64,000 bases of DNA from Candidatus Bathyarchaeota archaeon (GTDB taxonomy: Archaea > Thermoproteota > Bathyarchaeia > Bathyarchaeales > Bathycorpusculaceae). The translations under genes and the position numbers were made by a program. This document shows positions 1 through 64,000 of this stretch, piece by piece (within the stretch, counting starts at the first letter, position 1; each line of letters opens with the position of its first letter). The stretch is taken from NCBI GenBank assembly GCA_026014725.1, contig JAOZHV010000022.1:186001-250000 (forward strand), written 5' to 3'. The notes under the pieces were generated by a model that saw nothing but the letters and a program-made list of their open reading frames with translations, searched no databases and had not been told where the DNA came from.

Positions 1-771
1 CATGGCGGCGCCGCCGCCTAAAAATGACATTATCGTTAGCATGACTACAAGGGCCAGTGGCAGGGCAATCATGAAGCTGACGTAAACCTCTGCCATGCCG
101 CCTAAGGATTCTAAGAAGCTCTTCATGGAAGACATGCGGGCTTTCTTGAATTTGTCTGATTCATCACGCAAATACGATGCTAAGTCGCCGCCCATGTGTG
201 AGGTAGTGACTACTCCGTCAAGTAAGGCGGCAAAGCGTTTAGAAGGGGAACGCTTGGAAGCATTTTTTAATGCGCCGTTGAGGTCTAAGCCTAACAGTTC
301 GATGTCGCCGATGGTTCTTCGCATTTCGGCGCCTACGCCGAATTCGTCTCCTACGTTTGCTAGTGACCTGAAGATTCGTTCGGGAGGCATTCCTGAGCTT
401 GCAAGAACTGCCATAAAGTTGGCGGTTAGAGGTAGGTTTGCATCTATTTTTCTTGCTCTTGAGGATATGGCAAGTGAAGGGTACAGTATGCATGTGACTG
501 CTGCAAGCATGGCCGAGATGAATCCTGTAAAAATCGACAGCACTATTGCTGAGAGAATGGGAAGGGCTATGGATGAAAATAGTAAGCTCAATACTAATGT
601 TATGACGCCTGCTAGGAGCGAGGCGAATGCAATTAGTCCGATGTATGCTTGGAAGGTGATTTTGATACTGGCTTTAGCTAATTTTTCTCTGAGGTTCTCT
701 AGTTTTGAGGTAAAAAAGTAAGGAACGTGGTTTGATAAGGTGAGAAATAGTGCCAGTAGTTGCTTATTCAT
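1..771 (-). CDS. Type II/IV secretion system F family membrane protein (TadC/ArlJ-like), 3' part cut off
   Basis: This is the polytopic platform protein of an archaeal type IV pilus, which sits in the membrane and couples the assembly ATPase to pilin polymerisation. 257 codons are readable without a stop before the window edge. The protein begins MNKQLLALF, has a pair of hydrophobic segments near residues 40-85, then a soluble stretch with the T2SF-type pattern 'ANFMAVLASSGMPPERIF', and a further hydrophobic segment near the edge. The start ATG at 771 overlaps the stop of the ATPase gene by 8 nt, so the two are translationally coupled. The open frame on the opposite strand is a shadow. Family assignment rests on motif and context; whether it serves adhesion, DNA uptake or another pilus is unknown. 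Confidence 0.85.
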   Translation of the reverse strand, partial: MNKQLLALFLTLSNHVPYFFTSKLENLREKLAKASIKITFQAYIGLIAFASLLAGVITLVLSLLFSSIALPILSAIVLSIFTGFISAMLAAVTCILYPSLAISSRARKIDANLPLTANFMAVLASSGMPPERIFRSLANVGDEFGVGAEMRRTIGDIELLGLDLNGALKNASKRSPSKRFAALLDGVVTTSHMGGDLASYLRDESDKFKKARMSSMKSFLESLGGMAEVYVSFMIALPLALVVMLTIMSFLGGGAAM

Positions 772-2404
772 CCTTCGCTACCTCTTGTAGGATGCGATTA
801 GGATTCTCAAGGTAGGACCTGATTATGTTGGAGACGTCTCGGTAGTTGCGCACGTTCTTTTTAACCATCCACTCGATTACTTTGGCTCTTCTTTGCAGTT
901 CTTCGGTTGCTTCCTCGGTTGTTACGCCTTTCTTTTCAGCGATTTTTTCTAGGATGTAGCTTCTTCCAGTGTAATCGAAGGTGTCGTTGGTTGGGTTCCA
1001 TCGGTAGACTTCGTTTGTTAGGATTTCGCCTGAGCGTGGGTCAAGGCCAACGATTTCTGATGTGGCGACTGTTTTTCTGACTGGTTTGCCTGCGGTTTCT
1101 ACTCGTTTTTGGACGAGGATGATGTCGATGCCTGCGATGAGTGTTCGTGGGATGTTCATGGGTGCTGATTCTAGTCTGTACACGGTGGATTCTACTGATT
1201 CTGCGTGGACGGTGGACATGCCTAGGTGTCCTGTGCTGACGGCTTGGAATAGTGTGTAGGCTTCGGCGCCTCTGATTTCGCCTACGATGATGTAGTCTGG
1301 TCTTTGTCTTAACGAAGCCTTAAGCAGGTCAAAGAGTGTTACGTCTGCGGTTTCTGTTGATAGTCCGAAGTGTGTTCGGGTTGCTGCTGGAATCCAGTTT
1401 TCGTGTGGTAGGTTCAGTTCGGGTGTGTCTTCGATTGATACGACTTTTAGGTCTGGTTTGATGAACATGCTTAAGCAGTTTAGTAGTGTGGTTTTGCCTG
1501 CGGCGATTCCTCCTGCTACGAGTATGGATACGCGGTTTTCTACGGCGTACCAGAAGAAGGCTGCCATTTCTGGTGAGAGGCTTTCGAATTTGACTAGGTC
1601 TGTGACTGTGAAGGGGTCGAGTTTGAATTTTCTTATGGTGAAGGTTGAGCCTTTGCGTGTGACTTCGCTGCCGTAGGTTAGGTTGATTCTGCTGCCGTCG
1701 GGTAGGCTTGCGTCGAGTAGTGGTTGGGCTATTGATACGTGGCTTCCGCACATGTAGGCTAATCGTAGGGCGAATGAGTCTAGTTCTTCGGCTGTGTCGA
1801 ATTTTATGTTTGTTGGGATTGATTCGAATTTGCGGTGCCAAATGTACAGTGGTACGTTGACTCCGTCGCAGGAGATGTCTTCGATTAGTTGGTCGCCCAT
1901 GAGGGCGTCGATTTTTCCAAAGCCGATGTTGTCCCTTAGGATGAAGTAGATTAGTTTTTTTCTAGTTTCAGCATCCAGTTTGAAGGCGTATTGGTCAAAG
2001 ATTTCGTTGCATCTTTGCACTAGGTAGTCGGATGCTGCTTTTTTGGTTTGTAATTCGGTTAATTTTAATTCTAAAACTTCGTTTAGGATGCCTTTTAGGC
2101 GCTTGAGATTCACAATATCTGTTGGGGAAAGTGTGGGTTCTACTACTGTGTAGGTTACGTTTCCTTTTATGAGGTCTCGGACGATGTTTATGTAACTGAA
2201 GGGAGGATTAATCGGGTAAGTCTCTAAGATTTCTACGTCAGCAGGCAACAAAGCCTCGGGTTCCAGCATTGCTACTGCTGGCTGCTCTTGAGGTTTAGTC
2301 TTGGGCTTTTTGAGCCTAAAAGATCTACTTTTTTCAGGTTCTGCGTTTTGCGGAGTTTCCTCCGTTACGACAACCTGTTTTTTCTTGCCGAACAGACTTC
2401 TCAT
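764..2404 (-). CDS. Type II/IV secretion system (VirB11/GspE-like) pilus assembly ATPase
   Basis: A cytoplasmic hexameric ATPase that drives pilin insertion. Residue numbers count from an upstream ATG at 2425. Walker A GGIAAGKT lies at residues 305-312, Walker B 'PDYIIVGEIRG' at 376-386 and the His-box 'STGHLGMSTVHAES' follows. About 60 basic, Pro-rich N-terminal residues precede the ATPase N-domain. The ATG at 2404 is preferred over 2425 because GAGGAG sits 4 nt upstream of it, inside the first codons of the longer form. The gene lies between the pilin gene and the F-family membrane protein, the usual order of an archaeal pilus operon. An archaellum motor is less likely, because no other arl gene is visible. 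Confidence 0.93.
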   Translation of the reverse strand: MRSLFGKKKQVVVTEETPQNAEPEKSRSFRLKKPKTKPQEQPAVAMLEPEALLPADVEILETYPINPPFSYINIVRDLIKGNVTYTVVEPTLSPTDIVNLKRLKGILNEVLELKLTELQTKKAASDYLVQRCNEIFDQYAFKLDAETRKKLIYFILRDNIGFGKIDALMGDQLIEDISCDGVNVPLYIWHRKFESIPTNIKFDTAEELDSFALRLAYMCGSHVSIAQPLLDASLPDGSRINLTYGSEVTRKGSTFTIRKFKLDPFTVTDLVKFESLSPEMAAFFWYAVENRVSILVAGGIAAGKTTLLNCLSMFIKPDLKVVSIEDTPELNLPHENWIPAATRTHFGLSTETADVTLFDLLKASLRQRPDYIIVGEIRGAEAYTLFQAVSTGHLGMSTVHAESVESTVYRLESAPMNIPRTLIAGIDIILVQKRVETAGKPVRKTVATSEIVGLDPRSGEILTNEVYRWNPTNDTFDYTGRSYILEKIAEKKGVTTEEATEELQRRAKVIEWMVKKNVRNYRDVSNIIRSYLENPNRILQEVAKDE

Positions 2405-2522
2405 GTTACTCCTCTTTGGTATCACTTAATCCCCTCTCAAATTAGCGGTAGCATATATGTTCTTTTCTAAATTTTTAAATAAAAAGGAAAAAAGATGACT
2501 GATTTGTTTCAGCGATTCACTC

Positions 2523-3005
2523 TTATGGAGTTGGTGTTGGAGTTGGTGTTGGAGTTGGTGTTGGAGTTGGTGTTGGAGTTGGTGCTGGAACTACTTTTGA
2601 TATTTCGCTGTATGTTCCGCTTTCGGTGGTAATTTTGATGGTTATCATGTCACCAACGGTATATGGACCATTTGCGCCGAGAGGAATTCCTTCAGTAGCA
2701 CCAGTGTCTACGGGTTTGTTAAGCTCGTCTCCGATTTGTACACCCTCAATGTACACATAGTCGAGTGTAACAACACCGTCACCAACGTTCTGAACATATA
2801 CAGTAGTCACATCGCTGTTTGCAACATCGAAAACAACGCTTTGTATTTGTATTGCTTGACCTGTCTTAGCGGTTTGGAATCCCATGTACCCCATAACCCA
2901 AGCGTATGCAACTAAAGATGCAACGACTGCAACAGCTATCATTAATAGCACTGAAATGACTGGTGAGATCGCTTTAACATTTTTGCGGATGTTTCTAAAT
3001 TTCAT
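2523..3005 (-). CDS. Archaeal type IV pilin / archaellin-like protein with Pro-Thr tail
   Basis: The N-terminus 'KNVKAISPVISVLLMIAVAV' is the class III signal peptide of archaeal pilins: a short basic leader followed by a hydrophobic helix that forms the pilus core. A beta-rich head of about 110 residues follows. The last 18 or so residues are alternating Pro and Thr, encoded by a 12-nt tandem repeat. A Shine-Dalgarno AGGAG precedes the ATG. It heads the operon with the ATPase and the membrane platform, so it is probably the major subunit. The repetitive Pro-Thr end is unusual at a pilin C-terminus and could be a flexible, possibly O-glycosylated tip or a length-variable surface feature. Confidence 0.88.
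   Translation of the reverse strand: MKFRNIRKNVKAISPVISVLLMIAVAVVASLVAYAWVMGYMGFQTAKTGQAIQIQSVVFDVANSDVTTVYVQNVGDGVVTLDYVYIEGVQIGDELNKPVDTGATEGIPLGANGPYTVGDMITIKITTESGTYSEISKVVPAPTPTPTPTPTPTPTPTPTP
2527..2583 (-). repeat. 12-nt tandem repeat inside the pilin gene
   Basis: The unit GGAGTTGGTGTT (plus strand) is repeated almost perfectly about 4.5 times just before the pilin stop codon and encodes the Thr-Pro tail. Such a run is prone to slippage in whole units, which would change tail length without breaking the frame. Confidence 0.9.
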
Positions 3006-3254
3006 ATTTTTTTGCTCTCCTTTCTCATTTATTATGTATTGCCTTTTGATACTAAGGTAGAAGCGGTTGCTTAAAAAGGCATATGCAGAAATTCTCTATC
3101 CAAAACCGATATACTTCATACCAAAAAACAATACAAACAAACCAAAAAACAAGACAAAAAACAACCACCAACCCAAAAAAACCCCACAAAACGCTTAATT
3201 CAAATTAACAACACATATAACAAACCACCCACCAAATAACTAAGAGAAACACAC

Positions 3255-3905
3255 ATGAAACTAATCAAAACAGGCATCGCAGGCCTAGACGAATTCCTAA
3301 CAGGCGGACTCCCACCCAGAATCCTACTCCTCACAGGCACACCAGGCTCAGGAAACGAAATCTTCGCCAAACAAATCGCCTACACAAGAGCCAAACAAAA
3401 CCCCATAACATACTTCACCGTAAACACATCATTCGACAGCATAAGAGAAGACATGAACGCCTACAACTGGGACATAACACCATTAGAAACCAACGGAAAC
3501 TGGAAATTCAAAACCCTACAAAAAACAAACGACCTCGCACAAACCATAACCGAAGAAATCAAACAAAAAAGAACCATAATCCTCGACTCACTCTCAGAAG
3601 TCCTCTTCACACGCAAAACCCAAGAAGCAATAGACCTCCTCACCGAAATGAGCCACCAAAACAAAAACACCGAAAACTTCCACCTACTCCTCCTAACCGA
3701 AGGCATGCAAGACCCAAACGCAGAAACAGCCATGCAACACTTCGCCGAAGGCGTCATAAACTTCAACACAACATGGACAACCGACAACACAAAAAGAGAC
3801 ATACTCATCAGAAAACTCAAAGGCTCATTCATCCCAAACCGCAGACTACCCTACTCCATAACCAAAAAAGGCTTCGTCATCGAAACAGCCACAAGAATCT
3901 CATAA
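3255..3905 (+). CDS. RAD55/KaiC-like RecA-superfamily protein with degenerate Walker A
   Basis: A 216-residue single RecA-fold domain of the RAD55/KaiC type. The N-terminus 'GIAGLDEFLTGGLPPRILLL' is typical of the family, and a Walker B-like strand 'RTIILDSLSEVL' is present. The P-loop reads GTPGSGNE at residues 28-35: the lysine and the Ser/Thr that hold the phosphates are Asn and Glu. Classical ATP hydrolysis is therefore doubtful, and a regulatory or scaffold role resembling ArlH-type proteins is possible. It is divergent from the pilus operon with about 250 nt between them; a functional link to the pilus is inference only. Codon use is strikingly rich in A and C with few T or G third positions. 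Confidence 0.75.
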   Translation: MKLIKTGIAGLDEFLTGGLPPRILLLTGTPGSGNEIFAKQIAYTRAKQNPITYFTVNTSFDSIREDMNAYNWDITPLETNGNWKFKTLQKTNDLAQTITEEIKQKRTIILDSLSEVLFTRKTQEAIDLLTEMSHQNKNTENFHLLLLTEGMQDPNAETAMQHFAEGVINFNTTWTTDNTKRDILIRKLKGSFIPNRRLPYSITKKGFVIETATRIS

Positions 3906-3989
3906 CACACACCCTTTTACATATTTCAAATACAGATTCCAAATTCCGAACCGTTATTACGAAACCCGACATATTCCAACCGATGATAT

Positions 3990-4250
3990 ATGCACGTCAT
4001 ACACAACAGCTGGAAAGAACTCGCACACGACTGCATCCTAATCATGCTCGTATGCGGCACAATCGGCATAGCAGTAAAATTCGTAACATTCTTCAACCAC
4101 TGGGTCTACTTCCCATCATTCCCAAACGTACTAGACTCAACATTCCTAATCATATCAGTCGCATACCTAAGCTGGAGCTCACGCAAACCCAAAAAAACCC
4201 AAATCCAATACACCAAAACACAAACCACAAACAACCAAACACCACTCTAA
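3990..4250 (+). CDS. Small membrane protein, unknown function
   Basis: An 86-residue open frame with two likely transmembrane helices (about residues 14-34 and 47-63) and a Lys/Thr/Asn-rich tail. Base composition matches the preceding gene, and no better frame overlaps it. I do not recognise a family. It lies 84 nt downstream of the RAD55-like gene on the same strand and may be co-transcribed. Confidence is limited by size. Confidence 0.45.
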   Translation: MHVIHNSWKELAHDCILIMLVCGTIGIAVKFVTFFNHWVYFPSFPNVLDSTFLIISVAYLSWSSRKPKKTQIQYTKTQTTNNQTPL

Positions 4251-4374
4251 AACACCCTCTCAATAAAACCCCATTATTTCTTAAAACATGCCACCATAGC
4301 ATAATCTGTAGATTTGAAATACAGATTAGAATTTGGGAAAAATAACACAAACCTTATATTATGTACAATAAACA

Positions 4375-4421
4375 GTGTATACCGTGTATATTCTCCCTAT
4401 TGTCCCCACGGGAACGATAGG
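4375..4421 (+). promoter_or_regulatory. Promoter of the NYN gene with tandem GTGTATA and an inverted repeat
   Basis: Two copies of GTGTATA (4375-4381 and 4384-4390) are followed by the imperfect inverted repeat CCTATTGTCCC / GGGAACGATAGG (4396-4421). A TATA-like CATTTATAAT lies at about 4421-4430, some 25-30 nt before the ATG at 4455, which suggests a leaderless or near-leaderless transcript. The repeats sit directly upstream of the TATA, where an archaeal activator, or a repressor of TFB binding, would act. Confidence 0.45.
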
Positions 4422-4454
4422 CATTTATAATCAAACAAGCGTACTCTCTATTTT

Positions 4455-4994
4455 ATGGGCAAAGCGGTCGTACTTATTGATGGCGGCTACCTAGCGAAAG
4501 TTTTAGAAGTAAAAGGCAGACCGCCCTTTAACTTTGAAAAGTTCTCAGATTTACTTTGCAGCAGAGCAAGTTGTGAACGAATAAGGACTTATTATTACCA
4601 CTGCCGACCATACCAAAGTGACCCACCAACACCTGCTGAAAAAACAAAATATTCAGAATTTTCCAAGTTCGAAGCATATCTAAAGAAGATACCCCGACTA
4701 GATTTCAGACCTGGAAGACTACAACGTATCGGAACTACCTTTAAACAAAAAGGTGTAGACGTTTGTTTATCAGTTGATTTAGTCAAACTTTCTTGCAAAG
4801 GAATTATCGACAAGGCAATATTAATCACTGGAGACAGCGACTTCGTCCCAGCAGTCAACGTTGCGAAAGAAGAAGGCATTGTAACGATTCTTTACTACTC
4901 TAAAACCCCTCCAATGTATGTGCATAATGAACTCCTAGACGCATGCGACGAAACTTACGAAATAACTCAAGATATACTTGACCAATCCAAGTAA
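4455..4994 (+). CDS. NYN domain protein (LabA/DUF88 family, PIN-like nuclease fold)
   Basis: 179 residues with the acidic motifs of the NYN/LabA family: 'AVVLIDGGYL' at the N-terminus and 'KAILITGDSDFVPAV' near residue 120, which together form the metal-binding centre of a PIN-like RNase fold. Members are thought to act on RNA; the substrate here is unknown. The gene stands alone, with its own TATA box and a repeat-rich promoter (4375-4421). Downstream, 4995-5082 has no start but reads as PADEIDEEIPETLIKKRRL in one frame, possibly the remnant of a former neighbour. Confidence 0.85.
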   Translation: MGKAVVLIDGGYLAKVLEVKGRPPFNFEKFSDLLCSRASCERIRTYYYHCRPYQSDPPTPAEKTKYSEFSKFEAYLKKIPRLDFRPGRLQRIGTTFKQKGVDVCLSVDLVKLSCKGIIDKAILITGDSDFVPAVNVAKEEGIVTILYYSKTPPMYVHNELLDACDETYEITQDILDQSK

Positions 4995-5082
4995 CCCACA
5001 GACTTATCTCCCCAAATAGCCAACCAGCAGACGAAATAGACGAAGAAATACCAGAAACTCTAATAAAAAAAAGAAGATTAAT

Positions 5083-5676
5083 TCATCTAGGCTTTACCGT
5101 TGCCCCGCTTCTCCACTCCGCAAAATTACCAACATACATACCCCAAAGCCTCAACTTCGGAGACACAACCCGAAGCAACGCTGGACTCGCAATCAAAACA
5201 ATCGGCAAATTAAGCGCAAACGTAGGCCCCAAAACAACCAACGCCTCAGACGCACTAAACAGTTGAGGCAAAACCGTGTACTGCCAAAGAATATAACTCG
5301 TCCCAACAAAAAGACTAAACGCATACACACCTAAAAGAACAAACAGCCCCTTACGCTCACCGTTCTCAGCAGCACCCTTTGGCATAAGCACCCAATTAAT
5401 CAAATAAATAATCAAAGCCACTACCGACTCAAAAACCCCAAGAAAACCCAAACCCTCCACAAAAGCACCACCGATGAACCCACCAATCATCGAGCCCACC
5501 AGCCCGCTCCAACCAAACCAAACAGGAAAAACACCCAACAAAATAATCGGCAAATAAAGAAGAGTAAAATGCGGCAAAGTAACAGACCAAGACAAAAAGA
5601 AAAACACAGCATAAAGCGCCGCTGTCATGGCAATTACTGAAGCACGTTTAGCACTACTATGTTTATACATCATCAT
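5083..5676 (-). CDS. Membrane protein resembling an ECF transporter S component
   Basis: 197 residues, five to six hydrophobic segments, with the opening 'SAKRASVIAMTAALYAVFFF' that is common in substrate-binding S components of energy-coupling-factor vitamin transporters. No ATPase or T component is adjacent; the shared module might be elsewhere, or the CbiQ/CbiO-like pair at 29.1-30.8 kb may not be its partner. The substrate cannot be read from the sequence. Upstream, two copies of CGTAATAC (5743-5761) lie beyond a TATA-like stretch (about 5715-5728 on the minus strand). Confidence 0.55.
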   Translation of the reverse strand: MMMYKHSSAKRASVIAMTAALYAVFFFLSWSVTLPHFTLLYLPIILLGVFPVWFGWSGLVGSMIGGFIGGAFVEGLGFLGVFESVVALIIYLINWVLMPKGAAENGERKGLFVLLGVYAFSLFVGTSYILWQYTVLPQLFSASEALVVLGPTFALNLPIVLIASPALLRVVSPKLRLWGMYVGNFAEWRSGATVKPR

Positions 5677-5742
5677 AGACCAATCCTTTCCAATTCCATG
5701 TTACTGTAGCCTCCAAAAAAATAACATAAAAGCCTTCTTACC

Positions 5743-5761
5743 CGTAATACAAACGTAATAC
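5743..5761. promoter_or_regulatory. Direct repeat CGTAATAC in a divergent promoter region
   Basis: CGTAATAC occurs at 5743-5750 and again at 5754-5761, giving an 11-bp period, so both copies would lie on one face of the helix. It lies between the divergent genes starting at 5676 (minus) and 5864 (plus) and could control either. Confidence 0.4.
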
Positions 5762-5863
5762 GACACTCTTAGCCACGCCACAGCAACCAACTCAAACGTT
5801 ATAGGCAAGATGCACCAATAATCACTACACTCGGTTGAGCCATCAAACAGCGATGGTGAGAAA

Positions 5864-7219
5864 ATGAGCGCAACCAACATCGAAAGCAACCAAAAATCCA
5901 TCTCAAGCCGAACCAAACTGATGGCAATCGGCTTAGTGTTAGCCATCATCGGCTCCCTAATCTGCAGCTCCTACGAAAAAGCCACACTAACAAACTACAC
6001 AGGCTTCGGCATGCTACTAGCAGGATTAGCCGCCTTCATCATAGGCATATTCGCCACAGCCGCAACATCACTACAAATCCGACTATGCGAACAAGACCCA
6101 GAAGCCAAACTCTTCAATCCTAAACTCCTGCTCGCCAGCGTCTGGTCCATAGGCATCGGCTTAGCCCTAACCGTCACCGGCTTTCTGCTAGGTACCCAAT
6201 GGGCAGAAGGCACCATCCTAAACGACACAGGCTACGCACTGTTGCTATCTGGAGCAGGAGTCTTCATCGTAGGATTAACCGCCATGACCATAACAACAAT
6301 AAAGGTTCTGCGCTCAGAAAAACCCCAAGCCACACAAATTAAACAACGCATACGACCCAAAAAACCAACCGCCAATTTCTTCCGCACACTCCTAGTCACC
6401 TTAGGTCTAATCCTAACCGTCGGCGGCTCCCTACTCGCTAACAGCTACGAAAAAGAAACCTTACTAAACTACGCAGGCTTCGGCATCCTCCTAACTGGAA
6501 TAACCATCCTAAGCATAGGCATAACCCAAACAATCGTCATGATTTACAGAGAACGCTGGAAACTAAACGAAATCTACTGCGCCGAAAACGAACCACGCGT
6601 AGTCCTAGGCAGCATATGGGCAATCGGCATCGGAGCCATGCTAGCCATCAACGGCTCACTAATCGGCAGCTCCTTCGCAAAAACCACCATCCTAAACTAC
6701 GCAGGCTTCGGCATGCTACTAGCAGGCATAGGCGTCTTCATCTACGGCTTATTCGAAACAGCCAGAATCTCAGCCATGGGCTACATAAACTACAAACGAA
6801 CCCAAACACTCCAAGAACCATGCACCCCAAGACAGAAAACAAGCCCATCCCAAAAACTCAAAAACTTCGGCAGAAACCTCGTCAAAACAAGCGCCATCCT
6901 AAACCTCGCAGGCGTAATGACCGCACTAGGTTTACTCTTCTTTAGCCTCTGGCAACTAGACATCATCGTCTCAGGACCAGTATGGCACCAAAACCCAGAC
7001 GGAACCGGCTGGTTCTGGCCAGGACCAGGCCCATACGCAAACAACTACTTCCAATGCTTCCTCTGGAAAACCACCATCGGAGAAGCCTACGACACACTAT
7101 TCATGCTAATCTTCATATCCTTCATCATACTTTTCGCAAGCGCATTCTTCTGGCCAAGAGCCCGCCGACAAGAAAAAATAGAACCACCGACCGAAACCGC
7201 AGTTAAAAAAACAGAATAA
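5864..7219 (+). CDS. Multi-span membrane protein with four internal repeats, unknown family
   Basis: 451 residues. Four homologous hairpin units lie at about residues 19-65, 92-140, 175-223 and 250-298. The shared pattern is a Gly-rich helix ending near SYEK, then TL-NY-GFG-LL-G and a second helix. Units 2 and 4 share 'S(V/I)W(S/A)IGIG', so the protein looks like a duplication of an already duplicated hairpin. Two further helices (about 345-370 and 410-435) flank an extracytoplasmic loop with Trp, Gly and Pro. There are no charged catalytic motifs and no signal peptide. I do not recognise the family. Codons are A/C-rich like those of 3255-4250. Confidence 0.8.
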   Translation: MSATNIESNQKSISSRTKLMAIGLVLAIIGSLICSSYEKATLTNYTGFGMLLAGLAAFIIGIFATAATSLQIRLCEQDPEAKLFNPKLLLASVWSIGIGLALTVTGFLLGTQWAEGTILNDTGYALLLSGAGVFIVGLTAMTITTIKVLRSEKPQATQIKQRIRPKKPTANFFRTLLVTLGLILTVGGSLLANSYEKETLLNYAGFGILLTGITILSIGITQTIVMIYRERWKLNEIYCAENEPRVVLGSIWAIGIGAMLAINGSLIGSSFAKTTILNYAGFGMLLAGIGVFIYGLFETARISAMGYINYKRTQTLQEPCTPRQKTSPSQKLKNFGRNLVKTSAILNLAGVMTALGLLFFSLWQLDIIVSGPVWHQNPDGTGWFWPGPGPYANNYFQCFLWKTTIGEAYDTLFMLIFISFIILFASAFFWPRARRQEKIEPPTETAVKKTE

Positions 7220-7260
7220 TGGTGAGTCTGTTCCTACTTAGCGATTGCAGAAAACCCCAA

Positions 7261-7285
7261 TTGAAAGGGAGAGGGGCTCTTTCAA
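7261..7285. terminator. Hairpin between convergent genes
   Basis: TTGAAA-GG-GAG / CTC-TTTCAA forms a 9-bp stem with a 2-nt bulge and a short G-rich loop, between the ends of two convergent genes (7219 and 7372). A transcript-end role is inferred from its position. Confidence 0.35.
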
Positions 7286-7371
7286 CCGCTTCACAGGCGC
7301 TCCTCACCAACCGACTAGGCGCTTGCACGACTAATAAATTTTAGGGTAAACCAAAAATTGCATGCAAGAAC

Positions 7372-10300
7372 CTATTGACCAACAGATTTTCGGCGCCTCT
7401 TTTGCACTAAAAAGCCACCCAAAATTAAAAGAACCACAACCAACGGTATCGACAAAAGCAACCACGAAAATTCTGCTATGGATGAAGACTGCACCTTGAA
7501 GACAATTGACACGTTATGCGTACTGAATCGCAGTGTGAACCAAACATAGTAATTGCCGGAGTCCTCAATGTAACCTTGGTCTTGACACAACTCATCGTCT
7601 ACGAAAACCCTCGCCGATGTCCCAGCCTGTATCAAGCTTTTAGGAATAGTGATATTGCAGAACCCTGCCGTGCCATCTTCGCCAGCCAAAACAAACGACA
7701 ACATTGCCGTGGATGAAGATTGATTCACTGTAAAGCGGGCACCAGATATTTGCGTAGCACTTATGTTTCCAGTAATGGCAAGGTTAACTGTTGCACCGTC
7801 CGCCGTTATCGCTTGAATAGTTGCTGAGCTTTGCGGCGAAGACGAAGACGGAGTCGGCGAAGGCGTTGGCGTGGCAGTTGCCGTTGGAGAGGGCTGCGGC
7901 GTAGCTGTTTGCGCTGGAGAGGCTTTTGCAGTTATGTTAATTAGCGCTGTTGCTGTTGCGTTGTTGCCAGCTGGGTCCTGCACAGTTAACGTTGCTGTGT
8001 AAGTTCCAGTTTGCGAGTAAGTATACACAATAGACGCCCCTTGAGCTCGGTTGCCGTCTCCGAAATCCCACATATAACTAACGATTCCGTTGCTGTCAAA
8101 ACTGCCACTTCCATCAAAACTGACACGCAATTCTGTGGTAACCACTTGTTCATCCTTAATTTTTGCTGTAGGCGCAGTTTTATCCAACTTAATCTGTGTT
8201 ACAATTTTATGCGGTACCTCTTCGTTACCGATTAAATCTACACTCCAATACTCCAACGTGTTATTACCACCTTCGATGGTGATTCGGGGCTGCCCATCAA
8301 CGCTGAGGGTTTTCACTGTGCCATTATTTATCCTATAATAAGTTCCAGCTACCCCAAACGGTTCATTAACAGTAAGAGTAATCGTGAAATCAGCAGAATG
8401 CCACAAACCATCATAATCATCAATTGTTACAGGCGGAGTTTTATCCAAAAACCAAACCAGCATATTTTTCAACATAGCACCACAATCCGCATTGGAAGTC
8501 CAATCATCAACCCCATCACCGTTCCAGTAAACAACATTACCCGGAATACCTGCGGTTGCAATAATTTTGTCATATCCGTTGGCTAGCTTGGCAATCGTTG
8601 TCGCATTCTTAGCTGTGTCAGCTCTTGCCGCATCATTGTCTTGATAGAGACCTGTGATATGGTATCCTGCAGCGAATTTTCCATACGGACCATCCACTAT
8701 TGGGTGGGAAGCATCCTGCACATACAAGTCAGGCTGGTTGTAATTGTCACCGACAGTTGATGAGCGGACGATGTTTGCCATTCTCATGTCGTTTGGGAAT
8801 CCCAGCGAGTCGTGACCTGTAACTAGCAGGTTACCTCCAGAAGCTAAATAAGCGTTAAGGGCTGATTCCTCATTGCTTGTTATGGCGCGTTGATAGTTAT
8901 AGAAAATCACCACGCGGTAACGCTGGAGCAAAGTCAGGTTTTCCGTATACAAGTAGACAGTATTGTTCTCGAAAATTTCATAATTCAGCATTAAAGTATC
9001 AAGAATTGGTACAATAGTCCAAAGCTCCGAATAATCAGATATTAAAGCAATTTTATCACTAACAGAGACCACCCTGCTCTTCACATTGTTTTGCGTTACC
9101 TCTTCGCTATTTACTGGTGCAACAAAAGCTGTAACGTTGTAGAGCGCTTCAATGGTAGGGTTCCAAGAGACACTGGTCTGGACAGATGAACCACTGGTTA
9201 AGCTGGCATAAGTTTTGCTACTAAAGAGTTCACCGTTTATGAAAATTTGAAGCACAACATCCGCTTCACTGCTCTGCCCAAAGTTATACACAGTCACATT
9301 AACAAGAGCCGTTTCCCCCACTTGCAAGCCCTTAGGCGTCTGCAAAGTAACAGCTATCTCATGCTGACTTCTGTTCTGAATAAAGGGAACATACCCCGAA
9401 TTAGGCATCCAATCCCAGTCTGACCAAGCGTCACAGAAGGCGCAGTCAAAAAAGTCATCTGCTCCTAAATCCGATAGATTCACGCCTACAACAAAGGAGT
9501 TGGAGTTGTCTGGGGCATCAAGGTAAACTATGGGGATGGCAGTCTCAACATCAAAGAAACCAAGTGTATTGTTCCATTTCCAAACTGCTGGTCCTTCATC
9601 ACCCACAAGAATCATATAATCTGTGCCCATGCTAGTTTTCTGCCCAAAGTAATATCCATCAGGCAAACCAGTGCGAAAGTTCTGGTCTACATCAATCAAA
9701 ATTGAGACGTCAACATCGCTTTTCACCGTGCGCCATTGACGATAAAACTCAAGCTTAAAAAAAACTACACCCGATTGCAACTGACTATAACCAGCCTTCA
9801 GACCCATACCTTTTCCCTCATCTGGGTCAGTAGCAAGCAAAGTAAAGTTAGCCTCATTTGGCGGAGTCACCACGTTTAAATTGTGACTGAATTTGTTGTT
9901 CTCAATTAGTGTTTCACCAGAAACTGGAACTATCGCAAAAGTGACGTTATAAAGCCCCGGTGTGCTAGGCGTCCATGAAAGGGAAACAAGCGCGGAAGCA
10001 CCTGATGCTAAAGAAGCCACGGTTGTAGAATTAACTAAACTACCGTTTGCAGACAACTCAATACGCACATTAAACTCGTTTCTGAACCCCCTATTGAAAG
10101 CTGTAAAATTGAAGGCTATCGGAATCCCTGTTTTAATAAACGTGCTTGGTGTTGTCCAATTAAGGGCAACTAGGTCGTGTTCAAGGGGGGTCTGCCCTAC
10201 GGCATTTTTTGCGTTAATTCTTCCGTTACCATAGTAAATATCAAAACCTACTACGCCTAAGTCGTCGCTTGTGGTTTCCAGTTGGTAACGAACCAGATTT

Positions 10301-11493
10301 GCAGTCATGCCAGGGTACTGGCTCCAAATGAGCGCTGCAACTCCTGCGGCATGGGGACACGCCATTGAAGTTCCGCTCATGTATGCATAATTACGGGAAT
10401 ACCCTTTACTGTTTAATGTCACGGAATAGGTGGGCATGGTTGAGTATATCGAAACTCCCGGAGCTGCAACATCCACCCACTCTCCATACGTGCTGAACAA
10501 AGCTACAGCGTCAGATTCGTCAGTGGCTGTCACTGCAACCACATTATCATAAGAGCTTGGATATTGCAACTCGTTTTTACCTGTATTCCCAGCGGCGGCT
10601 AAGACGAGAGCGCCATGTTCGGTAGCGTAAGTGATTGCTTCATAGACGAGAGAACTTGATTCGTTGCTTCCCCAACTGTTACTGATAATTTGAGCCCCTT
10701 TGTCCACAGCATGTTTGATTGCCTTCGCTAAATTACTTGAGTAGCCGCTTCCATCTGCACCGAGAGCTTTTTCAGCCATAATGCGGACTTGCGCTAATCC
10801 CGCGATGCCTATTGAATTATTAGTTACTGCGGCGATTATTCCTGCACAGTGCGTTCCATGTCCATTATCATCAAGTGGGTTTGAGTCCTTGTTGACCCAA
10901 TCATACCCTAAAGATACATAATTTGATTTTAAATCAGGATGATTATAATCAATGCCTGTGTCAATAATGGCTACCAGTATGCTTTGGTTGCCTGCTGTTT
11001 TATCCCATGCATAATCAGCCTGTATCTTTTTTGGTCCCCATTGAATACTCCAATATGTATCGTTTGGCACTGAATCAACCGTGAACAGGATGTTTGGTTC
11101 AACATAGTTTGAGAAACCTGAAGCTCTTAACTCCCCAGCAAGCGAAGATGCTGATTTCGCAGATATATTCACGACGATTGCATTGGATTTTCCCATTGAA
11201 ACAGTATCGACGATTTCGCCGCCTTTCTCGCGTATAATTCTTGATAAGCCAGCAAAACTGTTAGATTTACTGCTGACGCCTATCACTAACTCAACTGAAC
11301 TTTCGTTTTCAAAGTTTGCCTGAGAATTGACATCCCAACTCATCGAATAACGTGCTGGGTCATCTGCTGCGTTAACACTCTCAGCGGAACTAACTTGGGG
11401 CTCAAACGGCATGTTGGCAAGCGCAAAGTTACTAGTTAAAATCAAGGAAAGGGTCAATAGTGCTATTAGCTTGTAAACTCCAAGCTTTCCCAT
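7372..11493 (-). CDS. Large secreted subtilisin-like (S8) serine protease with CARDB and PKD domains
   Basis: 1373 residues with a signal peptide at 1-26. A prodomain of roughly 65-140 precedes the catalytic domain. The triad is Asp178 (IIDTGIDYNHPD), His212 (DDNGHGTHCAG) and Ser376 (MSGTSMACPHAAG), and the oxyanion Asn is N303 (AAAGNTG). Downstream are two CARDB-like beta domains (about 440-540 and 705-805), a DOMON-like or unclassified beta region between them, a stretch resembling a class I amidotransferase-like fold (about 830-1000), and a PKD domain near 1160-1230 (MWDFGDG). A Ser/Thr/Pro linker and one C-terminal helix with a basic tail (about 1345-1373) follow. It is probably tethered outside the cell and degrades environmental protein or matures surface proteins. 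Confidence 0.95.
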   Translation of the reverse strand: MGKLGVYKLIALLTLSLILTSNFALANMPFEPQVSSAESVNAADDPARYSMSWDVNSQANFENESSVELVIGVSSKSNSFAGLSRIIREKGGEIVDTVSMGKSNAIVVNISAKSASSLAGELRASGFSNYVEPNILFTVDSVPNDTYWSIQWGPKKIQADYAWDKTAGNQSILVAIIDTGIDYNHPDLKSNYVSLGYDWVNKDSNPLDDNGHGTHCAGIIAAVTNNSIGIAGLAQVRIMAEKALGADGSGYSSNLAKAIKHAVDKGAQIISNSWGSNESSSLVYEAITYATEHGALVLAAAGNTGKNELQYPSSYDNVVAVTATDESDAVALFSTYGEWVDVAAPGVSIYSTMPTYSVTLNSKGYSRNYAYMSGTSMACPHAAGVAALIWSQYPGMTANLVRYQLETTSDDLGVVGFDIYYGNGRINAKNAVGQTPLEHDLVALNWTTPSTFIKTGIPIAFNFTAFNRGFRNEFNVRIELSANGSLVNSTTVASLASGASALVSLSWTPSTPGLYNVTFAIVPVSGETLIENNKFSHNLNVVTPPNEANFTLLATDPDEGKGMGLKAGYSQLQSGVVFFKLEFYRQWRTVKSDVDVSILIDVDQNFRTGLPDGYYFGQKTSMGTDYMILVGDEGPAVWKWNNTLGFFDVETAIPIVYLDAPDNSNSFVVGVNLSDLGADDFFDCAFCDAWSDWDWMPNSGYVPFIQNRSQHEIAVTLQTPKGLQVGETALVNVTVYNFGQSSEADVVLQIFINGELFSSKTYASLTSGSSVQTSVSWNPTIEALYNVTAFVAPVNSEEVTQNNVKSRVVSVSDKIALISDYSELWTIVPILDTLMLNYEIFENNTVYLYTENLTLLQRYRVVIFYNYQRAITSNEESALNAYLASGGNLLVTGHDSLGFPNDMRMANIVRSSTVGDNYNQPDLYVQDASHPIVDGPYGKFAAGYHITGLYQDNDAARADTAKNATTIAKLANGYDKIIATAGIPGNVVYWNGDGVDDWTSNADCGAMLKNMLVWFLDKTPPVTIDDYDGLWHSADFTITLTVNEPFGVAGTYYRINNGTVKTLSVDGQPRITIEGGNNTLEYWSVDLIGNEEVPHKIVTQIKLDKTAPTAKIKDEQVVTTELRVSFDGSGSFDSNGIVSYMWDFGDGNRAQGASIVYTYSQTGTYTATLTVQDPAGNNATATALINITAKASPAQTATPQPSPTATATPTPSPTPSSSSPQSSATIQAITADGATVNLAITGNISATQISGARFTVNQSSSTAMLSFVLAGEDGTAGFCNITIPKSLIQAGTSARVFVDDELCQDQGYIEDSGNYYVWFTLRFSTHNVSIVFKVQSSSIAEFSWLLLSIPLVVVLLILGGFLVQKRRRKSVGQ

Positions 11494-11571
11494 ACCCCGA
11501 TAATGAAGCGCTTGTTTATTAAAAGAATTATGGATTAGAAAGATACTTTGTATTTAACTCACAGTAGAATA

Positions 11572-11619
11572 GATTTGGGTATAATTTATTTTGGAGCAGG
11601 ATGGATTTGGGCATAATTT
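11572..11619 (+). promoter_or_regulatory. Direct repeat upstream of the DUF4956 operon promoter
   Basis: GATTTGGGTATAATTT (11572-11587) and GATTTGGGCATAATTT (11604-11619) differ at one base and are spaced 32 bp, three helical turns. A TATA-like GATATACTATATAG follows directly at about 11620-11633, and the first ATG is at 11688. The arrangement suggests a pair of activator or BRE-type sites. Confidence 0.5.
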
Positions 11620-11687
11620 GATATACTATATAGTTTTATTAGCTCAATACGCAAATACAGAAAATATCAAACGCAAGGTTGACATAA

Positions 11688-12350
11688 ATGAGTTGGGAAC
11701 AACTAATCACTGACTTCCTAAACCCTCCAAACACTTATCAATCGCTGACAATCGACAGAGTCCTCACAGCGCTACTGGTAGACTTTGCAATCAGCCTCCT
11801 AATTTTCTACATTTACCGAAAAACCTTCAAAGGAATTGTTTACACAAGAGAATTCAACGTAGGTCTGGTCCTAACGGGCTTAGTGGTAACTCTAGTCGTG
11901 TTGCCAATCAGCTCCAACATTGCCCTGTCACTTGGCATGGTTGGGGCTTTGAGCATCGTGCGTTTCCGAACAGCCATCAAAGACCCCAAAGACATAGTTT
12001 TCACTTTCTGGGCTATTGCAACAGGCATTATCTGCGGCGCAGGAGTTTACATGATTGCCATAGTAGGCGTGCCTGTAATCGCTCTTTTGCTTCTGGTGCT
12101 GGAACGGACAAGTTTTCGCGGTCCAGACCCGTACCTAATAGTGGTTCATTACACAAGTGACGCTGAATCCGCGGTTCAAGCTGCTATGCCAAAATACAAA
12201 ATTCGCTCTAGAACAGCAAACGCTGAAGGCATAGAATTAATGGGGGAAGTTAGAATGAACTCAAAAGACGTGCCAAAAGTAGATGAACTACTAAAAATCA
12301 AAGGCGTAAAAGACACATCAGTTGTAAGCTACACCTCTGGCACAACATAG
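11688..12350 (+). CDS. DUF4956 family membrane protein
   Basis: 220 residues: about four transmembrane helices in the first 150, with the family's conserved 'GMVGALSIVRFRTAIKDP' near residue 85, then a soluble alpha/beta tail of 70 residues. In bacteria, DUF4956 proteins are usually encoded beside VTC-type polyphosphate polymerase domains and CotH kinases. The same association with a VTC gene is seen here, 780 nt downstream. The function is not established; a role in polyphosphate or surface-polymer synthesis is inferred from context. First gene of an operon running to 13873. Confidence 0.88.
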   Translation: MSWEQLITDFLNPPNTYQSLTIDRVLTALLVDFAISLLIFYIYRKTFKGIVYTREFNVGLVLTGLVVTLVVLPISSNIALSLGMVGALSIVRFRTAIKDPKDIVFTFWAIATGIICGAGVYMIAIVGVPVIALLLLVLERTSFRGPDPYLIVVHYTSDAESAVQAAMPKYKIRSRTANAEGIELMGEVRMNSKDVPKVDELLKIKGVKDTSVVSYTSGTT

Positions 12351-12418
12351 TAGCCGTAATCTTGCTGAGAAGAGAACAAATCAGAATATAGCAAAAACTG
12401 TCGTTTAGCTGGTGATAG

Positions 12419-13129
12419 ATGACGAAAACAATCCAAGCGCCAATAGTTATGGTGATAGCGGTTTTGTTAGCGGCTGGACTATTAGTATTTACAAACCTAA
12501 GCAATGATTCCTCATCTACTGGTAATTCATCCGCTACTTCATCCACCGCCAACACGGCAGGTGGCCAATCATTAGTAGTGATTCCACAAGGCTTAGTTAT
12601 CAACGAGTTTATGGCTGATAACGACCGAGCAGTTGAAAGCGTCTTTGGAGGACACCCAGACTGGCTTGAACTATACAACAGTGGAGACACATCAATAGAT
12701 TTAAGCGGTATGTACCTTTCAGACAGCCTTTCAAAAGCCAGCTGGCGTTTTCCCAACGGAACAACGATTCTTCCACACAGCTACCTGATTATTTGGGCAG
12801 ATGCTGATGCAGGTAGAGCGCAGCTTCAGACAAATTTTAACCTCAAAGCAAACGGCGGCGTGATAGCCCTCTATGCGCAAGATCGACAAACATTGATTGA
12901 TTTTGTTATTTATCACAAGCAGATTAGGGATGTTTCGTATGGGCGGCTCCCAGATGGGGGTTCAAGTTGGGATTATATGACGAGTCCAACCGCAGGCAGA
13001 GCTAACGTTGCGAATCCAAGAAAGATTACGCTGGCTTCATGGGAAGTTTGGTTGTTCATCACTATTGCCCTCGCAATCTGCGTGGTTGCGGCATTTAAAC
13101 ATAAATTTCATTTCAGGAGGAAGAGATAA
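12419..13129 (+). CDS. Membrane-anchored lamin-tail domain (LTD) protein
   Basis: 236 residues: a hydrophobic N-terminal segment (about 6-26), a Ser/Thr linker, one lamin-tail Ig-like domain (about 57-180) with the signature 'VINEFMADN' and 'DWLELYNSGDTSIDLSGMYL', and a C-terminal helix (about 203-225) with basic residues. LTDs are secreted beta-sandwich modules often found on CotH-type surface proteins. It is placed between the DUF4956 and VTC genes, and its stop codon is immediately followed by the GTG of the VTC gene, so the three are co-transcribed. No kinase domain is fused to it. Confidence 0.88.
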   Translation: MTKTIQAPIVMVIAVLLAAGLLVFTNLSNDSSSTGNSSATSSTANTAGGQSLVVIPQGLVINEFMADNDRAVESVFGGHPDWLELYNSGDTSIDLSGMYLSDSLSKASWRFPNGTTILPHSYLIIWADADAGRAQLQTNFNLKANGGVIALYAQDRQTLIDFVIYHKQIRDVSYGRLPDGGSSWDYMTSPTAGRANVANPRKITLASWEVWLFITIALAICVVAAFKHKFHFRRKR

Positions 13130-13873
13130 GTGGCTGGCGAAAAAGAAATTCACTTCAGACACGAACTAAAGCACTCTATTAATTTGCTACAGTATCAGGT
13201 TTTACAAAAAAAGCTCGCCACCCTGCTTACGCCTGACCCGAACATGGGAACAAAAAAAAGCTACAACATACGTAATCTTTACTTTGACGATTTTATGGAG
13301 ACCGCTCTTTGTGATAAATCAGCTGGAGTTTTTAAGCGAAAGAAGTACCGCATGCGCATCTATAACCACAGTGATGCAGTAATTAAGTTTGAGCGGAAGT
13401 CAAAAGTTCATCAATACATTTTAAAAGAAAGCACTAGGTTAACGCGGAAGGAAGCTGACCAAATTATCTCTGGCCAGTTTGAGTTTATAGCAAACACCAA
13501 AGACCAACTGTTGAAGGATTTCTATGTAGAAACACGCAACAATCTAATGCGCCCTGTCACGATTGTAGAGTACGACCGTGAAGCTTACATTCACCCAGTC
13601 GGCAACGTAAGAATAACCTTTGACACCAATTTACGCGTAGACATCGGAACAGCATCATTCTTTGACGGCAACCTCAGCACCATGAGCGTGATTGATCAAC
13701 CAGCCGTCCTAATGGAAATCAAATACAACGAGTTCATTCCCCAATACATCTGCGGGCTGTTCCCTGACACCATTAATCCACAAGTAGCCTTCGGCAAGTT
13801 TTCAATGTGCAGGACTCAAAAGAAATGCCAAGCAGGCCCTTCAGCCTGTCGAATACCCTCAAGTTACCATTAA
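13130..13873 (+). CDS. VTC-domain polyphosphate polymerase-like protein
   Basis: 247 residues, GTG start directly after the preceding stop. The VTC tunnel domain makes polyphosphate from ATP. The expected pattern is present: an early 'HELKHSIN', 'YNIRNLYFDD', the basic strand 'FKRKKYRMRIYN', 'KFERKSK', 'IVEYDREAYI', 'VRITFDTNLR' and the acidic strand 'VLMEIKYNE'. These Arg/Lys and Glu residues line the tunnel in characterised VTC4. No SPX domain or membrane segment is present, so anchoring or regulation may come from the DUF4956 partner (inference). Confidence 0.9.
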   Translation: MAGEKEIHFRHELKHSINLLQYQVLQKKLATLLTPDPNMGTKKSYNIRNLYFDDFMETALCDKSAGVFKRKKYRMRIYNHSDAVIKFERKSKVHQYILKESTRLTRKEADQIISGQFEFIANTKDQLLKDFYVETRNNLMRPVTIVEYDREAYIHPVGNVRITFDTNLRVDIGTASFFDGNLSTMSVIDQPAVLMEIKYNEFIPQYICGLFPDTINPQVAFGKFSMCRTQKKCQAGPSACRIPSSYH

Positions 13874-13892
13874 ACGCAGGTTAAAGGTCAAG

Positions 13893-15830
13893 TTAAAAAA
13901 TAGGTTGAGTTTTACGAAGCGAAGTTACAACATTAGTTATTGTAAAGACAGGATTTGCCTTGGTTCCGGGGGTGTATGTTCCGCCAGAGTACAAGCCATC
14001 TACTGCTGTGCCTGTTGTGCTGCCGCCAGTGTAAACCTCATATGTTGTACCTTGTTTAAGGTCAGGTGAAGAGAACACAAAACACTTGTACATTTTTACT
14101 GGCTTAAAGGTAAAGATTTCAGCACCGCCACTGGTTCTTAGATGTAGCAGTGTACCTCCAGATTTACTTGAAGAAAATTCAAACAATACTGAATTTTGTG
14201 TTGATGAAGAATTTGGCCCAACTGCCATTCCAGCGCTCCCAACAGCCAGTATCCATCCGCCTGTCATTTTGAATCCGCCATAACCCCTTGGCGGAGGGAA
14301 ATCGTGGTCAATCGCACTTTCCATGTCTGTAGTTGGACCATCCACAATTACTTTGCCGCCAGTCATTATGATGTCTCCGTTTGAATCAAGACCGTCGGTG
14401 CCTGAATTTACGTAGATATAGCCACCGTTGATGAAGAGATGGTAGTTTCCTGAACCGAACGTGTCTCCACCCCACCCTGGACGAGTGAATCCAGAACCAT
14501 CCCTTCCTCCAGCAACGTTTATGCCATCGTCCCTTGAAACTATGTGAATATTGCCGTTGTTTATGGTTACATTTGCGCTTTCAAGTCCCTCAAAACATTT
14601 TGTAATTGCTATATCTCCGTTATTAATTACCAGTGAGTCGTCAGCATGCATGGCATCATCGTTTGTTTTAAGGTTAAATATGCCGCTGTTGATTGTTATG
14701 GTTCCATTAGAGTGAATAGCATCATCCGATGTGTCAATGGTAAAAGTTCCGCCGTCAATAACTAACTCAACAATTGCCTTAATTCCCTTTGTCGATACGC
14801 CTTGAACAACATTATTGCTGCTACCTCCGCCCGCGTACGCGGTGATTTGTCCATTCTGCATTAAAAAGTCACTTTGTGCATTAATCGCATCTTCTCCAGC
14901 AGTTATTTGTAAAACTCCGTTTTTTATCGTTATGTATCCTCTAGTGGCGTCTTTGGAATCTGATTTTAACCCATCTTTGCCAGCATTTAAATTGATGTTA
15001 CCCTCTTTAACGACAACATAGTCTTTGCCTCTGGCTGCATCGCCTACAGAAGTTACGCTAATTTGACCGCCGCCAAGGATTAGACCATCGTTACTAGATA
15101 TGCCATCATTATAATTTGCTTGAACAGTTAGTGCGCCCGCTCCATAAATGGTAAGGTCTGATTTGCAAAAAATCGCTCCCTTTGGTTCCCCCTCAGCATT
15201 AACAGTATACGAAGAACCATCTGTTATGTTGTTCTGTGTTCCTGCTTCCAGAATTATTACGGTTTTTTTGGCGTCCATAACAAATATTGGAGCGCTATTA
15301 GAACAGTAAATATTGACGTTGTTTAACAGCAACCGTACTGTTGCTTTATCAGCTGTATTCACGATTACTTGTCCATTAGTTAAAGAACCTTTTAACCTGT
15401 AAGTTCCAGCTGACGTAATTGTTACTTTGCCGCCAGTTACTGTTGCAACACTCGAGTTACTAACAGTTATTGAATTGCCATTTAACGTCACATCAACAAC
15501 GTTAGCTTCATTCCACACATAGTCTGCCGCTTCTTCATGATCCGCTTCGTTAACGTGTGGTGGCGGTGGTTCGTCAGTGTTTATGGGGACTTCAATAGGT
15601 GTGGGATTTGTTGTTGGTGAGTTGCTGGATGAATCGGTGGGAGACGAACTTGGGTTGTTGTTAGTTGGTGTGGCAGTGGGAGTGAGAGTAGCATTTGAGC
15701 TATGGTCAGTCTCTTTAGGTTGGTTGGGTTGACTGGCAGGAGTAGCGAACATGAATTGGTATGTTACAAAAGAAGCCGCCAAACATGTGCATAAAACAAA
15801 AACAATAAGGATTTTTTTGTTCACATTCAT
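13893..15830 (-). CDS. Secreted DUF4353 carbohydrate-binding-type beta-helix protein
   Basis: 645 residues: N-terminal signal/anchor (about 7-29), a Ser/Thr/Pro linker of about 65 residues, then a repetitive Asn/Gly/Asp-rich domain with recurring 'INNG', 'GG' and 'DDAI' turns, as in right-handed beta-helices annotated as carbohydrate-binding DUF4353. In bacteria this family is found with CotH, DUF4956 and VTC genes. Here it is convergent with the VTC gene, 19 nt apart at the 3' ends, supporting a shared function on the cell surface. The signal segment lacks a clear cleavage site, so it may stay membrane-bound. Confidence 0.85.
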   Translation of the reverse strand: MNVNKKILIVFVLCTCLAASFVTYQFMFATPASQPNQPKETDHSSNATLTPTATPTNNNPSSSPTDSSSNSPTTNPTPIEVPINTDEPPPPHVNEADHEEAADYVWNEANVVDVTLNGNSITVSNSSVATVTGGKVTITSAGTYRLKGSLTNGQVIVNTADKATVRLLLNNVNIYCSNSAPIFVMDAKKTVIILEAGTQNNITDGSSYTVNAEGEPKGAIFCKSDLTIYGAGALTVQANYNDGISSNDGLILGGGQISVTSVGDAARGKDYVVVKEGNINLNAGKDGLKSDSKDATRGYITIKNGVLQITAGEDAINAQSDFLMQNGQITAYAGGGSSNNVVQGVSTKGIKAIVELVIDGGTFTIDTSDDAIHSNGTITINSGIFNLKTNDDAMHADDSLVINNGDIAITKCFEGLESANVTINNGNIHIVSRDDGINVAGGRDGSGFTRPGWGGDTFGSGNYHLFINGGYIYVNSGTDGLDSNGDIIMTGGKVIVDGPTTDMESAIDHDFPPPRGYGGFKMTGGWILAVGSAGMAVGPNSSSTQNSVLFEFSSSKSGGTLLHLRTSGGAEIFTFKPVKMYKCFVFSSPDLKQGTTYEVYTGGSTTGTAVDGLYSGGTYTPGTKANPVFTITNVVTSLRKTQPIF

Positions 15831-16126
15831 CCTTCCGCTTAATAGTTTCTCAGGCTATAAAAATATTTCATAAATTGCTTCATGCTTTTTCTGCAAGAAA
15901 CTTGCGAGCCATGCCTGATAGATACAAAAAGCTAAGAGACAAAATGAAATTTTATAGTTAAGGATGCGAAAAAGGCTCCTTATATGAATTATTCATGTGT
16001 GAACGAAGCAGTTGTTAATAAAATTAATACTTTTTGGCGTTTTTTTATGCAGAATTTTGGCATTTTTCCATTAATTCAGAGGGCGATCTTGCAAAACCTT
16101 TTAAGTATTTAGCGCTAACTACCTAC

Positions 16127-16147
16127 GAGCGAAATCTATTTTCGCTC
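16127..16147 (+). promoter_or_regulatory. Hairpin in the 5' leader of the surface-protein gene; intergenic 15831-16170
   Basis: GAGCGAAA and TTTCGCTC form a perfect 8-bp stem with a 5-nt loop, 24 nt before the ATG at 16171 and just before the Shine-Dalgarno GGAG. A TATA-like TTTTAAGTATTTAG lies at about 16099-16112, so the hairpin would be at the very 5' end of the mRNA, where it could protect the transcript or bind a regulator. The rest of 15831-16170 holds the minus-strand promoter of the DUF4353 gene (TATA-like at about 15855-15868) and no gene. Confidence 0.5.
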
Positions 16148-16170
16148 AATAAAAGTAAAGGAGAAAAAAA

Positions 16171-18663
16171 ATGAAAACGCTAAACAAGACCATTGCGATC
16201 GCATTTACTCTTATGTTTGCTATAAGCACACTAATCATGTTCGCACCCTCGGCAGAAGCACAAGCTAACACAAAAGCAACATATGCCTATATTGGCGCTA
16301 TACCAAACCCAGTTAACGTCGGTGGAGAGGTTCTAATTCACCTTGGAATCACAGACACCATCGGTTCTGTCGGCTCCGGTTGGGAAGGGTTAACTGTAAC
16401 TGTTACTAAACCCAACGGCGATAAGGTGACATTAGGTCCATTTAAGACTGATTCAACAGGTGGAACAGGCACTGTCTATATTCCAGACGTTGCAGGCAAC
16501 TATACACTCCAAACACACTTCCCTGAACAAAACTATACAACAACAAAGTACCTAGCCAGCAACAGTGAACTTTTAACGCTCCAAGTAATCGAAGGAACAA
16601 TAGAGTATTACCCAGGCGTTCCTCTTCCAGAAGAATACTGGACTCGCCCTATCGATCCCCAATTCAGGGAATGGTACACGGTGGCAGGAAGCTGGTTAGT
16701 AGCCAGTCCTGAAAACCTCTATGTTCCTTACAACGACGCCCCAGAAACTGCACACGTACTATGGAATAGGCCACTTACGCTGGGCGGTCTCGTCGGCGGA
16801 GACGTTGGACTCAACAGTTCAATCAACTTCGGCCCGGTCGGTTTTGAAACTGGAGACGCATATCAAGGCAAATGGACAAGTCGATTCATCATCGCAGGAA
16901 TCCTAATCTACACACACCACACAGCCGTTCGCCCACTTGAATACACAGCCATAAACCTACGCACTGGCGAAGTGCTATGGAAGACAGTATTCGGCGCTAA
17001 CATGTCAATAACAATGTGCCAAACCTACTACTTCCAATCATACAACTACATGGGCACCTACTCATACATATGGTGTGTCTCTGGAACCACCTGGTATGGT
17101 TTTGACCCATTCGATGCAACATTAAAACTCACCATCACTAACGTACCTTCAGGAACTACAATAGTCGGTGAAAAAGGCGACATCTATCGTTGGAGCTATA
17201 CCTCTTCAACACGTCGATTCATGCTGTGGAACCTAAGCGCACTCATTTCAATGGACGGCAGCTTCCTAGGTCCAGGACCATCAACATATAACGCGTCAGC
17301 AACAACTACGACTGGAGCACTAACAGCAGCCGCTCAACGCGCGTATGCATACAACTTCACGTTCCCAGAAGGAACCTACCTTGGTAGCGTCCAAAGAGTC
17401 TATCTGGGTGACAGAATCGTCGGCGCAAACCTAGCTAGAACTGCAGTCGACCTATGGGCCATAAGCTTAGAAAAAGGAAGAGAAGGAACAGTGCTGTTCA
17501 ATAACAAATACACACCACCAGCATACTGGAATGAAGGCAACTTAACTATAAGCGGCTTTGCCGGTGGCTGGGTCGGTTGGAGCATAGAAGACAAAGTTGC
17601 TGTCATGTGGATTAAAGAAACACGAGAGCACTATGGCTTTAGCCTCGAAACTGGAAAGTACCTGTGGGGCCCAACTGAACCACAGCACTACTTGGACGCA
17701 ATTGATGACTCGGCAGACGACGTTCGAAACATTGCCTACGGAAAACTATACAGTGCAAGTGTCGGCGGCGTAGTCTACTGCTATGATGTGAAGACAGGCA
17801 AGCGATTATGGGAATACCATGCAGTTGAACCCTACACTGAATACCTGTTCGCAAGCGACTGGTGGGTGAAACCACTGTTCATCACTGACGGAAAAATCTA
17901 TGTAGCACACTGTGAACACTCAGCCAACCAACCCTTGCCAAGAGACGCTCCATTCATATGCCTTAACGCAACCGACGGCACTGAAATCTTCAGAGTTAAC
18001 GGTATGTTCCGTTCAACTCGCTGGGGTGGACGCGCCATCATCGGTGACAGCGTTATTGCAACAATGGATACTTATGACCAACAAATATGGGCCATAGGTA
18101 AAGGACCAAGCGCCCTTCAAGTGAGCGCTCCAAGCGTTGAGGTTGTTGCAGGAAACAGCATAGTGATATCCGGCAGCGTTACTGACATCTCACCAGGCAC
18201 TAAAGGCTATGATTTGCAAGCAAGATTCCCCAACGGTGTTCCGGCAGTTGCTGACGAAAGCCAAAGCGCATGGATGCGATACGTCTACAAGCAATTCCCA
18301 TGCCCAGAAAACGTTACTGGTGTTGAAGTAACCCTAACTGCCATTGATCCTAACGGCAACTTCATCACACTAGGCACAGCTACAAGCGATGGTAGCGGTT
18401 CATTTGGCTTCCAATGGGAGACGCCAAATGTTCCAGGCAAATACACCATCACCGCAACCTTTGCAGGCTCTAAGGCATACTACCCCTCAGCAGCGAAAAC
18501 TTATGCTGTTGTAGGAGCTGCCCCAGAACCTACTGTTGCGCCAACGGAGAAACCACCAACTGTCTCTGAAACATACTTTGTCCCTGCAATCGCTGGTCTG
18601 TTCGTAACAATCATTGTGATAGGCGCTTTATTGCTGCTAATCATGCTCAGGAAGCGCCCATAA
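16171..18663 (+). CDS. Large secreted PQQ-like beta-propeller surface protein
   Basis: 830 residues: signal peptide 1-30 ending AEA, an Ig-like domain (about 40-140), a propeller of PQQ-type repeats ('INLRTGEVLW', 'YDVKTGKRLWEY', 'LNATDGTEIF') to about 640, a second Ig-like domain (about 650-775) containing QFPCPENVTGV, and a C-terminal helix with the tail RKRP. It is a paralogue of the protein at 59426-62098 with the same order of domains. The gene has its own promoter, a leader hairpin and a T-rich terminator, and could be an abundant envelope or S-layer-type protein; that role is inference. No enzymatic residues for a quinoprotein dehydrogenase were identified. Confidence 0.88.
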   Translation: MKTLNKTIAIAFTLMFAISTLIMFAPSAEAQANTKATYAYIGAIPNPVNVGGEVLIHLGITDTIGSVGSGWEGLTVTVTKPNGDKVTLGPFKTDSTGGTGTVYIPDVAGNYTLQTHFPEQNYTTTKYLASNSELLTLQVIEGTIEYYPGVPLPEEYWTRPIDPQFREWYTVAGSWLVASPENLYVPYNDAPETAHVLWNRPLTLGGLVGGDVGLNSSINFGPVGFETGDAYQGKWTSRFIIAGILIYTHHTAVRPLEYTAINLRTGEVLWKTVFGANMSITMCQTYYFQSYNYMGTYSYIWCVSGTTWYGFDPFDATLKLTITNVPSGTTIVGEKGDIYRWSYTSSTRRFMLWNLSALISMDGSFLGPGPSTYNASATTTTGALTAAAQRAYAYNFTFPEGTYLGSVQRVYLGDRIVGANLARTAVDLWAISLEKGREGTVLFNNKYTPPAYWNEGNLTISGFAGGWVGWSIEDKVAVMWIKETREHYGFSLETGKYLWGPTEPQHYLDAIDDSADDVRNIAYGKLYSASVGGVVYCYDVKTGKRLWEYHAVEPYTEYLFASDWWVKPLFITDGKIYVAHCEHSANQPLPRDAPFICLNATDGTEIFRVNGMFRSTRWGGRAIIGDSVIATMDTYDQQIWAIGKGPSALQVSAPSVEVVAGNSIVISGSVTDISPGTKGYDLQARFPNGVPAVADESQSAWMRYVYKQFPCPENVTGVEVTLTAIDPNGNFITLGTATSDGSGSFGFQWETPNVPGKYTITATFAGSKAYYPSAAKTYAVVGAAPEPTVAPTEKPPTVSETYFVPAIAGLFVTIIVIGALLLLIMLRKRP

Positions 18664-18685
18664 ACGGGTTAACCCCCCCCCACAA

Positions 18686-18708
18686 CCTCTTTCCCTTTTT
18701 TCGTTTTT
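18686..18708 (+). terminator. T-rich terminator after the surface-protein gene
   Basis: A pyrimidine tract with T6 and T5 runs lies 23 nt after the stop codon, the usual archaeal intrinsic termination signal. Similar tracts end several other genes in the window. Confidence 0.6.
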
Positions 18709-18900
18709 AATTCAATAAGGAAAAAAGGACTACCAAGCAAGCTTTTGGCAAATTTTAAAGTAAACCAAGATAAGGCTTTTAGTTTTTCCATGGTTTATTG
18801 TTTCTGTTTATGCAAATGTTTAAGTCAGTCGAATACATCTATGGTCAGGTTAATTCATCCGCTATTTTTCATAGCGTTAAAATTAGCAGGATATCAAGTT

Positions 18901-19110
18901 ATGTCCCAAAGAAATACAATTCAAACTCAAATTAAATGTAGTGATTGCGGTAAAGCCGCCACTGTTCCTTTCAAACCAACAGCAGACAAACCAGTTTATT
19001 GTCGAGAATGTTTAGCTAAACACAGAACCAAGCGACCAACAGAAAGCAGAAATCAAAACGCGAATGTTGAGAAGCAAGCTTGGTCTAGGCGAAGAGAAAA
19101 CTGGAAATAA
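18901..19110 (+). CDS. Small zinc-ribbon protein of the CXXC-X17-CXXC type
   Basis: 69 residues from the ATG at 18901. Cys13-x2-Cys16, then 17 residues including 'VPFKPTADKPVYC', then Cys-x2-Cys, followed by a basic Arg/Lys/Asn tail. This matches the small zinc-binding CXXCX17CXXC family common in archaea, thought to bind nucleic acid or act as an assembly factor. A longer frame opens at 18745, but its first 52 residues show no family resemblance. Confidence 0.75.
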   Translation: MSQRNTIQTQIKCSDCGKAATVPFKPTADKPVYCRECLAKHRTKRPTESRNQNANVEKQAWSRRRENWK

Positions 19111-19171
19111 CGAGTTTCTTGGCGGGAGCTTAAAGCGGCTTAAACAAGGCAAAATTAGATAACTACGTATA

Positions 19172-19858
19172 TTATCCAAGTAATGCTTTGTATACCTCGG
19201 AGGCTATGAGTGCAGCGCCATCGTTATTAGGATGTACCCCGTCAGCGCTCAAATAACTGGCATTATCACCGAAAGCGTTGTATACGTCAATTACTGGTAA
19301 ATTTAACTCGGTTGCTATATTTTCTGTCATTGGAATTATTGTTTCGGAGTAGTATTCAGAGCTTAAATCTGGACTATTGCTGAAAATAGGCGGTGGCTTA
19401 GCAACCCAAATTTGTGGTTTACTTTCCAACTCTTGAAATGAGTTAACAAGCGCGATATAGTCGTCATCGAAAGTTTCATTGAAAGAATGTAACATCTTTA
19501 GACCATCGTTGGTTCCAAGCATAATAACAACTATATCTGGGCTGAAATCCTTGGCATCCTGAAATTCAGGCTGGTTCATGTAAGGTTTCCAAGATATACG
19601 TAAAACCGTCGATTCTCTAGAGCCGAAATTGCCGACTGTATAGTTACTGCCAAGCATCGTTTGAAGGTCACTAGGATATCCACTATCTTGGGTAATGCTG
19701 TCGCCAACACATGCAACCCTAATGGGAAAACTGCGAGAATTAATCTGGCTTGTCTGATTTTTTTGCATTTCATATGCTTGTAGAGTAATAGGCGTAATCA
19801 AGAAGGCTATTGTTACCGCAATTATGCAAAGCTTTTTTGCTTTCATGGGCGCCCCCAT
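19172..19858 (-). CDS. Secreted SGNH/GDSL-family esterase or lipase
   Basis: 228 residues with a signal peptide (to about residue 29). Block I 'VACVGDSITQDSG' holds the nucleophile Ser, block III is 'VVIMLGTNDG', and block V 'DGVHPNNDGA' holds the Asp and His of the triad. Family members remove acyl or acetyl groups from polysaccharides or lipids; the substrate is unknown. The start could be the first ATG (19858) or the one four codons on (19846). The gene stands alone. Confidence 0.88.
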   Translation of the reverse strand: MGAPMKAKKLCIIAVTIAFLITPITLQAYEMQKNQTSQINSRSFPIRVACVGDSITQDSGYPSDLQTMLGSNYTVGNFGSRESTVLRISWKPYMNQPEFQDAKDFSPDIVVIMLGTNDGLKMLHSFNETFDDDYIALVNSFQELESKPQIWVAKPPPIFSNSPDLSSEYYSETIIPMTENIATELNLPVIDVYNAFGDNASYLSADGVHPNNDGAALIASEVYKALLG

Positions 19859-19970
19859 TACTCCGATTTTAAGGACATCAACCCGATACCGCTTGATTTA
19901 TCCCTATCGGTCATCGCATCCAATATTTATTGTATAGACTCCTCACGAGCAACAATTTAAAACAAAAAAA

Positions 19971-20005
19971 ACATGGCTTGCAGGGGGTGGACTTGAACCA
20001 AAATG
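19971..20005 (-). other. tRNA 3'-end-like fragment
   Basis: Read on the minus strand this contains GGTTCAAGTCCACCCCCTGC, resembling the T-loop and acceptor 3' strand of a tRNA, followed by GCCA and a T8 run. No matching 5' half is found upstream, and the T stem pairs poorly. It could be the remnant of a tRNA or of an integration event at a tRNA 3' end; chance resemblance cannot be excluded. Confidence 0.3.
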
Positions 20006-20054
20006 CCAATGCCAATACATAATCTAAATACATTAAGAATGATACGTTGTGTTT

Positions 20055-20903
20055 ATGGGATACCAACCTCCAAGAAAGTCGCCTAAAGGAGCAATCCGCA
20101 CCTACAGAAAACCTCTTCATGAAAAAACCAAAAACAAAAGACAGGTCAGGCGACCTACACGGGAACAGCAACATCCTACAACAGAAAAAGAGGTTTTAGA
20201 AGCTACTCTTAGACGTCTTCACGTTTTGGGCAGCCAGAAGTTTGGTTCTTCTCCGTTCAGCGCGCATTTCGACCGCTGGCTATCCAACGTGGAGTCTGTG
20301 ATAAACGAGTTTAAATCGCATTATAGCACAAGCGTGGATGACCAATTCATAGATGAATGCTCACAAACACTCGCGACTATCAAGCAGCAACTTGAAGAGA
20401 GACACCGCAGAGAAACTGTCCTTGACAAAGAAATAGGAAAGCTGACAGATTCCAGAGAGCGTCTGGCGAAAATTAGCAAGGAATACGTAGCCATGACAGG
20501 GGCACTTCGTAGACTAAAAAATCGTGAAGCCAAACGCCTCTACAAAATTATTGATGACTTAAAAAGTGAGCAGGAGAGAGTGATTCAGATGAAAACAGGC
20601 TTTTTCCACGGCATTTCTATGAAGCAAAGGGAACAGAAAGAAATGGAGGTAACCCAGCAATTAGCCGAAAAGCAGAGAGAATTAGAATTATTTATTTTGG
20701 ATTGCAATACCAAGCTAAAGCTTCTTCGAGAGGAGTATGAGAGAAAGAGGGAGCCAGTGCTTGAGCGAATAAAGATTTTTCAGAAAAGCATTCGGAACAT
20801 GGAGACGGATGCTTCCTTGGAGGAGAGATGGTTTGCTTGTAAAGCCCTCGTTGACTCAGTGAACAATTTTCTGCAGAGAAAAGCAGCCAAAACCTCGAGC
20901 TAA
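20055..20903 (+). CDS. Coiled-coil protein, unknown function
   Basis: 282 residues from the ATG at 20055; a GTG two codons upstream (20049) is an alternative. The first 50 residues are basic and Pro/Thr-rich. A globular segment (about 55-100) is followed by a long, highly charged helical region (about 105-270) with heptad-like Leu/Ile/Met spacing, typical of a coiled coil. No signal peptide or membrane segment. I do not recognise a family. It converges on the GNAT gene and the two stop codons overlap. Confidence 0.7.
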   Translation: MGYQPPRKSPKGAIRTYRKPLHEKTKNKRQVRRPTREQQHPTTEKEVLEATLRRLHVLGSQKFGSSPFSAHFDRWLSNVESVINEFKSHYSTSVDDQFIDECSQTLATIKQQLEERHRRETVLDKEIGKLTDSRERLAKISKEYVAMTGALRRLKNREAKRLYKIIDDLKSEQERVIQMKTGFFHGISMKQREQKEMEVTQQLAEKQRELELFILDCNTKLKLLREEYERKREPVLERIKIFQKSIRNMETDASLEERWFACKALVDSVNNFLQRKAAKTSS

Positions 20904-21373
20904 AAATTTTCTTTTTCTATCCGATACAAAAACCAATCCATGCGTTTGGCGCCGTTGTTTTCGTAGAATTCTTGCGCTGTCTTGTTCCACGTCAAGACGG
21001 TGAACTCTATTCTCCCGCATCCTTCACGTTTAGCAGTTTCTTTTAGGAAGTCAAACATTTTCTTGCCGACTCCTTGCCGCCTATATTCCTCAAGAACGAA
21101 AATGTCTTCCACATATAAAGTGGGTAGGGCAAGAAAACTGGAATAAGTAAAGAAAAAAATGACGTAAGCAACAGGTTTTTCACCGATTTTACCGATAAAC
21201 GCTTCATATTTTGGTTTATCAGACAAGCAGTCTCTGCGCAACCTGTTTTTCGCCTCTTCATTTGGCGGCGCCAGTCGCTCATATTGGGCAAGTTTATCAA
21301 TTAAACCCAAAAAACCCTCAAAGCTTTCTGAATCGACCTTTTTGATAGTTACTGAATTCTCTTCTTTATCCAT
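20900..21373 (-). CDS. GNAT family N-acetyltransferase
   Basis: About 157 residues from the preferred ATG at 21373 (MDKEEN); an upstream ATG at 21430 adds 19 residues without family resemblance. The acetyl-CoA pyrophosphate loop is 'EEYRRQGVGKKMFDFL', preceded by the strand 'YVEDIFVLEEYR' and followed by 'FYENNGAKRMDW', the classic GNAT motif A/B layout. It resembles the diamine/thialysine acetyltransferase group; the substrate is not certain. Confidence 0.88.
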   Translation of the reverse strand: MDKEENSVTIKKVDSESFEGFLGLIDKLAQYERLAPPNEEAKNRLRRDCLSDKPKYEAFIGKIGEKPVAYVIFFFTYSSFLALPTLYVEDIFVLEEYRRQGVGKKMFDFLKETAKREGCGRIEFTVLTWNKTAQEFYENNGAKRMDWFLYRIEKENF

Positions 21374-21498
21374 GCATGTACTTGGATTCTTCCAGATAAA
21401 AAATTTCTGCAAGCACTCTGTATTCATCATAATAGCGAAGTCAGTCCTTGTTTTTTGGTGAATATTTGCTGATTTGAGGGCTTTACTGCCTTTTTAGG

Positions 21499-21517
21499 CA
21501 CTCACGATAGGTGAGTG
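21499..21517. promoter_or_regulatory. Inverted repeat CACTCAC-N5-GTGAGTG
   Basis: A perfect 7-bp inverted repeat with a 5-nt spacer lies in the divergent region between the GNAT gene (minus) and the secreted protein gene at 21580. It fits a dimeric regulator site or a small hairpin. No T-run follows, so termination is less likely. Confidence 0.45.
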
Positions 21518-21579
21518 TGATTATTATTTAGAAATGAAATAATATCAATCAAATTCCGATAAGAAATAGGAGATAAAAA

Positions 21580-22347
21580 ATGAAAAATAAAACAGGATAC
21601 TTCACTGTGTTTGCAATGGCATTCTTGATGGCGTCTTTCGTTTTTGTTTCTATAACGGCGGCGGCAGGCTCGATTACTCTGAACCCTACAACACAAGCGA
21701 GAGGCGGGCAGGTAATAGTTACAGGTAGTGGTTTTGGGGCAACAAAACCCGTAGGTATAGGACTTGGACAAGAAATAACAGTAATCAACGAGGTACACAA
21801 TATTCCTAATCCCACTGGTACTGGTCCGTTTACAGCATATATGAATCATGCTCCGATTAAGCCAGGTTCCTTTTTCTTTCACTGTAACGTCAGTTCAGAT
21901 ACTAACGTGGTAGAATCCACTTACACCGATAACGGCGATGGAACATTAACAAGCTCAAGCCAATACGCTATTGACCCCTTTGTAAATTATGTAACAGGCG
22001 CATTTGGCCGTTCCACTTCATCAGCATGGGATACCTATACTGTAGTGTTTACCGCTAACTACACTTATTACCAGTATGGTGTGACTCCCGTTGCTGGCGT
22101 GACTACAAGCGGAGCAGGCGCCTTCACAACCAACATCACCATACCCGATGTGGCTGACGGAAGCTATACTGTAACTGCTGTTGATACGCAGGGAAACAAG
22201 GGTGTTGCGACACTTGCTGTGAGCGGCGTTATTCCCGAGGGCTTCACACTCGTCTTTGTCATCATACTGTCTTCTGTTGCAGTAATGGCCAGCTACCTGT
22301 GGAAACGACCAAAAACAGCCACCGCCTCAAACTACACAAAACTGTAA
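21580..22347 (+). CDS. Secreted, C-terminally anchored beta-rich protein
   Basis: 255 residues with a signal peptide (to about residue 29), an N-terminal stretch 'ITLNPTTQARGGQVIVTGSG' as in Ig-like/IPT folds, a second Ig-like segment near 165-215, and a C-terminal helix preceded by VIPEGF and followed by KRPK. The Pro-Glu-Gly-Phe before the helix resembles archaeal PEF/PGF-type sorting tails, but no sortase is seen here. A strong Shine-Dalgarno AGGAG precedes the ATG. Function unknown; probably a surface protein. Confidence 0.75.
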   Translation: MKNKTGYFTVFAMAFLMASFVFVSITAAAGSITLNPTTQARGGQVIVTGSGFGATKPVGIGLGQEITVINEVHNIPNPTGTGPFTAYMNHAPIKPGSFFFHCNVSSDTNVVESTYTDNGDGTLTSSSQYAIDPFVNYVTGAFGRSTSSAWDTYTVVFTANYTYYQYGVTPVAGVTTSGAGAFTTNITIPDVADGSYTVTAVDTQGNKGVATLAVSGVIPEGFTLVFVIILSSVAVMASYLWKRPKTATASNYTKL

Positions 22348-22352
22348 AGACA

Positions 22353-22373
22353 CTCTTTCCTCTTTTTTCTTTT
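22353..22373 (+). terminator. T-rich terminator
   Basis: A pyrimidine tract with a T6 run, 6 nt after the stop of the secreted protein gene and of the same type as at 18686. Confidence 0.5.
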
Positions 22374-22442
22374 AAGGCTACGAATAAGGCGTAATTAACT
22401 AGCAATTCAAGATATCAGTTATTGAGTAAACGATTTAATAAA

Positions 22443-23657
22443 TTATATTTGCATATGGTTGGTGTTCTTTCGATGTCTACCTATCAAAGCAACAGAGAAC
22501 ATGCATAGAAGCAAAGGCAAAATTACCAACCAAGATAGCTCTGGAACTGATGGTGAAGGTTCAACAGTAATTGTAGCCTCTTGTAGCGCAAATAACCAGC
22601 CTGCACCATAGCTAGGGCTCTTGAGGGTTACATAAGAGACACCTACAAAGATAGTATCACCAATTATTAGAGGAGGCCCACTAATTATGCCCTCAAATGT
22701 GTAGTTCCACAACTTTTTCCCAGTTAAGGCATTGAGTTCATATAGACTGTGATGAACATAAGGGACGTAATCTCCTAACTCTCCTGAACCAACGTATAAT
22801 CGTCCATTACTTATTGTCGGCATAATCAACAAAGGTCGGTCAGTTTTGTAACTCCAGATTCTTAACCCAGAAATGCCATTTATACAATAAACACCGTCTA
22901 ATGCACTGACGTAGACATAGCCGTTCTCTACCACAGGCGGATTATGCAAACCTGGTCCAGCCCAACTATTTACCAATGAACTATCGGTCGGACATGCCCA
23001 TAATTGTAACCCGTTAGAAGCATTAAATGCATATACGTTCTTATCCCCCGAGCCAAAGTAAACTATACCCTCAGCAACTGTAGGAGTTGTAATGTTGACC
23101 TTTGAGGTACTCCAAACCAGTTTTCTGCTCGACATATCAAACACATAAAGCTTTCCACCAACGAGCGATGCATCTTCAGCAGCTATTTGATTTGAAGTGA
23201 CAAACATATAGCCATCAGAGATACATGGCGTAAAAGCATAACCGCTCGTTGGAAATGACCATATGAATTCACCTGTCATAGAATTCAAACAGTAAACTGC
23301 GCTGTCATGTGTCTTAGTTGTTTGGGAGAAAGTATTGCTGATTGCAAAGACACGGTAATCTTGGATGGCAATTGAAAGAAACTCCACGTCTTGTGCTGTA
23401 TAGCTCCATATTTTTTTGCCAGTTAATTGGTCAAGACAGAAAACGTAGCCAGTAAAGGTATCAGTAGAGCGGTCATAACTTCCCCCTCCTATATAGAGAA
23501 AGGTTTCTAAAACGACTGTGTGCCCACCTGAAGGGAGTTCGTCGAAATGCCAAAGAACTTCACCGCTGGTTTCATCAAGACAATAAACACCATTAAAGAG
23601 CGTGCCTAAAAAAGACGCGCCCCCAATGACTATTGGCTTTTCTCGAATAAAATTCAC
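22443..23657 (-). pseudogene. Secreted PQQ-like propeller protein, C-terminal part of a frameshifted gene
   Basis: 404 residues of repeated 'VYCLDETSGEVLWHF'-type units make a PQQ beta-propeller, ending in a C-terminal helix preceded by VPELSW and a basic tail. The apparent GTG start at 23657 is not a real N-terminus, because the propeller continues into the frame at 23659-23931, which carries the signal peptide. A one-base loss near 23665-23672 would explain the break: the joined reading would be GELVWSFKVNF, a normal blade junction. Either the gene is inactivated, it is a programmed frameshift, or it is a sequencing error. Confidence 0.8.
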
Positions 23658-23658
23658 T

Positions 23659-23931
23659 TTAAAACTCCACTAGTTCTCCAGTAAGAGCATCAATACAGTT
23701 GAGGAACGACTCATGACCTGAAGAAATGGCAAAAATTTTGCCATCACTGAACACTAATCCGGAAGTAGAAGTATCCTGCAATGTTGCATTCCATATCTGT
23801 GCAACTTGTCTCTTAAATTGTGGTTGGCCAAGCTCATGGGTGTTTACTTGTGCAAATGCAAATTCAAGAGTAACTAAGGACGTTAAGGATAATATAGCAA
23901 GCATTAAAGCTAAGATTCTTCTAGTATCCAT
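23659..23931 (-). pseudogene. N-terminal part of the frameshifted PQQ-propeller gene (signal peptide)
   Basis: 90 residues: signal peptide (to about residue 27, ending AFA), then the first propeller blade, ending '...CIDALTGELVEF' at a stop codon. The next ORF starts 2 nt away in a different frame and continues the same repeat. The promoter is intact, with two GTCAAG-type boxes upstream, which argues that the disruption is recent or an artefact. Confidence 0.8.
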
Positions 23932-23969
23932 AACTATTGTTAGAAAATAAAGGCGATAAAAGGCTAATT

Positions 23970-24009
23970 GTCAAGATTTATTGACTAAACTTTGTCAAGG
24001 TTTCTTGAC
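23970..24009 (-). promoter_or_regulatory. Two GTCAAG-N4-CTTGAC boxes upstream of the PQQ-propeller gene; intergenic 23932-24221
   Basis: 23994-24009 is a perfect palindromic pair GTCAAG-GTTT-CTTGAC. 23970-23985 is the same with one changed base (GTCAAG-ATTT-ATTGAC), starting 24 bp away. On the minus strand a TATA-like stretch lies between the boxes and the ATG at 23931, so the boxes are in the activator position. The same 16-mer (reverse complement) lies upstream of the kelch gene at 34913-34928. Nothing else was recognised in 24010-24221. Confidence 0.6.
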
Positions 24010-24221
24010 CAAGTTTTCGCTGTCTTAATAAGCGAGCGCTTTTCAGGTGATTGAGTACCGTTATAAACATCTTGGGGGTGTTTGAGTGCGGGATAATGTC
24101 AAAAATTGTTGTAATGCCGTCTAAATCTCTGAGTTGCAAAGTCAAAAAGGGAGGGGTTGATGTAATTTAGCACTAACTTTGCCCGCTCAACCTTTTCTTA
24201 ACCTGTACTGATTGTTAATCG

Positions 24222-24340
24222 TCCACAACCAATAAACAACCCAAAACGCAAACAGAACCAAGAAAGCAACATTTAGCATAATCCATAGGTTGATGTTGTA
24301 CTAAAGCATCCCACTCAACAACTACTAGAAAAAACAGCAA
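24222..24340 (+). repeat. Dispersed intergenic element 'CCACAACC...TACTAGAAAAAAC', copy A
   Basis: About 119 nt, beginning CCACAACCAA, A/C-rich in its first half, then GATGTTGTACTAAAGC and CACTCAACAAC (a potential hairpin), ending TACTAGAAAAAAC (24323-24335). Copies at 36413-36534 and 46440-46560 share both ends at the same spacing of about 100 nt. The tRNA-Leu 3' end begins 4 nt away. Confidence 0.6.
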
Positions 24341-24343
24341 TAG

Positions 24344-24463
24344 TGGTGGCGGGGGTGGGACTTGAACCCACGAAGGCCTGCGCCAGAGGATCTTAAGTCC
24401 TCCTCCATATCTTAGGCAATCGAAATCTGGCCGCCTATTTAGACCTGGCTCGGATACCCCGCC
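24344..24463 (-). tRNA. tRNA-Leu (anticodon TAA) with an insertion in the D arm
   Basis: Acceptor strands GGCGGGG (24457-24463) and CCCCGCC pair fully, the discriminator is A, and CCA is encoded. The T arm is GTGGG-TTCAAGT-CCCAC, and the anticodon arm GAGGA-CTTAAGA-TCCTC gives anticodon TAA. The long variable arm is typical of Leu. The D stem TCC/GGA encloses about 45 nt where about 13 are normal. The extra bases fold into TAGGC/GCCTA with a 3-nt AAA bulge next to TCT/AGA, a relaxed bulge-helix-bulge, so a non-canonical intron of about 27-32 nt is likely. Confidence 0.9.
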
Positions 24464-24586
24464 ACCAGCACCGATACAAGTCAACATGCTACAGTTTAAG
24501 TTTTTTGCCACACCACACCCGCTTTCTAGTTGCTAGCTTGCTGTGACAACATAACATTATATTCTATGAAAAGAAAGATTGTATTT

Positions 24587-24745
24587 GCCGGTTGAGGAAC
24601 ACGCTTCACGGCAACATGCAGACTGGTCTTGGGTAACTGCTAAAGACCGACTCTAGAGATTGCATCAAGGAGAACGGCTTTGACAAGTGCTAAAGAAACA
24701 GACGATGATTGCCATGAGGTTTAGACTCAACACGGCACAACTTTT
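24587..24745 (+). ncRNA. Candidate structured non-coding RNA
   Basis: No open frame. A long-range closing helix is formed by GCCG-GTTGAG (24587-24596) and CTCAAC-A-CGGC (24726-24736). Inside it are ATGCA/TGCAT (24616-24620, 24661-24665), GGTCTT/AAGACC (24625-24630, 24643-24648) and TCAAGG/CTTTGA (24665-24670, 24678-24683). A T5 run follows at 24741-24745, and a TATA-like stretch lies about 25-30 nt upstream (24555-24565). AGACGATGATTGCC at 24700-24713 resembles conserved region IV of RNase P RNA, but regions I and V do not match convincingly, so identity is open. Confidence 0.45.
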
Positions 24746-24780
24746 TCCACAATAAAACCTGAACTTGTATTTTCAAAGGA

Positions 24781-25043
24781 CATATTTGTATGCTATTAGG
24801 AACCCATTGCAGAACCCTATAGGGTAGGTTGCTGTTGCAGTTTACATTTTGGTTTACCACGTACATTCAGGGTTCTCTATGTACTGCGTACATCGCAAGG
24901 GCTAGGTTGCACGTAGTAACAGTGCGCTCGCCATGTACGTAGTAAAAAACAAACAATCCACCCGTTTTAAATAGGGGAGGGGTCTACAGCAAAGCAACAA
25001 AACATTCTATTCAGAGTATAAATAAGGGGGCTATAGAAACAAA
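24781..25043 (+). repeat. Dispersed intergenic element with CTATAGGG blocks, copy 1
   Basis: Block A (24781-24829) holds CATTGCAGAACCCTATAGGG. A block near 24970-25000 contains AAATAGGGGAGGGGTC followed by CAAAGCAACAAAAC, and a block near 25015-25035 contains AAGGGGGCTATAGAAA. Matching blocks in the same order occur at 42300-42472 (minus strand), and partly at 36247-36355. In the middle (24846-24950) are several GTAC-rich inverted segments. There is no open frame. It lies downstream of the candidate RNA and ends at the larE stop codon. Confidence 0.55.
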
Positions 25044-25048
25044 AAGCC

Positions 25049-25882
25049 CTAAAGTGTTTTCATCATACTACCTGACCGATAACCTTCCAAATCAAAAGTC
25101 ACGAACACAAAACCTAATCGCTTAAGCTCCACCGCCACCTTATCCTGAACGTCAACATTGCAAAACAGCGCCCGCTCAGCCGCTCCAACCTCGATGCGTG
25201 CTAAGCCGTTGTGGTCTCTAACCCTGACCTGCTTAACCCCAGCAATCGCCTTCACAACCTGCTCAGCCTTCTCGATTCGGCTCAACTTCTCAGCCGTAAT
25301 TCGCTCATTAAACGGGATCCTCGAAGCCAAACACGCCAAAGCAGGCTTACCCGAAACGCTAAGCCCCAACTGCCCAGCCACACGACGAATCTCCTCTTTA
25401 GTAAACCCGCAAGCTATCCACGGACTAAACACGCCCTTGACCTCCTGCACAGCTTTGAAACCTGGCCTGTGACCCTGCAAATCAGAGTAGTTTGTACCCT
25501 CAAACACCACCTCAAACCCGCGTTCATGCGCAAACTCAACCAAGCGCTCAAGCAACGCTTTCTTGCAATAGTAACAACGGTTCTCAGGATTTCTGCTAAA
25601 ATCCTCATTTTCTAACTCGTTAGTTTCCACCACGTACAACCGTATGCCTATCTCACCAGCCACTCTCTCAGCGTCTAGCAACTCCTCTGAAGGGTAAGTT
25701 GGAGACTTCGCCGTAACAGCCACACTCCTCTCACCCAAAACATCACGAGACACTGCGGCCAAAGTGGCACTGTCCACGCCTCCAGAAAAAGCAATCACCA
25801 CACCACCTTTGCCCTTCTCAGCGATAAAACGCTTAAGCGCATCCAATTTTGCATTCAGTGCTTCCAACAAACCACCACTCAA
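25049..25882 (-). CDS. larE: ATP-dependent sacrificial sulfur transferase LarE (nickel-pincer cofactor synthesis)
   Basis: 277 residues. The PP-loop SGGVDS at 33-38 binds ATP to adenylylate the pyridinium carboxylates, and LarE then supplies sulfur for thiocarboxylates. Three cysteines are in place: C103 and C106 (NRCYYCK) and C184 (ALACLASRIP). The CxxC plus C arrangement is that of LarE proteins proposed to carry a [4Fe-4S] cluster, rather than the single sacrificial Cys type. The start overlaps the larC stop by 4 nt (ATGA), so the two are translationally coupled. No LarA racemase gene is present in the window. Confidence 0.93.
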   Translation of the reverse strand: MSGGLLEALNAKLDALKRFIAEKGKGGVVIAFSGGVDSATLAAVSRDVLGERSVAVTAKSPTYPSEELLDAERVAGEIGIRLYVVETNELENEDFSRNPENRCYYCKKALLERLVEFAHERGFEVVFEGTNYSDLQGHRPGFKAVQEVKGVFSPWIACGFTKEEIRRVAGQLGLSVSGKPALACLASRIPFNERITAEKLSRIEKAEQVVKAIAGVKQVRVRDHNGLARIEVGAAERALFCNVDVQDKVAVELKRLGFVFVTFDLEGYRSGSMMKTL

Positions 25883-27141
25883 CTTTTACTTTTTAAAACC
25901 TCAAATGTGCGCGAAATAACCAAATCCGAAAGCTCACGCAGAGGCATCTTAGTTTTTTCCGCCAACCGTTTGAGGTCTTCATACTCAGGCTTTATGCGGA
26001 TTACATCTCCGCTAAGGTTTCTTGCAACTTTAACTTTGACCATTTCCTTGTTGCCGCCTACAGCCAAATCAACAGCGTGCACCTCGCGGTTTATAATGTG
26101 CCGCGTGCAAGGGTAAACTCGCACCCCCAACGTACCAGTCTCATCAATAAGCACTTTTGTAAGGCGCGCAACATCGGTTTGGTCAGCGATAACTTTTATG
26201 ATTTGTCCAGGCCTATTTTTCTTAGTAAACATTGGGATTATGCTCACATCTTTAGCGCCTTCGCTGAACAGTTTGTCAACAGTGTAACCTAACACTTCAC
26301 CTGTCACATCATCAACATTGGTTTCCAAAACGGCAACTTCATCTCGCAAAAACCCACCATCCAAAGCCTTTCCAAGTGTCAGACGTAAAACAGCAGGAAA
26401 CCCAGCAAAATCCTTTGTTCCCGCACCATAACCAACTCGCAAAGGCACAACCGCAGGATAAAAGCGCTCAACCGAATTCACCAAATTAACCAAAATCGAA
26501 ACCCCCGTTGGAGTTGCAAGTTCAGCCTCAACTGGACCGCCCTCAAACGCAAAATTTCTAGAAGACAAAATCGCCAGCGCCGCTGGAGCAGGACTTGAAA
26601 CGGTGCCATGCGAAAACTTGAAGGTACCTCCGCCCACAGCAACAGGAGTAGAGTAAATCGTTGCATCAAACAAGCCTAAATCATCCAGCGCCACGGCGCA
26701 ACCAAGAATTTCAGCCGCAGTGTCCACCTTGGCAACCTCGTGCAAATGAGCCTCATCAAACGATGTTTTGTGCAAATCTGCCTCTGCACCTACAAGTGTG
26801 CGAATAACTTTAGAAGCGAAGTCTTTGGCTTTGGCTGATAGCGCAAGGTCGCATGCGGCTTTTTCAACTATATCTATGAGTTCGTTGCCACGCCGCTTTT
26901 GAGTTACCTCAGAAGTGACATCAATTTGTGTTGCTCTGAATTCCCCGCGCATTACCTGATTGATGTTTACTTTGATGTTTTTGTAGCCGAACTCTGGCTT
27001 CTCCAAAGACTTAATGGCAGAGACAACCCGTTCAGCGTTGGCACCAAGGTCAATTAGAGCGCCTAAAATCATGTCTCCTGCAACTCCAGAAACACGACAG
27101 TCAGTCACAAGAATCCGTTTAGTTTCATCCATGTGTATCAT
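25879..27141 (-). CDS. larC: Nickel insertion protein LarC (pyridinium-bis-thiocarboxylate nickel chelatase)
   Basis: 420 residues, full length with no frameshift (in Lactobacillus larC is split into two frames). The N-terminal 'CRVSGVAGDMILGALIDLGA' is the LarC/DUF111 signature; histidine-rich 'HEVAKVDTAAEILG' and 'SHGTVSSPAPAAL' follow. The C-terminal half carries 'ETNVDDVTGEVLGY', typical of the nickel-binding and CTP-dependent part. It inserts Ni into the thiocarboxylated pincer. The gene is divergent from larB with 70 nt between the starts. Confidence 0.94.
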   Translation of the reverse strand: MIHMDETKRILVTDCRVSGVAGDMILGALIDLGANAERVVSAIKSLEKPEFGYKNIKVNINQVMRGEFRATQIDVTSEVTQKRRGNELIDIVEKAACDLALSAKAKDFASKVIRTLVGAEADLHKTSFDEAHLHEVAKVDTAAEILGCAVALDDLGLFDATIYSTPVAVGGGTFKFSHGTVSSPAPAALAILSSRNFAFEGGPVEAELATPTGVSILVNLVNSVERFYPAVVPLRVGYGAGTKDFAGFPAVLRLTLGKALDGGFLRDEVAVLETNVDDVTGEVLGYTVDKLFSEGAKDVSIIPMFTKKNRPGQIIKVIADQTDVARLTKVLIDETGTLGVRVYPCTRHIINREVHAVDLAVGGNKEMVKVKVARNLSGDVIRIKPEYEDLKRLAEKTKMPLRELSDLVISRTFEVLKSKS

Positions 27142-27211
27142 CAGAATTTGGTTTTATCGAGCAAGCATAATAAATATATTAACAAGTCGATTTTTTAAGT
27201 ATTGTCTGCTT

Positions 27212-28000
27212 ATGAGCTCGCTACGAGAAATTCTAGAAAAGGTTGCTGGCAAGGAGCTTTCGCCAGTTGAAGCTGAGAAACTGCTTCAGTTACTTGCGAT
27301 TGACGAGGTTGGATGTTTAGCCAAACTGGATGGCAACAGGCAACTTAGAAAAGGTGCCCCAGAGGTAGTTTTGGCTGAAGGCAAATCACCAAGCGACGCA
27401 ATGGAAATAGCCAAAAAAATGCTTGCCAATTGTGGAAGGGCGATTGTTAGCAGATGCACAAATGAGCATATCCAAGCGCTTAAAGACGCCTTTAGCAGTG
27501 ATGCCGTACTTGAGGTTAATGAAAAAGCACGAATAGTTGTGGCAAAAAAGAAAAGCTTTGTGAATAGCAAAAACGGCGGAAGAATCGGGATTTTAACAGC
27601 TGGGACCTCAGACATCCCAGTGGCAGAAGAAGCAAAAATTATCGCGCAAGAAATGGGCTGCACAGTCTTCTCCACCTACGATGTTGGCGTTGCAGGAATC
27701 CACAGGCTTCTTGAACCAGTAAAAGAGCTAATCGCAAAAGACGTTGATGCCGTTATTGTCGTTGCTGGACGTGAAGGCGCGTTGGCTTCAGTGGTTACTG
27801 GGCTTGTGGATGTTCCAGTGGTTGCTGTTCCGACTTCGAACAGTTACGGTTTTGGAGAGAAAGGCTTGAGTGCGTTGATGGCTATGCTTCAGTCTTGCTC
27901 GTTGGGGTTAGCGGTTGTTAACATTGATGGCGGTGTGGCTGCTGGAGCAATGGCGGCTTTGATTGCTAATCATGCGGCAAAGTTTAGAAAAAACACGTAG
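27212..28000 (+). CDS. larB: Nickel-pincer cofactor biosynthesis carboxylase LarB
   Basis: 262 residues from the ATG at 27212 (MSSLREIL); the frame is open upstream to 27014, but that part overlaps larC on the other strand and has no family match. LarB carboxylates and hydrolyses nicotinate adenine dinucleotide, the first step of pincer synthesis. The C-terminal half is a PurE-like AIR-carboxylase fold with 'GILTAGTSDIPVAEEA', 'VVAGREGALASVV' and 'VPVVAVPTSNSYG'. It lies 110 nt upstream of the nickel transporter operon. Confidence 0.93.
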   Translation: MSSLREILEKVAGKELSPVEAEKLLQLLAIDEVGCLAKLDGNRQLRKGAPEVVLAEGKSPSDAMEIAKKMLANCGRAIVSRCTNEHIQALKDAFSSDAVLEVNEKARIVVAKKKSFVNSKNGGRIGILTAGTSDIPVAEEAKIIAQEMGCTVFSTYDVGVAGIHRLLEPVKELIAKDVDAVIVVAGREGALASVVTGLVDVPVVAVPTSNSYGFGEKGLSALMAMLQSCSLGLAVVNIDGGVAAGAMAALIANHAAKFRKNT

Positions 28001-28065
28001 TTTCTGACTTTGGTTTTTTTGTTTTGGATGATGTGTAAAGTAGCGGTAGCGAGAAAAGCTTTAAT

Positions 28066-28095
28066 AGTAACACAGTTCTACACAATCGTGTTACT
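28066..28095 (+). promoter_or_regulatory. Inverted repeat AGTAACAC-N14-GTGTTACT, probable metal-responsive operator
   Basis: Perfect 8-bp half-sites, 14 nt apart, lie between a TATA-like TTTAATA (28059-28065) and the Shine-Dalgarno of the transporter operon (ATG at 28111). The position covers the expected transcription start, which suits a repressor. The half-sites GTAACAC and GTGTTAC match those I recall for NikR operators in some bacteria, although in the opposite order, so assignment to NikR is inference. No nikR gene is in the window. Confidence 0.65.
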
Positions 28096-28110
28096 TAAGG
28101 AGAAAATGAA

Positions 28111-28800
28111 ATGCACATCCCCGACGGATTCCTGACAATGGAAGTTGCAATAGCTGCATTCATAATAGCAATTATCTTTTGGGTAATCTCTTTTAAATAC
28201 ATCAAGCTCTCCGACCGACAAGTTCCCATGATGGGGTTGCTAACTGCACTTTTCTTTGCTGCTATGATGATGAACTATCCAATCATCGGCGGAACAACTG
28301 CACATCTTCTTGGCGCAGCGGCAATAGGATTAATACTTGGTCCGTTCGCAGGTTGCATCTCAATGACTGTAATTTTGGTTTTGCAGGCTTTCCTCTTTGG
28401 TGATGGTGGACTTATTGCTCTTGGCGCAAACGTTCTAAACATGGGGGTAATCGGAGTTTTTATCCCTTGCATACTGTTTTTAGCACTAAACAAAGGATTC
28501 AAAATTCAATCAAGCATCTCGCTGTTTGGAGCAATTTTTGCTTCAGCCTTCGCAGGGGATGTGCTAGCTGCCATTTCCGCAGGCACACAACTCGGCTTGT
28601 CTGTGCCAGTGTTCCAGTACGGTTTGAGTGTAGCTGTGCCAGCAATGGCAATTAACCATTCAATAATTGGTGTCGCAGAAGGTATAGTCACAGTAATCCT
28701 CATTGCTACACTGCTAAAGTTGCGTCCTGATGTTTTGCAACGTAGCCCCATCTTGGGCAAGCTCAGCATGTTTAAGATTAAACCAGAGGTAGAGGCGTAA
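28111..28800 (+). CDS. CbiM/NikM-type ECF transporter substrate-binding membrane protein (Ni or Co)
   Basis: 229 residues and about six to seven helices. It begins MHIPDGFL: the second-residue His and the HIPDG motif coordinate the metal in characterised NikM/CbiM. Conserved 'GGTTAHLLGAA', 'LFGDGGLIALGANVLNMG' and 'GTQLGLSVP' are present. First gene of a four-gene operon (M, N-like, Q, O). The neighbouring lar genes favour nickel as substrate; sequence alone does not separate Ni from Co. Confidence 0.93.
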   Translation: MHIPDGFLTMEVAIAAFIIAIIFWVISFKYIKLSDRQVPMMGLLTALFFAAMMMNYPIIGGTTAHLLGAAAIGLILGPFAGCISMTVILVLQAFLFGDGGLIALGANVLNMGVIGVFIPCILFLALNKGFKIQSSISLFGAIFASAFAGDVLAAISAGTQLGLSVPVFQYGLSVAVPAMAINHSIIGVAEGIVTVILIATLLKLRPDVLQRSPILGKLSMFKIKPEVEA

Positions 28801-28805
28801 AAGAG

Positions 28806-29102
28806 ATGGCTAACCTAAAGAAAGTTAATCAAAAAACCGTCATAATCGGCTTAACTGTTTCTTTAATCTTTGTTGTCTTAGGCGTTTTCCTGTTCTCATA
28901 CGCTAATGAAACATTCGACGTGAAAGCAGAAGAACTCGGCGCAGAAGAACAGCCAATCTATGAGCCACCGTTCCCAGACTACAGCATTATCGGGTTTGAG
29001 AATGAGTGGGGTGCCCTACTAATCGGCATAACGTCAACCTTGCTTTTGTTTGTCGCAGGGTTAGTTGTGGCTAAAATCCTTAGCAAGAAAAAGAGTCAAT
29101 GA
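28806..29102 (+). CDS. NikN/CbiN-like small membrane subunit (PDGLE type)
   Basis: 98 residues with one helix near 15-36 and a second near 70-92, separated by an acidic extracytoplasmic loop containing 'PPFPDYSIIGFENEW', which fits the PDYSxxG part of PDGLE-type subunits. It works with the M subunit in metal uptake. It starts 5 nt after the M gene and its stop overlaps the next start (ATGA). Confidence 0.8.
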   Translation: MANLKKVNQKTVIIGLTVSLIFVVLGVFLFSYANETFDVKAEELGAEEQPIYEPPFPDYSIIGFENEWGALLIGITSTLLLFVAGLVVAKILSKKKSQ

Positions 29103-29917
29103 AAATGAAAGTGCCGCAGTCTTTGAGAGATTTAATGGAAGGCGCTGAATCGTTAGTTTACGTTGAGGACTTGAGCAACAGAAAAGGCGTCATGCAGAGC
29201 ATAAACCCGCTAGTTAAACTAGTTGCAATTGTCTTTATGATTGCGGCTTCGCTGTTTATTTTTGAGCTTTCGTATTTGCTTGTTATCTGTTTGGTTCCAG
29301 TGCTTTTGGCAGTTGCATCAAGAATTCCGCTAAAGAGCTTTTTCACCAGAACTGCTCTGTTTCCAATGTTTGCGGCACTAATTTCTCTACCCGTCTTATT
29401 TTGGACAGCAGGGAGTCCTGTTTGGACAGCAAATCTTGGCTTTGCAAATTTAGTGATAACTATGGAGGGATTAACTCGTTTTCTGGTTTTCACGGTAAGA
29501 GTTTGGTTCTGTGTGGCATCATTGATACTGCTGGTTTTATCGACGGGCTTTGAAAAAACGCTAAAGCTCTTAGCCACCCTAAAAGTTCCATCCCTAGCAA
29601 TTCAATTGTTTAGTTTGACTTACAGGTACTTTTTTATTTCAATCCACGAAGCGCAGAGCGTGTTAATGGCAAAGGAAGCACGGACATATGTCAACAAGAA
29701 AACACTAAACCTGCAATCCCTAAAAGACTTAGGCTCAATCATCGCTTCACTTTTCATACGCACCTACGAACGCTCAGAACGGGTTTATTTAGCTATGAAA
29801 GCACGTGGGTTTGAAATGGGCAACGACAACAAACTATCAATGCCCGCGTTTAGGGTAAGAGACGCCTTTTTTGCATCATCAATAATAGTCGCGTTTGCAT
29901 TACTTGCGTTGTTGTAA
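29099..29917 (+). CDS. CbiQ-type energy-coupling factor T component
   Basis: 272 residues, four to five helices, with the coupling-helix motif 'AMKARGFEMG' near the C-terminus (Ala-Arg-Gly) that contacts the ATPase, and a conserved 'INPLVKLVAIVFMIAAS' near residue 38. It links metal-binding subunits to the ATPase encoded next. The start is at the ATGA overlap with the preceding gene. Confidence 0.92.
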   Translation: MKMKVPQSLRDLMEGAESLVYVEDLSNRKGVMQSINPLVKLVAIVFMIAASLFIFELSYLLVICLVPVLLAVASRIPLKSFFTRTALFPMFAALISLPVLFWTAGSPVWTANLGFANLVITMEGLTRFLVFTVRVWFCVASLILLVLSTGFEKTLKLLATLKVPSLAIQLFSLTYRYFFISIHEAQSVLMAKEARTYVNKKTLNLQSLKDLGSIIASLFIRTYERSERVYLAMKARGFEMGNDNKLSMPAFRVRDAFFASSIIVAFALLALL

Positions 29918-29932
29918 GAAGGCGCCTCTATC

Positions 29933-30790
29933 ATGGCAGACCCAATCGTCTCAGTGAAGGATGTTAAATTCAACTATCCAGCAGGCGTGAGCGCATTAAA
30001 AGGCGTGTCCCTTGAGGTCCATCAGGGCGAGCGCGTCGCGATTCTTGGTCCCAACGGTTCAGGAAAATCCACGCTGATACTGCTGATCGCTGGACTGTTG
30101 ACTCCAAACAAGGGCGAAATAACTGTTTTTGGCGAAAAAACCACTTCCAAAGACTTCCAAAAGTTCCGTTCACGCATCGGCATAGTGTTTCAAGACCCAG
30201 ATGACCAACTTTTCACTCCAAGCGTCATCGAAGATATTGAGTATGGACCAAAAAACCTCAAACTGCCAGAAGAAGACATTAAACAGAGGAGTGTACACGT
30301 GCTGACAAAGATGGGAATTGAACACCTTAAAGACCGCCCTCCGCACAGGTTAAGTTTTGGCGAAAAAAAGAAAGTTTCCTTAGCCACAGCTTTGGTGCTA
30401 AAACCTGAGCTTCTAATTCTAGACGAACCAACTGCAAATCTTGACTTAGTTTCACGCCGCGGCTTAATAGACACATTAAACGAACTTAGCGCATCAGGCA
30501 CAACCATAATTGTCTCAACACATGACGTCGAAGCATTGCCTGAGTTAGCTGACCGCATAATAGTCATCAGCCACGGCTCACTACTTGGCGAAGGCGAAAT
30601 CCACAGAGTTCTACAGGACGCCAAACTGCTTGAAGACTCAGGACTTGAACCGCCCACCATCGTTAACCTATTTACGGAACTGAAAAATCAACAATTGATC
30701 CATAGCGTGCCAATCACCGTGGCTGAAGGAAAAGACGAACTAATCAAGGCACTGAAAAACCGAAAAGGGAACACCACTTGCACTAGCTAA
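29933..30790 (+). CDS. CbiO/NikO-type ECF transporter ATPase
   Basis: 285 residues. Walker A GPNGSGKST (near residues 38-46), Q-loop 'VFQDPDDQLF', signature 'LSFGEKKKVSLA', Walker B 'LLILDEPTANLD' and His-loop 'STHDVE' are all intact. It powers the M/N/Q components encoded just upstream and ends the operon. A 40-residue tail follows the core ABC domain. Confidence 0.94.
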   Translation: MADPIVSVKDVKFNYPAGVSALKGVSLEVHQGERVAILGPNGSGKSTLILLIAGLLTPNKGEITVFGEKTTSKDFQKFRSRIGIVFQDPDDQLFTPSVIEDIEYGPKNLKLPEEDIKQRSVHVLTKMGIEHLKDRPPHRLSFGEKKKVSLATALVLKPELLILDEPTANLDLVSRRGLIDTLNELSASGTTIIVSTHDVEALPELADRIIVISHGSLLGEGEIHRVLQDAKLLEDSGLEPPTIVNLFTELKNQQLIHSVPITVAEGKDELIKALKNRKGNTTCTS

Positions 30791-31006
30791 CGTGGCAAAT
30801 ATTTTTGAATTAACGTAAAAATTGGCTAAACCGTCTTCTCTTTCATTGTTAGTTTATGTCTCGAAAGACTTTAATTTAAAATATTTTCCCATCTGAACTT
30901 CCGTTGTTCGCTAGCAAAGCAGCCGAATAAATGTTGTTTTCTTGCCGTAAATGAAGGTCTTTAGCAACATATTATTCACCTAGACAAATAAGTAAGCGAT
31001 TGTTCA

Positions 31007-31255
31007 TTGAATAAATCTATGGAAAGAGAGCTTGCGGTAAGGGTAATCAAACAGATAATGGAGATTTGCAACGTTAAATCTATAGTACTCAACCTGCATG
31101 CTAATAATAAATTATCTAAAGGTTTCCAGATACAAATTGAACTTTGCAACACGGAAAACGACCAATCATCCGTAGAAAAAATTGCGCAAAAAAAAGGTTT
31201 ACTGGTAAATAAAACGGGTAACCTGCTGATTATCTACAAACCGCAAGTGAAATAG
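31007..31255 (+). CDS. Small soluble protein, unknown function
   Basis: 82 residues from the TTG at 31007, or 78 from the ATG at 31019. It has a mixed alpha/beta pattern (helix 'ERELAVRVIKQIMEICNV', then strands 'SIVLNLHA', 'FQIQIELC', 'NLLIIYKP') like a compact ferredoxin-type fold. No known motif. It stands alone in a region otherwise free of genes (30791-31295); the upstream 216 nt hold no recognised feature. Confidence 0.45.
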   Translation: MNKSMERELAVRVIKQIMEICNVKSIVLNLHANNKLSKGFQIQIELCNTENDQSSVEKIAQKKGLLVNKTGNLLIIYKPQVK

Positions 31256-31295
31256 AACCAAACGATTCTCAGGTCTAGTGCACCAATTTTGCTAT

Positions 31296-31922
31296 CTATC
31301 GTTCTTGAACTTCTCGGGCATCGGTGCAACCAGAGAATACAGTAGATTGGTTGCTCGGATTAAGATTGGGTGAAGTTTTCAGTTTTGATACGTTAAGGGA
31401 TAGTTTGGTTCGCATGTTGGTCAACGGTACTTTCCAACTGTAATAGAGCAACAGACTTGCTGCTATGATTCTTAGGTAGATGGACGATGCCATCATCCAT
31501 GACTGGACTTCTATGACAGTAAAACCCAAGTTTAAATTAAACAGTTTAGTGCTCTGTGGTATAAGCCACAGGCTGTAGTAACGCGCCAAATCATAGGGCG
31601 CACTCATCAAATGCCTAACGACACCATAAAAAACATCGTTCATTAAGGAAGCAGTTAGCCCAAGCCCGATGGTTAGTTTAAAATTCTTTATATCCATTAC
31701 AGACAGGATGGCAAACGGCACAAAATACATCAGCGTTAGCCAAAGGTGATAGCCGCCGATGCCACTTCCTGAAGTTATTACGTCAATGTAGTTGATGAAG
31801 ATTAAACCGTATATAACTGCGAAGGCAAGTAAGACGAGTGTTTTGTTTTCTTTTAGTGCTTGGGCTATGAGCCTTTTGCCTGTTGAATTGGTTTGTGAAC
31901 GGAACGGATTTTTTAATCCCAA
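31296..31922 (-). CDS. Multi-pass membrane protein, unknown function
   Basis: 208 residues with about four hydrophobic segments (31-47, 58-78, 85-105, 145-165), a basic N-terminus and a polar Ser/Asn/Thr-rich tail of 40 residues. I do not recognise a family. A longer overlapping frame on the same strand (to 32235) is a shadow of poor quality. No operon partners. Confidence 0.6.
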   Translation of the reverse strand: MGLKNPFRSQTNSTGKRLIAQALKENKTLVLLAFAVIYGLIFINYIDVITSGSGIGGYHLWLTLMYFVPFAILSVMDIKNFKLTIGLGLTASLMNDVFYGVVRHLMSAPYDLARYYSLWLIPQSTKLFNLNLGFTVIEVQSWMMASSIYLRIIAASLLLYYSWKVPLTNMRTKLSLNVSKLKTSPNLNPSNQSTVFSGCTDAREVQER

Positions 31923-32139
31923 GCAGTCTCGTTAACTCCACACCCTCCCACCTCATCGTAAGTCTTAATAAAAACTTATTAAGCTGAAATACTAACCACA
32001 GATAAGTAAAAAGCTGCTCAAGTCGGTTACCGATAAAAAATTTCAAATTATCGATTAGTCCCATAATCAGCTTCCGACTCCGTATCAAACTAAACCTTAA
32101 AACCAAAAATAACAAATCTCTAAAAAAGGAAGTGTACCA

Positions 32140-32331
32140 ATGACCATAAATCAAAAGCACGTAAAAATAGCAATCGCTAGTCCATACCAAGAAGGAATCA
32201 ACCTTCTCATAGCAGACGGACTCTACGAAACCCAAACAGAAGTGATTAAAGACGCGCTAAGACGGTTACTCAAACACTACGGCATCCCCTTACTACAAGA
32301 ACAAAATGCTTCCATCACACCTAATTGCTAA
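32140..32331 (+). CDS. Small ribbon-helix-helix (CopG-like) DNA-binding protein
   Basis: 63 residues. 'KHVKIAIASPYQEGINLLIADGLYETQTEVIKDALRRLLKHY' reads as a short beta-strand, then two helices with the RHH spacing (written here in parts: strand VKIAIAS, helix QEGINLLIADG, helix TQTEVIKDALRRLL). It lacks the ACT-like metal-binding domain of NikR. Its targets are unknown. Shine-Dalgarno-like AAGGAAG precedes the ATG. Confidence 0.6.
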   Translation: MTINQKHVKIAIASPYQEGINLLIADGLYETQTEVIKDALRRLLKHYGIPLLQEQNASITPNC

Positions 32332-32457
32332 ACCTCAAAAGCCGCATAACCTGACACGCCAAATAAACAACCCAACAACCAAAACATACAGCAACAACGT
32401 TTTTATTAGCGTTTGAAACTCTACACTTCCGACCTAAAACACAATGGATGATTCAAG

Positions 32458-33264
32458 ATGGCACTACAAAAAGGAGATTTCATACTAATTGATTACATAG
32501 CTAAAGTTAAAGAAACAAACGAAGTCTTCGACACAACAAAAGAAGACATAGCTAAAAAAGAGCACCTTCAAAAAGAAGGCGAAATTTACGAGCCCAAACT
32601 TGTTGTTGTCGGCGAAGGCTGGGTTCTCAAAGCCTTAGACGACTCCTTAACAAACATGGAAGTAGGCAAACCCCAAACCGTAGAGATCCCCGCTGACAAA
32701 GCGTTTGGTCCACGCGACCCTGAAAAAATTAGACGTGTTCCCCTAAAACAGTTGCTTGCAAAACAAATTAACCCAACTGTTGGTGCACGCATCGAATTTC
32801 AAGGCAAAATGGCAACTGTCCGCTCTACTGGTGCAGGACGAGTGCTTCTGGATTACAATCCGCCGTTAGCGGGAAGAACACTAATCTACGACGTTACTCC
32901 GACCAAAAAGCTTGAGAAAAACGAAGAGAAAATCGCCGCACTAATCCACCGCAGGGTACCTCAAGTTGAAGAGAACAAGTTCAATCTTACAATAAAAAAC
33001 CAAGACTTAGCCATAGACATGCCTGAAGAAACCTTCTACATCGAAGGCATCCAAATTGCCAAACGAGGCATCGCCATGGACATACAAAAGTTCCTCCCCG
33101 ACATTGCAGACATAAAGTTTGTTGAAACATTCAAGTCAGCACCCAAACCAGCACCCGCCGCTCCAGCAACTTCAGCTCCAGAGACGGAGAAAGCGGCAAA
33201 GGCACCTGCGAAGAAACCAGCGGCAAAGCCGAAAAAACCAAAAGCTACCCCCGCTAAGGAATAA
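32458..33264 (+). CDS. FKBP-type peptidyl-prolyl isomerase (archaeal long SlyD-like form)
   Basis: 268 residues: an FKBP domain in two parts (about 1-35 and 85-150), with an insert-in-flap region, 'DFILIDYIAKVKETNEVFDTT', 'GEGWVLKALDDSL' and 'LAGRTLIYDV', as in archaeal FKBP chaperones. It catalyses prolyl isomerisation and holds unfolded protein. A C-terminal domain of about 75 residues and an Ala/Pro/Lys-rich tail (about 222-268) follow; such tails often bind nucleic acid or ribosomes. Single-gene unit. Confidence 0.92.
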   Translation: MALQKGDFILIDYIAKVKETNEVFDTTKEDIAKKEHLQKEGEIYEPKLVVVGEGWVLKALDDSLTNMEVGKPQTVEIPADKAFGPRDPEKIRRVPLKQLLAKQINPTVGARIEFQGKMATVRSTGAGRVLLDYNPPLAGRTLIYDVTPTKKLEKNEEKIAALIHRRVPQVEENKFNLTIKNQDLAIDMPEETFYIEGIQIAKRGIAMDIQKFLPDIADIKFVETFKSAPKPAPAAPATSAPETEKAAKAPAKKPAAKPKKPKATPAKE

Positions 33265-33268
33265 ACAA

Positions 33269-33294
33269 CCTCTTTTCTCATTCTTTTTTCTTTA
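33269..33294 (+). terminator. T-rich terminator after the FKBP gene
   Basis: A pyrimidine tract with T4 and T6 runs begins 5 nt after the stop codon, of the same kind as the other terminators in the window. Confidence 0.5.
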
Positions 33295-33400
33295 AGCCTA
33301 ACTTTTTATTCAAAATTCATAAATCCCTCAAACGCTTATAATTAATTAACACATTATTCAACCGAACATTATTGAAAATGGGGAGGTGAAATTTAACAGA

Positions 33401-33784
33401 ATGGATCACACGGTGGTGCATTTTGAAATCCCAGCTAGTGACGTTGAAAAGTTAAAGGATTTTTACGAAAAAGTTTTCGGTTGGCAGATAGTGCTCGCTC
33501 CTGGACCAATCGAGTATTGGATTATCCAAACAGTGCCCGTTGACTCTAACGGCATGCCACTCAGACCAGGAGTTAACGGCGGCATGTACCGCAAACAACA
33601 GCAAGACAACAAACCAATCAACTATTTCTCAGTTGAATCGATTACGGATTTTTTGGCAAAAATCGAAAAAATGGGTGGAAAAGTAACTCAGCCTAAAGAA
33701 GAGGTTCCTAACGTTGGCTGGATAGCTGCGGCGGAGGACCCTGAGGGAAACCAGTTTGCGCTGCTTCAGCCGTTACGTCCCTAA
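33401..33784 (+). CDS. VOC (glyoxalase/bleomycin-resistance) family protein
   Basis: 127 residues with the opening 'HTVVHFEIPASDVEKLKDFY' and 'VFGWQIV', and the closing 'AAEDPEGNQFALLQ', the standard VOC fold with metal-ligand His and Glu positions. The ATG at 33401 is preferred to a GTG at 33386 because that GTG is part of the Shine-Dalgarno sequence GGGAGGTGA. Substrate unknown; such archaeal proteins often act on small electrophiles. It converges on egsA with a 4-nt overlap. Confidence 0.85.
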   Translation: MDHTVVHFEIPASDVEKLKDFYEKVFGWQIVLAPGPIEYWIIQTVPVDSNGMPLRPGVNGGMYRKQQQDNKPINYFSVESITDFLAKIEKMGGKVTQPKEEVPNVGWIAAAEDPEGNQFALLQPLRP

Positions 33785-34848
33785 GAAATTATGCCTGTTG
33801 CCCTCGCTACTGTCTCGCATGCGTCAAGGTTAAGATTGAGCTTATGCAGGATAGTGTACCGTTCAGGTCTTATCTTGGTGGCTGCATGCAATGCTTTAAC
33901 AACATCTGCGTTTTCGACGCCTAATTCTTGAGCAGTTGTAGGTGCACCTATCTGTTTGAGCGTTTTCTTAATGCGTTGCCAGTTTGAGCCGTGCAGAAAA
34001 GAAGTCAAAATCGCTCCAACACCGCACTGTTCACCATGCATAGCATGGTGCGAATTCACCAAGTCCAAGGCGTGACTGAAGAGGTGTTCGGAACCGCTAC
34101 AGGGTCGACTGCTTCCTGCGATGCTCATAGCTACTCCACAGCTGATTAATGCTTCAAGCAGTACCCGTAAGCCATCCTGCTGGCGGTACACGATTAATTC
34201 AGCGTTTTCTGTTACTAGTTTTGCGCTCATTAAGGCTAAGCTGGCGGCGTAGCCTCCGTAGTATTCGCCTGTTTCGGAGTGTGCGAGTTGCCAGTCTTTG
34301 ACGGCTGTGAATTTGGAGATTACGTCTCCGCAACCGCTGATGACAAAGCGCCATGGTGCTTGGGCGATAACGTCTGTGTCTGCAATTATCGCCATTGGCG
34401 CCTGTGCCATTATGGAGTAGGGTTTTTCTGAGCCTTTTATTGATGCTAGGGGGCTTGCGATGCCATCATGGGACACTGTTGTGGGAACGCTGATGAAGGG
34501 GATGTTTTGGCTAACTGAACTTACTTTAGCTGCATCGATTATTGTTCCGCCGCCGACCCCAAAAAGCACCTGTGGCTTTAACCGTTTTATTTGTCCCTCA
34601 ATGGTTAGCATGTCGTTTACTGTCATTGATTTAACCATAAGAAAATCAACGTTGAAAGCAGATTCTTTAAGAAAATTGGAAACTGCTTTGCCAGCTATGT
34701 CGTAGCATTTTTCGTCTGACATAACTAGGGCTTTCCCTCTAAGTCCTAATCTGCTGACAACTTCAGGGATGCGGTGGAGGGCACCTTTTCCAACGATGAC
34801 CTCGCGTGGAAGCTGCATGTAATGATAGTTTAAAGTCAAATGTACCAC
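33781..34848 (-). CDS. egsA: NAD(P)-dependent sn-glycerol-1-phosphate dehydrogenase
   Basis: 355 residues. It reduces dihydroxyacetone phosphate to sn-glycerol-1-phosphate, the stereospecific backbone of archaeal lipids. Motifs: 'LFGVGGGTIIDAAK' (NAD(P) binding), 'SVPTTVSHDGIASP', and zinc-ligand regions 'GCGDVISK' and 'SGSEHLFSHALDLVNSHHAMHGE'. It lies within 13 kb of the mevalonate-pathway cluster, so both halves of core-lipid precursor synthesis are close together. It is divergent from the kelch gene. Confidence 0.95.
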   Translation of the reverse strand: MVHLTLNYHYMQLPREVIVGKGALHRIPEVVSRLGLRGKALVMSDEKCYDIAGKAVSNFLKESAFNVDFLMVKSMTVNDMLTIEGQIKRLKPQVLFGVGGGTIIDAAKVSSVSQNIPFISVPTTVSHDGIASPLASIKGSEKPYSIMAQAPMAIIADTDVIAQAPWRFVISGCGDVISKFTAVKDWQLAHSETGEYYGGYAASLALMSAKLVTENAELIVYRQQDGLRVLLEALISCGVAMSIAGSSRPCSGSEHLFSHALDLVNSHHAMHGEQCGVGAILTSFLHGSNWQRIKKTLKQIGAPTTAQELGVENADVVKALHAATKIRPERYTILHKLNLNLDACETVARATGIIS

Positions 34849-34912
34849 TGTGACTTGAGAACTATCTGGACTGCTAGGTTTTAAAACGTTTGGGGAATCG
34901 CACGGTTGCTAA

Positions 34913-34928
34913 GTCAAGAAACCTTGAC
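34913..34928 (+). promoter_or_regulatory. GTCAAG-N4-CTTGAC palindrome upstream of the kelch gene
   Basis: GTCAAG-AAAC-CTTGAC is the exact reverse complement of the perfect box at 23994-24009. It is about 46-61 nt before the ATG at 34974, with a TATA-like CATTTATTA in between (about 34935-34943). Confidence 0.6.
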
Positions 34929-34973
34929 GAAAAACCATTTATTACTCAAATTAAGCGTGAATCTGTGATAGTC

Positions 34974-36215
34974 ATGAAGAAGAACAGCACTTGCCTTATA
35001 GTCATCTTTCTCTGTTTAATGCTGATTGCTCCAATCTTTTTCCCTGCTGTTTGGGCAACAGAGAACTCTTGGACAACAATGGCTTCTATGCCAACCGCTC
35101 GGTCTTCATTGGGTGCTGCTGTGGTTGATGGAAAAATCTATGTAATAGGCGGCAAAGATGGAGTGAATGAGGTTTATGACCCTGCTACTAATACTTGGGC
35201 AACAAAAGCGCCCTTGCCAAGCCAGCGAACAAGTTTTGGCATAGCTGCCTATGCAAATAAAATATACGTTATAGGCGGCTACGCGAACACGACTACTGAT
35301 GGAATCTCAAATTTATCAGGTCTTGTAGAGGTTTACGACCCCGCAACCAACAGTTGGGAGACTAAAACTTCGATGCCTACACCGAGGGCACAGTTGACCG
35401 CATGTACTGTTAACGGGAAAATCTATACCTTGGGCGGATTCGAAAACTCGTTTAGCGGAAAATGTTCTGCAGTCAACGAAGTCTACGACCCAGAAACTGA
35501 TACGTGGTCAACCAAAAAACCTATGCTTGCGGATATGTATGCTCATTGTGCTGTTGCATTAGGCGACAAAATTTATGTTATTTGGGGGCAATCTGGCGGA
35601 CAATCAGGGAGCTACTTGAGTGGTCCATGGAATCAAATTTACGATACCAGAACCAACACTTGGACGTTGGGTGCTGCTCCACCTGAACCAGTACACCGCT
35701 CTGCGGCAGTGGCAACAAGCGGCTTGTACGCTCCCCAGAAAATCTACGTCATAGGCGGCGAAGTTGGTTTTATGGAAGCTACAAACACCACTCAAATTTA
35801 TGACCCACAAACGGATACTTGGAGTATGGGCGCTTCTATGTCTACTGCACGGCAACGTTTGGCACTTGCGGTTGTCGACGACCTAATCTATGCAATAGGC
35901 GGCAGTTACCCCGAATACTGGAACCCAGCATCAAATAGCCAAAACAGGCACTACACCCTGCTAAGCACCAGCAACGTGGAACCGCTTAATTTCGTGCCCC
36001 AGCAAAATTCTGCTCTAAACGAACAGTATACACCAATCGGTTATGCAGGTCATGAACCATCAGAGGCTACTTCACCTCCAAACGATGGCACAAAATCTCA
36101 GCCAGACTTGCCAGTTGTGGCTATAGCCGCGGCTTCTGTGGCTGTTGTAGCCGTCGCAGGAGTAACTGTACTCTTGTTTTTGAGAAAATACACCCGCAGG
36201 CAACAAACAAGTTAG
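34974..36215 (+). CDS. Secreted, C-terminally anchored kelch-repeat protein
   Basis: 413 residues from the ATG at 34974, which puts a signal peptide (MKKNSTCLIVIF...) at the N-terminus; the frame opens earlier, at 34890. Five to six kelch blades follow with the 'KIYVIGG' and 'EVYDPATNTW' pattern, forming one beta-propeller. A Pro/Ser linker and a C-terminal helix (about 380-400) with an Arg/Lys tail anchor it. The extracellular binding target is unknown. It shares its upstream box with the PQQ-propeller gene at 23931. Confidence 0.88.
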   Translation: MKKNSTCLIVIFLCLMLIAPIFFPAVWATENSWTTMASMPTARSSLGAAVVDGKIYVIGGKDGVNEVYDPATNTWATKAPLPSQRTSFGIAAYANKIYVIGGYANTTTDGISNLSGLVEVYDPATNSWETKTSMPTPRAQLTACTVNGKIYTLGGFENSFSGKCSAVNEVYDPETDTWSTKKPMLADMYAHCAVALGDKIYVIWGQSGGQSGSYLSGPWNQIYDTRTNTWTLGAAPPEPVHRSAAVATSGLYAPQKIYVIGGEVGFMEATNTTQIYDPQTDTWSMGASMSTARQRLALAVVDDLIYAIGGSYPEYWNPASNSQNRHYTLLSTSNVEPLNFVPQQNSALNEQYTPIGYAGHEPSEATSPPNDGTKSQPDLPVVAIAAASVAVVAVAGVTVLLFLRKYTRRQQTS

Positions 36216-36246
36216 CTATTCGACATATTTTCATCCTAATTTTTGA

Positions 36247-36355
36247 CCTATGCAGAAACCTATAGGGGGTAGGTGCTACTGGCGGTTTTTCAAGCCATTA
36301 GCATGTTGAAAACTTGCTTTTTATAGGGGGATAGGGTCTAATGGCAGAGCAAGCA
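36247..36355 (+). repeat. Dispersed CTATAGGG element, copy 2
   Basis: GCAGAAACCTATAGGGGG then TAGGT, TTTTTCAAGCC, CATGTTGAAAA, and CTTTTTATAGGGGGATAGGG followed by GGCAGAGCAAGCAAAC. It aligns over about 105 nt with the reverse complement of 42346-42450. It lies 32 nt after the kelch stop codon, with no open frame of merit. Confidence 0.6.
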
Positions 36356-36412
36356 AACTTGCTACCGTACATACAAACGTACATGCTTTCACACACACGA
36401 ACAATCGCCAAG

Positions 36413-36534
36413 CCCACAACCAAACAGCAACCCAAACCAAACGCAGACACAAAAAAGCAAAGTCCAGATAACTCCGCTGGAAGATGATGAGTAAGGGAGC
36501 CACTTTCTTCTTCTAATACTAGAAAAAACAACCC
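36413..36534 (+). repeat. Dispersed element 'CCACAACC...TACTAGAAAAAAC', copy B
   Basis: Starts CCCACAACCAAACAGCAACC, holds GAAGATGATGAGTAAGG and TTTCTTCTTC (potential hairpin), and ends TACTAGAAAAAAC (36517-36529). Aligned with copies A and C, both ends and the spacing are kept. With copy 2 of the other element it fills the 414-nt gap between the kelch gene and S8e. Confidence 0.6.
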
Positions 36535-36629
36535 AGCAAAACCCCAAACAACAACCCACAAACGGATACGTTTATATCTAAAATAACAGTTTTACTCAAT
36601 GCTCAAACCAAAAAAGGAAACAAAACAAC

Positions 36630-37022
36630 ATGTCATCACACAGCAGCCTAAGAAAAAGAAAACTAACAGGCGGCAAAAAACGCGCCTACCGCACCAAAAA
36701 ACTCTACGAAGCAGGCGGATACCCAGCCGAAACCATCCTAGGCGAACCAAAAAGAAAAATCTCCAGAGGCAGAGGCGGCAACATGAAAATCAAAGTCCTA
36801 AGCGACAAATACGCCTCAGTAACCGACTCTAAAAGCGGAAAAACAGAAAAAACCGAAATCATACGCGTCGTCCGCAACGATGCGAACGTAGACTACAACA
36901 GACGTGGAGTCATAACAAAAGGCGCAGAAATCGAAACCACCTTAGGCTTAGCAAAAGTAACAAGCCGACCAGGCAACGACGGCATTATCAACGCCATCCT
37001 CATAACCAAAGAAAAAGCCTAA
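36630..37022 (+). CDS. rps8e: Small ribosomal subunit protein eS8
   Basis: 130 residues, full length. 'LRKRKLTGGKKRAYRTKKLYEAGGYPAETILG' (given here as the conserved N-terminal block; key part RKLTGGKK) and 'RGRGGNMKIKVLSDKYA', typical of archaeal S8e. A/C-rich codon use as expected for a highly expressed gene here. It converges on SRP19, 7 nt apart. Confidence 0.96.
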   Translation: MSSHSSLRKRKLTGGKKRAYRTKKLYEAGGYPAETILGEPKRKISRGRGGNMKIKVLSDKYASVTDSKSGKTEKTEIIRVVRNDANVDYNRRGVITKGAEIETTLGLAKVTSRPGNDGIINAILITKEKA

Positions 37023-37029
37023 AAACTCA

Positions 37030-37344
37030 TTATTTCTTGGTTGACAACTGCTGCGGTTGCTGGCTTTTAATCTTCACTAACCGTTTAGCTATCTTTTTGA
37101 TTATCTCTTCTTTAGCTTCCCGCTTCTCAACAAACAGCATGCCTGATTTAACCCACGGCATCTTGGGATAATGTGCATCAACGTTAACCTCATTCTTTAA
37201 CCCCAACTTATCCACGGCCTCTTTAATCTCCAAAATCTTCGGAGCCTGCACTGCTAAAATCTTTGGGACTCTGCGCCCTTCCTTCCTTGTTCTGGCAGCA
37301 TCAAAATAAGCAGGCCAAATTATCGCCTTGTCAAGCTTTCTCAT
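37030..37344 (-). CDS. srp19: Signal recognition particle 19 kDa protein
   Basis: 104 residues. It binds the SRP RNA tips and prepares it for SRP54. The opening 'IIWPAYFDAARTRKEGRRVP' is diagnostic, followed by the RNA-binding 'HYPKMPWVKSGMLFVE'. It has a basic C-terminal tail. It is the last gene of the minus-strand run from the lipid genes through GluRS, 13 nt downstream of gltX. Confidence 0.95.
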   Translation of the reverse strand: MRKLDKAIIWPAYFDAARTRKEGRRVPKILAVQAPKILEIKEAVDKLGLKNEVNVDAHYPKMPWVKSGMLFVEKREAKEEIIKKIAKRLVKIKSQQPQQLSTKK

Positions 37345-37357
37345 GTTTCTTCACCTT

Positions 37358-39109
37358 TTACTTGTGAGCGTAATACGCCACCAACTTTTCACTGTTCTGG
37401 TCTACACGCGCAAACCCGAACCGCTCAAACTGTATAATAGCGTCAGTCTTTAACATTTTGCAATAAGCCTCAGCAAAGCCCTCAGCAACTGTTGCGTCAG
37501 GCATGACGACTTGACAAGGAACCTCGAAGCCTTTAGGAATCCACTGAATAAGTTGCACCTTAATTTTTCTAACATCCTCATAAGACTCGCTTGCAAAAGT
37601 TGCAGTGACGTATTTCTCGTTTTTGCTTTCAATTTTAACGTTGAAGAGTTCCATAAGCCGCACCATTTTGCCCTCCTCAAGGTTCTCGGCGTCTTTCTTG
37701 GCAACCCAAAAACTCACTGCCTTCTCTTTGCCTGCTGGCTCAACCTTGTATTCTCTAAAACCACGCTCAGGTTTATCAGGATACAACGAAAGCTTGGCAT
37801 CGAAAGTCTTCGGCACCCCCACAACTTTCAACTCTAAGGGCTCTGCCACAAAAAAGTAGCGATTGCTTGATGCATCAAGAATTTTGCGGTTATACGAGTA
37901 CAGGTTCTCCCAACTTAACGTGACATCGTTGGGCTTTATTCCCACGTCAACAATCATCTTCTTAATCGCTTCAGGAGTAATCCCGCGCTTTCTAAGAGCA
38001 GCAAACGTGCCAAGCCGCGGGTCATCAAAACCAGCATAAACGCCTTCTTTTATGCCCTGAACAATCTTTGACTTACTAAGAAAAGCACCAGTAATTTTTA
38101 ATCTGCCATAATGGATGGCTTCAGGGTACTCCCAACCTAAATGCTTGTACATGTACTTTTGACGCACCATGTTAGTGTAATGCTCTTTGCCGCGGATGAT
38201 GTGGGTCATGCCCATCAAGTGGTCATCTAAACCAGCAGCTAAATTGTAGAGAGGCCAAAGAATGTATTTGCTTCCAACCCGTGGATGCGGATACTTTTTA
38301 GTGTCAATAATTCGCAAAGCTGGCCAATCTCGAATAGCAGGGTTAGGATGTTCCAAGTCGGTTTTCACTCGAACCACTGCTTGTCCTTCCTTGTATCCGC
38401 CACTTAGCATGCGTTGCCAACGCTTCAAATTCTCGGCGGCTGACATGATACGGCAAGGACAAGGTTGTTTAGCTAAAATTTTCTTGCGGAACTCTTCGGG
38501 TTGGCACTCGCAAACGTAGGCATTTCCATCACTGATTAACCGCTCTGTATATTCATAGTAAATGGGCAAACGGTCACTTTGGATGTATTCTTCGTCCACT
38601 CTGCAACCAAGCCACTTCAGGTCTTGCCTGATGCTGTCATAGAATTCCAGTGAAGGACGCTTCACTTTTGGGTCTGTGTCCTCAAAGCGCAGGATAAATT
38701 TGCCGTTGTATATGCGAGCGTACTCATGACTCAAAAGTATAGCTCTGGCAGAGCCCAAGTGCAGAACACAGTCAGGGTTTGGTGAAAAACGTGTCACTAT
38801 CTGCTTATATTTATCGGCATTCGGCAGCTGTGGCAAGCGTTTTTCTTCAGCTTCTTTCTTTTTTTGTGTTTCAGGCCAATTCTTTTCTACAATCGCCTTC
38901 TGCTCAGCCAAAGATAAAATGTTAACTTCTTTAACAACTGAATTGATTACGCCCGAGAGTTCCTTGGCTTTGCTTCGTAACTCTGCTTTTTCGCCCAGAA
39001 TCTTGCCGACTAAAGCACCTGCTTGTGCTTTACCATCGTGTGAAACCGCGTTTAGTAAGGCTACTTTTCTGATAAGTTCTCGAAGTCCGCTGTCTTTTTC
39101 TAGTGTCAA
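37358..39109 (-). CDS. gltX: Glutamate-tRNA ligase (archaeal type)
   Basis: 583 residues, the normal archaeal length. Class I motifs: HIGH-like 'FSPNPDCVLHLGSARA' (HLGS at 117-120) and KMSKS-like 'GAFLSKSKIVQG'. A zinc-type 'CECQPEEF...CPC' patch lies near the acceptor-binding domain, and the C-terminal half is the beta-barrel anticodon domain of the GlnRS type. It charges tRNA-Glu, and possibly tRNA-Gln for amidation. It lies between the prenyl synthase (17 nt) and srp19 (13 nt). Confidence 0.95.
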   Translation of the reverse strand: MTLEKDSGLRELIRKVALLNAVSHDGKAQAGALVGKILGEKAELRSKAKELSGVINSVVKEVNILSLAEQKAIVEKNWPETQKKKEAEEKRLPQLPNADKYKQIVTRFSPNPDCVLHLGSARAILLSHEYARIYNGKFILRFEDTDPKVKRPSLEFYDSIRQDLKWLGCRVDEEYIQSDRLPIYYEYTERLISDGNAYVCECQPEEFRKKILAKQPCPCRIMSAAENLKRWQRMLSGGYKEGQAVVRVKTDLEHPNPAIRDWPALRIIDTKKYPHPRVGSKYILWPLYNLAAGLDDHLMGMTHIIRGKEHYTNMVRQKYMYKHLGWEYPEAIHYGRLKITGAFLSKSKIVQGIKEGVYAGFDDPRLGTFAALRKRGITPEAIKKMIVDVGIKPNDVTLSWENLYSYNRKILDASSNRYFFVAEPLELKVVGVPKTFDAKLSLYPDKPERGFREYKVEPAGKEKAVSFWVAKKDAENLEEGKMVRLMELFNVKIESKNEKYVTATFASESYEDVRKIKVQLIQWIPKGFEVPCQVVMPDATVAEGFAEAYCKMLKTDAIIQFERFGFARVDQNSEKLVAYYAHK

Positions 39110-39126
39110 ACTGTTTACGCTCGCTG

Positions 39127-40197
39127 TTACTTGGTTCGTTTAATCAAGAATTCAGCGAACGCTTTTAATTTTTCCTTAGCCTCTGGCGTTGGAAGAAGCC
39201 TGTCAACTTCGCTCCAACTGTCCAGAACCATCCGTTCAGCAGTAGCCTTCACATATTCGATGGCACCATATTTCTGCATGAGCACTATGGCTTCGTTGCG
39301 CAGGTTTTGGTCAGAAGTGTGCATGTTGAGGATTTCGATTAAGCGTTTCTTGTCGGCGCTTTTGGCTTTTTGCAGAGTATAAATCACCAGTAGCGAGCGT
39401 TTACCCTCACTGATATCTTGTCCGACACCACCTTTCTTTTTTGCGAATTCTTCACCAATCACATCTAAAATATCATCTTGCATTTGGAAAGCAACACCGA
39501 TACTTTCCGCCAAACGTCCGAGTTTTTCAACCAGCTTTTCATCAGCGCCTGCTAGAACTGCTGCCATTTTAGCTGCCATGCGCGCTAGGGTGCCTGTTTT
39601 GTAAGCGCACATCTGCAAATAATCCTGCTCACTTAAAGCGTCGGCGTTGGCTATGCCCTTGTGCCATGCAATGTCCATGGCTTGCCCCATGCTGAGGTTA
39701 ATCATTTCTTGCACGTAAACCTCGTAAACGTCCCGTTGCATCTGAGGCGATAGTTTGTTTCTTTGCACCATTAAGGGAAGAAGTGGCAGATAATACATGG
39801 CGTTTCCAGCATTGATTGCGATGTCGTTACCGTAGATTTGGTATGAACAGGGTTTGCCCCGCCGCAATTCCGATGAATCTTCGATGTCGTCAATGACGAG
39901 TGTGCCGTTATGGATGACTTCGGGTATTATGGAGAAGTCTAAGCAGTAATCCTCCTTTTTGCCGAGCGCTTCGCAGATTAGTAAGAATAAGGCTGGTCGC
40001 CAGCGTTTGCCTCCGCGGTCCAGCATGTCCCAGATGGGGTCAGCAACAGCTTTGTTTAGTGTTTCCAAATTGTAGCTAAAGGCTGGCGGGTTTACCTTGA
40101 AGAGCACTGCGTCTTTGCTGAACTTTCGTGGAATGTATTTTTCGATGGCTTTGTCAATTAGGGGTGCTTTTTCTTCGAGAAATTTTTCAACATCCAA
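39127..40197 (-). CDS. idsA: Geranylgeranyl/farnesyl diphosphate synthase (polyprenyl synthetase)
   Basis: 356 residues. The first Asp-rich motif is DDIED (from residue 103), with 'GGKRWRPAL' before and 'RRGKPCSY' after; the second is 'QMQDDILDV'. It condenses IPP with allylic diphosphates to the C20 precursor of archaeal lipids; chain length is not certain from sequence. It starts 1 nt after the IPP isomerase stop. Confidence 0.94.
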   Translation of the reverse strand: MDVEKFLEEKAPLIDKAIEKYIPRKFSKDAVLFKVNPPAFSYNLETLNKAVADPIWDMLDRGGKRWRPALFLLICEALGKKEDYCLDFSIIPEVIHNGTLVIDDIEDSSELRRGKPCSYQIYGNDIAINAGNAMYYLPLLPLMVQRNKLSPQMQRDVYEVYVQEMINLSMGQAMDIAWHKGIANADALSEQDYLQMCAYKTGTLARMAAKMAAVLAGADEKLVEKLGRLAESIGVAFQMQDDILDVIGEEFAKKKGGVGQDISEGKRSLLVIYTLQKAKSADKKRLIEILNMHTSDQNLRNEAIVLMQKYGAIEYVKATAERMVLDSWSEVDRLLPTPEAKEKLKAFAEFLIKRTK

Positions 40198-40198
40198 G

Positions 40199-41299
40199 TT
40201 AACGTACTCCTCTTTTGGCGTATTTTTGCAAATTAAATCCTCTGGCCTGTAGCCATTGACCTGTTTTGCCAGTAATAACCACAGGCGTGTTTGCTAAGTC
40301 GCTGATTTTTTGTGCACCAGTGAGAAACATTGCGTTGCGTAGTTCTTCGATCAAATCTGAAAGTTTGCTCTCGGTTTGTTTTGTGCCTTTTACGGCAGTT
40401 TGCAAAATTGGCTGTGAAATACTTGCTATGGTTGCGTTTAGGGCTAAGGCTTTTGTTATGTCGGTGCCGCTTCGGATTCCGCCTGAAGCAATCAGCGGCA
40501 ATTTGACTGTTTGTGCGGCTTCTATGAGGCTTACTGCGGTTGGTATGCCCCAATCCCAGAAAGCTTCGCCTAGGAAACGCTGAACGCCGTCTGCTTCCTG
40601 TGAGCGGTAATATTCAACGGCTGCAAAGCTTGTTCCGCCTACGCCACCGACATCTATGGCTTTTACGCCTGCTTCCTCAAGCGCTTTTGCGTCTTCTGCT
40701 GAGATTCCGCAGCCTGTTTCTTTAACGATTACTGGTACATCGAGTTCGCGTGCGACTTCGCCTATTTTTGTTAGTACGCCTTCAAAATTGGTTTGTCCTT
40801 CAGGCTGAACTGCCTCTTGCAACGCGTTCAGGTGTATAGCAACTGCGTCAGCGTCAATCATTTCGACAACACGCTTGACTTCTTTTGCGCCGTAGCCGTG
40901 GACAAGTTGGACGCCGCCGATGTTGGCGATTAAAAAGGCGGTTGGTGCTTTTTTGCGTGCTATTCTGTAGGTTTCTTCAAGGGTTTTGTTTTCGATGGCG
41001 GCTCTTTGGCTTCCTACACCCATGCCTAAGCCGAGTTTTTCCACTGCCTCTGCGATTGAGGCGTTAATTTGTGTGGCTTCTTGTGCTCCGCCAGTCATGG
41101 CGCCTACGATTATTGGGGCTGAGAATTTTTTATTCAAGAAGGTGGTTGTTAAGTTGATTTTTGTTTTATCAATTTCTGGCAGAGCTCGATGGACGAGTTG
41201 GACGTCTTCAAAACCTGTGGTGGCTTTCTTAGCTTGCGCTTTTTCGTTTAGACATATCCTAATATGGTCTATTTTGCGTTTGCCTGTTTTCTCTGCCAT
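40199..41299 (-). CDS. fni: Type 2 isopentenyl-diphosphate delta-isomerase
   Basis: 366 residues. FMN-dependent interconversion of IPP and DMAPP. Motifs: 'KIDHIRICLNE', 'IVGAMTGGA', 'GVGSQRAAIEN', 'ETGCGISAEDA', 'DVGGVGGTSFAAVE' and 'IASGGIRSGTDITKA', characteristic of the type 2 TIM-barrel enzyme. It sits between isopentenyl phosphate kinase and prenyl synthase, matching the pathway order. Confidence 0.96.
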   Translation of the reverse strand: MAEKTGKRKIDHIRICLNEKAQAKKATTGFEDVQLVHRALPEIDKTKINLTTTFLNKKFSAPIIVGAMTGGAQEATQINASIAEAVEKLGLGMGVGSQRAAIENKTLEETYRIARKKAPTAFLIANIGGVQLVHGYGAKEVKRVVEMIDADAVAIHLNALQEAVQPEGQTNFEGVLTKIGEVARELDVPVIVKETGCGISAEDAKALEEAGVKAIDVGGVGGTSFAAVEYYRSQEADGVQRFLGEAFWDWGIPTAVSLIEAAQTVKLPLIASGGIRSGTDITKALALNATIASISQPILQTAVKGTKQTESKLSDLIEELRNAMFLTGAQKISDLANTPVVITGKTGQWLQARGFNLQKYAKRGVR

Positions 41300-41306
41300 T
41301 TTACGC

Positions 41307-42104
41307 CTACTCTATTTCTGTCCCTAACACACTCTGGTCTGTTAAGGCTCTGTAAATAGATAACCCTTTCGTGGCGCCAGTAATGGTTACATGGACGCCT
41401 TGCTCGATGGCTGGGATTAATTCAGCGATTTTTGCTGCCATGCCACCTGTTACGTCGGTGCCTTGGGCTTTGCCTAGTTTAGGCTGAAGCGCCTTGAGCT
41501 CTGCCAACGTTAAGCTTTTGAAGGGTTTGGCGTTTGGGTTAGTTTTTGGGTCAGAATCAAATAAGCCGTCTGTGTCAACGCCGACGACTATTTTTCTGGC
41601 TTTGTATTTGATTGCTAAGTATGAGACGAGTTGGTCGCCTGAGAGGATTGTGAAGCCTAGTTTTTCGTCGAGGACTGCGTCGCCGTACATGACGGGTGTG
41701 AATATCATTTTTGTCATGGCTTTTAGAACGGTTTCGTCGAAGTGTTTGATTTTGCCGTTTTCTGTTACTATGCAGGAGGAGGGTGCGATGCTTACGGCTG
41801 GAATCTCGTGCCAGATGAGTGAGTCCATGACTAGGCCGTTTAGTACGGTCATGACGTGGTGTGTTTCGGCGAAGCCTATTTTTTGTGTTGGGTCTTGTTT
41901 GTATCCGTCTTTGATGCCGTATTTTGCTGCGGTGGGGTGTCCGAAGCTTCCGCCTCCGTGGATTATGATGAGGTTGTCGAGGTCTGCGCGTTTGATTTCT
42001 TCTGCTAGGCGGTTTATGATTTCGGTTTTTGCGGCTAGTTCTCCTGTTTTGTCGGTGATGGCTGAACCGCCGATTTTTAGGATTATCGGTCTTTCATCGT
42101 TCAT
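41307..42104 (-). CDS. ipk: Isopentenyl phosphate kinase
   Basis: 265 residues, amino acid kinase fold. 'ILKIGGSAITDK', 'IIHGGGSFGHPTA' with the diagnostic His of IPK, 'VGVDTDGLFDSDP' and 'DVTGGMAAKI'. It phosphorylates isopentenyl phosphate to IPP, the final step of the archaeal mevalonate variants. It starts the downstream half of the minus-strand lipid block, after a 425-nt gap holding a dispersed repeat. Confidence 0.96.
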   Translation of the reverse strand: MNDERPIILKIGGSAITDKTGELAAKTEIINRLAEEIKRADLDNLIIIHGGGSFGHPTAAKYGIKDGYKQDPTQKIGFAETHHVMTVLNGLVMDSLIWHEIPAVSIAPSSCIVTENGKIKHFDETVLKAMTKMIFTPVMYGDAVLDEKLGFTILSGDQLVSYLAIKYKARKIVVGVDTDGLFDSDPKTNPNAKPFKSLTLAELKALQPKLGKAQGTDVTGGMAAKIAELIPAIEQGVHVTITGATKGLSIYRALTDQSVLGTEIE

Positions 42105-42299
42105 CGTAAATCTTGACCTATCTATGTCTTATTCGAGTTCTGGTAATTTAACGTTACAGTTGTTTGCTGTGCCGTCTTGTTATTGCAACTCAGTGGTGTG
42201 TTTTAATTGTGGATGTGTAAGTTTTTGTATGCACAATTTTTTGTGGATGTGTTGCTGGGGCAATTACAATCAGAATAAAATAGAGAGCTGGTGTTATTT

Positions 42300-42472
42300 T
42301 TTCTATAGCCCCCCTATATATAGGAGCTTAGGGTAGTGGTTTGTTGCTCTGTCACCTACCCTATCCCCCTATATAAAGCGGGGATTTTAACATGTTTTTG
42401 GCTTGAAAATGCGCCAATAAGACCTACCCCTCTATAGTTTCTGCAATGAGTTCCTAATAGGATACAAATATG
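42300..42472 (-). repeat. Dispersed CTATAGGG element, copy 3; intergenic 42105-42529
   Basis: Read on the minus strand: 42472-42421 reads CATATTTGTATCCTATTAGG then AACTCATTGCAGAAACTATA, closely matching copy 1, followed by a part aligning with copy 2 (TTTTCAAGCC, CATGTTAAAA, TATATAGGGGGATAGGG, CAGAGCAACAAAC), and ending GGGGGGCTATAGAAA as copy 1 does. It lies between the AcnX small subunit and ipk genes, in their sense orientation. 42105-42299 holds no recognised feature beyond a possible ipk promoter. Confidence 0.65.
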
Positions 42473-42529
42473 GTCGCGAAAAACGCGCCAGGAAACAGTG
42501 TTTCCGTGCCAACTATTGCGTTTTCAGTG

Positions 42530-42916
42530 TCAAGCGATTGATACTGAGTCTTTTTCTATGCTTACTCTGTTGCCTGTTTTGATTTTTGAGATCTCAATTT
42601 TGTCTACGAATGGGATTTCGCTTATAATGGCTCCGACTGCGACGATGGTTTCTGTTTCTTTATTTATCATGCCTGCGGGTGCGGTGCCGTTTTTCTTCAT
42701 GCGGTACAGCGTGTAGGAGCCGACGGTTGAGCCTTTGCCTTGTGGGAAAACGAGGATTTTGCCTTTGACGCTTTGTCCTTGCAGTTCGTGCCCTTTTTCG
42801 AGCACTATGCCAGTGTTTGGGTCAACTCCGCCATAGAAGCTAATCGGCATCGAAGTTACCAGTGCTTCGCCTTCTGCTTTGCCTTTGTAGATGATTCTGC
42901 CTTTTAATTGTTCCAT
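42530..42916 (-). CDS. Phosphomevalonate dehydratase small subunit (AcnX swivel domain, DUF126)
   Basis: 128 residues from the ATG at 42916 (MEQLKGRIIY). The frame extends upstream, but that part overlaps the large-subunit gene without family resemblance. The swivel domain shows 'GKAEGEALVTSMPISFYGG', 'GKILVFPQGKGSTVGSYTLY', with the Ser of the active site, and 'PAGMINKETETIVAVGAI'. With the large subunit it dehydrates mevalonate 5-phosphate to trans-anhydromevalonate phosphate. The start overlaps the large-subunit stop by 13 nt. Confidence 0.93.
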   Translation of the reverse strand: MEQLKGRIIYKGKAEGEALVTSMPISFYGGVDPNTGIVLEKGHELQGQSVKGKILVFPQGKGSTVGSYTLYRMKKNGTAPAGMINKETETIVAVGAIISEIPFVDKIEISKIKTGNRVSIEKDSVSIA

Positions 42917-44112
42917 TTTCCAGTCACCGCCGCCTCGACGCATTCTTTCATGCTGCCCATTTTTGTTTTCATAAGGTTCTGACGTGAATAGAAGCAGCCC
43001 TTCGCTGATGTTGTTGCCAACGCTTTGAACCTGCCTTTTAGGGGTGCGACTGCCATGCAGGTGTCGCATGCAAATTTGCCGCCCGCCTCTTCAATGATCG
43101 CAGTATACCCGCGCTTGTCGGCAAGCTGTTTTGCTGTTCGGGAAGTAGCAACCCATAGTTCCGTGCCCTCTGCGACTTTTTTGCCTTTTAGCAAAGTGGC
43201 GATTTCAGCGATTTCCTTGATACTGCAGTGGGGGCAGCCGACGCAGACAAAGTCTATGTCGCTAACTTGGTCGTTGATGTTGTCATAAGCGTTTTTGAGG
43301 TCACTTTGCTCTACTACGACCATCTCGGATGGCTGTTTTTGCAGTTCAGCGCCCGGTGTTATGCCTTTCATGTAAAAAAGCGGTTTCGCGCCATACGTTA
43401 CTACGGAAGCGCAGAAGCTTTTGAGTTCATCCAGTTCCGCTGTTTTGATGCCTGTGATGTAGGGGATTTTGTTTTCCGCCTTCTTGCCGATGGCGTAGCC
43501 CAGCGCGCCCCAATCCGAGAGCTTAGTTAATTCTGCGTTAACTTTAACGTGTACATCTGGGACTCGGTTCTCATCTAGATGCAAGCCATAGCAGGGTGTT
43601 TTGCCCACGAAAGCCGCGGCTAACGCGGATGGTCCTCCTTCACGGTTCGTGCGAGCGCCAAGCACCGAGTTTGCGAATGTTACGGCGCTGCTCTCTGACC
43701 ATGCAACATGTTCACCATAAAGTGGCAAATTGCCAATCAAGTAAGGTGTGCAGGTACAGCTTACGAGTATACCCATTCGTGTGAATGCGTCTATTACGAG
43801 GTTTTGTTTCTCTGCAAATTCTGGGCTTATGCCGAGTTGCTGCCAGTTTTCCAAGTCCATGCCTGCTGGGTTTAGGGTTGTGAGCACCCGGACTCTGCCG
43901 TCAGCCGCTAGCGAATTAAGAAATTCTAAGCCTGCATCGCCAAGGTTATGATAAGACACGCCTGCCACTTGAACACTACCCACATCAATCAGACTCTTTG
44001 CACCAAAGATTTCGCCGAGCGCAACTAGGATTTCCATGCTTTTGCGTACAGCGTAGCCTTCAGCACCGTTTAGCATGGCTTGTTCTTGTTTAGTTAACTC
44101 CATACCAATCAC
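42904..44112 (-). CDS. Phosphomevalonate dehydratase large subunit (aconitase X catalytic domain)
   Basis: 402 residues, AcnX type. Cysteines in 'VSCTCTPYL', 'VCVGCPHCS' and 'FACDTCMAVAPL' supply Fe-S ligands; 'GARTNREGGPSALAAAFVG' is the conserved substrate loop. Assignment to mevalonate phosphate, rather than hydroxyproline metabolism, is from context: it lies between a UbiD decarboxylase, mevalonate kinase and IPK. The start overlaps the decarboxylase stop by 4 nt. Confidence 0.93.
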   Translation of the reverse strand: MIGMELTKQEQAMLNGAEGYAVRKSMEILVALGEIFGAKSLIDVGSVQVAGVSYHNLGDAGLEFLNSLAADGRVRVLTTLNPAGMDLENWQQLGISPEFAEKQNLVIDAFTRMGILVSCTCTPYLIGNLPLYGEHVAWSESSAVTFANSVLGARTNREGGPSALAAAFVGKTPCYGLHLDENRVPDVHVKVNAELTKLSDWGALGYAIGKKAENKIPYITGIKTAELDELKSFCASVVTYGAKPLFYMKGITPGAELQKQPSEMVVVEQSDLKNAYDNINDQVSDIDFVCVGCPHCSIKEIAEIATLLKGKKVAEGTELWVATSRTAKQLADKRGYTAIIEEAGGKFACDTCMAVAPLKGRFKALATTSAKGCFYSRQNLMKTKMGSMKECVEAAVTGKWNN

Positions 44113-45416
44113 AAGTACTTGTTTAGGTCAACTTTGAGGTAATCTTGTTTTGCAAAGCCCTTACCCGTGGTCGTGAGTGGTGCAGTCGCGTCTAGTCCTG
44201 CCTTAGCTGTGGTGGCTTTCTTGCCTTCAGACAAATCGCCTGACGGGTCAAGAGAAGAGCCCGGCTGGTTTGAAAGAATCACTATGTTTTTGTCGGCTTG
44301 AAAACGCGTCGCAATAGCCCATTCCACGTCATGTGGGTCATAAATGTTAATGTCCTCGTCAACAACGACACAGTGTTTTAAGGAACCATGCCCTTTGAAC
44401 GCCGCATCTATGGCTTTTTTACCGTCATCAGCATTCACCTTTTTAATCTGCACAACCGCGTGAAGCCAACTGCAACCGCCCGGCGTAATGTAAACGTCTT
44501 TGCACTGGCAAACCTTGCTGACTTCCTTGAATATGGTTGGCTCTTTTGGCATGCCCATCAAAAACTTATGCTCATTTTTCCCCGCCAGAATGGTTTGGTA
44601 GATGGGTTTTTGACGGTGAGTTACACACTTGACTTCCAACACGGGCTGTTGGCGTTGGCGGTCCACTATGCCTGTTAAGTCAAGGAAGGGGCCTTCAGTG
44701 ACTTTCTCTTTGGTGATTCTGCCTTCCAAAACAAATTCGCAGTCAGCAGGCACTTCCAAATCGACAGTTTTGCATTTAACAAGCTCTGTCTTCTCCAAGG
44801 CGTTTGCCATTCCAAGTTCATCAACACCCATCGGCAACGACGTAGCCGCCGCGAGCAACACGGGAGTTGAGTTGCCTATGCATATGGCGATGTCCAGTTC
44901 GCCGCCTGCCTTAGCTAAAGCCGTGTCGGTGCCGCGGTGCTCGACGATTCTGGCGACGAAGTGGTTTTTGTCTTTGAGCATGAGTCGGTGGAAGCACATG
45001 TTTCTGCCCAATTCGGGGTCTTTAATGATGCTTACTGCGCTGGCGACGTATTTGCCGCCGTCTTTCTCGGTATAGTGCATTATTGGGAGTTTGGTTAGGT
45101 CAACGTTGGTTTCTACGACTTCTTGGCATGCGCCCTTAGCTACAACCTGCGGTGCTACAGGGTGTTCGATAGCGCTGAGTAGCTTGGGTAAAAGTTGCTG
45201 CTTAGTTATGCCCATGGAGCGGCAGATTAATTCTTTAGATGAAACCAACCCTGCAACAACGGGGTAGTTTGATTCTTTAACGTTCTCAAAATAGACTGGT
45301 TTTTCGCCCAGCGCGTTTATGATGCCTGCCATCTCGTACTCGGTTGACACTGGCTTTTTTATTCTTGTTAATTCGCCGTTTTTGTCGAGTGTTTCGATAA
45401 AGTTTCTCAAACCCAA
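44109..45416 (-). CDS. UbiD-family trans-anhydromevalonate phosphate decarboxylase
   Basis: 435 residues, prenylated-FMN dependent UbiD fold. 'RNMCFHRLMLKDKNHF', 'IAICIGNSTPVLLAAATSLP', 'EFVLEGRITKEKVTEGPFLD' (E-R-E type residues) and 'VVVDEDINIYDPHDVEWA' are typical. In the modified archaeal route it yields isopentenyl phosphate. The UbiX-type flavin prenyltransferase it needs is not in the window. It is 12 nt downstream of mevalonate kinase. Confidence 0.92.
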   Translation of the reverse strand: MGLRNFIETLDKNGELTRIKKPVSTEYEMAGIINALGEKPVYFENVKESNYPVVAGLVSSKELICRSMGITKQQLLPKLLSAIEHPVAPQVVAKGACQEVVETNVDLTKLPIMHYTEKDGGKYVASAVSIIKDPELGRNMCFHRLMLKDKNHFVARIVEHRGTDTALAKAGGELDIAICIGNSTPVLLAAATSLPMGVDELGMANALEKTELVKCKTVDLEVPADCEFVLEGRITKEKVTEGPFLDLTGIVDRQRQQPVLEVKCVTHRQKPIYQTILAGKNEHKFLMGMPKEPTIFKEVSKVCQCKDVYITPGGCSWLHAVVQIKKVNADDGKKAIDAAFKGHGSLKHCVVVDEDINIYDPHDVEWAIATRFQADKNIVILSNQPGSSLDPSGDLSEGKKATTAKAGLDATAPLTTTGKGFAKQDYLKVDLNKYL

Positions 45417-45428
45417 CGCTCTTGCCTC

Positions 45429-46370
45429 CTAGCCGGTTACTACGCCGATTTTAGTGCTTAAAAACTCAAAACCAGCAGTCTTAAATGCGCTGGCGACTTT
45501 GCCCTGCAAGTCCTTGCCTGGCGTTAATGCAATCATGCAGCCTCCGCCTCCGCCGCCTGTTAGTTTTGCGCCCAACGCCCCCTGCTTGCGTGCCATATCA
45601 ACCAGTAAGTCTAGTTCTTTGCTGGAGACTCCGATTTCTTGGAGTAGGCGGTGGTTTTCGTTCATGAGTTCGCCGACTTTCTTTAGGTCGCCAGCTTCGA
45701 GTGCCTTGCGTCCCGCGACTGCCAAGTTTTCTGCCTGCTTAAACAGCGGGTCATACTTGGCTGGGTTCTGTTTTTTGCGTTCGGCGACGCCCTCCACCAT
45801 GGCTTTAGTGTTGGCGACTTTACCTGTGCTGCCGATGACGATTTCAACTGGTTTTCTGATGTGTAAGCGTTGCACGGTATCTGGTCCACCTGCTGGGTTC
45901 TTTTGGAACCACATGAGCCCGCCGTAGGTGGCTGCAGTGTTGTCGATGCCTGACGGGTTGCCTGCGTAGGCTTTTTCTGCTTCGTAGGCGATTTGGTTTA
46001 TTTTTTCGTTTGTTAAGTTGAGGTTTAGTTCTTCGCTGATGGCGCGTGCGATGGCGACGCTGCTTGCTGCTGAAGCGCCCAGTCCGCTAAAGCCTGGCAA
46101 TGTGCCGCCTATCCAGATGTTTAGTGGCATGTTGGGGTTTAGGTTTAGGGTTTTTAGCATGCGTTGGATGGATTCGATTTGTTGTTGCTGTTTTTCTTGG
46201 CTGTAGCCTTTGGCGGTTTTGCGTTGGTCTTGAATGTTTAAACCTTTTTGTGCTTTTGTGACTGTGGCGTCTGTTGTGGCGTCGATGGCTGAGACGATGC
46301 CTGGGACGCCGTGGACGACGAAGTGTTCGCCGTACAGGATGACTTTTCCGTATCCTTGGCCTTTGCCCAT
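45429..46370 (-). CDS. mvk: Mevalonate kinase
   Basis: 313 residues, GHMP kinase. 'GKVILYGEHFVVHGVPGI' at the N-terminus, the ATP loop 'LPGFSGLGASAASSVAIARA', 'NPSGIDNTAATYGG' and the C-terminal 'GAKLTGGGGGGCMIAL'. It makes mevalonate 5-phosphate, the first committed step of the cluster. First gene of the minus-strand operon; a TATA-like AATTAATATC lies at about 46418-46428 and GGAG precedes the ATG. Confidence 0.95.
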   Translation of the reverse strand: MGKGQGYGKVILYGEHFVVHGVPGIVSAIDATTDATVTKAQKGLNIQDQRKTAKGYSQEKQQQQIESIQRMLKTLNLNPNMPLNIWIGGTLPGFSGLGASAASSVAIARAISEELNLNLTNEKINQIAYEAEKAYAGNPSGIDNTAATYGGLMWFQKNPAGGPDTVQRLHIRKPVEIVIGSTGKVANTKAMVEGVAERKKQNPAKYDPLFKQAENLAVAGRKALEAGDLKKVGELMNENHRLLQEIGVSSKELDLLVDMARKQGALGAKLTGGGGGGCMIALTPGKDLQGKVASAFKTAGFEFLSTKIGVVTG

Positions 46371-46439
46371 TGCTGTTTGTTCTCCTTTTTTGTGTTTAGA
46401 ATGGTAGTGTGGTGTTGAGATATTAATTGTTCGCTGTGT

Positions 46440-46560
46440 GCTGGTTTTTTCTAGTAGTAGATGATGAGTGAGTGCCTTAGTACATCATCAATCTGTGGGT
46501 TGTGTAGGCGATTGGTTTTTTGTGTTCTGGTTGTGGGAAGCGTTGCAGGTTGGTTGTGGA
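46440..46560 (-). repeat. Dispersed element 'CCACAACC...TACTAGAAAAAAC', copy C; intergenic 46371-46747
   Basis: On the minus strand it starts CCACAACCAACCTGCAACG, continues with an A/C-rich stretch and GATGATGTACTAAGGCACTC / CATCATC (7-bp hairpin), and ends TACTAGAAAAAAC (46456-46444). It lies upstream of mevalonate kinase. The rest of the gap (46561-46735) is G/T-rich on the plus strand, with no convincing gene. Confidence 0.6.
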
Positions 46561-46747
46561 TGTTGCACAAGGTTGATGTTTTGGATTGGGTTGGTTTGCG
46601 TGCTGTACAACTTGGGTTTTGTTTTGGTTGTTTTTAGTTCGGAGTTAGATTGTGAACTGTGAGGTTTTACACACGTATACATGGGTGCATGTTGGCTTTG
46701 GCTGTTGTAGAAGTGAATACATTTTTGGTTTAGTTTGGAGAAAAGTT

Positions 46748-46855
46748 TTGACTTTGTGCTCTAAAGTTGAGGATTATCTTGAGCGTCTGTTCCGCTCTTG
46801 GAACATTTTGTTCCACCGAAAGCATAAAAAGCCATTTTTATCAATTGCTGATTAG
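46748..46855 (+). CDS. Possible 35-residue small protein
   Basis: TTG start at 46748 with GGAG 7 nt upstream; the product begins MTLCSKVEDYLERLF and is basic and amphipathic (RSWNILFHRKHKKP). It ends 18 nt before the next gene, which suggests an operon. Size and start codon make this tentative. Confidence 0.3.
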   Translation: MTLCSKVEDYLERLFRSWNILFHRKHKKPFLSIAD

Positions 46856-46873
46856 TTAAAGGAAAGAGCGTAT

Positions 46874-47476
46874 ATGAAGAAAAAGTTTATCGCGTTAGCT
46901 TGTTTAGTCTTCGCGGCAGGACTTGTACTTGGTTCGATCTTTTTTTACGGCGAATTCACTGGTCGACAATATAAAATATATCCGATTGAAGCTAATATAG
47001 TACATGCATATTTTAATGCCTATAATACAAACGCAGAGTCAGGTATTGGCTACACTACATTGGTATCGTATGTTTTTGTTCTAAATGTAACTAACCCAAC
47101 TGATACGACGTTGAGGCTTTCGGAGTTATTTATATCGAGTACTAACCTGCTTCATCTTCGGCGAGACTTTCCCGACGTTAGTAGCGATTATTATTTTTAT
47201 CCTCATACTTCACGATTGGTGGTATTTAGGGATACTACAAGTGGAATAGGTGTTAGCAAGTTAGAATTAGGTTATATCGACTATATAATGACTGTTGGTT
47301 TTTCACCAACTGAAGGAAGAGGAAGCGGTTCTGTTTTGGTCAGTGATCAGTTATCGTTACGAAATATAAGCCAAAATGAATATGTTTATGGTGCTACCTT
47401 TAAAACTGGCTCATACTTCACTTTCAATAATGAAAACATTGGCATAACATCATCGACTGGCAGACAAACTGGATAA
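46874..47476 (+). CDS. Secreted or anchored protein, unknown function
   Basis: 200 residues: hydrophobic N-terminal segment (about 4-26) not followed by a clear cleavage site, so a signal anchor is likely; then a beta-rich ectodomain ('YTTLVSYVFVLNVTNPTDTTL') resembling FxLYD/DUF-type extracellular folds. No family recognised. AAAGGA precedes the ATG. The next gene begins 9 nt downstream, so the pair is co-transcribed. Confidence 0.65.
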   Translation: MKKKFIALACLVFAAGLVLGSIFFYGEFTGRQYKIYPIEANIVHAYFNAYNTNAESGIGYTTLVSYVFVLNVTNPTDTTLRLSELFISSTNLLHLRRDFPDVSSDYYFYPHTSRLVVFRDTTSGIGVSKLELGYIDYIMTVGFSPTEGRGSGSVLVSDQLSLRNISQNEYVYGATFKTGSYFTFNNENIGITSSTGRQTG

Positions 47477-47485
47477 TGGTGAATC

Positions 47486-47926
47486 ATGGAGTTGGCGCTC
47501 GAAGAGGAATTAAGCGTTGTAACATTCAAGATATACCTCTATCTGGTTCGAATTGACAAACCTGTTGGTCCCAGAGATGTCACGCGTGATGTTAATCTTT
47601 CCAGTCCAGCGGTGGCGCATAGAGGACTGCAAAAGCTAACAGACTTAGGATTGGCATATAAAGACGAGTATGGCAGATATACCGTCAAAGAAAAGATTAG
47701 TTTCAAAGGTTATGTATGGTTAGGTAAAAATCTAGTTCCACGATTTATTTTATACGGTCTTTTTTTTACAGGTCTGCTGATTCCAGAAATCGCCGCTCTA
47801 GTCATTCGCTGGTTAGCGCAAGAACCAATTGAACCTTATATTGTGTTGACTGCAATTACTATTTTTTCTGCAATCACTTTTCTGATTGAAGGCTTACATC
47901 TAAGAAAAAAATATGGTATCTCTTAA
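47486..47926 (+). CDS. Membrane-anchored winged-helix protein
   Basis: 146 residues: an N-terminal winged helix-turn-helix (about 8-72; 'TFKIYLYLVRIDKPVGPRDV' and 'SSPAVAHRGLQKLTDLGLAY' as recognition helix), then two transmembrane helices (about 86-108 and 116-136). Such one-component membrane regulators are common in archaea. It probably senses an envelope signal, perhaps through the ectodomain protein encoded 9 nt upstream (inference). Confidence 0.75.
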   Translation: MELALEEELSVVTFKIYLYLVRIDKPVGPRDVTRDVNLSSPAVAHRGLQKLTDLGLAYKDEYGRYTVKEKISFKGYVWLGKNLVPRFILYGLFFTGLLIPEIAALVIRWLAQEPIEPYIVLTAITIFSAITFLIEGLHLRKKYGIS

Positions 47927-47962
47927 AACAAGAAAACGGAAAAGGAAAAGGCTGACGATTAG

Positions 47963-48118
47963 CTAACTTGGTTGCTGTGTAATGTGTTGGTTTTCCAGCG
48001 CTCTGTTGAAATTGTGCAGTTTATTTTTCAGCAAAGTTAGAGCCAGCGTGATTGCGCCAAAACTCAGCAGCGTGATGCCAGCCACCATTGAAGTAGTTGT
48101 AATATGTCCAGCGGTAAG
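47963..48118 (-). pseudogene. C-terminal fragment of a membrane protein
   Basis: On the minus strand a 51-codon frame, opened by a stop at 48119 and closed at 47963, reads as a transmembrane helix plus a polar tail (MVAGITLLSFGAITLALTLL, then KNKLHNFN). It has no start upstream and its would-be 5' part is replaced by the frameshifted plus-strand gene. It is probably the tail of a truncated gene. Confidence 0.35.
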
Positions 48119-48119
48119 T

Positions 48120-48553
48120 CACCATGTATTGTACTTGCTTGTTGTAGGCGTCAACGTTGGAGAGCATCTTATGTTCTCTCAACCGTCTTCGTAATCAACA
48201 TCCTGCAGTCAGGCGAAGAACTCAACATTTTAGGTTGGCCCTACAGTGCACTTGGCGCATTGACGTTTTACATACCCATAACGCTTGTTGCTCACTTTTT
48301 GCTGTTTAAGGTGAAATCGAAAGAATCCTTCTACGCGACTGTTGCCATAACAGCCTTGACTGTGTTTATCGGGTTGAGGAACCTGTGGGGAAGTCTGTAC
48401 AATTTCCCAAAAACAGGAGATTTTACTCCATCGTTTGAGAATTTGACAGTTTTAGGTATCTGGGTAGCCATCACCATAACTTTGGTAGTCCTTAATGTTA
48501 CACTGGTGATAAAGAAAAGAAAGGGTGTAAAGAGCGGTTACATGACGCTTTAG
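48120..48553 (+). pseudogene. Frameshifted small membrane protein gene
   Basis: The 3' part (about 48165-48553) encodes a natural three-helix membrane protein ('TVFVINILQSGEELNILGW', 'ALGALTFYIPITLVAHFLLF', basic end), but in that frame the N-terminus is unnatural (CRRQRWRASY). The other frame just upstream reads YLLVVGVNVGEHL, the expected preceding helix of a DUF5658-like fold. A one-base deletion near 48165-48172 would join them. It may be inactive, or a sequencing error; an in-frame start is also lacking. Confidence 0.5.
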
Positions 48554-48579
48554 GCTTTTGATTTGGCAATACAATTATT

Positions 48580-48597
48580 AGTAAGACTATTCTTACT
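48580..48597. promoter_or_regulatory. Inverted repeat AGTAAGA-N4-TCTTACT at the toxin-antitoxin promoter
   Basis: A perfect 7-bp palindrome 20 nt upstream of the antitoxin ATG at 48618, over the expected transcription start. AbrB-type antitoxins commonly bind such sites to repress their own operon. Confidence 0.6.
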
Positions 48598-48617
48598 TTA
48601 TTCACGGTGTGCTATGT

Positions 48618-48878
48618 ATGGTGGAAGCGTCTACAACTAAGGTTTCATCTAAAGGGCAAGTGGTGATTCCTGCGAACGTGCGTAAAGCCGCCAGCCTCAA
48701 GAAAGGCGAAAAAATCTTAGCCATAGCCATCGACGACACAGTAGTTCTGAAAAAGATAGTTGACAAGTCTTTTGAAGAGACCATGAAGCCTGTGTGGAGA
48801 AGAGTTAGGCAGATGGGTCTTGCGGAGGAAGACATAAACGCTCTCATCGAAGAAGCGAGGACTCAAAGTAGTTCTTGA
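48618..48878 (+). CDS. AbrB/MazE-family antitoxin
   Basis: 86 residues from the ATG at 48618 (a GTG at 48609 is an alternative). The swapped-hairpin AbrB domain is 'TKVSSKGQVVIPANVRKAAS' followed by 'KKGEKILAIAIDDTVVLKKI'; the C-terminal helix (about 55-80) would wrap around the toxin. It is followed directly by a PIN-domain gene, the usual VapBC-like layout. Confidence 0.9.
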   Translation: MVEASTTKVSSKGQVVIPANVRKAASLKKGEKILAIAIDDTVVLKKIVDKSFEETMKPVWRRVRQMGLAEEDINALIEEARTQSSS

Positions 48879-48885
48879 TGCGAAT

Positions 48886-49284
48886 GTGTGGATTTCTGCA
48901 TTGCTTTGGGGCGGAAAACCAGCCCAAATCATTAAGGCGGCTGAGGACGGCAAAGTTACCATCTTTTTGTCTGAGGAGATTGTTGGAGAAATCAGCCAAG
49001 TTCTAACTTATCCCAAGTTAAAGAAAATCTATCAAGCTGAAGGCTTACATCATCAGGAGTTAATTGAGGCAGTTCTTAAAGTCAGCAAGTTCGTTGAGGT
49101 TAATAAAAAAGTAAATGTTGTTTTGGAGCACCCCGCAGATGACAAGTTCATCGATTGCGCCTTAGCCGCTAAAGCAGATTATATTGTCAGCGGAGACAAG
49201 CACCTTCTAAACATTGGCAGCTATAGGAAAACTTCGATACTGTCAGTCAGCGAGTTTCTCAAACTTAAAGAAAAACTTTTGTAA
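48886..49284 (+). CDS. PIN-domain toxin (VapC-like), start codon unclear
   Basis: The body is a PIN ribonuclease: 'FLSEEIVGEISQVL', 'HPADDKFIDCALAAKADYIV' and 'SGDKHLL' supply the later acidic residues. The first catalytic Asp lies in VVLDANVWISA, whose codons (48868-48900) begin before the first usable start, GTG 48886. The frame is open back to 48838 but has no ATG, GTG or TTG between. Either an unusual start codon is used, the antitoxin reads through by +1 frameshift, or the ATG has been lost and the toxin is inactive. Confidence 0.8.
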   Translation: MWISALLWGGKPAQIIKAAEDGKVTIFLSEEIVGEISQVLTYPKLKKIYQAEGLHHQELIEAVLKVSKFVEVNKKVNVVLEHPADDKFIDCALAAKADYIVSGDKHLLNIGSYRKTSILSVSEFLKLKEKLL

Positions 49285-49343
49285 AGTTCTTTCAATTTGT
49301 ATTATAAAACTTGCTAGTAAAAAAAGAGGGGAGAGCTTGTTCG

Positions 49344-50480
49344 CTATTTGCTTCTTTTCTTAAGGGCTAGTGCCACTAGAACTGTTGGAATTGCAACTGC
49401 AACACAAACAACTACAATATACGCCGCCCAAGGTACTGAGTTATTGCTATTTGGTTGGATGCTTTCGGGGGAAGCTATAGGAGTGGGTTCTGGATATGGA
49501 AAACCGCCACCCAAAGCTTCGATACTGATTACTTCACCTGAATCAGCCCAAAGCATGACTTCAATGTAGGAAACGCCACCTGCATAAAACTCGCTCAAAG
49601 GTAAATCAACAATCCAGCAAGGATATAGTATAAAATGGTTAGTTCGATTTAGGAATGAGAAGCGTGAGCGTATGTTTTTTTCTATTATGTTAAAGTTTGC
49701 TGTTTGCTCATCTTTTGTATATTGATAGGGCTCCACACTCTTCAGCGCAATGCTTTCGGCTTCTTCTTGGGAAATATTAACCTCAGAGCTTCCCAACTTG
49801 TAAAAACTTCTATCGTCAGCAAAACTTTCAAAATGCCCATTTTGAAATTCTAATATAAGTCGGCTATAGTCCGCTCCATTAAGCGTGTTGCCCCACTTGA
49901 GGCATGTATTGTCATAACTGCATTCTACTTCTAGGCTTAAATTATCAGCCTTTTTTGTTGTATTCGAAGTGATTTCCACCATATCTAATAGACTTCTCAT
50001 TTGACTGAGTTGGGCATCTCCAGAGTAGGTTTGGTATCTCTGTAGCAACGCCGAGATAGCATCCTTTAAGTCAGTGGGAGGTTGCTTACTATAAAGCGGT
50101 GGTCCTTGCGATTCCTCGTAGATATCGCATGAAATTAATTTGTTGTCCCAGAAACTAAAAGTAACTGTGAGGAGACTTTTTCCGCATTTACCAGTAGAGT
50201 CAACGAAACCCGTAGAGTCAAGGCTGTATTGTCCTGTTGTTTGAGCAACGCCGCCTAACCATGGCCAATAATTCGTTGCTTTTGTTAATAGTATCGAATT
50301 ATATTTTGTCATATCAAGCTCAACCACGTCCCTCAAGAAATTAAGTACCTCTCCAGTATCAATAGCTGTTTCCTCTGCCGAGTACGCAACAGTTTGCCGA
50401 GTAGATAAAGCTGAGAAAACCAAAAGAGCTAACAGAACGATAACCGTATACGACTTCATATTAAACAATGCAATAGCCAT
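49344..50480 (-). CDS. Secreted, C-terminally anchored protein of unknown family
   Basis: 378 residues: signal peptide (about 8-32), a two-part ectodomain with 'ISQEEAESIALKSVEPY', reminiscent of PepSY-type segments, a Pro/Ser linker and a C-terminal helix (about 348-372) with KKRSK. The ATG at 50480 has AAGGA 5 nt upstream, inside the end of the preceding gene (5-nt gap). Co-transcribed with the caspase-like gene, so it could be its inhibitor, partner or anchor; this is inference. Confidence 0.7.
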   Translation of the reverse strand: MAIALFNMKSYTVIVLLALLVFSALSTRQTVAYSAEETAIDTGEVLNFLRDVVELDMTKYNSILLTKATNYWPWLGGVAQTTGQYSLDSTGFVDSTGKCGKSLLTVTFSFWDNKLISCDIYEESQGPPLYSKQPPTDLKDAISALLQRYQTYSGDAQLSQMRSLLDMVEITSNTTKKADNLSLEVECSYDNTCLKWGNTLNGADYSRLILEFQNGHFESFADDRSFYKLGSSEVNISQEEAESIALKSVEPYQYTKDEQTANFNIIEKNIRSRFSFLNRTNHFILYPCWIVDLPLSEFYAGGVSYIEVMLWADSGEVISIEALGGGFPYPEPTPIASPESIQPNSNNSVPWAAYIVVVCVAVAIPTVLVALALKKRSK

Positions 50481-50485
50481 TTTCC

Positions 50486-52009
50486 TTACCTCGGTAATCT
50501 TATTGTTACATCTCCCCAGATGCGCATTCTACCTGGTACCGATTCCCCATTAGGTGGGACAGGCAACCAATACCAATTGTCAAGAGGACAGTTATCAAAA
50601 TCATTGTTGTTATGTGTGTCCCTTGAAGCTTGATCTAGAGCAGCTTTTACAGTGTAGCCTTCAGTTAATAGGTAATAATAGAAGAGATATACCCAGTGTG
50701 CATAATTAAAATTGGGATTTGATGCGGGGGTTCTGTACCAAATTGATACTCCTTCAAAACTTATGAAAATATGGTCACTGTAGTCGGGCGCGCCATGATA
50801 ACCGTCATTATTTAATGACCACGGATTAAGATACATCCAAGATGGAAGAAAGCCTGCGCTATGTTCTCCATTAAAAACTCCAATCCAACATGCGCTACTG
50901 TTCGCTAATCCACAAGTCCACAAAAACAAGAAATCATGTGTTGCATGCTTTGCAACGTCGTGTATTGTATAATTCACTGTGTTAAAAATTTCATAGTCTT
51001 TTATTAAATCATCAAAAACATTACCCTCGTCATCGTATATCCTTGTATGGTTAAGCTGGCAACCAGGTTTGTCGCAATTATATCCTGCTGGCCAAGTATG
51101 TCCCTTGTAGAAAACTGTTGAAAAATCATAGTACCGCTCTGATGTAGCCGTAGTGCTATAAACAGTAGATGGTTCAGTGTTTGGCCCCCATGAATCTGCA
51201 AGATAATAATATTTTCCAGTAGCATAAAATAAGTCGTGAATAGCGTCTGAAACACTATCTGATGTTTCTTCTTCCCATGTTGGAACATATGCAAAAGCAT
51301 AGTTGGTTGTACCGTAAAGCATGCTGGTAGGATTCCTTAATATGCCGTAATCGTAATAGGTATCACTGCGATCCATAGAAACTGGACTGGAAAAATCATA
51401 TGTCTTTATGACTTGATTGTTCGAGTTTAGAATTTGCAGATAGTCTACCTGTAGACCAACTGTATTAGCTATCCACGGGTCGATGCTTTTTATCATTATT
51501 GTAACTGTGGAACTATACGCAGACAAGTCCAGAATGTTAGAAGTGTATGTATCCCAGTTGATCCAGCCTCCGTTGCAAGTAGCAGTTCGCCAGCATGCAG
51601 TGGTATACGTGAAGTCAGTAATAGGGTGTTCTTCATTGTTTTCTGTTCTAAACTCGCCTTCATTGATGAGCTTGCGGTTTGCAACATTATTAACAACATA
51701 AACGTAAGCGAGCGTATAGGACGGCCCAGAGTAGTCTAGATACCATCTCCAATAGACGCGTAACTTGTTTCCATGAAGGTAACTCTTGTCAATGTGGAAA
51801 AAAGCATAAGCAGGACCATTTCCGCCCTGAGTGGACATCATCTCAAGAACGCTGCTTGTTGGTTTACTGAAAGTATAGCTTGGATTGTAGCTGGCGTATT
51901 GTTTGTACTCTTTTAGAGCAACGGCGTCTTGATTAGGTACAATTGCTTCTACTGGTTGTATGTTTAGAGTTGCAAAGAGCGATATTGAAAGCAAAAGCAA
52001 TAGCCTCAA
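50486..52009 (-). CDS. Secreted protein with caspase-like (clan CD) His/Cys pattern
   Basis: 507 residues with a signal peptide (1-22). The N-terminal half (about 60-205) is a beta-sandwich with paired Cys/Trp ('ACWRTATCNGGWINW'). The C-terminal half shows STVFYKGH (His304) and HDFLFLWTCGLA (Cys366), separated by 62 residues, each at the end of a hydrophobic strand, as in clan CD peptidases such as gingipains and caspases. No full family match is recognised, so activity is inferred. A likely extracellular protease or degenerate relative. Confidence 0.6.
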   Translation of the reverse strand: MRLLLLLSISLFATLNIQPVEAIVPNQDAVALKEYKQYASYNPSYTFSKPTSSVLEMMSTQGGNGPAYAFFHIDKSYLHGNKLRVYWRWYLDYSGPSYTLAYVYVVNNVANRKLINEGEFRTENNEEHPITDFTYTTACWRTATCNGGWINWDTYTSNILDLSAYSSTVTIMIKSIDPWIANTVGLQVDYLQILNSNNQVIKTYDFSSPVSMDRSDTYYDYGILRNPTSMLYGTTNYAFAYVPTWEEETSDSVSDAIHDLFYATGKYYYLADSWGPNTEPSTVYSTTATSERYYDFSTVFYKGHTWPAGYNCDKPGCQLNHTRIYDDEGNVFDDLIKDYEIFNTVNYTIHDVAKHATHDFLFLWTCGLANSSACWIGVFNGEHSAGFLPSWMYLNPWSLNNDGYHGAPDYSDHIFISFEGVSIWYRTPASNPNFNYAHWVYLFYYYLLTEGYTVKAALDQASRDTHNNNDFDNCPLDNWYWLPVPPNGESVPGRMRIWGDVTIRLPR

Positions 52010-52172
52010 GTAGCTATACGAGTTTTTCTCATTTATTTTTTCCTCGTATAATTAGTGTTGTCTTCCGAAATAATATACAAATCAAACGCTTTTATAATTT
52101 ACGCTATGCTCAGTGTTCCGAAACCTAAAATAAGCGCGTAACAAAACTATAGCAACTTGAGGTTTAAACTAC

Positions 52173-53426
52173 GTGTCATCAATCATCGAAGACCTCATCG
52201 CCAGAAAAGTTTTCAATAACCGAGGAGAAGAAACCATAGAAATCGACGTAATCACCACCTCAGGCTTTGGAAGAGCAGCCGCACCCGCAGGCAAAAGCAA
52301 AGGCAAAGCCGAAGTAGTGAATTACCCAACAGGCGGCGTAGACCAAGCCATAAAAAAAATCGACGACCTCATCGCTCCCGAACTTGCAGGATTAAACGCT
52401 GATTTTCAAGAAGAAATCGACAGCACACTCCACGAAATCGACGGCACTGCTGATTTTAAAAACATCGGCGGAAACACCGCAGTCGCCATCTCTTTAGCAA
52501 ACGCGGAAGCAGCCGCAAACTCTCACGGTTTACTCCTATTCCAATTCTTAGGCGGAAACGCCGCAACCACCATGCCCTTCCCGCTGGGCAACTGCATAAG
52601 CGGAGGCGCACACACTCGCGGCAAAGCCCCCGACATCCAAGAATTTTTGGCGTTGCCGCATGGTGCAGAAAGCTTCTTAGAAGCCCAAACTGCAAACGCC
52701 AAGATTCACAAAAAAATCGGCGAATCCCTGCGAAAGAAAACCACCAGTTTTAACGGTGGAAAAAGCGACGAAGGCGCATGGATAGCCAGCATCGACACCC
52801 AAGACGCATTTGACACAATCGCGCGGGCTTGCGAAGAGGTGGGTAACGAAATGGACTTTGAATGCGGCTTTGGAATTGATGTTGCAGCATCCTCGTTTTG
52901 GAAGCCAAAAGAAGAAAAATACGTCTACAACAACGAGGGCAAAAAACGCGACACTGCCGAACAACTTGAGTATATGCTTGAATTAATCGAAAAATATCAT
53001 TTAACCTATGTGGAAGACCCCTTCCACGAAGACGACTTCGAAAGCCTCGCAGAACTCACCAAAAAAGCTAAGAATTGCATAATCTGTGGAGACGATTTAT
53101 TCACAACCAATACTGAAAGGTTAAATAATGGAATAAAGATTAACGCTGGAAACGCTATCATCATAAAAGTCAACCAGATAGGCACCCTAACCGATGCAGT
53201 TGAAACAATCGAAACAGCCCAAAAGCACGGTTACGACCCTGTCATATCCCACCGCTCAGGCGACACAACCGACTGGCACATCGCGCACATAGCAGTCGCC
53301 TACAAATGTCCCATCATAAAAACAGGTGTGGTCGAGGGCGCACGCATAGCCAAACTAAACGAGCTAATCCGCATCGAGCACTTCCTTGGGGACAGAGCAA
53401 AAATGGCTGACTTAAAAATACGCTAA
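52173..53426 (+). CDS. eno: Enolase (phosphopyruvate hydratase)
   Basis: 417 residues, GTG start (MSSIIEDLIARKVFNNRGEE). Interconverts 2-phosphoglycerate and phosphoenolpyruvate. 'ANSHGLLLFQFLGG', metal ligands in 'GFGIDVAASSFW', 'YVEDPFHEDD' and 'CGDDLFTTN', catalytic Lys in 'AIIIKVNQIGT', and 'SHRSGDTTDWHIAHIAVA'. It is followed at 14 nt by ribosomal protein S2, an arrangement common in archaeal ribosomal/enolase operons. A TATA-like CTTTTATAATTTA lies at about 52087-52099. Confidence 0.96.
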   Translation: MSSIIEDLIARKVFNNRGEETIEIDVITTSGFGRAAAPAGKSKGKAEVVNYPTGGVDQAIKKIDDLIAPELAGLNADFQEEIDSTLHEIDGTADFKNIGGNTAVAISLANAEAAANSHGLLLFQFLGGNAATTMPFPLGNCISGGAHTRGKAPDIQEFLALPHGAESFLEAQTANAKIHKKIGESLRKKTTSFNGGKSDEGAWIASIDTQDAFDTIARACEEVGNEMDFECGFGIDVAASSFWKPKEEKYVYNNEGKKRDTAEQLEYMLELIEKYHLTYVEDPFHEDDFESLAELTKKAKNCIICGDDLFTTNTERLNNGIKINAGNAIIIKVNQIGTLTDAVETIETAQKHGYDPVISHRSGDTTDWHIAHIAVAYKCPIIKTGVVEGARIAKLNELIRIEHFLGDRAKMADLKIR

Positions 53427-53440
53427 AAGAAGATGAAAAA

Positions 53441-54199
53441 ATGTCAGAAGACGAAGTAAAACAAAACCAACCAGAAGAGGAACAAGCAGAGAATCCTCCA
53501 GAAGAAGAAAACATAGAACAAGTAAGCACCGAACCTGAGTATGAAGAAGTTGAAGCTCAGGATGCAACACAAGCTCCAGAGGAAACCCTGCTTCTGCCAC
53601 GAGACACCCTGCTCTCCGCAGGCATCCACATCGGCACAAGAATGAAAACCCTAGACATGGAACCCTTCATCTACCGCGTCAGACCAGACGGACTATTCGT
53701 CCTAGACGTTAAAAAAACAGACGACCGCATCCGAACCACAGCCAAATTCCTCTCCCGCTACGAACCAGCAAAAGTAGCCGTTGCAGCAACAAGACTCTAC
53801 GCACACGAACCAGTCAAAAAATTCTGCCAACTCACAGGCGCAACGCCACTAATCGGCAGATTCATCCCAGGCCAACTCAGTAACCCACAATACCCAAACC
53901 GAGTGGACCCAGAAGTTATCGTGGTCTCCGACCCAAGAGCTGACGCTCAAGCAGTCAAAGAAGCCAGCAAAGTCGGCATCCCCATCGTCGCACTCTGCAG
54001 TACTGACAACGAATTCGCAGGCGTAGACCTAGTTATCCCAACCAACAACAAAGGCAGACGCGCACTAGCCGTCATATTCTGGCTACTGGCAAGACAAGTC
54101 CTACGCGAACGCGGCGAACTAGGCCCAGACAGAGATCCACCGGCAACCATCGAAGACTTCGAAGCCAAAGTAACCCGCGAAGAGGAGGATGAGAGCTAA
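53441..54199 (+). CDS. rpsB: Small ribosomal subunit protein uS2
   Basis: 252 residues. The archaeal S2 core begins near residue 50 ('LLLPRDTLLSAGIHIGTRMK') and includes 'FVLDVKKTDDRIRTTAKFL', 'FIPGQLSNPQ' and 'IPIVALCSTDNEF'. The first 50 residues are an acidic Glu/Gln/Pro extension beyond the usual archaeal core. It overlaps the MEMO gene by 11 nt. Confidence 0.96.
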   Translation: MSEDEVKQNQPEEEQAENPPEEENIEQVSTEPEYEEVEAQDATQAPEETLLLPRDTLLSAGIHIGTRMKTLDMEPFIYRVRPDGLFVLDVKKTDDRIRTTAKFLSRYEPAKVAVAATRLYAHEPVKKFCQLTGATPLIGRFIPGQLSNPQYPNRVDPEVIVVSDPRADAQAVKEASKVGIPIVALCSTDNEFAGVDLVIPTNNKGRRALAVIFWLLARQVLRERGELGPDRDPPATIEDFEAKVTREEEDES

Positions 54200-55058
54200 A
54201 AGTTTGCCAACCCTTCGGCGTCCAACCGTAGCTGGTCAATTCTACGAGGGAGATGCCGAAGCGCTTAGAGCACAACTTAAAGCTTGCTTCCTACACCCGC
54301 TTGGTCCACAAAAACTTCCCAAAGTTAACCTTCACCTGCACCCGCGAAACATCGTGGGCATGGTTTGTCCGCACGCTGGCTACATGTATTCAGGTCCAGT
54401 GGCGGCAACAGCTTTTTACGAATTAGCCCAAGACGGCAAACCCGACACTGTCGTGCTTTTAGGTCCAAACCACACAGGCTACGGCAGCGCTCTCGCGCTC
54501 ATGAACGAAGGCACATGGCAAACACCACTGGGCAACATTGAAATCGACACAAAACTTGCCAAAGCAATACTGCATGAAACACAAATCGTAGATGCAGATG
54601 CAACCGCGCATAGGTTTGAGCACTCGCTAGAGGTGCAACTGCCTTTTCTACAGTTCCTCTACGGCAATGATTTTAAAATTGTCCCCATCAGCTTCTTGAT
54701 GCAGGACTATGCTTCAGCCGTCGAAGTCGGCAGAGCACTAGTCGAAGCCTTAGATACCACAAACTCTGTGGTTATTGCTTCCTCAGACATGACGCATTAT
54801 GAATCAGCAAAAATAGCCGCCAAAAAAGACCATGAAGCACTCAAACACGTCACCGCTATGGATGCCAAAGGCTTCTACGAAACCATTGAAAAGCAAAACA
54901 TCTCAGCCTGTGGGTACGCGCCCATAACCAGCCTAATCACCTATGCGAATGGCATAGTTGCCAAGGAAGCCAAACTTTTAAGTTACCACAACAGCGGAGA
55001 CATCACAGGCGACCACTCAAGCGTCGTCGGCTACGCCACAGTAACCTTCAGAAAATAG
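54189..55058 (+). CDS. AmmeMemoRadiSam system protein B (MEMO1 family)
   Basis: 289 residues, MEMO-type fold related to class III dioxygenases. 'RRPTVAGQFYEGDAEALRAQ', metal-site His in 'CPHAGYMYSGPVAA' and 'LGPNHTGYG', then 'EVQLPFLQFLY' and 'NSGDITGDHSSVVGYA'. Function in archaea is unsettled; usually found with AMMECR1 and a radical SAM gene, neither of which is here. Its position behind enolase and S2 is conserved in many archaea. Shine-Dalgarno GAGGAGG is inside the end of the S2 gene. Confidence 0.93.
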   Translation: MRAKSLPTLRRPTVAGQFYEGDAEALRAQLKACFLHPLGPQKLPKVNLHLHPRNIVGMVCPHAGYMYSGPVAATAFYELAQDGKPDTVVLLGPNHTGYGSALALMNEGTWQTPLGNIEIDTKLAKAILHETQIVDADATAHRFEHSLEVQLPFLQFLYGNDFKIVPISFLMQDYASAVEVGRALVEALDTTNSVVIASSDMTHYESAKIAAKKDHEALKHVTAMDAKGFYETIEKQNISACGYAPITSLITYANGIVAKEAKLLSYHNSGDITGDHSSVVGYATVTFRK

Positions 55059-55060
55059 CA

Positions 55061-57424
55061 CTATTTTGAGAATTGCAGAGTGAATTTGGTGCCTTTGCCC
55101 GCTTCGCTCTCAAAAGTTATTTTGCCGCCCATAGCTTCAGTCATTCGCTTAACTACTGCCAACCCAAAGCCCTGACCCTTAGCCTTAGTAGTCATCAAAG
55201 GCATGAAGAGTTTGTCCTGCACTTCTTTTGGTATGCCTTCTCCTGTGTCTTGGACGTCAATTATGATTTGGTTTCGTTTGTTGGTTACGTTTATGGTTAG
55301 TTCTCCGCCGTTGGGCATGGCTTGCACGCCGTTTTGGATGAGGTTTACAAGTATGCGCTTAATCATTGTTGGGTCAACAGTAAGTTTGGTTGGTTCTTTT
55401 GCGTTGACATTTACTTTGATGTTATCAGGCACCGATACCATCGCCAATGCGTCAGTGATTGCTTTCTTGGCTTGCACTTTCTCTTTCTTGGGGTTTAAGG
55501 GTCTGGCAAAATCTTGGAGATCAGCGATAATCTTATTCATGTACAATATGTTTTCCTCAATACTATGGATGCTCTCAAGCAAGTTCTGTTTAGCCTCATC
55601 CTCTGGTAGCGACTCAACCTCAAGCTTCTCAAGGTACAACTCGCTGGTTATCGCCTGTAAAGGATTACGAATATCATGACCAACCATAGCGGCGGTCGCA
55701 CCAATTGCAGATAATCGCTCAGCATCTTTAAGTTGGCGCGCTCTCTCCTCAGCAAGCTTCTCCATCTGCGAAGCGTACTCTTCAACTTCAACGGCTTTGT
55801 CCTCCAGTATTGCCTGCAGTTCCTTTTGGTTATAGAGTGATTTAGCAAGTTTGACGTTTGAGTGGCTAAGTTTAGAGATTATCTCCGTTAGGCGAGCGTA
55901 GAAAACCATTAGCTGCTCAATTTTTTCTTTGCTGAACCGTGGTACACGTTCAAGTGCGGCAAGGTACGCTTCTCTATTAAAGCCGTATTTCTCAGCTTGG
56001 GTAGCAAACACGTCGCGGTTAATCTTTTGTTTCTCAAAGAAAAATTGACCAAAGAAAACATTGCCAACGTGCTTATTGCCTATATATAATGGTGTTACAA
56101 CTTCTTGCATGTTGTTTTTGCACGTGTAGATTTTTATTTCGCCTTTTTTGAGACTGCCTGAAAATTGCAAGTCGCTTTCTAGACATTTCTCTAATGATTG
56201 CGGATTAATCCTGTGAAACTTTGTGCATATGTCTTGCCAACCCGTGTTGATGAGCACGTTTCCCTTGAGGTCTTTGAGTGCAAACCCCATGTTAGTTACC
56301 TCGTAGAGGTGGTTCATGGTTGCTTGCAAGGAAGACACATCTATGATGTTGGCTAAGTCCTGCTCCTCGATTTCGACATCTGGAGATAATACTGAATCCA
56401 ACTTGAACTGTAGTCGCTCTTCGCTTTCGCGCAATGCTTCCTCAATGGCTTTCCGTTCAGCAATTTCTTGCTCTAGTCTATCGTTAACTTCGGTTAGTTC
56501 TCGGGCGCGGTTTGCCAGCGATACTTCGCTTTGTTTTAGGTTGCGGAATAGCAATTCGAAGGGGTTAGTTAGGCTTGTCTCAACCAGAGCAATGTAAATG
56601 CAATAAAAAGACCCTATGTTTACTAAATGTCCTATCATGTTTGAGATTCCATAAACATCAGTGTACAGTGTGAAGGCCATTTCAGTGGCAATCGCCAATG
56701 CCATGGCAGTCAATAATAGCTTGAAAATGCGTCCGCTGAATTCTCGTCTTTTTTTGATTAAGACAACGATGGAAACGAGTATGATTGCTGATATGACGTA
56801 TTCGCTGCCTATTTTGAAAGGCGTTAGTTGATCTATTATGTCGTTATAGGCTTGCGGAAACACTCCAAAGTAGATTGAAAGAAGAATCAATCCTGAAATA
56901 ATAGTGTAACTTGCAATGGTAATAATTGATTTAACTTTGTGGTGAATCAAAAGTAGCGGCACAAGAAATGAAAAACTAAGTAAGTATCTGGTTGCTATCC
57001 ATAACTGAGTTGCCAAGTTGGCGCCAGCATCTGGGAAAACTCCCATCCCTTTGTATGCTAATGTATGGATTAGAGCCAGTATGGCAACAAAAAGCAGTGC
57101 GATACCGATTATTTTGAAATAACTATTGTCCACTAAGCGTCTGGTATTCCATGCTATGGCAAAGATGGCTATGGCAGTTACTATGCTAAAGATTTCAACA
57201 AAAGTGTGGAAGAGCAGGTAATTTTGCTGGCTCAAATAATACAGTAATACCAAACCCGCGACCGCGATTACAATTATCAGTATCGTCCGTATGTTTGAAT
57301 GTTGAGTTGAGCGATTTTCTCGATAGTCTTTGGCAAAGTCCTCGCTGATTCCCCTCTCACCTCGCCCCTCCAAAGAGTACCCAATGAAAATCTCTTGAGT
57401 ACTTAAAAACAGTTCTGATGGCAA
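55061..57424 (-). CDS. Membrane sensor histidine kinase with MASE3-like and PocR domains
   Basis: 787 residues. About seven to eight helices (48-290) form a MASE3-type membrane sensor. A coiled coil (300-345), a PocR ligand-binding domain (about 360-505; 'DVSSLQATMNHLYEVTNMGF' with Cys residues at 'CTKFH' and 'CLESD'), a second coiled coil, and a kinase core follow. The phospho-acceptor His is in VGHDIRNPLQAI; the ATPase has NLIQNGVQAMP, DTGEGIP and GQGFGLAVV. No receiver gene is adjacent. The stop is 3 nt from the convergent MEMO stop. Confidence 0.92.
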   Translation of the reverse strand: MPSELFLSTQEIFIGYSLEGRGERGISEDFAKDYRENRSTQHSNIRTILIIVIAVAGLVLLYYLSQQNYLLFHTFVEIFSIVTAIAIFAIAWNTRRLVDNSYFKIIGIALLFVAILALIHTLAYKGMGVFPDAGANLATQLWIATRYLLSFSFLVPLLLIHHKVKSIITIASYTIISGLILLSIYFGVFPQAYNDIIDQLTPFKIGSEYVISAIILVSIVVLIKKRREFSGRIFKLLLTAMALAIATEMAFTLYTDVYGISNMIGHLVNIGSFYCIYIALVETSLTNPFELLFRNLKQSEVSLANRARELTEVNDRLEQEIAERKAIEEALRESEERLQFKLDSVLSPDVEIEEQDLANIIDVSSLQATMNHLYEVTNMGFALKDLKGNVLINTGWQDICTKFHRINPQSLEKCLESDLQFSGSLKKGEIKIYTCKNNMQEVVTPLYIGNKHVGNVFFGQFFFEKQKINRDVFATQAEKYGFNREAYLAALERVPRFSKEKIEQLMVFYARLTEIISKLSHSNVKLAKSLYNQKELQAILEDKAVEVEEYASQMEKLAEERARQLKDAERLSAIGATAAMVGHDIRNPLQAITSELYLEKLEVESLPEDEAKQNLLESIHSIEENILYMNKIIADLQDFARPLNPKKEKVQAKKAITDALAMVSVPDNIKVNVNAKEPTKLTVDPTMIKRILVNLIQNGVQAMPNGGELTINVTNKRNQIIIDVQDTGEGIPKEVQDKLFMPLMTTKAKGQGFGLAVVKRMTEAMGGKITFESEAGKGTKFTLQFSK

Positions 57425-57449
57425 GATAAAAGAAACTGCGTTATGGGGA

Positions 57450-58214
57450 TTAGAATTTTTCTAGTGTTTTTTCAAAGAAGGATTTGGTTTTGGCGATTTC
57501 CTCAATTGGGGTTTTATGTTCTATCTCCAACGTTATTGGTCCTTGATAGCCATATCCGTGGAGTGCTGTGAGGAAGGCTGTTAACTGGGGTGTTTCTTTG
57601 GTGAAGGGTCTGTGAGCTTTGTTTGCCATGTGAACGTTGCACACACGCCTGCCATATTTTTCAAGCAGGTTTTCTATTTGTTTGGTCTCTAAGGCGTGAC
57701 AAAAATCAAGTGTTATCCCCATGTCGCCGCCGTCTATTATGTTTAGGATTTCTTCTAGTTGTTCAACGTTTTTGCCATAACCTGTTGAGGTGTATGAGAG
57801 GTTTTCCAGCGCAAGTTTTATGCCCAGAGTTTTTGAGTAATCGTTGAGTTCGCTAAAAATTTCAGTTAAACATTTTTCCCTGACTGGTTTAGATAGCTTT
57901 TTTGAGATGTTGGAGTGAACGGTCATTATTGGCGCTTTCAATCGTCTCGCAAATTCGAGGGATATTTTCCCGTAATAGACTGCTCTGTGTACTTCCACTT
58001 CGTCCTTCACGTGCAAGGCGGCGGAGTGGAGTGTTAGGCAGTTTAAGCCTGAGGCTTCGAAGAGTTCTTTTGCAGTGTAGACTGCGGTGTCGTTTTCTTT
58101 CTTGACCGTCTTCATGTTAAACTCGATGTTTTCAAATCCTAGTTGCTTTACGGTTGCAAAGTTCTCGGTTAAGCTTAGTTTGCTAAAGATTCCGTTTGAC
58201 AAACTCAACTGCAT
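57450..58214 (-). CDS. Sugar phosphate isomerase/epimerase-like TIM barrel
   Basis: 254 residues of the xylose isomerase-like TIM-barrel superfamily (AP endonuclease 2 group). Metal ligands are likely in 'ALENLS', 'ITLDFCHALE', 'CNVHMANKAH' and 'ITLEIEH'. Substrate not predictable. It is 25 nt upstream of the kinase gene's start and in the same direction, so may be its operon leader. Confidence 0.88.
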   Translation of the reverse strand: MQLSLSNGIFSKLSLTENFATVKQLGFENIEFNMKTVKKENDTAVYTAKELFEASGLNCLTLHSAALHVKDEVEVHRAVYYGKISLEFARRLKAPIMTVHSNISKKLSKPVREKCLTEIFSELNDYSKTLGIKLALENLSYTSTGYGKNVEQLEEILNIIDGGDMGITLDFCHALETKQIENLLEKYGRRVCNVHMANKAHRPFTKETPQLTAFLTALHGYGYQGPITLEIEHKTPIEEIAKTKSFFEKTLEKF

Positions 58215-58363
58215 ATCTCAAAGCCCGTTTGAAATAATAGCTGTCGGTGCTATTTTTCTTATCTTTTTTGACGTGAGCAAATGTTATGGTCAAGGAGTTT
58301 TCCTTTATCTTTGGCGTAACAGTTTAATTTTGGCTGGGTGCAATATGCTCTTGGTGCCAGCTT

Positions 58364-58657
58364 GTGGAAGTGAAAGTTCGCTTTTTCACTAACCTTAGAG
58401 AGATTGTTGGTAAACGTGAAGAAGCCGTTAGGTTTGCTGATGATGAAGTGGTAACTGTGGATTTGGTTCTTAAAACGCTCTCTAAAAAATACGGCAACCC
58501 CTTCGATGAATATGTTTACAATGACGAAACGGGGCAACCTAGAAATTTTCTCCAATTTCTCGTTAACGGAACCAGCACTCAAACGCTAAACAGTTTAGAA
58601 ACTTTACTTAAGGACGGCGATGTTTTGGCGGTTCTTCCGCCTGTCGGCGGCGGCTAA
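58364..58657 (+). CDS. MoaD/ThiS-family ubiquitin-like sulfur carrier
   Basis: 97 residues, GTG start. Beta-grasp fold 'EVKVRFFTNLREIVGKREEA' and 'FLVNGTSTQTLNSLETLLKD', ending VLPPVGGG with the Gly-Gly terminus that is adenylylated and thiocarboxylated, or conjugated as a SAMP. It could serve molybdopterin synthesis, tRNA thiolation or protein modification; no partner gene is adjacent. Confidence 0.9.
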   Translation: MEVKVRFFTNLREIVGKREEAVRFADDEVVTVDLVLKTLSKKYGNPFDEYVYNDETGQPRNFLQFLVNGTSTQTLNSLETLLKDGDVLAVLPPVGGG

Positions 58658-58711
58658 GAATTTGCCATTGATACTTAAAAAGGCAGTTCTTTCGAGTCAA
58701 AATTCTGATAA

Positions 58712-58956
58712 GATTATGTGGATTGTGCTGTTGGTACGCTATTGGCAGTTTGTGACAAAATAGTATTTCCAGATAAACACGGGACCTGAGGCTAAATATC
58801 TTTGCAGTTGTTATCGGACCATCAAAACTTGGATTCAAAACTATTCCAATGAAAGAGTACATAATGCCGACGCTTGACAAGTTTGAAGAAATTACTGGAG
58901 CCGACATTCAGTTGCCAAGTAGGTTCAGCATTGAAGGCATGATAGAGTATATGTAA
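58712..58956 (+). pseudogene. Decayed gene fragment
   Basis: Two frames read as ordinary protein and join only by a frameshift near 58780: DYVDCAVGTLLAVCDKIVF, then DLRLNIFAVVIGPSKLGF and, after more sequence, ITGADIQLPSRFSIEGMIEY before a stop. No start codon and stops upstream. I do not recognise the parent family. Confidence 0.4.
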
Positions 58957-59408
58957 CAACAGAAGAACCTTTGCAAACAATGACTCTTTTAAACAAGACA
59001 CAGTGATGGTTCAAGAAAGTGACATTGAATGGGCTATAGAAACTATGGAAACCAATTATCCCAACCTGCAACAGGCAAAAATAAAAAAGATAAGACTGCC
59101 CCCAGACTTGGTAAATTTAAAATTTTACTGTGTGTCCACCTACCGTTTGAGTGCATTTTGTTTTTCATCAATTCGAAGACTTCCTTTCTTATAGCCAAGT
59201 TTTTTAAACATGTTTTATGCTCGTTTTTCTGCAACTTTTAATACATGCTTATTCAAATAATGACCTTTTATGTTCAAAAAACTATCTTTTTTACTGTATT
59301 AGTCAACGGAAAATTTACGCAAATTATTTAAACCTTAACTCACTATAAAGAAAATGGCAGTTTTGGAAAAGATATCTCTGTTTTTTAACCTGCCCAAAAT
59401 AAAAAGAT
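58957..59408 (+). other. Intergenic region with a doubtful short ORF
   Basis: An ATG at 59006 opens a frame to 59194 whose first 35 residues (MVQESDIEWAIETMETNYPN onward) look like protein, but the rest does not; it could be part of the decay seen at 58712-58956. Beyond 59195 is A/T-rich promoter sequence for the surface protein gene, with a TATA-like ATTATTTAAA at about 59323-59332. Confidence 0.3.
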
Positions 59409-59418
59409 AGGAGAAAAA

Positions 59419-59439
59419 ATGAAAAATGCAAATAACTAG
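59419..59439 (+). other. Six-codon leader ORF overlapping the surface-protein start
   Basis: The Shine-Dalgarno AGGAG (59409-59413) is best spaced (5 nt) for an ATG at 59419, which reads MKNANN and stops. The surface-protein ATG at 59426 is 12 nt from the same Shine-Dalgarno, in another frame. Ribosomes may initiate on either, or reinitiate. Confidence 0.4.
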
Positions 59440-62098
59440 AAATAAGATTGCAGCTATAGCGATAATCGCGCTTTTGACTTTTTCAATGGTGATTGCTCTA
59501 GTGCAGAATGCTAACGCTCACACTCCACCATTGACCATTCCGACGTGGGCTTATCTAAGCGTTATGCCTAACCCCGTCGGCGTCGGCCAAACCGCGTACA
59601 TAGGCTTTTGGCTTGACAAAGTTCCGCCAACAGCCTACCAAGAATATGGTGACCGGTGGCACAATTTCACCGTTACAGTCACCACACCTGACGGAAACAC
59701 CGAAACCTTGGGACCCTTCACCTCAGATGCCGCAGGAGGGGCAGCCACTACGTACGTACCTACACAACTTGGTAACTACACTTTCGTGTTTAACTTTCCA
59801 GGTGAAACCTTAGCAGGCGCCAATCCCAGCCCACTCGTGGGCACCGTTAACTCAGTGTACGTTGGGGACTATTTTGCGCCTAGCACAAGCACCAAAGTGA
59901 CGCTGACCGTGCAACAGAAACCAATAGAAGTTTCGCCGACAGCACCGCTTCCAACCGCTTACTGGCAACGCCCCATACCTGCAATGAACCTTGACTGGTA
60001 CAAAATTGCCGGAAACTGGCTCGGATACGCTGCCGGATCAGGCGGAGGAGCAGCCGGAGGAGCCTACTATAACAAGACCGACAGTACTGCAAACTTTAAC
60101 CCATACACAACAGCGCCAAACACCGGCCATATTGTCTGGACAAAGCCATATTCGTTCGGAGGTATCATGGGAGGAGACTACGGCGGAACCCAATACGGTA
60201 GCGCCTACAATTCAAACAATCAGTACCAGCCAAAATGGGGTGGAATAATCATAAACGGCGTAGTTTACTACACCCTGATCCCAGGCAGCACAACAAACCC
60301 AGCTGGCTGGGTCGCAGTTGACCTTCGCACGGGACAAACATTATGGACCAAGAACACCACCTCAGTGCTGAGAACTGGACAAATACTAAACATCATAAAC
60401 CCCAACCAATACGGAGGCATCCCATACTTATGGGCATTGCCGCCTTCACCATACGCAGGCACGACATCAGGCGGTATCCAGTTCAACAATACTTGGGAGA
60501 TGTACGATGCAATGACAGGAAATTACATACTAAGCATCGTTAACGCGCCTTCAGTGTCAGCAGTGATACGACCCGGTCTTACTGTTCAAATTGCGTTGAT
60601 GCCAACAATGGTTTCTGACGATAATGGCAACCTGATTGCTTACTACGTTAACGGTACCGCTCGTACGCTGAACATGTGGAACTCGACACTAGCTATCATC
60701 AGATACAACTACGAAACAGGGAGAAGCGTTAATTCTTGGACCTGGAATCCTCCCCAAGTAGCAAACATTGACTGGAGCTTAGGAGTACAGTGGACAAAAC
60801 CCTTAGCCACCACTGTGACTGCACCTAATGGAACCACTGTAAACATCAGCCCAACTCTTGGTATTGCTAAAATTGCAAGCGATGTACTTGTTATGACTAG
60901 CTCACCCGAAGCTTTTTCTCAATTCATGGGTGAATATACAGTTCAGGCAGGCTACAGCGCAGTTGACGGAACGCTACTGTGGGGTCCAATATGGAGGACC
61001 ATAACGCCCTATACTAGGATGAACCCGACTGCTGCTGCAGCAAATGGAATGTACTATGAATACACCATGGAAACGATGACGTGGAGGGCTTTCAGCCTGA
61101 AGACGGGACAGCTAGTTTGGGGTCCAGTCTCGCTCGGCAACAGCAAGGATGTCTACGGTTACTATACCCAGCAATTCATTGTCGCTTACGGCGCGCTTTA
61201 CATGACAGACTTAGGCGGATACGTATACGCCTTAAACGCCACAACAGGCGCTCGATTGTGGACCTTCTTCACCGGAGACGCCGGTTTGGATACACCATAC
61301 GGCGTATATCCTCTCTATAACTTGCCTGCTGCTGCTGACGGGAAAATCTTCGCCCTCGGAGGCCACCTATACAGTCCACCACTGTACCCGGGCGCCAAGC
61401 TATATGCTCTAAACGCCACCACAGGTGAACTCATTTGGGACATGCCTAGCTTCGTCATCACAAACCAACCAAACTGTGCTCTAGCAGACGGCTACTTATT
61501 AATGCCTAATGCCTACGATAACCAACTATACTGTTACGGCAAGGGACCCAGCAAACTTACTGTTACAGCACCAAGCGTCGGAGTGACAACAGCCACACCA
61601 ATAACGATAAGCGGCACAATTACCGACATGTCAGCTGGCGCCCAGCAAGGCTTTGCCGCCGTGAGCTTCCCAAATGGTCTCCCATGTGTGTCTGACGCAA
61701 GCATGACTGACTGGATGAAGTTCGTTTACATGCAACAACCATGCCCAACAAACGTGACTGGCGTTCCAATTTCGATCGACGTTCTTGACTCTAACGGTAA
61801 CTATAGAAGCATTGGTACAGCAATGAGTGATGCCAGCGGAACTTTTGCTTTCACTTGGGCACCTGACATTCCTGGGGATTTCACTGTTGTCGCTACCTTC
61901 GCAGGTTCAGAATCATACTGGCCATCAAACGCTGCGGCACACTTCTACGCCGGCATACCAGCTCCCACCGCATCGCCATATCCCACGATAAACCTGCCAC
62001 CAACTGAAATGTACTTCATTGGTAGTACAATCGCAATAGTAATAGCAATAGCAATCGTTGGCGCACTAGTACTAATGGCAATCAAGAAACGGCCATAA
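59426..62098 (+). CDS. Large secreted PQQ-like beta-propeller surface protein (paralogue of 16171-18663)
   Basis: 890 residues: signal peptide (to about residue 32, ending ANA), Ig-like domain (about 37-165) with 'AYLSVMPNPVGVGQTAYIGF', PQQ-type propeller ('VDLRTGQTLW', 'LNATTGARLWTF', 'LNATTGELIWDM'), a second Ig-like domain with QQPCPTNVTGV, and a C-terminal helix ending IKKRP. Domain order and the QxPCPxNVTGV motif match the other paralogue. Many Asn-x-Ser/Thr sites suggest glycosylation. Its two upstream ATGs share one Shine-Dalgarno. Confidence 0.88.
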   Translation: MQITRNKIAAIAIIALLTFSMVIALVQNANAHTPPLTIPTWAYLSVMPNPVGVGQTAYIGFWLDKVPPTAYQEYGDRWHNFTVTVTTPDGNTETLGPFTSDAAGGAATTYVPTQLGNYTFVFNFPGETLAGANPSPLVGTVNSVYVGDYFAPSTSTKVTLTVQQKPIEVSPTAPLPTAYWQRPIPAMNLDWYKIAGNWLGYAAGSGGGAAGGAYYNKTDSTANFNPYTTAPNTGHIVWTKPYSFGGIMGGDYGGTQYGSAYNSNNQYQPKWGGIIINGVVYYTLIPGSTTNPAGWVAVDLRTGQTLWTKNTTSVLRTGQILNIINPNQYGGIPYLWALPPSPYAGTTSGGIQFNNTWEMYDAMTGNYILSIVNAPSVSAVIRPGLTVQIALMPTMVSDDNGNLIAYYVNGTARTLNMWNSTLAIIRYNYETGRSVNSWTWNPPQVANIDWSLGVQWTKPLATTVTAPNGTTVNISPTLGIAKIASDVLVMTSSPEAFSQFMGEYTVQAGYSAVDGTLLWGPIWRTITPYTRMNPTAAAANGMYYEYTMETMTWRAFSLKTGQLVWGPVSLGNSKDVYGYYTQQFIVAYGALYMTDLGGYVYALNATTGARLWTFFTGDAGLDTPYGVYPLYNLPAAADGKIFALGGHLYSPPLYPGAKLYALNATTGELIWDMPSFVITNQPNCALADGYLLMPNAYDNQLYCYGKGPSKLTVTAPSVGVTTATPITISGTITDMSAGAQQGFAAVSFPNGLPCVSDASMTDWMKFVYMQQPCPTNVTGVPISIDVLDSNGNYRSIGTAMSDASGTFAFTWAPDIPGDFTVVATFAGSESYWPSNAAAHFYAGIPAPTASPYPTINLPPTEMYFIGSTIAIVIAIAIVGALVLMAIKKRP

Positions 62099-62120
62099 TA
62101 ATACACAGCCAAGAAAATCA

Positions 62121-62140
62121 CTTTCCCTTTTTTTTAGTTT
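62121..62140 (+). terminator. T-rich terminator after the second surface-protein gene
   Basis: CTTTCCCTTTTTTTTAG, 22 nt past the stop, resembles the tract after the paralogous gene at 18686. Confidence 0.6.
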
Positions 62141-62333
62141 CAGAAACAAAGAAGAAAGAAAATAGGGGTTCATTCTTTTAAAAGCAAGTTGAGTGCATAA
62201 TTTGGCTCCATTTTTTTATCCGGTTCTAGGGCCATAAAATTAATCCATTATTTTTCCAGCAAAATTTAAAATAACCCCTCTTGTTTATATGAGAGAAATA
62301 CAAACAGAAACAGCAAGAGGAAGATACAAGAAC

Positions 62334-62534
62334 ATGAGCGTAGAAGGCGACACATTCTGGGTTTCGTTATTTGAAAAATCCTTCGGAATCCTCCTAATAA
62401 TCATCGGTGCAATAATGCTCTATTTCACAGCAACAACTTCTGGATTAGCTAGTTTTAGCGTATTCTTCGGAATATTGAGCATGATTTTGCTCCTAATCGG
62501 GGTCTTCTTGCTTCTGGTAAAGCCGCCAGAATAG
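62334..62534 (+). CDS. Small two-helix membrane protein
   Basis: 66 residues from the ATG at 62334 (MSVEGDTFWVSLFEK); the frame is open from 62289. Two hydrophobic segments (about 17-36 and 42-61) with a short loop. Resembles small archaeal membrane proteins of unknown role. Ends 5 nt from the convergent zinc-ribbon gene. Confidence 0.6.
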   Translation: MSVEGDTFWVSLFEKSFGILLIIIGAIMLYFTATTSGLASFSVFFGILSMILLLIGVFLLLVKPPE

Positions 62535-62539
62535 CCTTT

Positions 62540-62857
62540 TTATTCTCTTCGTTCAACTACGATTCTGCAGTTAGCAACTAAAGCAGCAATAACGCCCAAA
62601 GCTGCAAGCCAAGGCGCCAAAACCACGCCGACTACGCCCACGGTCACGGGGATTTCAAGCAAAGTTTTATTCGCCTCATCTTTAACGATGATGCGCGTGA
62701 CGTTTCCCTCATGCAGCAACTCGCCAATGCGGTCAACCAACTTAGCTCCCGAAACAGTATACTCTTCACGAGAAACACGAGATACCGCCGCGCCGCAGAC
62801 AGGACAAAACCTGTCAGTTTCCTTTACTGGCGCACCGCACTTAACACAATATGGCAA
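62540..62857 (-). CDS. Zinc-ribbon plus DUF4342 membrane protein
   Basis: 105 residues: an N-terminal zinc ribbon with Cys4, Cys7, Cys18 and Cys21 ('YCVKCGAPVKETDRFCPVCG'), a segment 'GAKLVDRIGELLHEGNVTRI' of the DUF4342 type, and a hydrophobic C-terminal helix (about 68-93). Function unknown; possibly a small envelope-stress or membrane-tethered factor. Confidence 0.75.
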   Translation of the reverse strand: MPYCVKCGAPVKETDRFCPVCGAAVSRVSREEYTVSGAKLVDRIGELLHEGNVTRIIVKDEANKTLLEIPVTVGVVGVVLAPWLAALGVIAALVANCRIVVERRE

Positions 62858-63028
62858 TTAACTTCACCAAAACAAAAAACACACAGCAAATAAAAAAGGA
62901 TTACCCAATCAATCAACGGTTAACCTCAAGATAAACAAAACCTATACAAGCCACCCGCAACACAAATTAAATGAGTATTTATTAACAACACTAAATACAA
63001 TCACACTTTATTAGGAGGAAAAACTGCG

Positions 63029-64000
63029 GTGCCGATTCGCCAACCAATAGTCTGCGTTCTGGGGCATGTTGACACAGGCAAAACCCTCCTCCTCGACGAA
63101 CTCAGAAAAACCAGTGTGCAAGCAAGAGAAGCAGGAGGCATGACTCAGCATATCGGCGCCAGCTTCTTCCCCATAGAAACTCTAAAACAACTCATTGGAC
63201 CATACTTGGCAAGTTTCAAAACAGGCATTGAAATTCCAGGGCTCCTCATCGTTGACACGCCAGGACATGAAGCTTTCACTAACTTAAGGCGCAGAGGTGG
63301 AAGCGTCGCCGACATAGCTATTCTTGTTGTGGACATTCTCAAGGGCTTTGAGGCTCAAACGTATGAGTGTATAGAGATTCTTAAAGCTAAAAAAACACCT
63401 TTTATTGTTGCAGTAAACAAAATCGACCGTATACCCGGCTGGAAAGCGCAACAATCAGCGCCTTTTCTGCAGTCTTACAATAGTCAATTAAGCTTTGTAC
63501 GGGAAGATTTAGACAATCGCTTATACCAAGTTATGGGCAATTTCTCACGTCAAGGCTTCAAAACTGACCGCTTCGACCACATACGGGATTTCACCCAAAA
63601 CATTGCATTGGTGCCCACAAGCGCCAAGACAGGTGAAGGTCTAGCAGAACTAGTCATGGTTCTCGTGGGCTTGACGCAGCAATATCTTAAAAAACGTCTC
63701 CAAACAACTGAAGGCGCAGCCAAAGGCTCAGTGCTTGAAGTTAAAGAAGAACCAGGTTTAGGCTTAACACTAAACACAATTATCTACGATGGTACCTTAA
63801 ACAAAGACGACTTAATCGTGGTCGGTGGAAAAGAAGGCCCGATTTCAGCGCGTATACGTACTCTTCTGGTGCCCAAACCGCTTGATGAGATGCGTGACCC
63901 ACGCGACAAATTCACAAGCGTGGATTGTGTTTATGCAAGCGCCGGTGTAAAAATTGTTGCGCCTGGTTTAGAGGGTGCTTTGGCTGGAGCGCCTTTGTTT
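63029..64000 (+). CDS. infB: Translation initiation factor IF-2/aIF5B, 3' part cut off
   Basis: 324 codons from a GTG at 63029, preceded by Shine-Dalgarno AGGAGGA. It promotes ribosomal subunit joining. GTPase motifs: G1 'LGHVDTGKT', switch 'AGGMTQHIGASFFP', G3 'DTPGHE', G4 'NKID', G5 'TSAKTGEG'; domain II begins near residue 235. The archaeal/eukaryotic insert before G5 is present. It runs off the window edge. Often found beside ribosomal genes in archaea; here it follows a T-rich gap. Confidence 0.95.
   Translation, partial: MPIRQPIVCVLGHVDTGKTLLLDELRKTSVQAREAGGMTQHIGASFFPIETLKQLIGPYLASFKTGIEIPGLLIVDTPGHEAFTNLRRRGGSVADIAILVVDILKGFEAQTYECIEILKAKKTPFIVAVNKIDRIPGWKAQQSAPFLQSYNSQLSFVREDLDNRLYQVMGNFSRQGFKTDRFDHIRDFTQNIALVPTSAKTGEGLAELVMVLVGLTQQYLKKRLQTTEGAAKGSVLEVKEEPGLGLTLNTIIYDGTLNKDDLIVVGGKEGPISARIRTLLVPKPLDEMRDPRDKFTSVDCVYASAGVKIVAPGLEGALAGAPLF

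Follow-up and report, generated by a model that had tools for sequence, protein, structure and literature searches.

The genes for a VTC-domain protein and a DUF4956 membrane protein form a real, repeatedly conserved module that is related to a poorly understood biofilm accessory cluster of bacteria, and one archaeal form of it lies in the 64,000-nucleotide stretch of a Candidatus Bathyarchaeota archaeon analysed here (the window). The best explanation we can offer is that polyphosphate would be synthesised at the membrane and then delivered outside to a polysaccharide-binding protein of the cell surface, an account of activity and export that we hold tentatively, as quite possibly but not probably correct. 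The original prediction had described four families lying between positions 11688 and 15830, and Pfam assignments and coordinates bear out both the families and their strands. The DUF4956 protein (11688-12350, forward strand; 220 aa, PF16316, E 1.7e-13), the lamin-tail-domain (LTD) protein (12419-13129, forward; 236 aa, Pfam LTD, E 8.4e-18) and the VTC protein (13130-13873, forward; 247 aa, Pfam VTC, E 1.3e-34) are encoded by co-directional genes, all three of which are faced from the opposite strand by the gene of a Cthe_2159 (DUF4353) beta-helix protein (13893-15830, reverse; 645 aa, PF14262, E 4.8e-91). The VTC gene starts with GTG, its first base following the LTD stop codon directly (gap 0) and standing 8 nt past a perfect AGGAGG ribosome-binding site inside the 3' end of the LTD gene (13116-13121, forward strand, read directly from the sequence). 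This gapless junction, together with the position of the AGGAGG, indicates that LTD and VTC are very likely co-translated. The genome (2.56 Mb, 97% complete) has Bathyarchaeota MAGs as its nearest named relatives and, as had been expected, holds no CotH kinase anywhere. The three genes adjoining the module encode subtilase, PQQ-repeat and GDSL proteins by Pfam.

Analysis of 257 Bathyarchaeia genomes demonstrated a full VTC in 14 of them and DUF4956 in the identical 14, a few kb apart. The beta-helix family was found in 12 of these 14 VTC genomes and above cut-off in no other of the 257; in 11 of its 12 genomes the gene is at the module, the remaining copy (genome G152) being on another contig. 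Fisher tests over the 257 genomes, in which kinship is ignored, gave p values of about 1e-23 for VTC versus DUF4956 and about 1e-18 for the beta-helix family. Pairwise distances also correlate, with r 0.97 for VTC versus DUF4956 and r 0.91 for VTC versus beta-helix (Mantel p 0.0005). Within the window's genus the module is patchy (present in 7 genomes, absent from many), and genera and phyla are intermixed in the VTC+DUF4956 tree; this patchy occurrence and mixed tree suggest that its genes travel or disappear together. A weak VTC match (G015) and weak DUF4956 fragments (G036, G038) lay outside the module and were discarded. A single LTD gene stands between DUF4956 and VTC at the window locus and at L017, L018, L021 and L022. 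The same place is taken by four LTDs at L023 and by CotH with two to five LTDs at L020, L027 and L028, and at L019, L024, L025 and L026 DUF4956 and VTC are directly adjacent with no LTD. The copy in one genome (G079, locus L016) is a separate one of bacterial type and clusters with Syntrophomonas.

Over the 115 loci collected from archaea and bacteria, VTC is beside DUF4956 in 101 and beside a distant DUF4956 relative in 9 more, these distant relatives being of weak homology with an LRYRTE motif in common. The gene order is DUF4956-LTD-VTC in Methanomethylicus, LTD-VTC-DUF4956-beta-helix in a Lokiarchaeote and VTC-DUF4956-beta-helix in a Methanocellaceae archaeon. Seven Methanosarcinales-like genomes, whose placement is guessed from neighbouring genes, carry VTC-DUF4956-beta-helix as a single operon, and three further genomes outside the class have VTC-DUF4956-CotH. 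Among ten more genomes the partner of VTC is CotH in seven, the beta-helix protein in one (L206) and neither in two, with a distant DUF4956 relative adjoining VTC in nine of the ten; VTC, DUF4956 and CotH are all present in five Asgard genomes. The commonest set in Bacillota is CotH-VTC-DUF4956 or [LTDx3+CotH]-DUF4956-VTC, in agreement with the earlier statement that the families occur together with CotH in bacteria, but that statement has an exception in Paenibacillus cellulosilyticus, which has VTC-DUF4956-beta-helix and no CotH. It is very improbable that these genes are chance neighbours held by synteny among close relatives. Several loci do come from one genus, but the core and its partners recur in varied gene orders in Bathyarchaeia, Methanomethylicia, Methanocellaceae, Lokiarchaeota, Methanosarcinales-like genomes and Bacillota. 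Comparative genomics thus found non-random linkage in relatives, the outcome on which the original prediction depended.

The same loci show that outer partners interchange around a core of VTC and DUF4956, CotH being present in 77 of the 115, the beta-helix protein in 22 and both in 1, with the lamin tail as an alternative. Such exchange of CotH, LTD and beta-helix points to a cell-surface role for the core that does not depend on which of them accompanies it. The beta-helix protein appears to have become associated with the core in roughly five distinct branches of the VTC-only tree. All the trees were built from quick searches and the VTC-only tree contains many weak forks, which tells somewhat against our best explanation. 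Its gene is co-directional with VTC-DUF4956 at L084, L087, L190-L196, L016 and L157. In the archaeal module a putative sugar-binding protein usually replaces the bacterial CotH kinase. The beta-helix/CotH overlap of 1/22 corresponds to a Fisher p of 1e-11 by raw count over the 115 loci; mutual exclusion as a kinship-corrected result was rejected, being not significant because supported branches provide just 5 independent pairs, with 0 opposite. Plasmid searches returned homologues only.

The lamin-tail protein had been described as anchored by its own helix, and hydropathy and Pfam analysis of the window protein agrees, with a predicted hydrophobic segment at residues 9-27, the LTD at 58-165 and a helix at 208-226 followed by a basic tail. 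The protein contains LTD only and no CotH kinase domain. By hydropathy, the LTD proteins of the class begin with a signal or hydrophobic segment and end in a helix, mostly with a basic tail, the domains in between being extracellular; the N-terminal segment of the L022 protein falls under the threshold applied. CotH is present in three Bathyarchaeia genomes (G130, G047 and G172), always inside the module and fused before the LTDs, and the window LTD protein matches the topology of these CotH-LTD proteins with the kinase absent. The fusion in relatives and the common topology suggest that the window protein is of the same kind minus the kinase, and it is probably a remnant of a CotH-LTD protein; L023 and L021 are placed among CotH-bearing relatives in the VTC+DUF4956 tree. 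The original prediction set the CotH-bearing sets of bacteria against a module without CotH here, but CotH also occurs in these three related archaea. Nor is there support for taking the absence of CotH as a special mark: forms without it are found again in several archaea and in bacteria, and in close relatives CotH is fused to an LTD protein of this kind. The beta-helix forms in the Methanosarcinales-like genomes, the Lokiarchaeote, the Methanocellaceae archaeon and Paenibacillus likewise indicate that CotH loss is not peculiar to the window archaeon. The frequency of CotH among the loci, and the series of CotH-LTD fusions in three relatives, LTD-only proteins in others and loss of the LTD elsewhere, would fit a core that supplies phosphate or a phosphoryl donor for CotH phosphorylation of surface proteins, the CotH-less archaeal module then being partly decayed and keeping a leftover function. 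We consider this improbable, as VTC, DUF4956 and the beta-helix protein stay strongly conserved without CotH and the near exclusivity of beta-helix and CotH looks like replacement rather than decay. The LTD gene itself is missing at 5 of the 14 Bathyarchaeial loci and is dispensable, which counts against outward delivery to the surface, our best explanation.

The window VTC scored 120 bits against a Pfam cut-off of 23. Its 247 residues comprise the VTC domain alone with no hydrophobic segment, as expected of a soluble protein, and the SPX-TTM-TM architecture of the eukaryotic VTC subunit was not found in it by Pfam or hydropathy. A single-sequence phmmer search against PDB gave nothing useful and profile searches were required. 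An AlphaFold model (pLDDT 80) has the triphosphate-tunnel fold; its best Foldseek match is yeast Vtc4 (3g3r, E 1.4e-11, TM 0.63), which ranks above all triphosphatases. Alignment to 3g3q demonstrated that 10 of 11 Vtc4 tunnel positions are retained, counting K for R: Vtc4 K200, R253, R264, R266 and K281 correspond to K14, K63, R74, R76 and K90, and K294, Y359, R361, E426 and K458 to K99, Y148, R150, E196 and K223, with R253 replaced by K63. Apart from R264, R266 and E426, these are residues that we take to line the Vtc4 tunnel, their positions having been checked on the 3g3q alignment. The ten matched positions are each conserved in 109-112 of 113 VTC sequences, so that the loss of basic tunnel residues, which would have told against the prediction, is not the case here. 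Vtc4 K455 is A220 in the window protein and is not conserved, a point against polyphosphate synthesis. Mutation of R264A/R266A/E426N impairs yeast Vtc4 (PMC9911596), and all three of these positions are retained in the window. We regard the window VTC as a putative polyphosphate polymerase, a link to polyphosphate that stands on homology; a literature search found no assayed prokaryotic VTC, which also counts against it. If active, the protein would be a candidate archaeal polyphosphate synthase.

A profile search of the window's genome found PPK1 absent and nothing above cut-off for PPK2 or Ppx/GppA. The lack of PPK1, and of PPK2 above cut-off, leaves VTC as the genome's only candidate polyphosphate synthase. 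A weak PPK2 match below cut-off counts against the polyphosphate model, as does the finding that four VTC-bearing genomes also carry PPK1, on which mutual exclusivity of PPK1 and VTC was rejected. That VTC is the sole polyphosphate-synthase family above cut-off would also suit plain cytosolic storage, in which DUF4956 regulates and the surface genes are mere neighbours. We consider such storage improbable: the genome has no Ppx/GppA above cut-off to mobilise a reserve, and surface partners accompany the core in branches that lie far apart. Two surveys of polyphosphate enzymes in archaea sought PPK1, PPK2 and PPX and leave VTC unmentioned (PMC6864096, PMC6355812), and in a 2026 paper VTC4 is listed for eukaryotes alone (PMC13318637).

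The DUF4956 protein scored 51 bits against the PF16316 cut-off of 30.6. Five helices are predicted (22-46, 54-74, 78-94, 100-117 and 121-140), as is a C-terminal ACT-like domain (about 147-214) that resembles the MgtC C-terminal domain. Foldseek searches with the AlphaFold model (mean pLDDT 79) gave weak top matches to the MgtC C-terminal domains 7qa5 and 2lqj (E about 2e-3), and the score against the MgtC family (NCBIfam NF007431) was 22.9 bits with a cut-off of 214, making the protein similar but a non-member. By these comparisons of sequence and predicted structure DUF4956 is MgtC-like, sharing with that family a multi-helix membrane part, a C-terminal ACT-like domain and a weak NCBIfam match to MgtC/SapB, but it forms a Pfam family of its own, has a distinctive LGMVGALSIVRFRTAIKDP motif and is tied to VTC. 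R92 and R94 occur in 108/108 sequences and K98 in 107/108. Because of the positive-inside rule, the loops with R44/K45/K48 and R92/R94/K98 are predicted to be cytosolic, with the N-terminus outside and the C-terminus inside. Foldseek did not match DUF4956 structurally to the transmembrane region of the Vtc proteins, which is again a point against the polyphosphate model.

A tunnel enzyme nearly always accompanied by a membrane partner with a near-constant basic patch, and by an anchored outer protein, most simply suggests membrane-coupled synthesis of a polyanion for the surface. We envisage a horizontally mobile cell-surface module with VTC and DUF4956 as its core, in which the tunnel of cytosolic VTC would turn ATP into polyphosphate, or into a related polyanion, and VTC may dock against DUF4956, the MgtC-like membrane protein, on its cytosolic side. 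The R92/R94/K98 patch could receive the chain, much as basic side chains in the transmembrane helices of Vtc1/3/4 do in yeast, and DUF4956 would then pass it, presumably outward, or else gate the synthase on a ligand of the ACT-like domain. An anchored outer partner (CotH kinase, lamin-tail or Cthe_2159 beta-helix protein) would link polysaccharide or matrix at the surface to the complex or its product; in the window this role would fall to the lamin-tail protein and to the beta-helix protein with its presumed ligand. In yeast, VTC synthesis is coupled to translocation via basic transmembrane helices (PMC9911596). The window proteins resemble the yeast complex (Vtc4/Vtc3/Vtc1) in tunnel fold, in catalytic residues and in being putatively coupled to a membrane protein that carries basic residues, but the window VTC is without SPX or a fused transmembrane part, and the comparisons made here revealed no sequence relationship between DUF4956 and Vtc1. 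The more ambitious reading, that VTC and DUF4956 constitute an overlooked prokaryotic route of polyphosphate synthesis and export, a counterpart of yeast VTC with an unrelated membrane part that in archaea delivers to a beta-helix surface protein, is speculative and in our judgement unlikely.

In bacteria the core lies within a Pel exopolysaccharide cluster at 29 loci (PelF PF11997, PelG PF16933). CotH - polyphosphate polymerase (PPP) - DUF4956 (- DUF4832) are Gram-positive pel accessory genes (PMC7112168), represented by SIR_1592-1594 (PMC12345266). In Streptococcus intermedius, deletion of the DUF4956 gene raises Pel and deletion of CotH lowers it, aggregation being reduced in both, whereas deletion of the VTC gene SIR_1593 changes little and Pel production and aggregation persist (PMC12345266), a result that counts against the polyphosphate model. 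The effects of the first two deletions, like the Pel setting of the 29 loci, speak for our account of a surface function. The small effect of the VTC deletion beside those of DUF4956 and CotH makes a regulatory role the main rival: instead of acting as a polymerase, VTC would sense or trim triphosphates or polyphosphate and, with the MgtC-like DUF4956, tune assembly of surface polysaccharide or matrix across the membrane. The ACT-like domain of DUF4956 would suit such a role, and triphosphatases and cyclases share the VTC fold. We rate it as possible though somewhat unlikely, given that the catalytic Vtc4 residues R264, R266 and E426 are retained in nearly every sequence and that Foldseek favours Vtc4 over all triphosphatases. 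If VTC is active, as our preferred account of outward delivery supposes, this would hint at the role of DUF4956 and make it possible to test what the Pel accessory genes do.

The S. intermedius study found no three-gene CotH/PPP/DUF4956 arrangement outside Pel loci (PMC12345266). In archaea the VTC-DUF4956 core occurs well away from any Pel context and beside different outer partners: no archaeal locus is among those with shared Pel gene families, and none of the three genes adjoining the window module is a pel gene. The window resembles the Pel accessory cluster in its neighbouring VTC and DUF4956 homologues and its secreted or anchored third protein, the bacterial context being surface polysaccharide. 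It differs in having no CotH, DUF4832 or adjoining pel genes (no pelDEADAFG link) and in having instead an anchored single-LTD protein and a Cthe_2159 beta-helix protein, and the archaeal clade is set off by a long, fully supported branch in the VTC+DUF4956 tree. The view of the four genes as one archaeal cell-surface module that keeps the VTC fold and its tunnel residues is supported, and a literature search found no description of this archaeal form.

The beta-helix protein scored 305 bits to PF14262 (Cthe_2159/DUF4353), Cthe_2159 being the current Pfam name for DUF4353, and matched PDB 4peu (Cthe_2159) by phmmer with E 6e-31. Proteins of the Cthe_2159 family bind cellulose and polygalacturonate (PMC6712302), polysaccharide binding being known for the C. 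thermocellum protein, and the window protein is a putative polysaccharide binder. It belongs to the same Pfam family as Cthe_2159 (PDB 4peu/4phb) and can be aligned to the sequence of the crystal structure, but it is longer, with an N-terminal signal or anchor helix and a Ser/Thr/Pro linker by hydropathy, and its gene faces a VTC-DUF4956 unit, as the genes of its relatives face or join one.

Directly upstream of the DUF4956 gene, and divergent from it across a 194-bp gap, the window encodes a secreted subtilase of 1373 aa with CARDB and PKD domains (7372-11493, minus strand). A divergent subtilase also neighbours DUF4956 in the Bathyarchaeia loci L025 and L026, and the protease could be an additional module member within the genus or could reflect synteny. 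An ORF of 165-200 aa with a Cys-rich start (e.g. ICQVCGQTYRGIALNTVKNGK) recurs beside the beta-helix gene at the module of four relatives (L022, L024, L025 and L026); none was seen at the window's module.

The VTC-DUF4956-beta-helix module of locus L016, in genome G079, is of bacterial type and groups with Syntrophomonas, representing a second origin; this genome holds no copy of the archaeal-clade module. In loci L202-L209, outside Bathyarchaeia, VTC is adjoined by an ORF of about 195 aa that carries the motif GLFALFSVLRYRTE and is barely detected by the DUF4956 profile. This ORF is a distant DUF4956 relative, and it may warrant a separate family of its own.

Also in the window, two large proteins match PQQ-repeat propellers (16171-18663 and 59426-62098, both plus strand), and a histidine kinase combines MASE3 and PocR sensor domains (55061-57424, minus strand). 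Adjoining aconitase X and UbiD-family decarboxylase genes, which overlap by 4 nt (42904-45416, minus strand), possibly belong to the archaeal mevalonate route.
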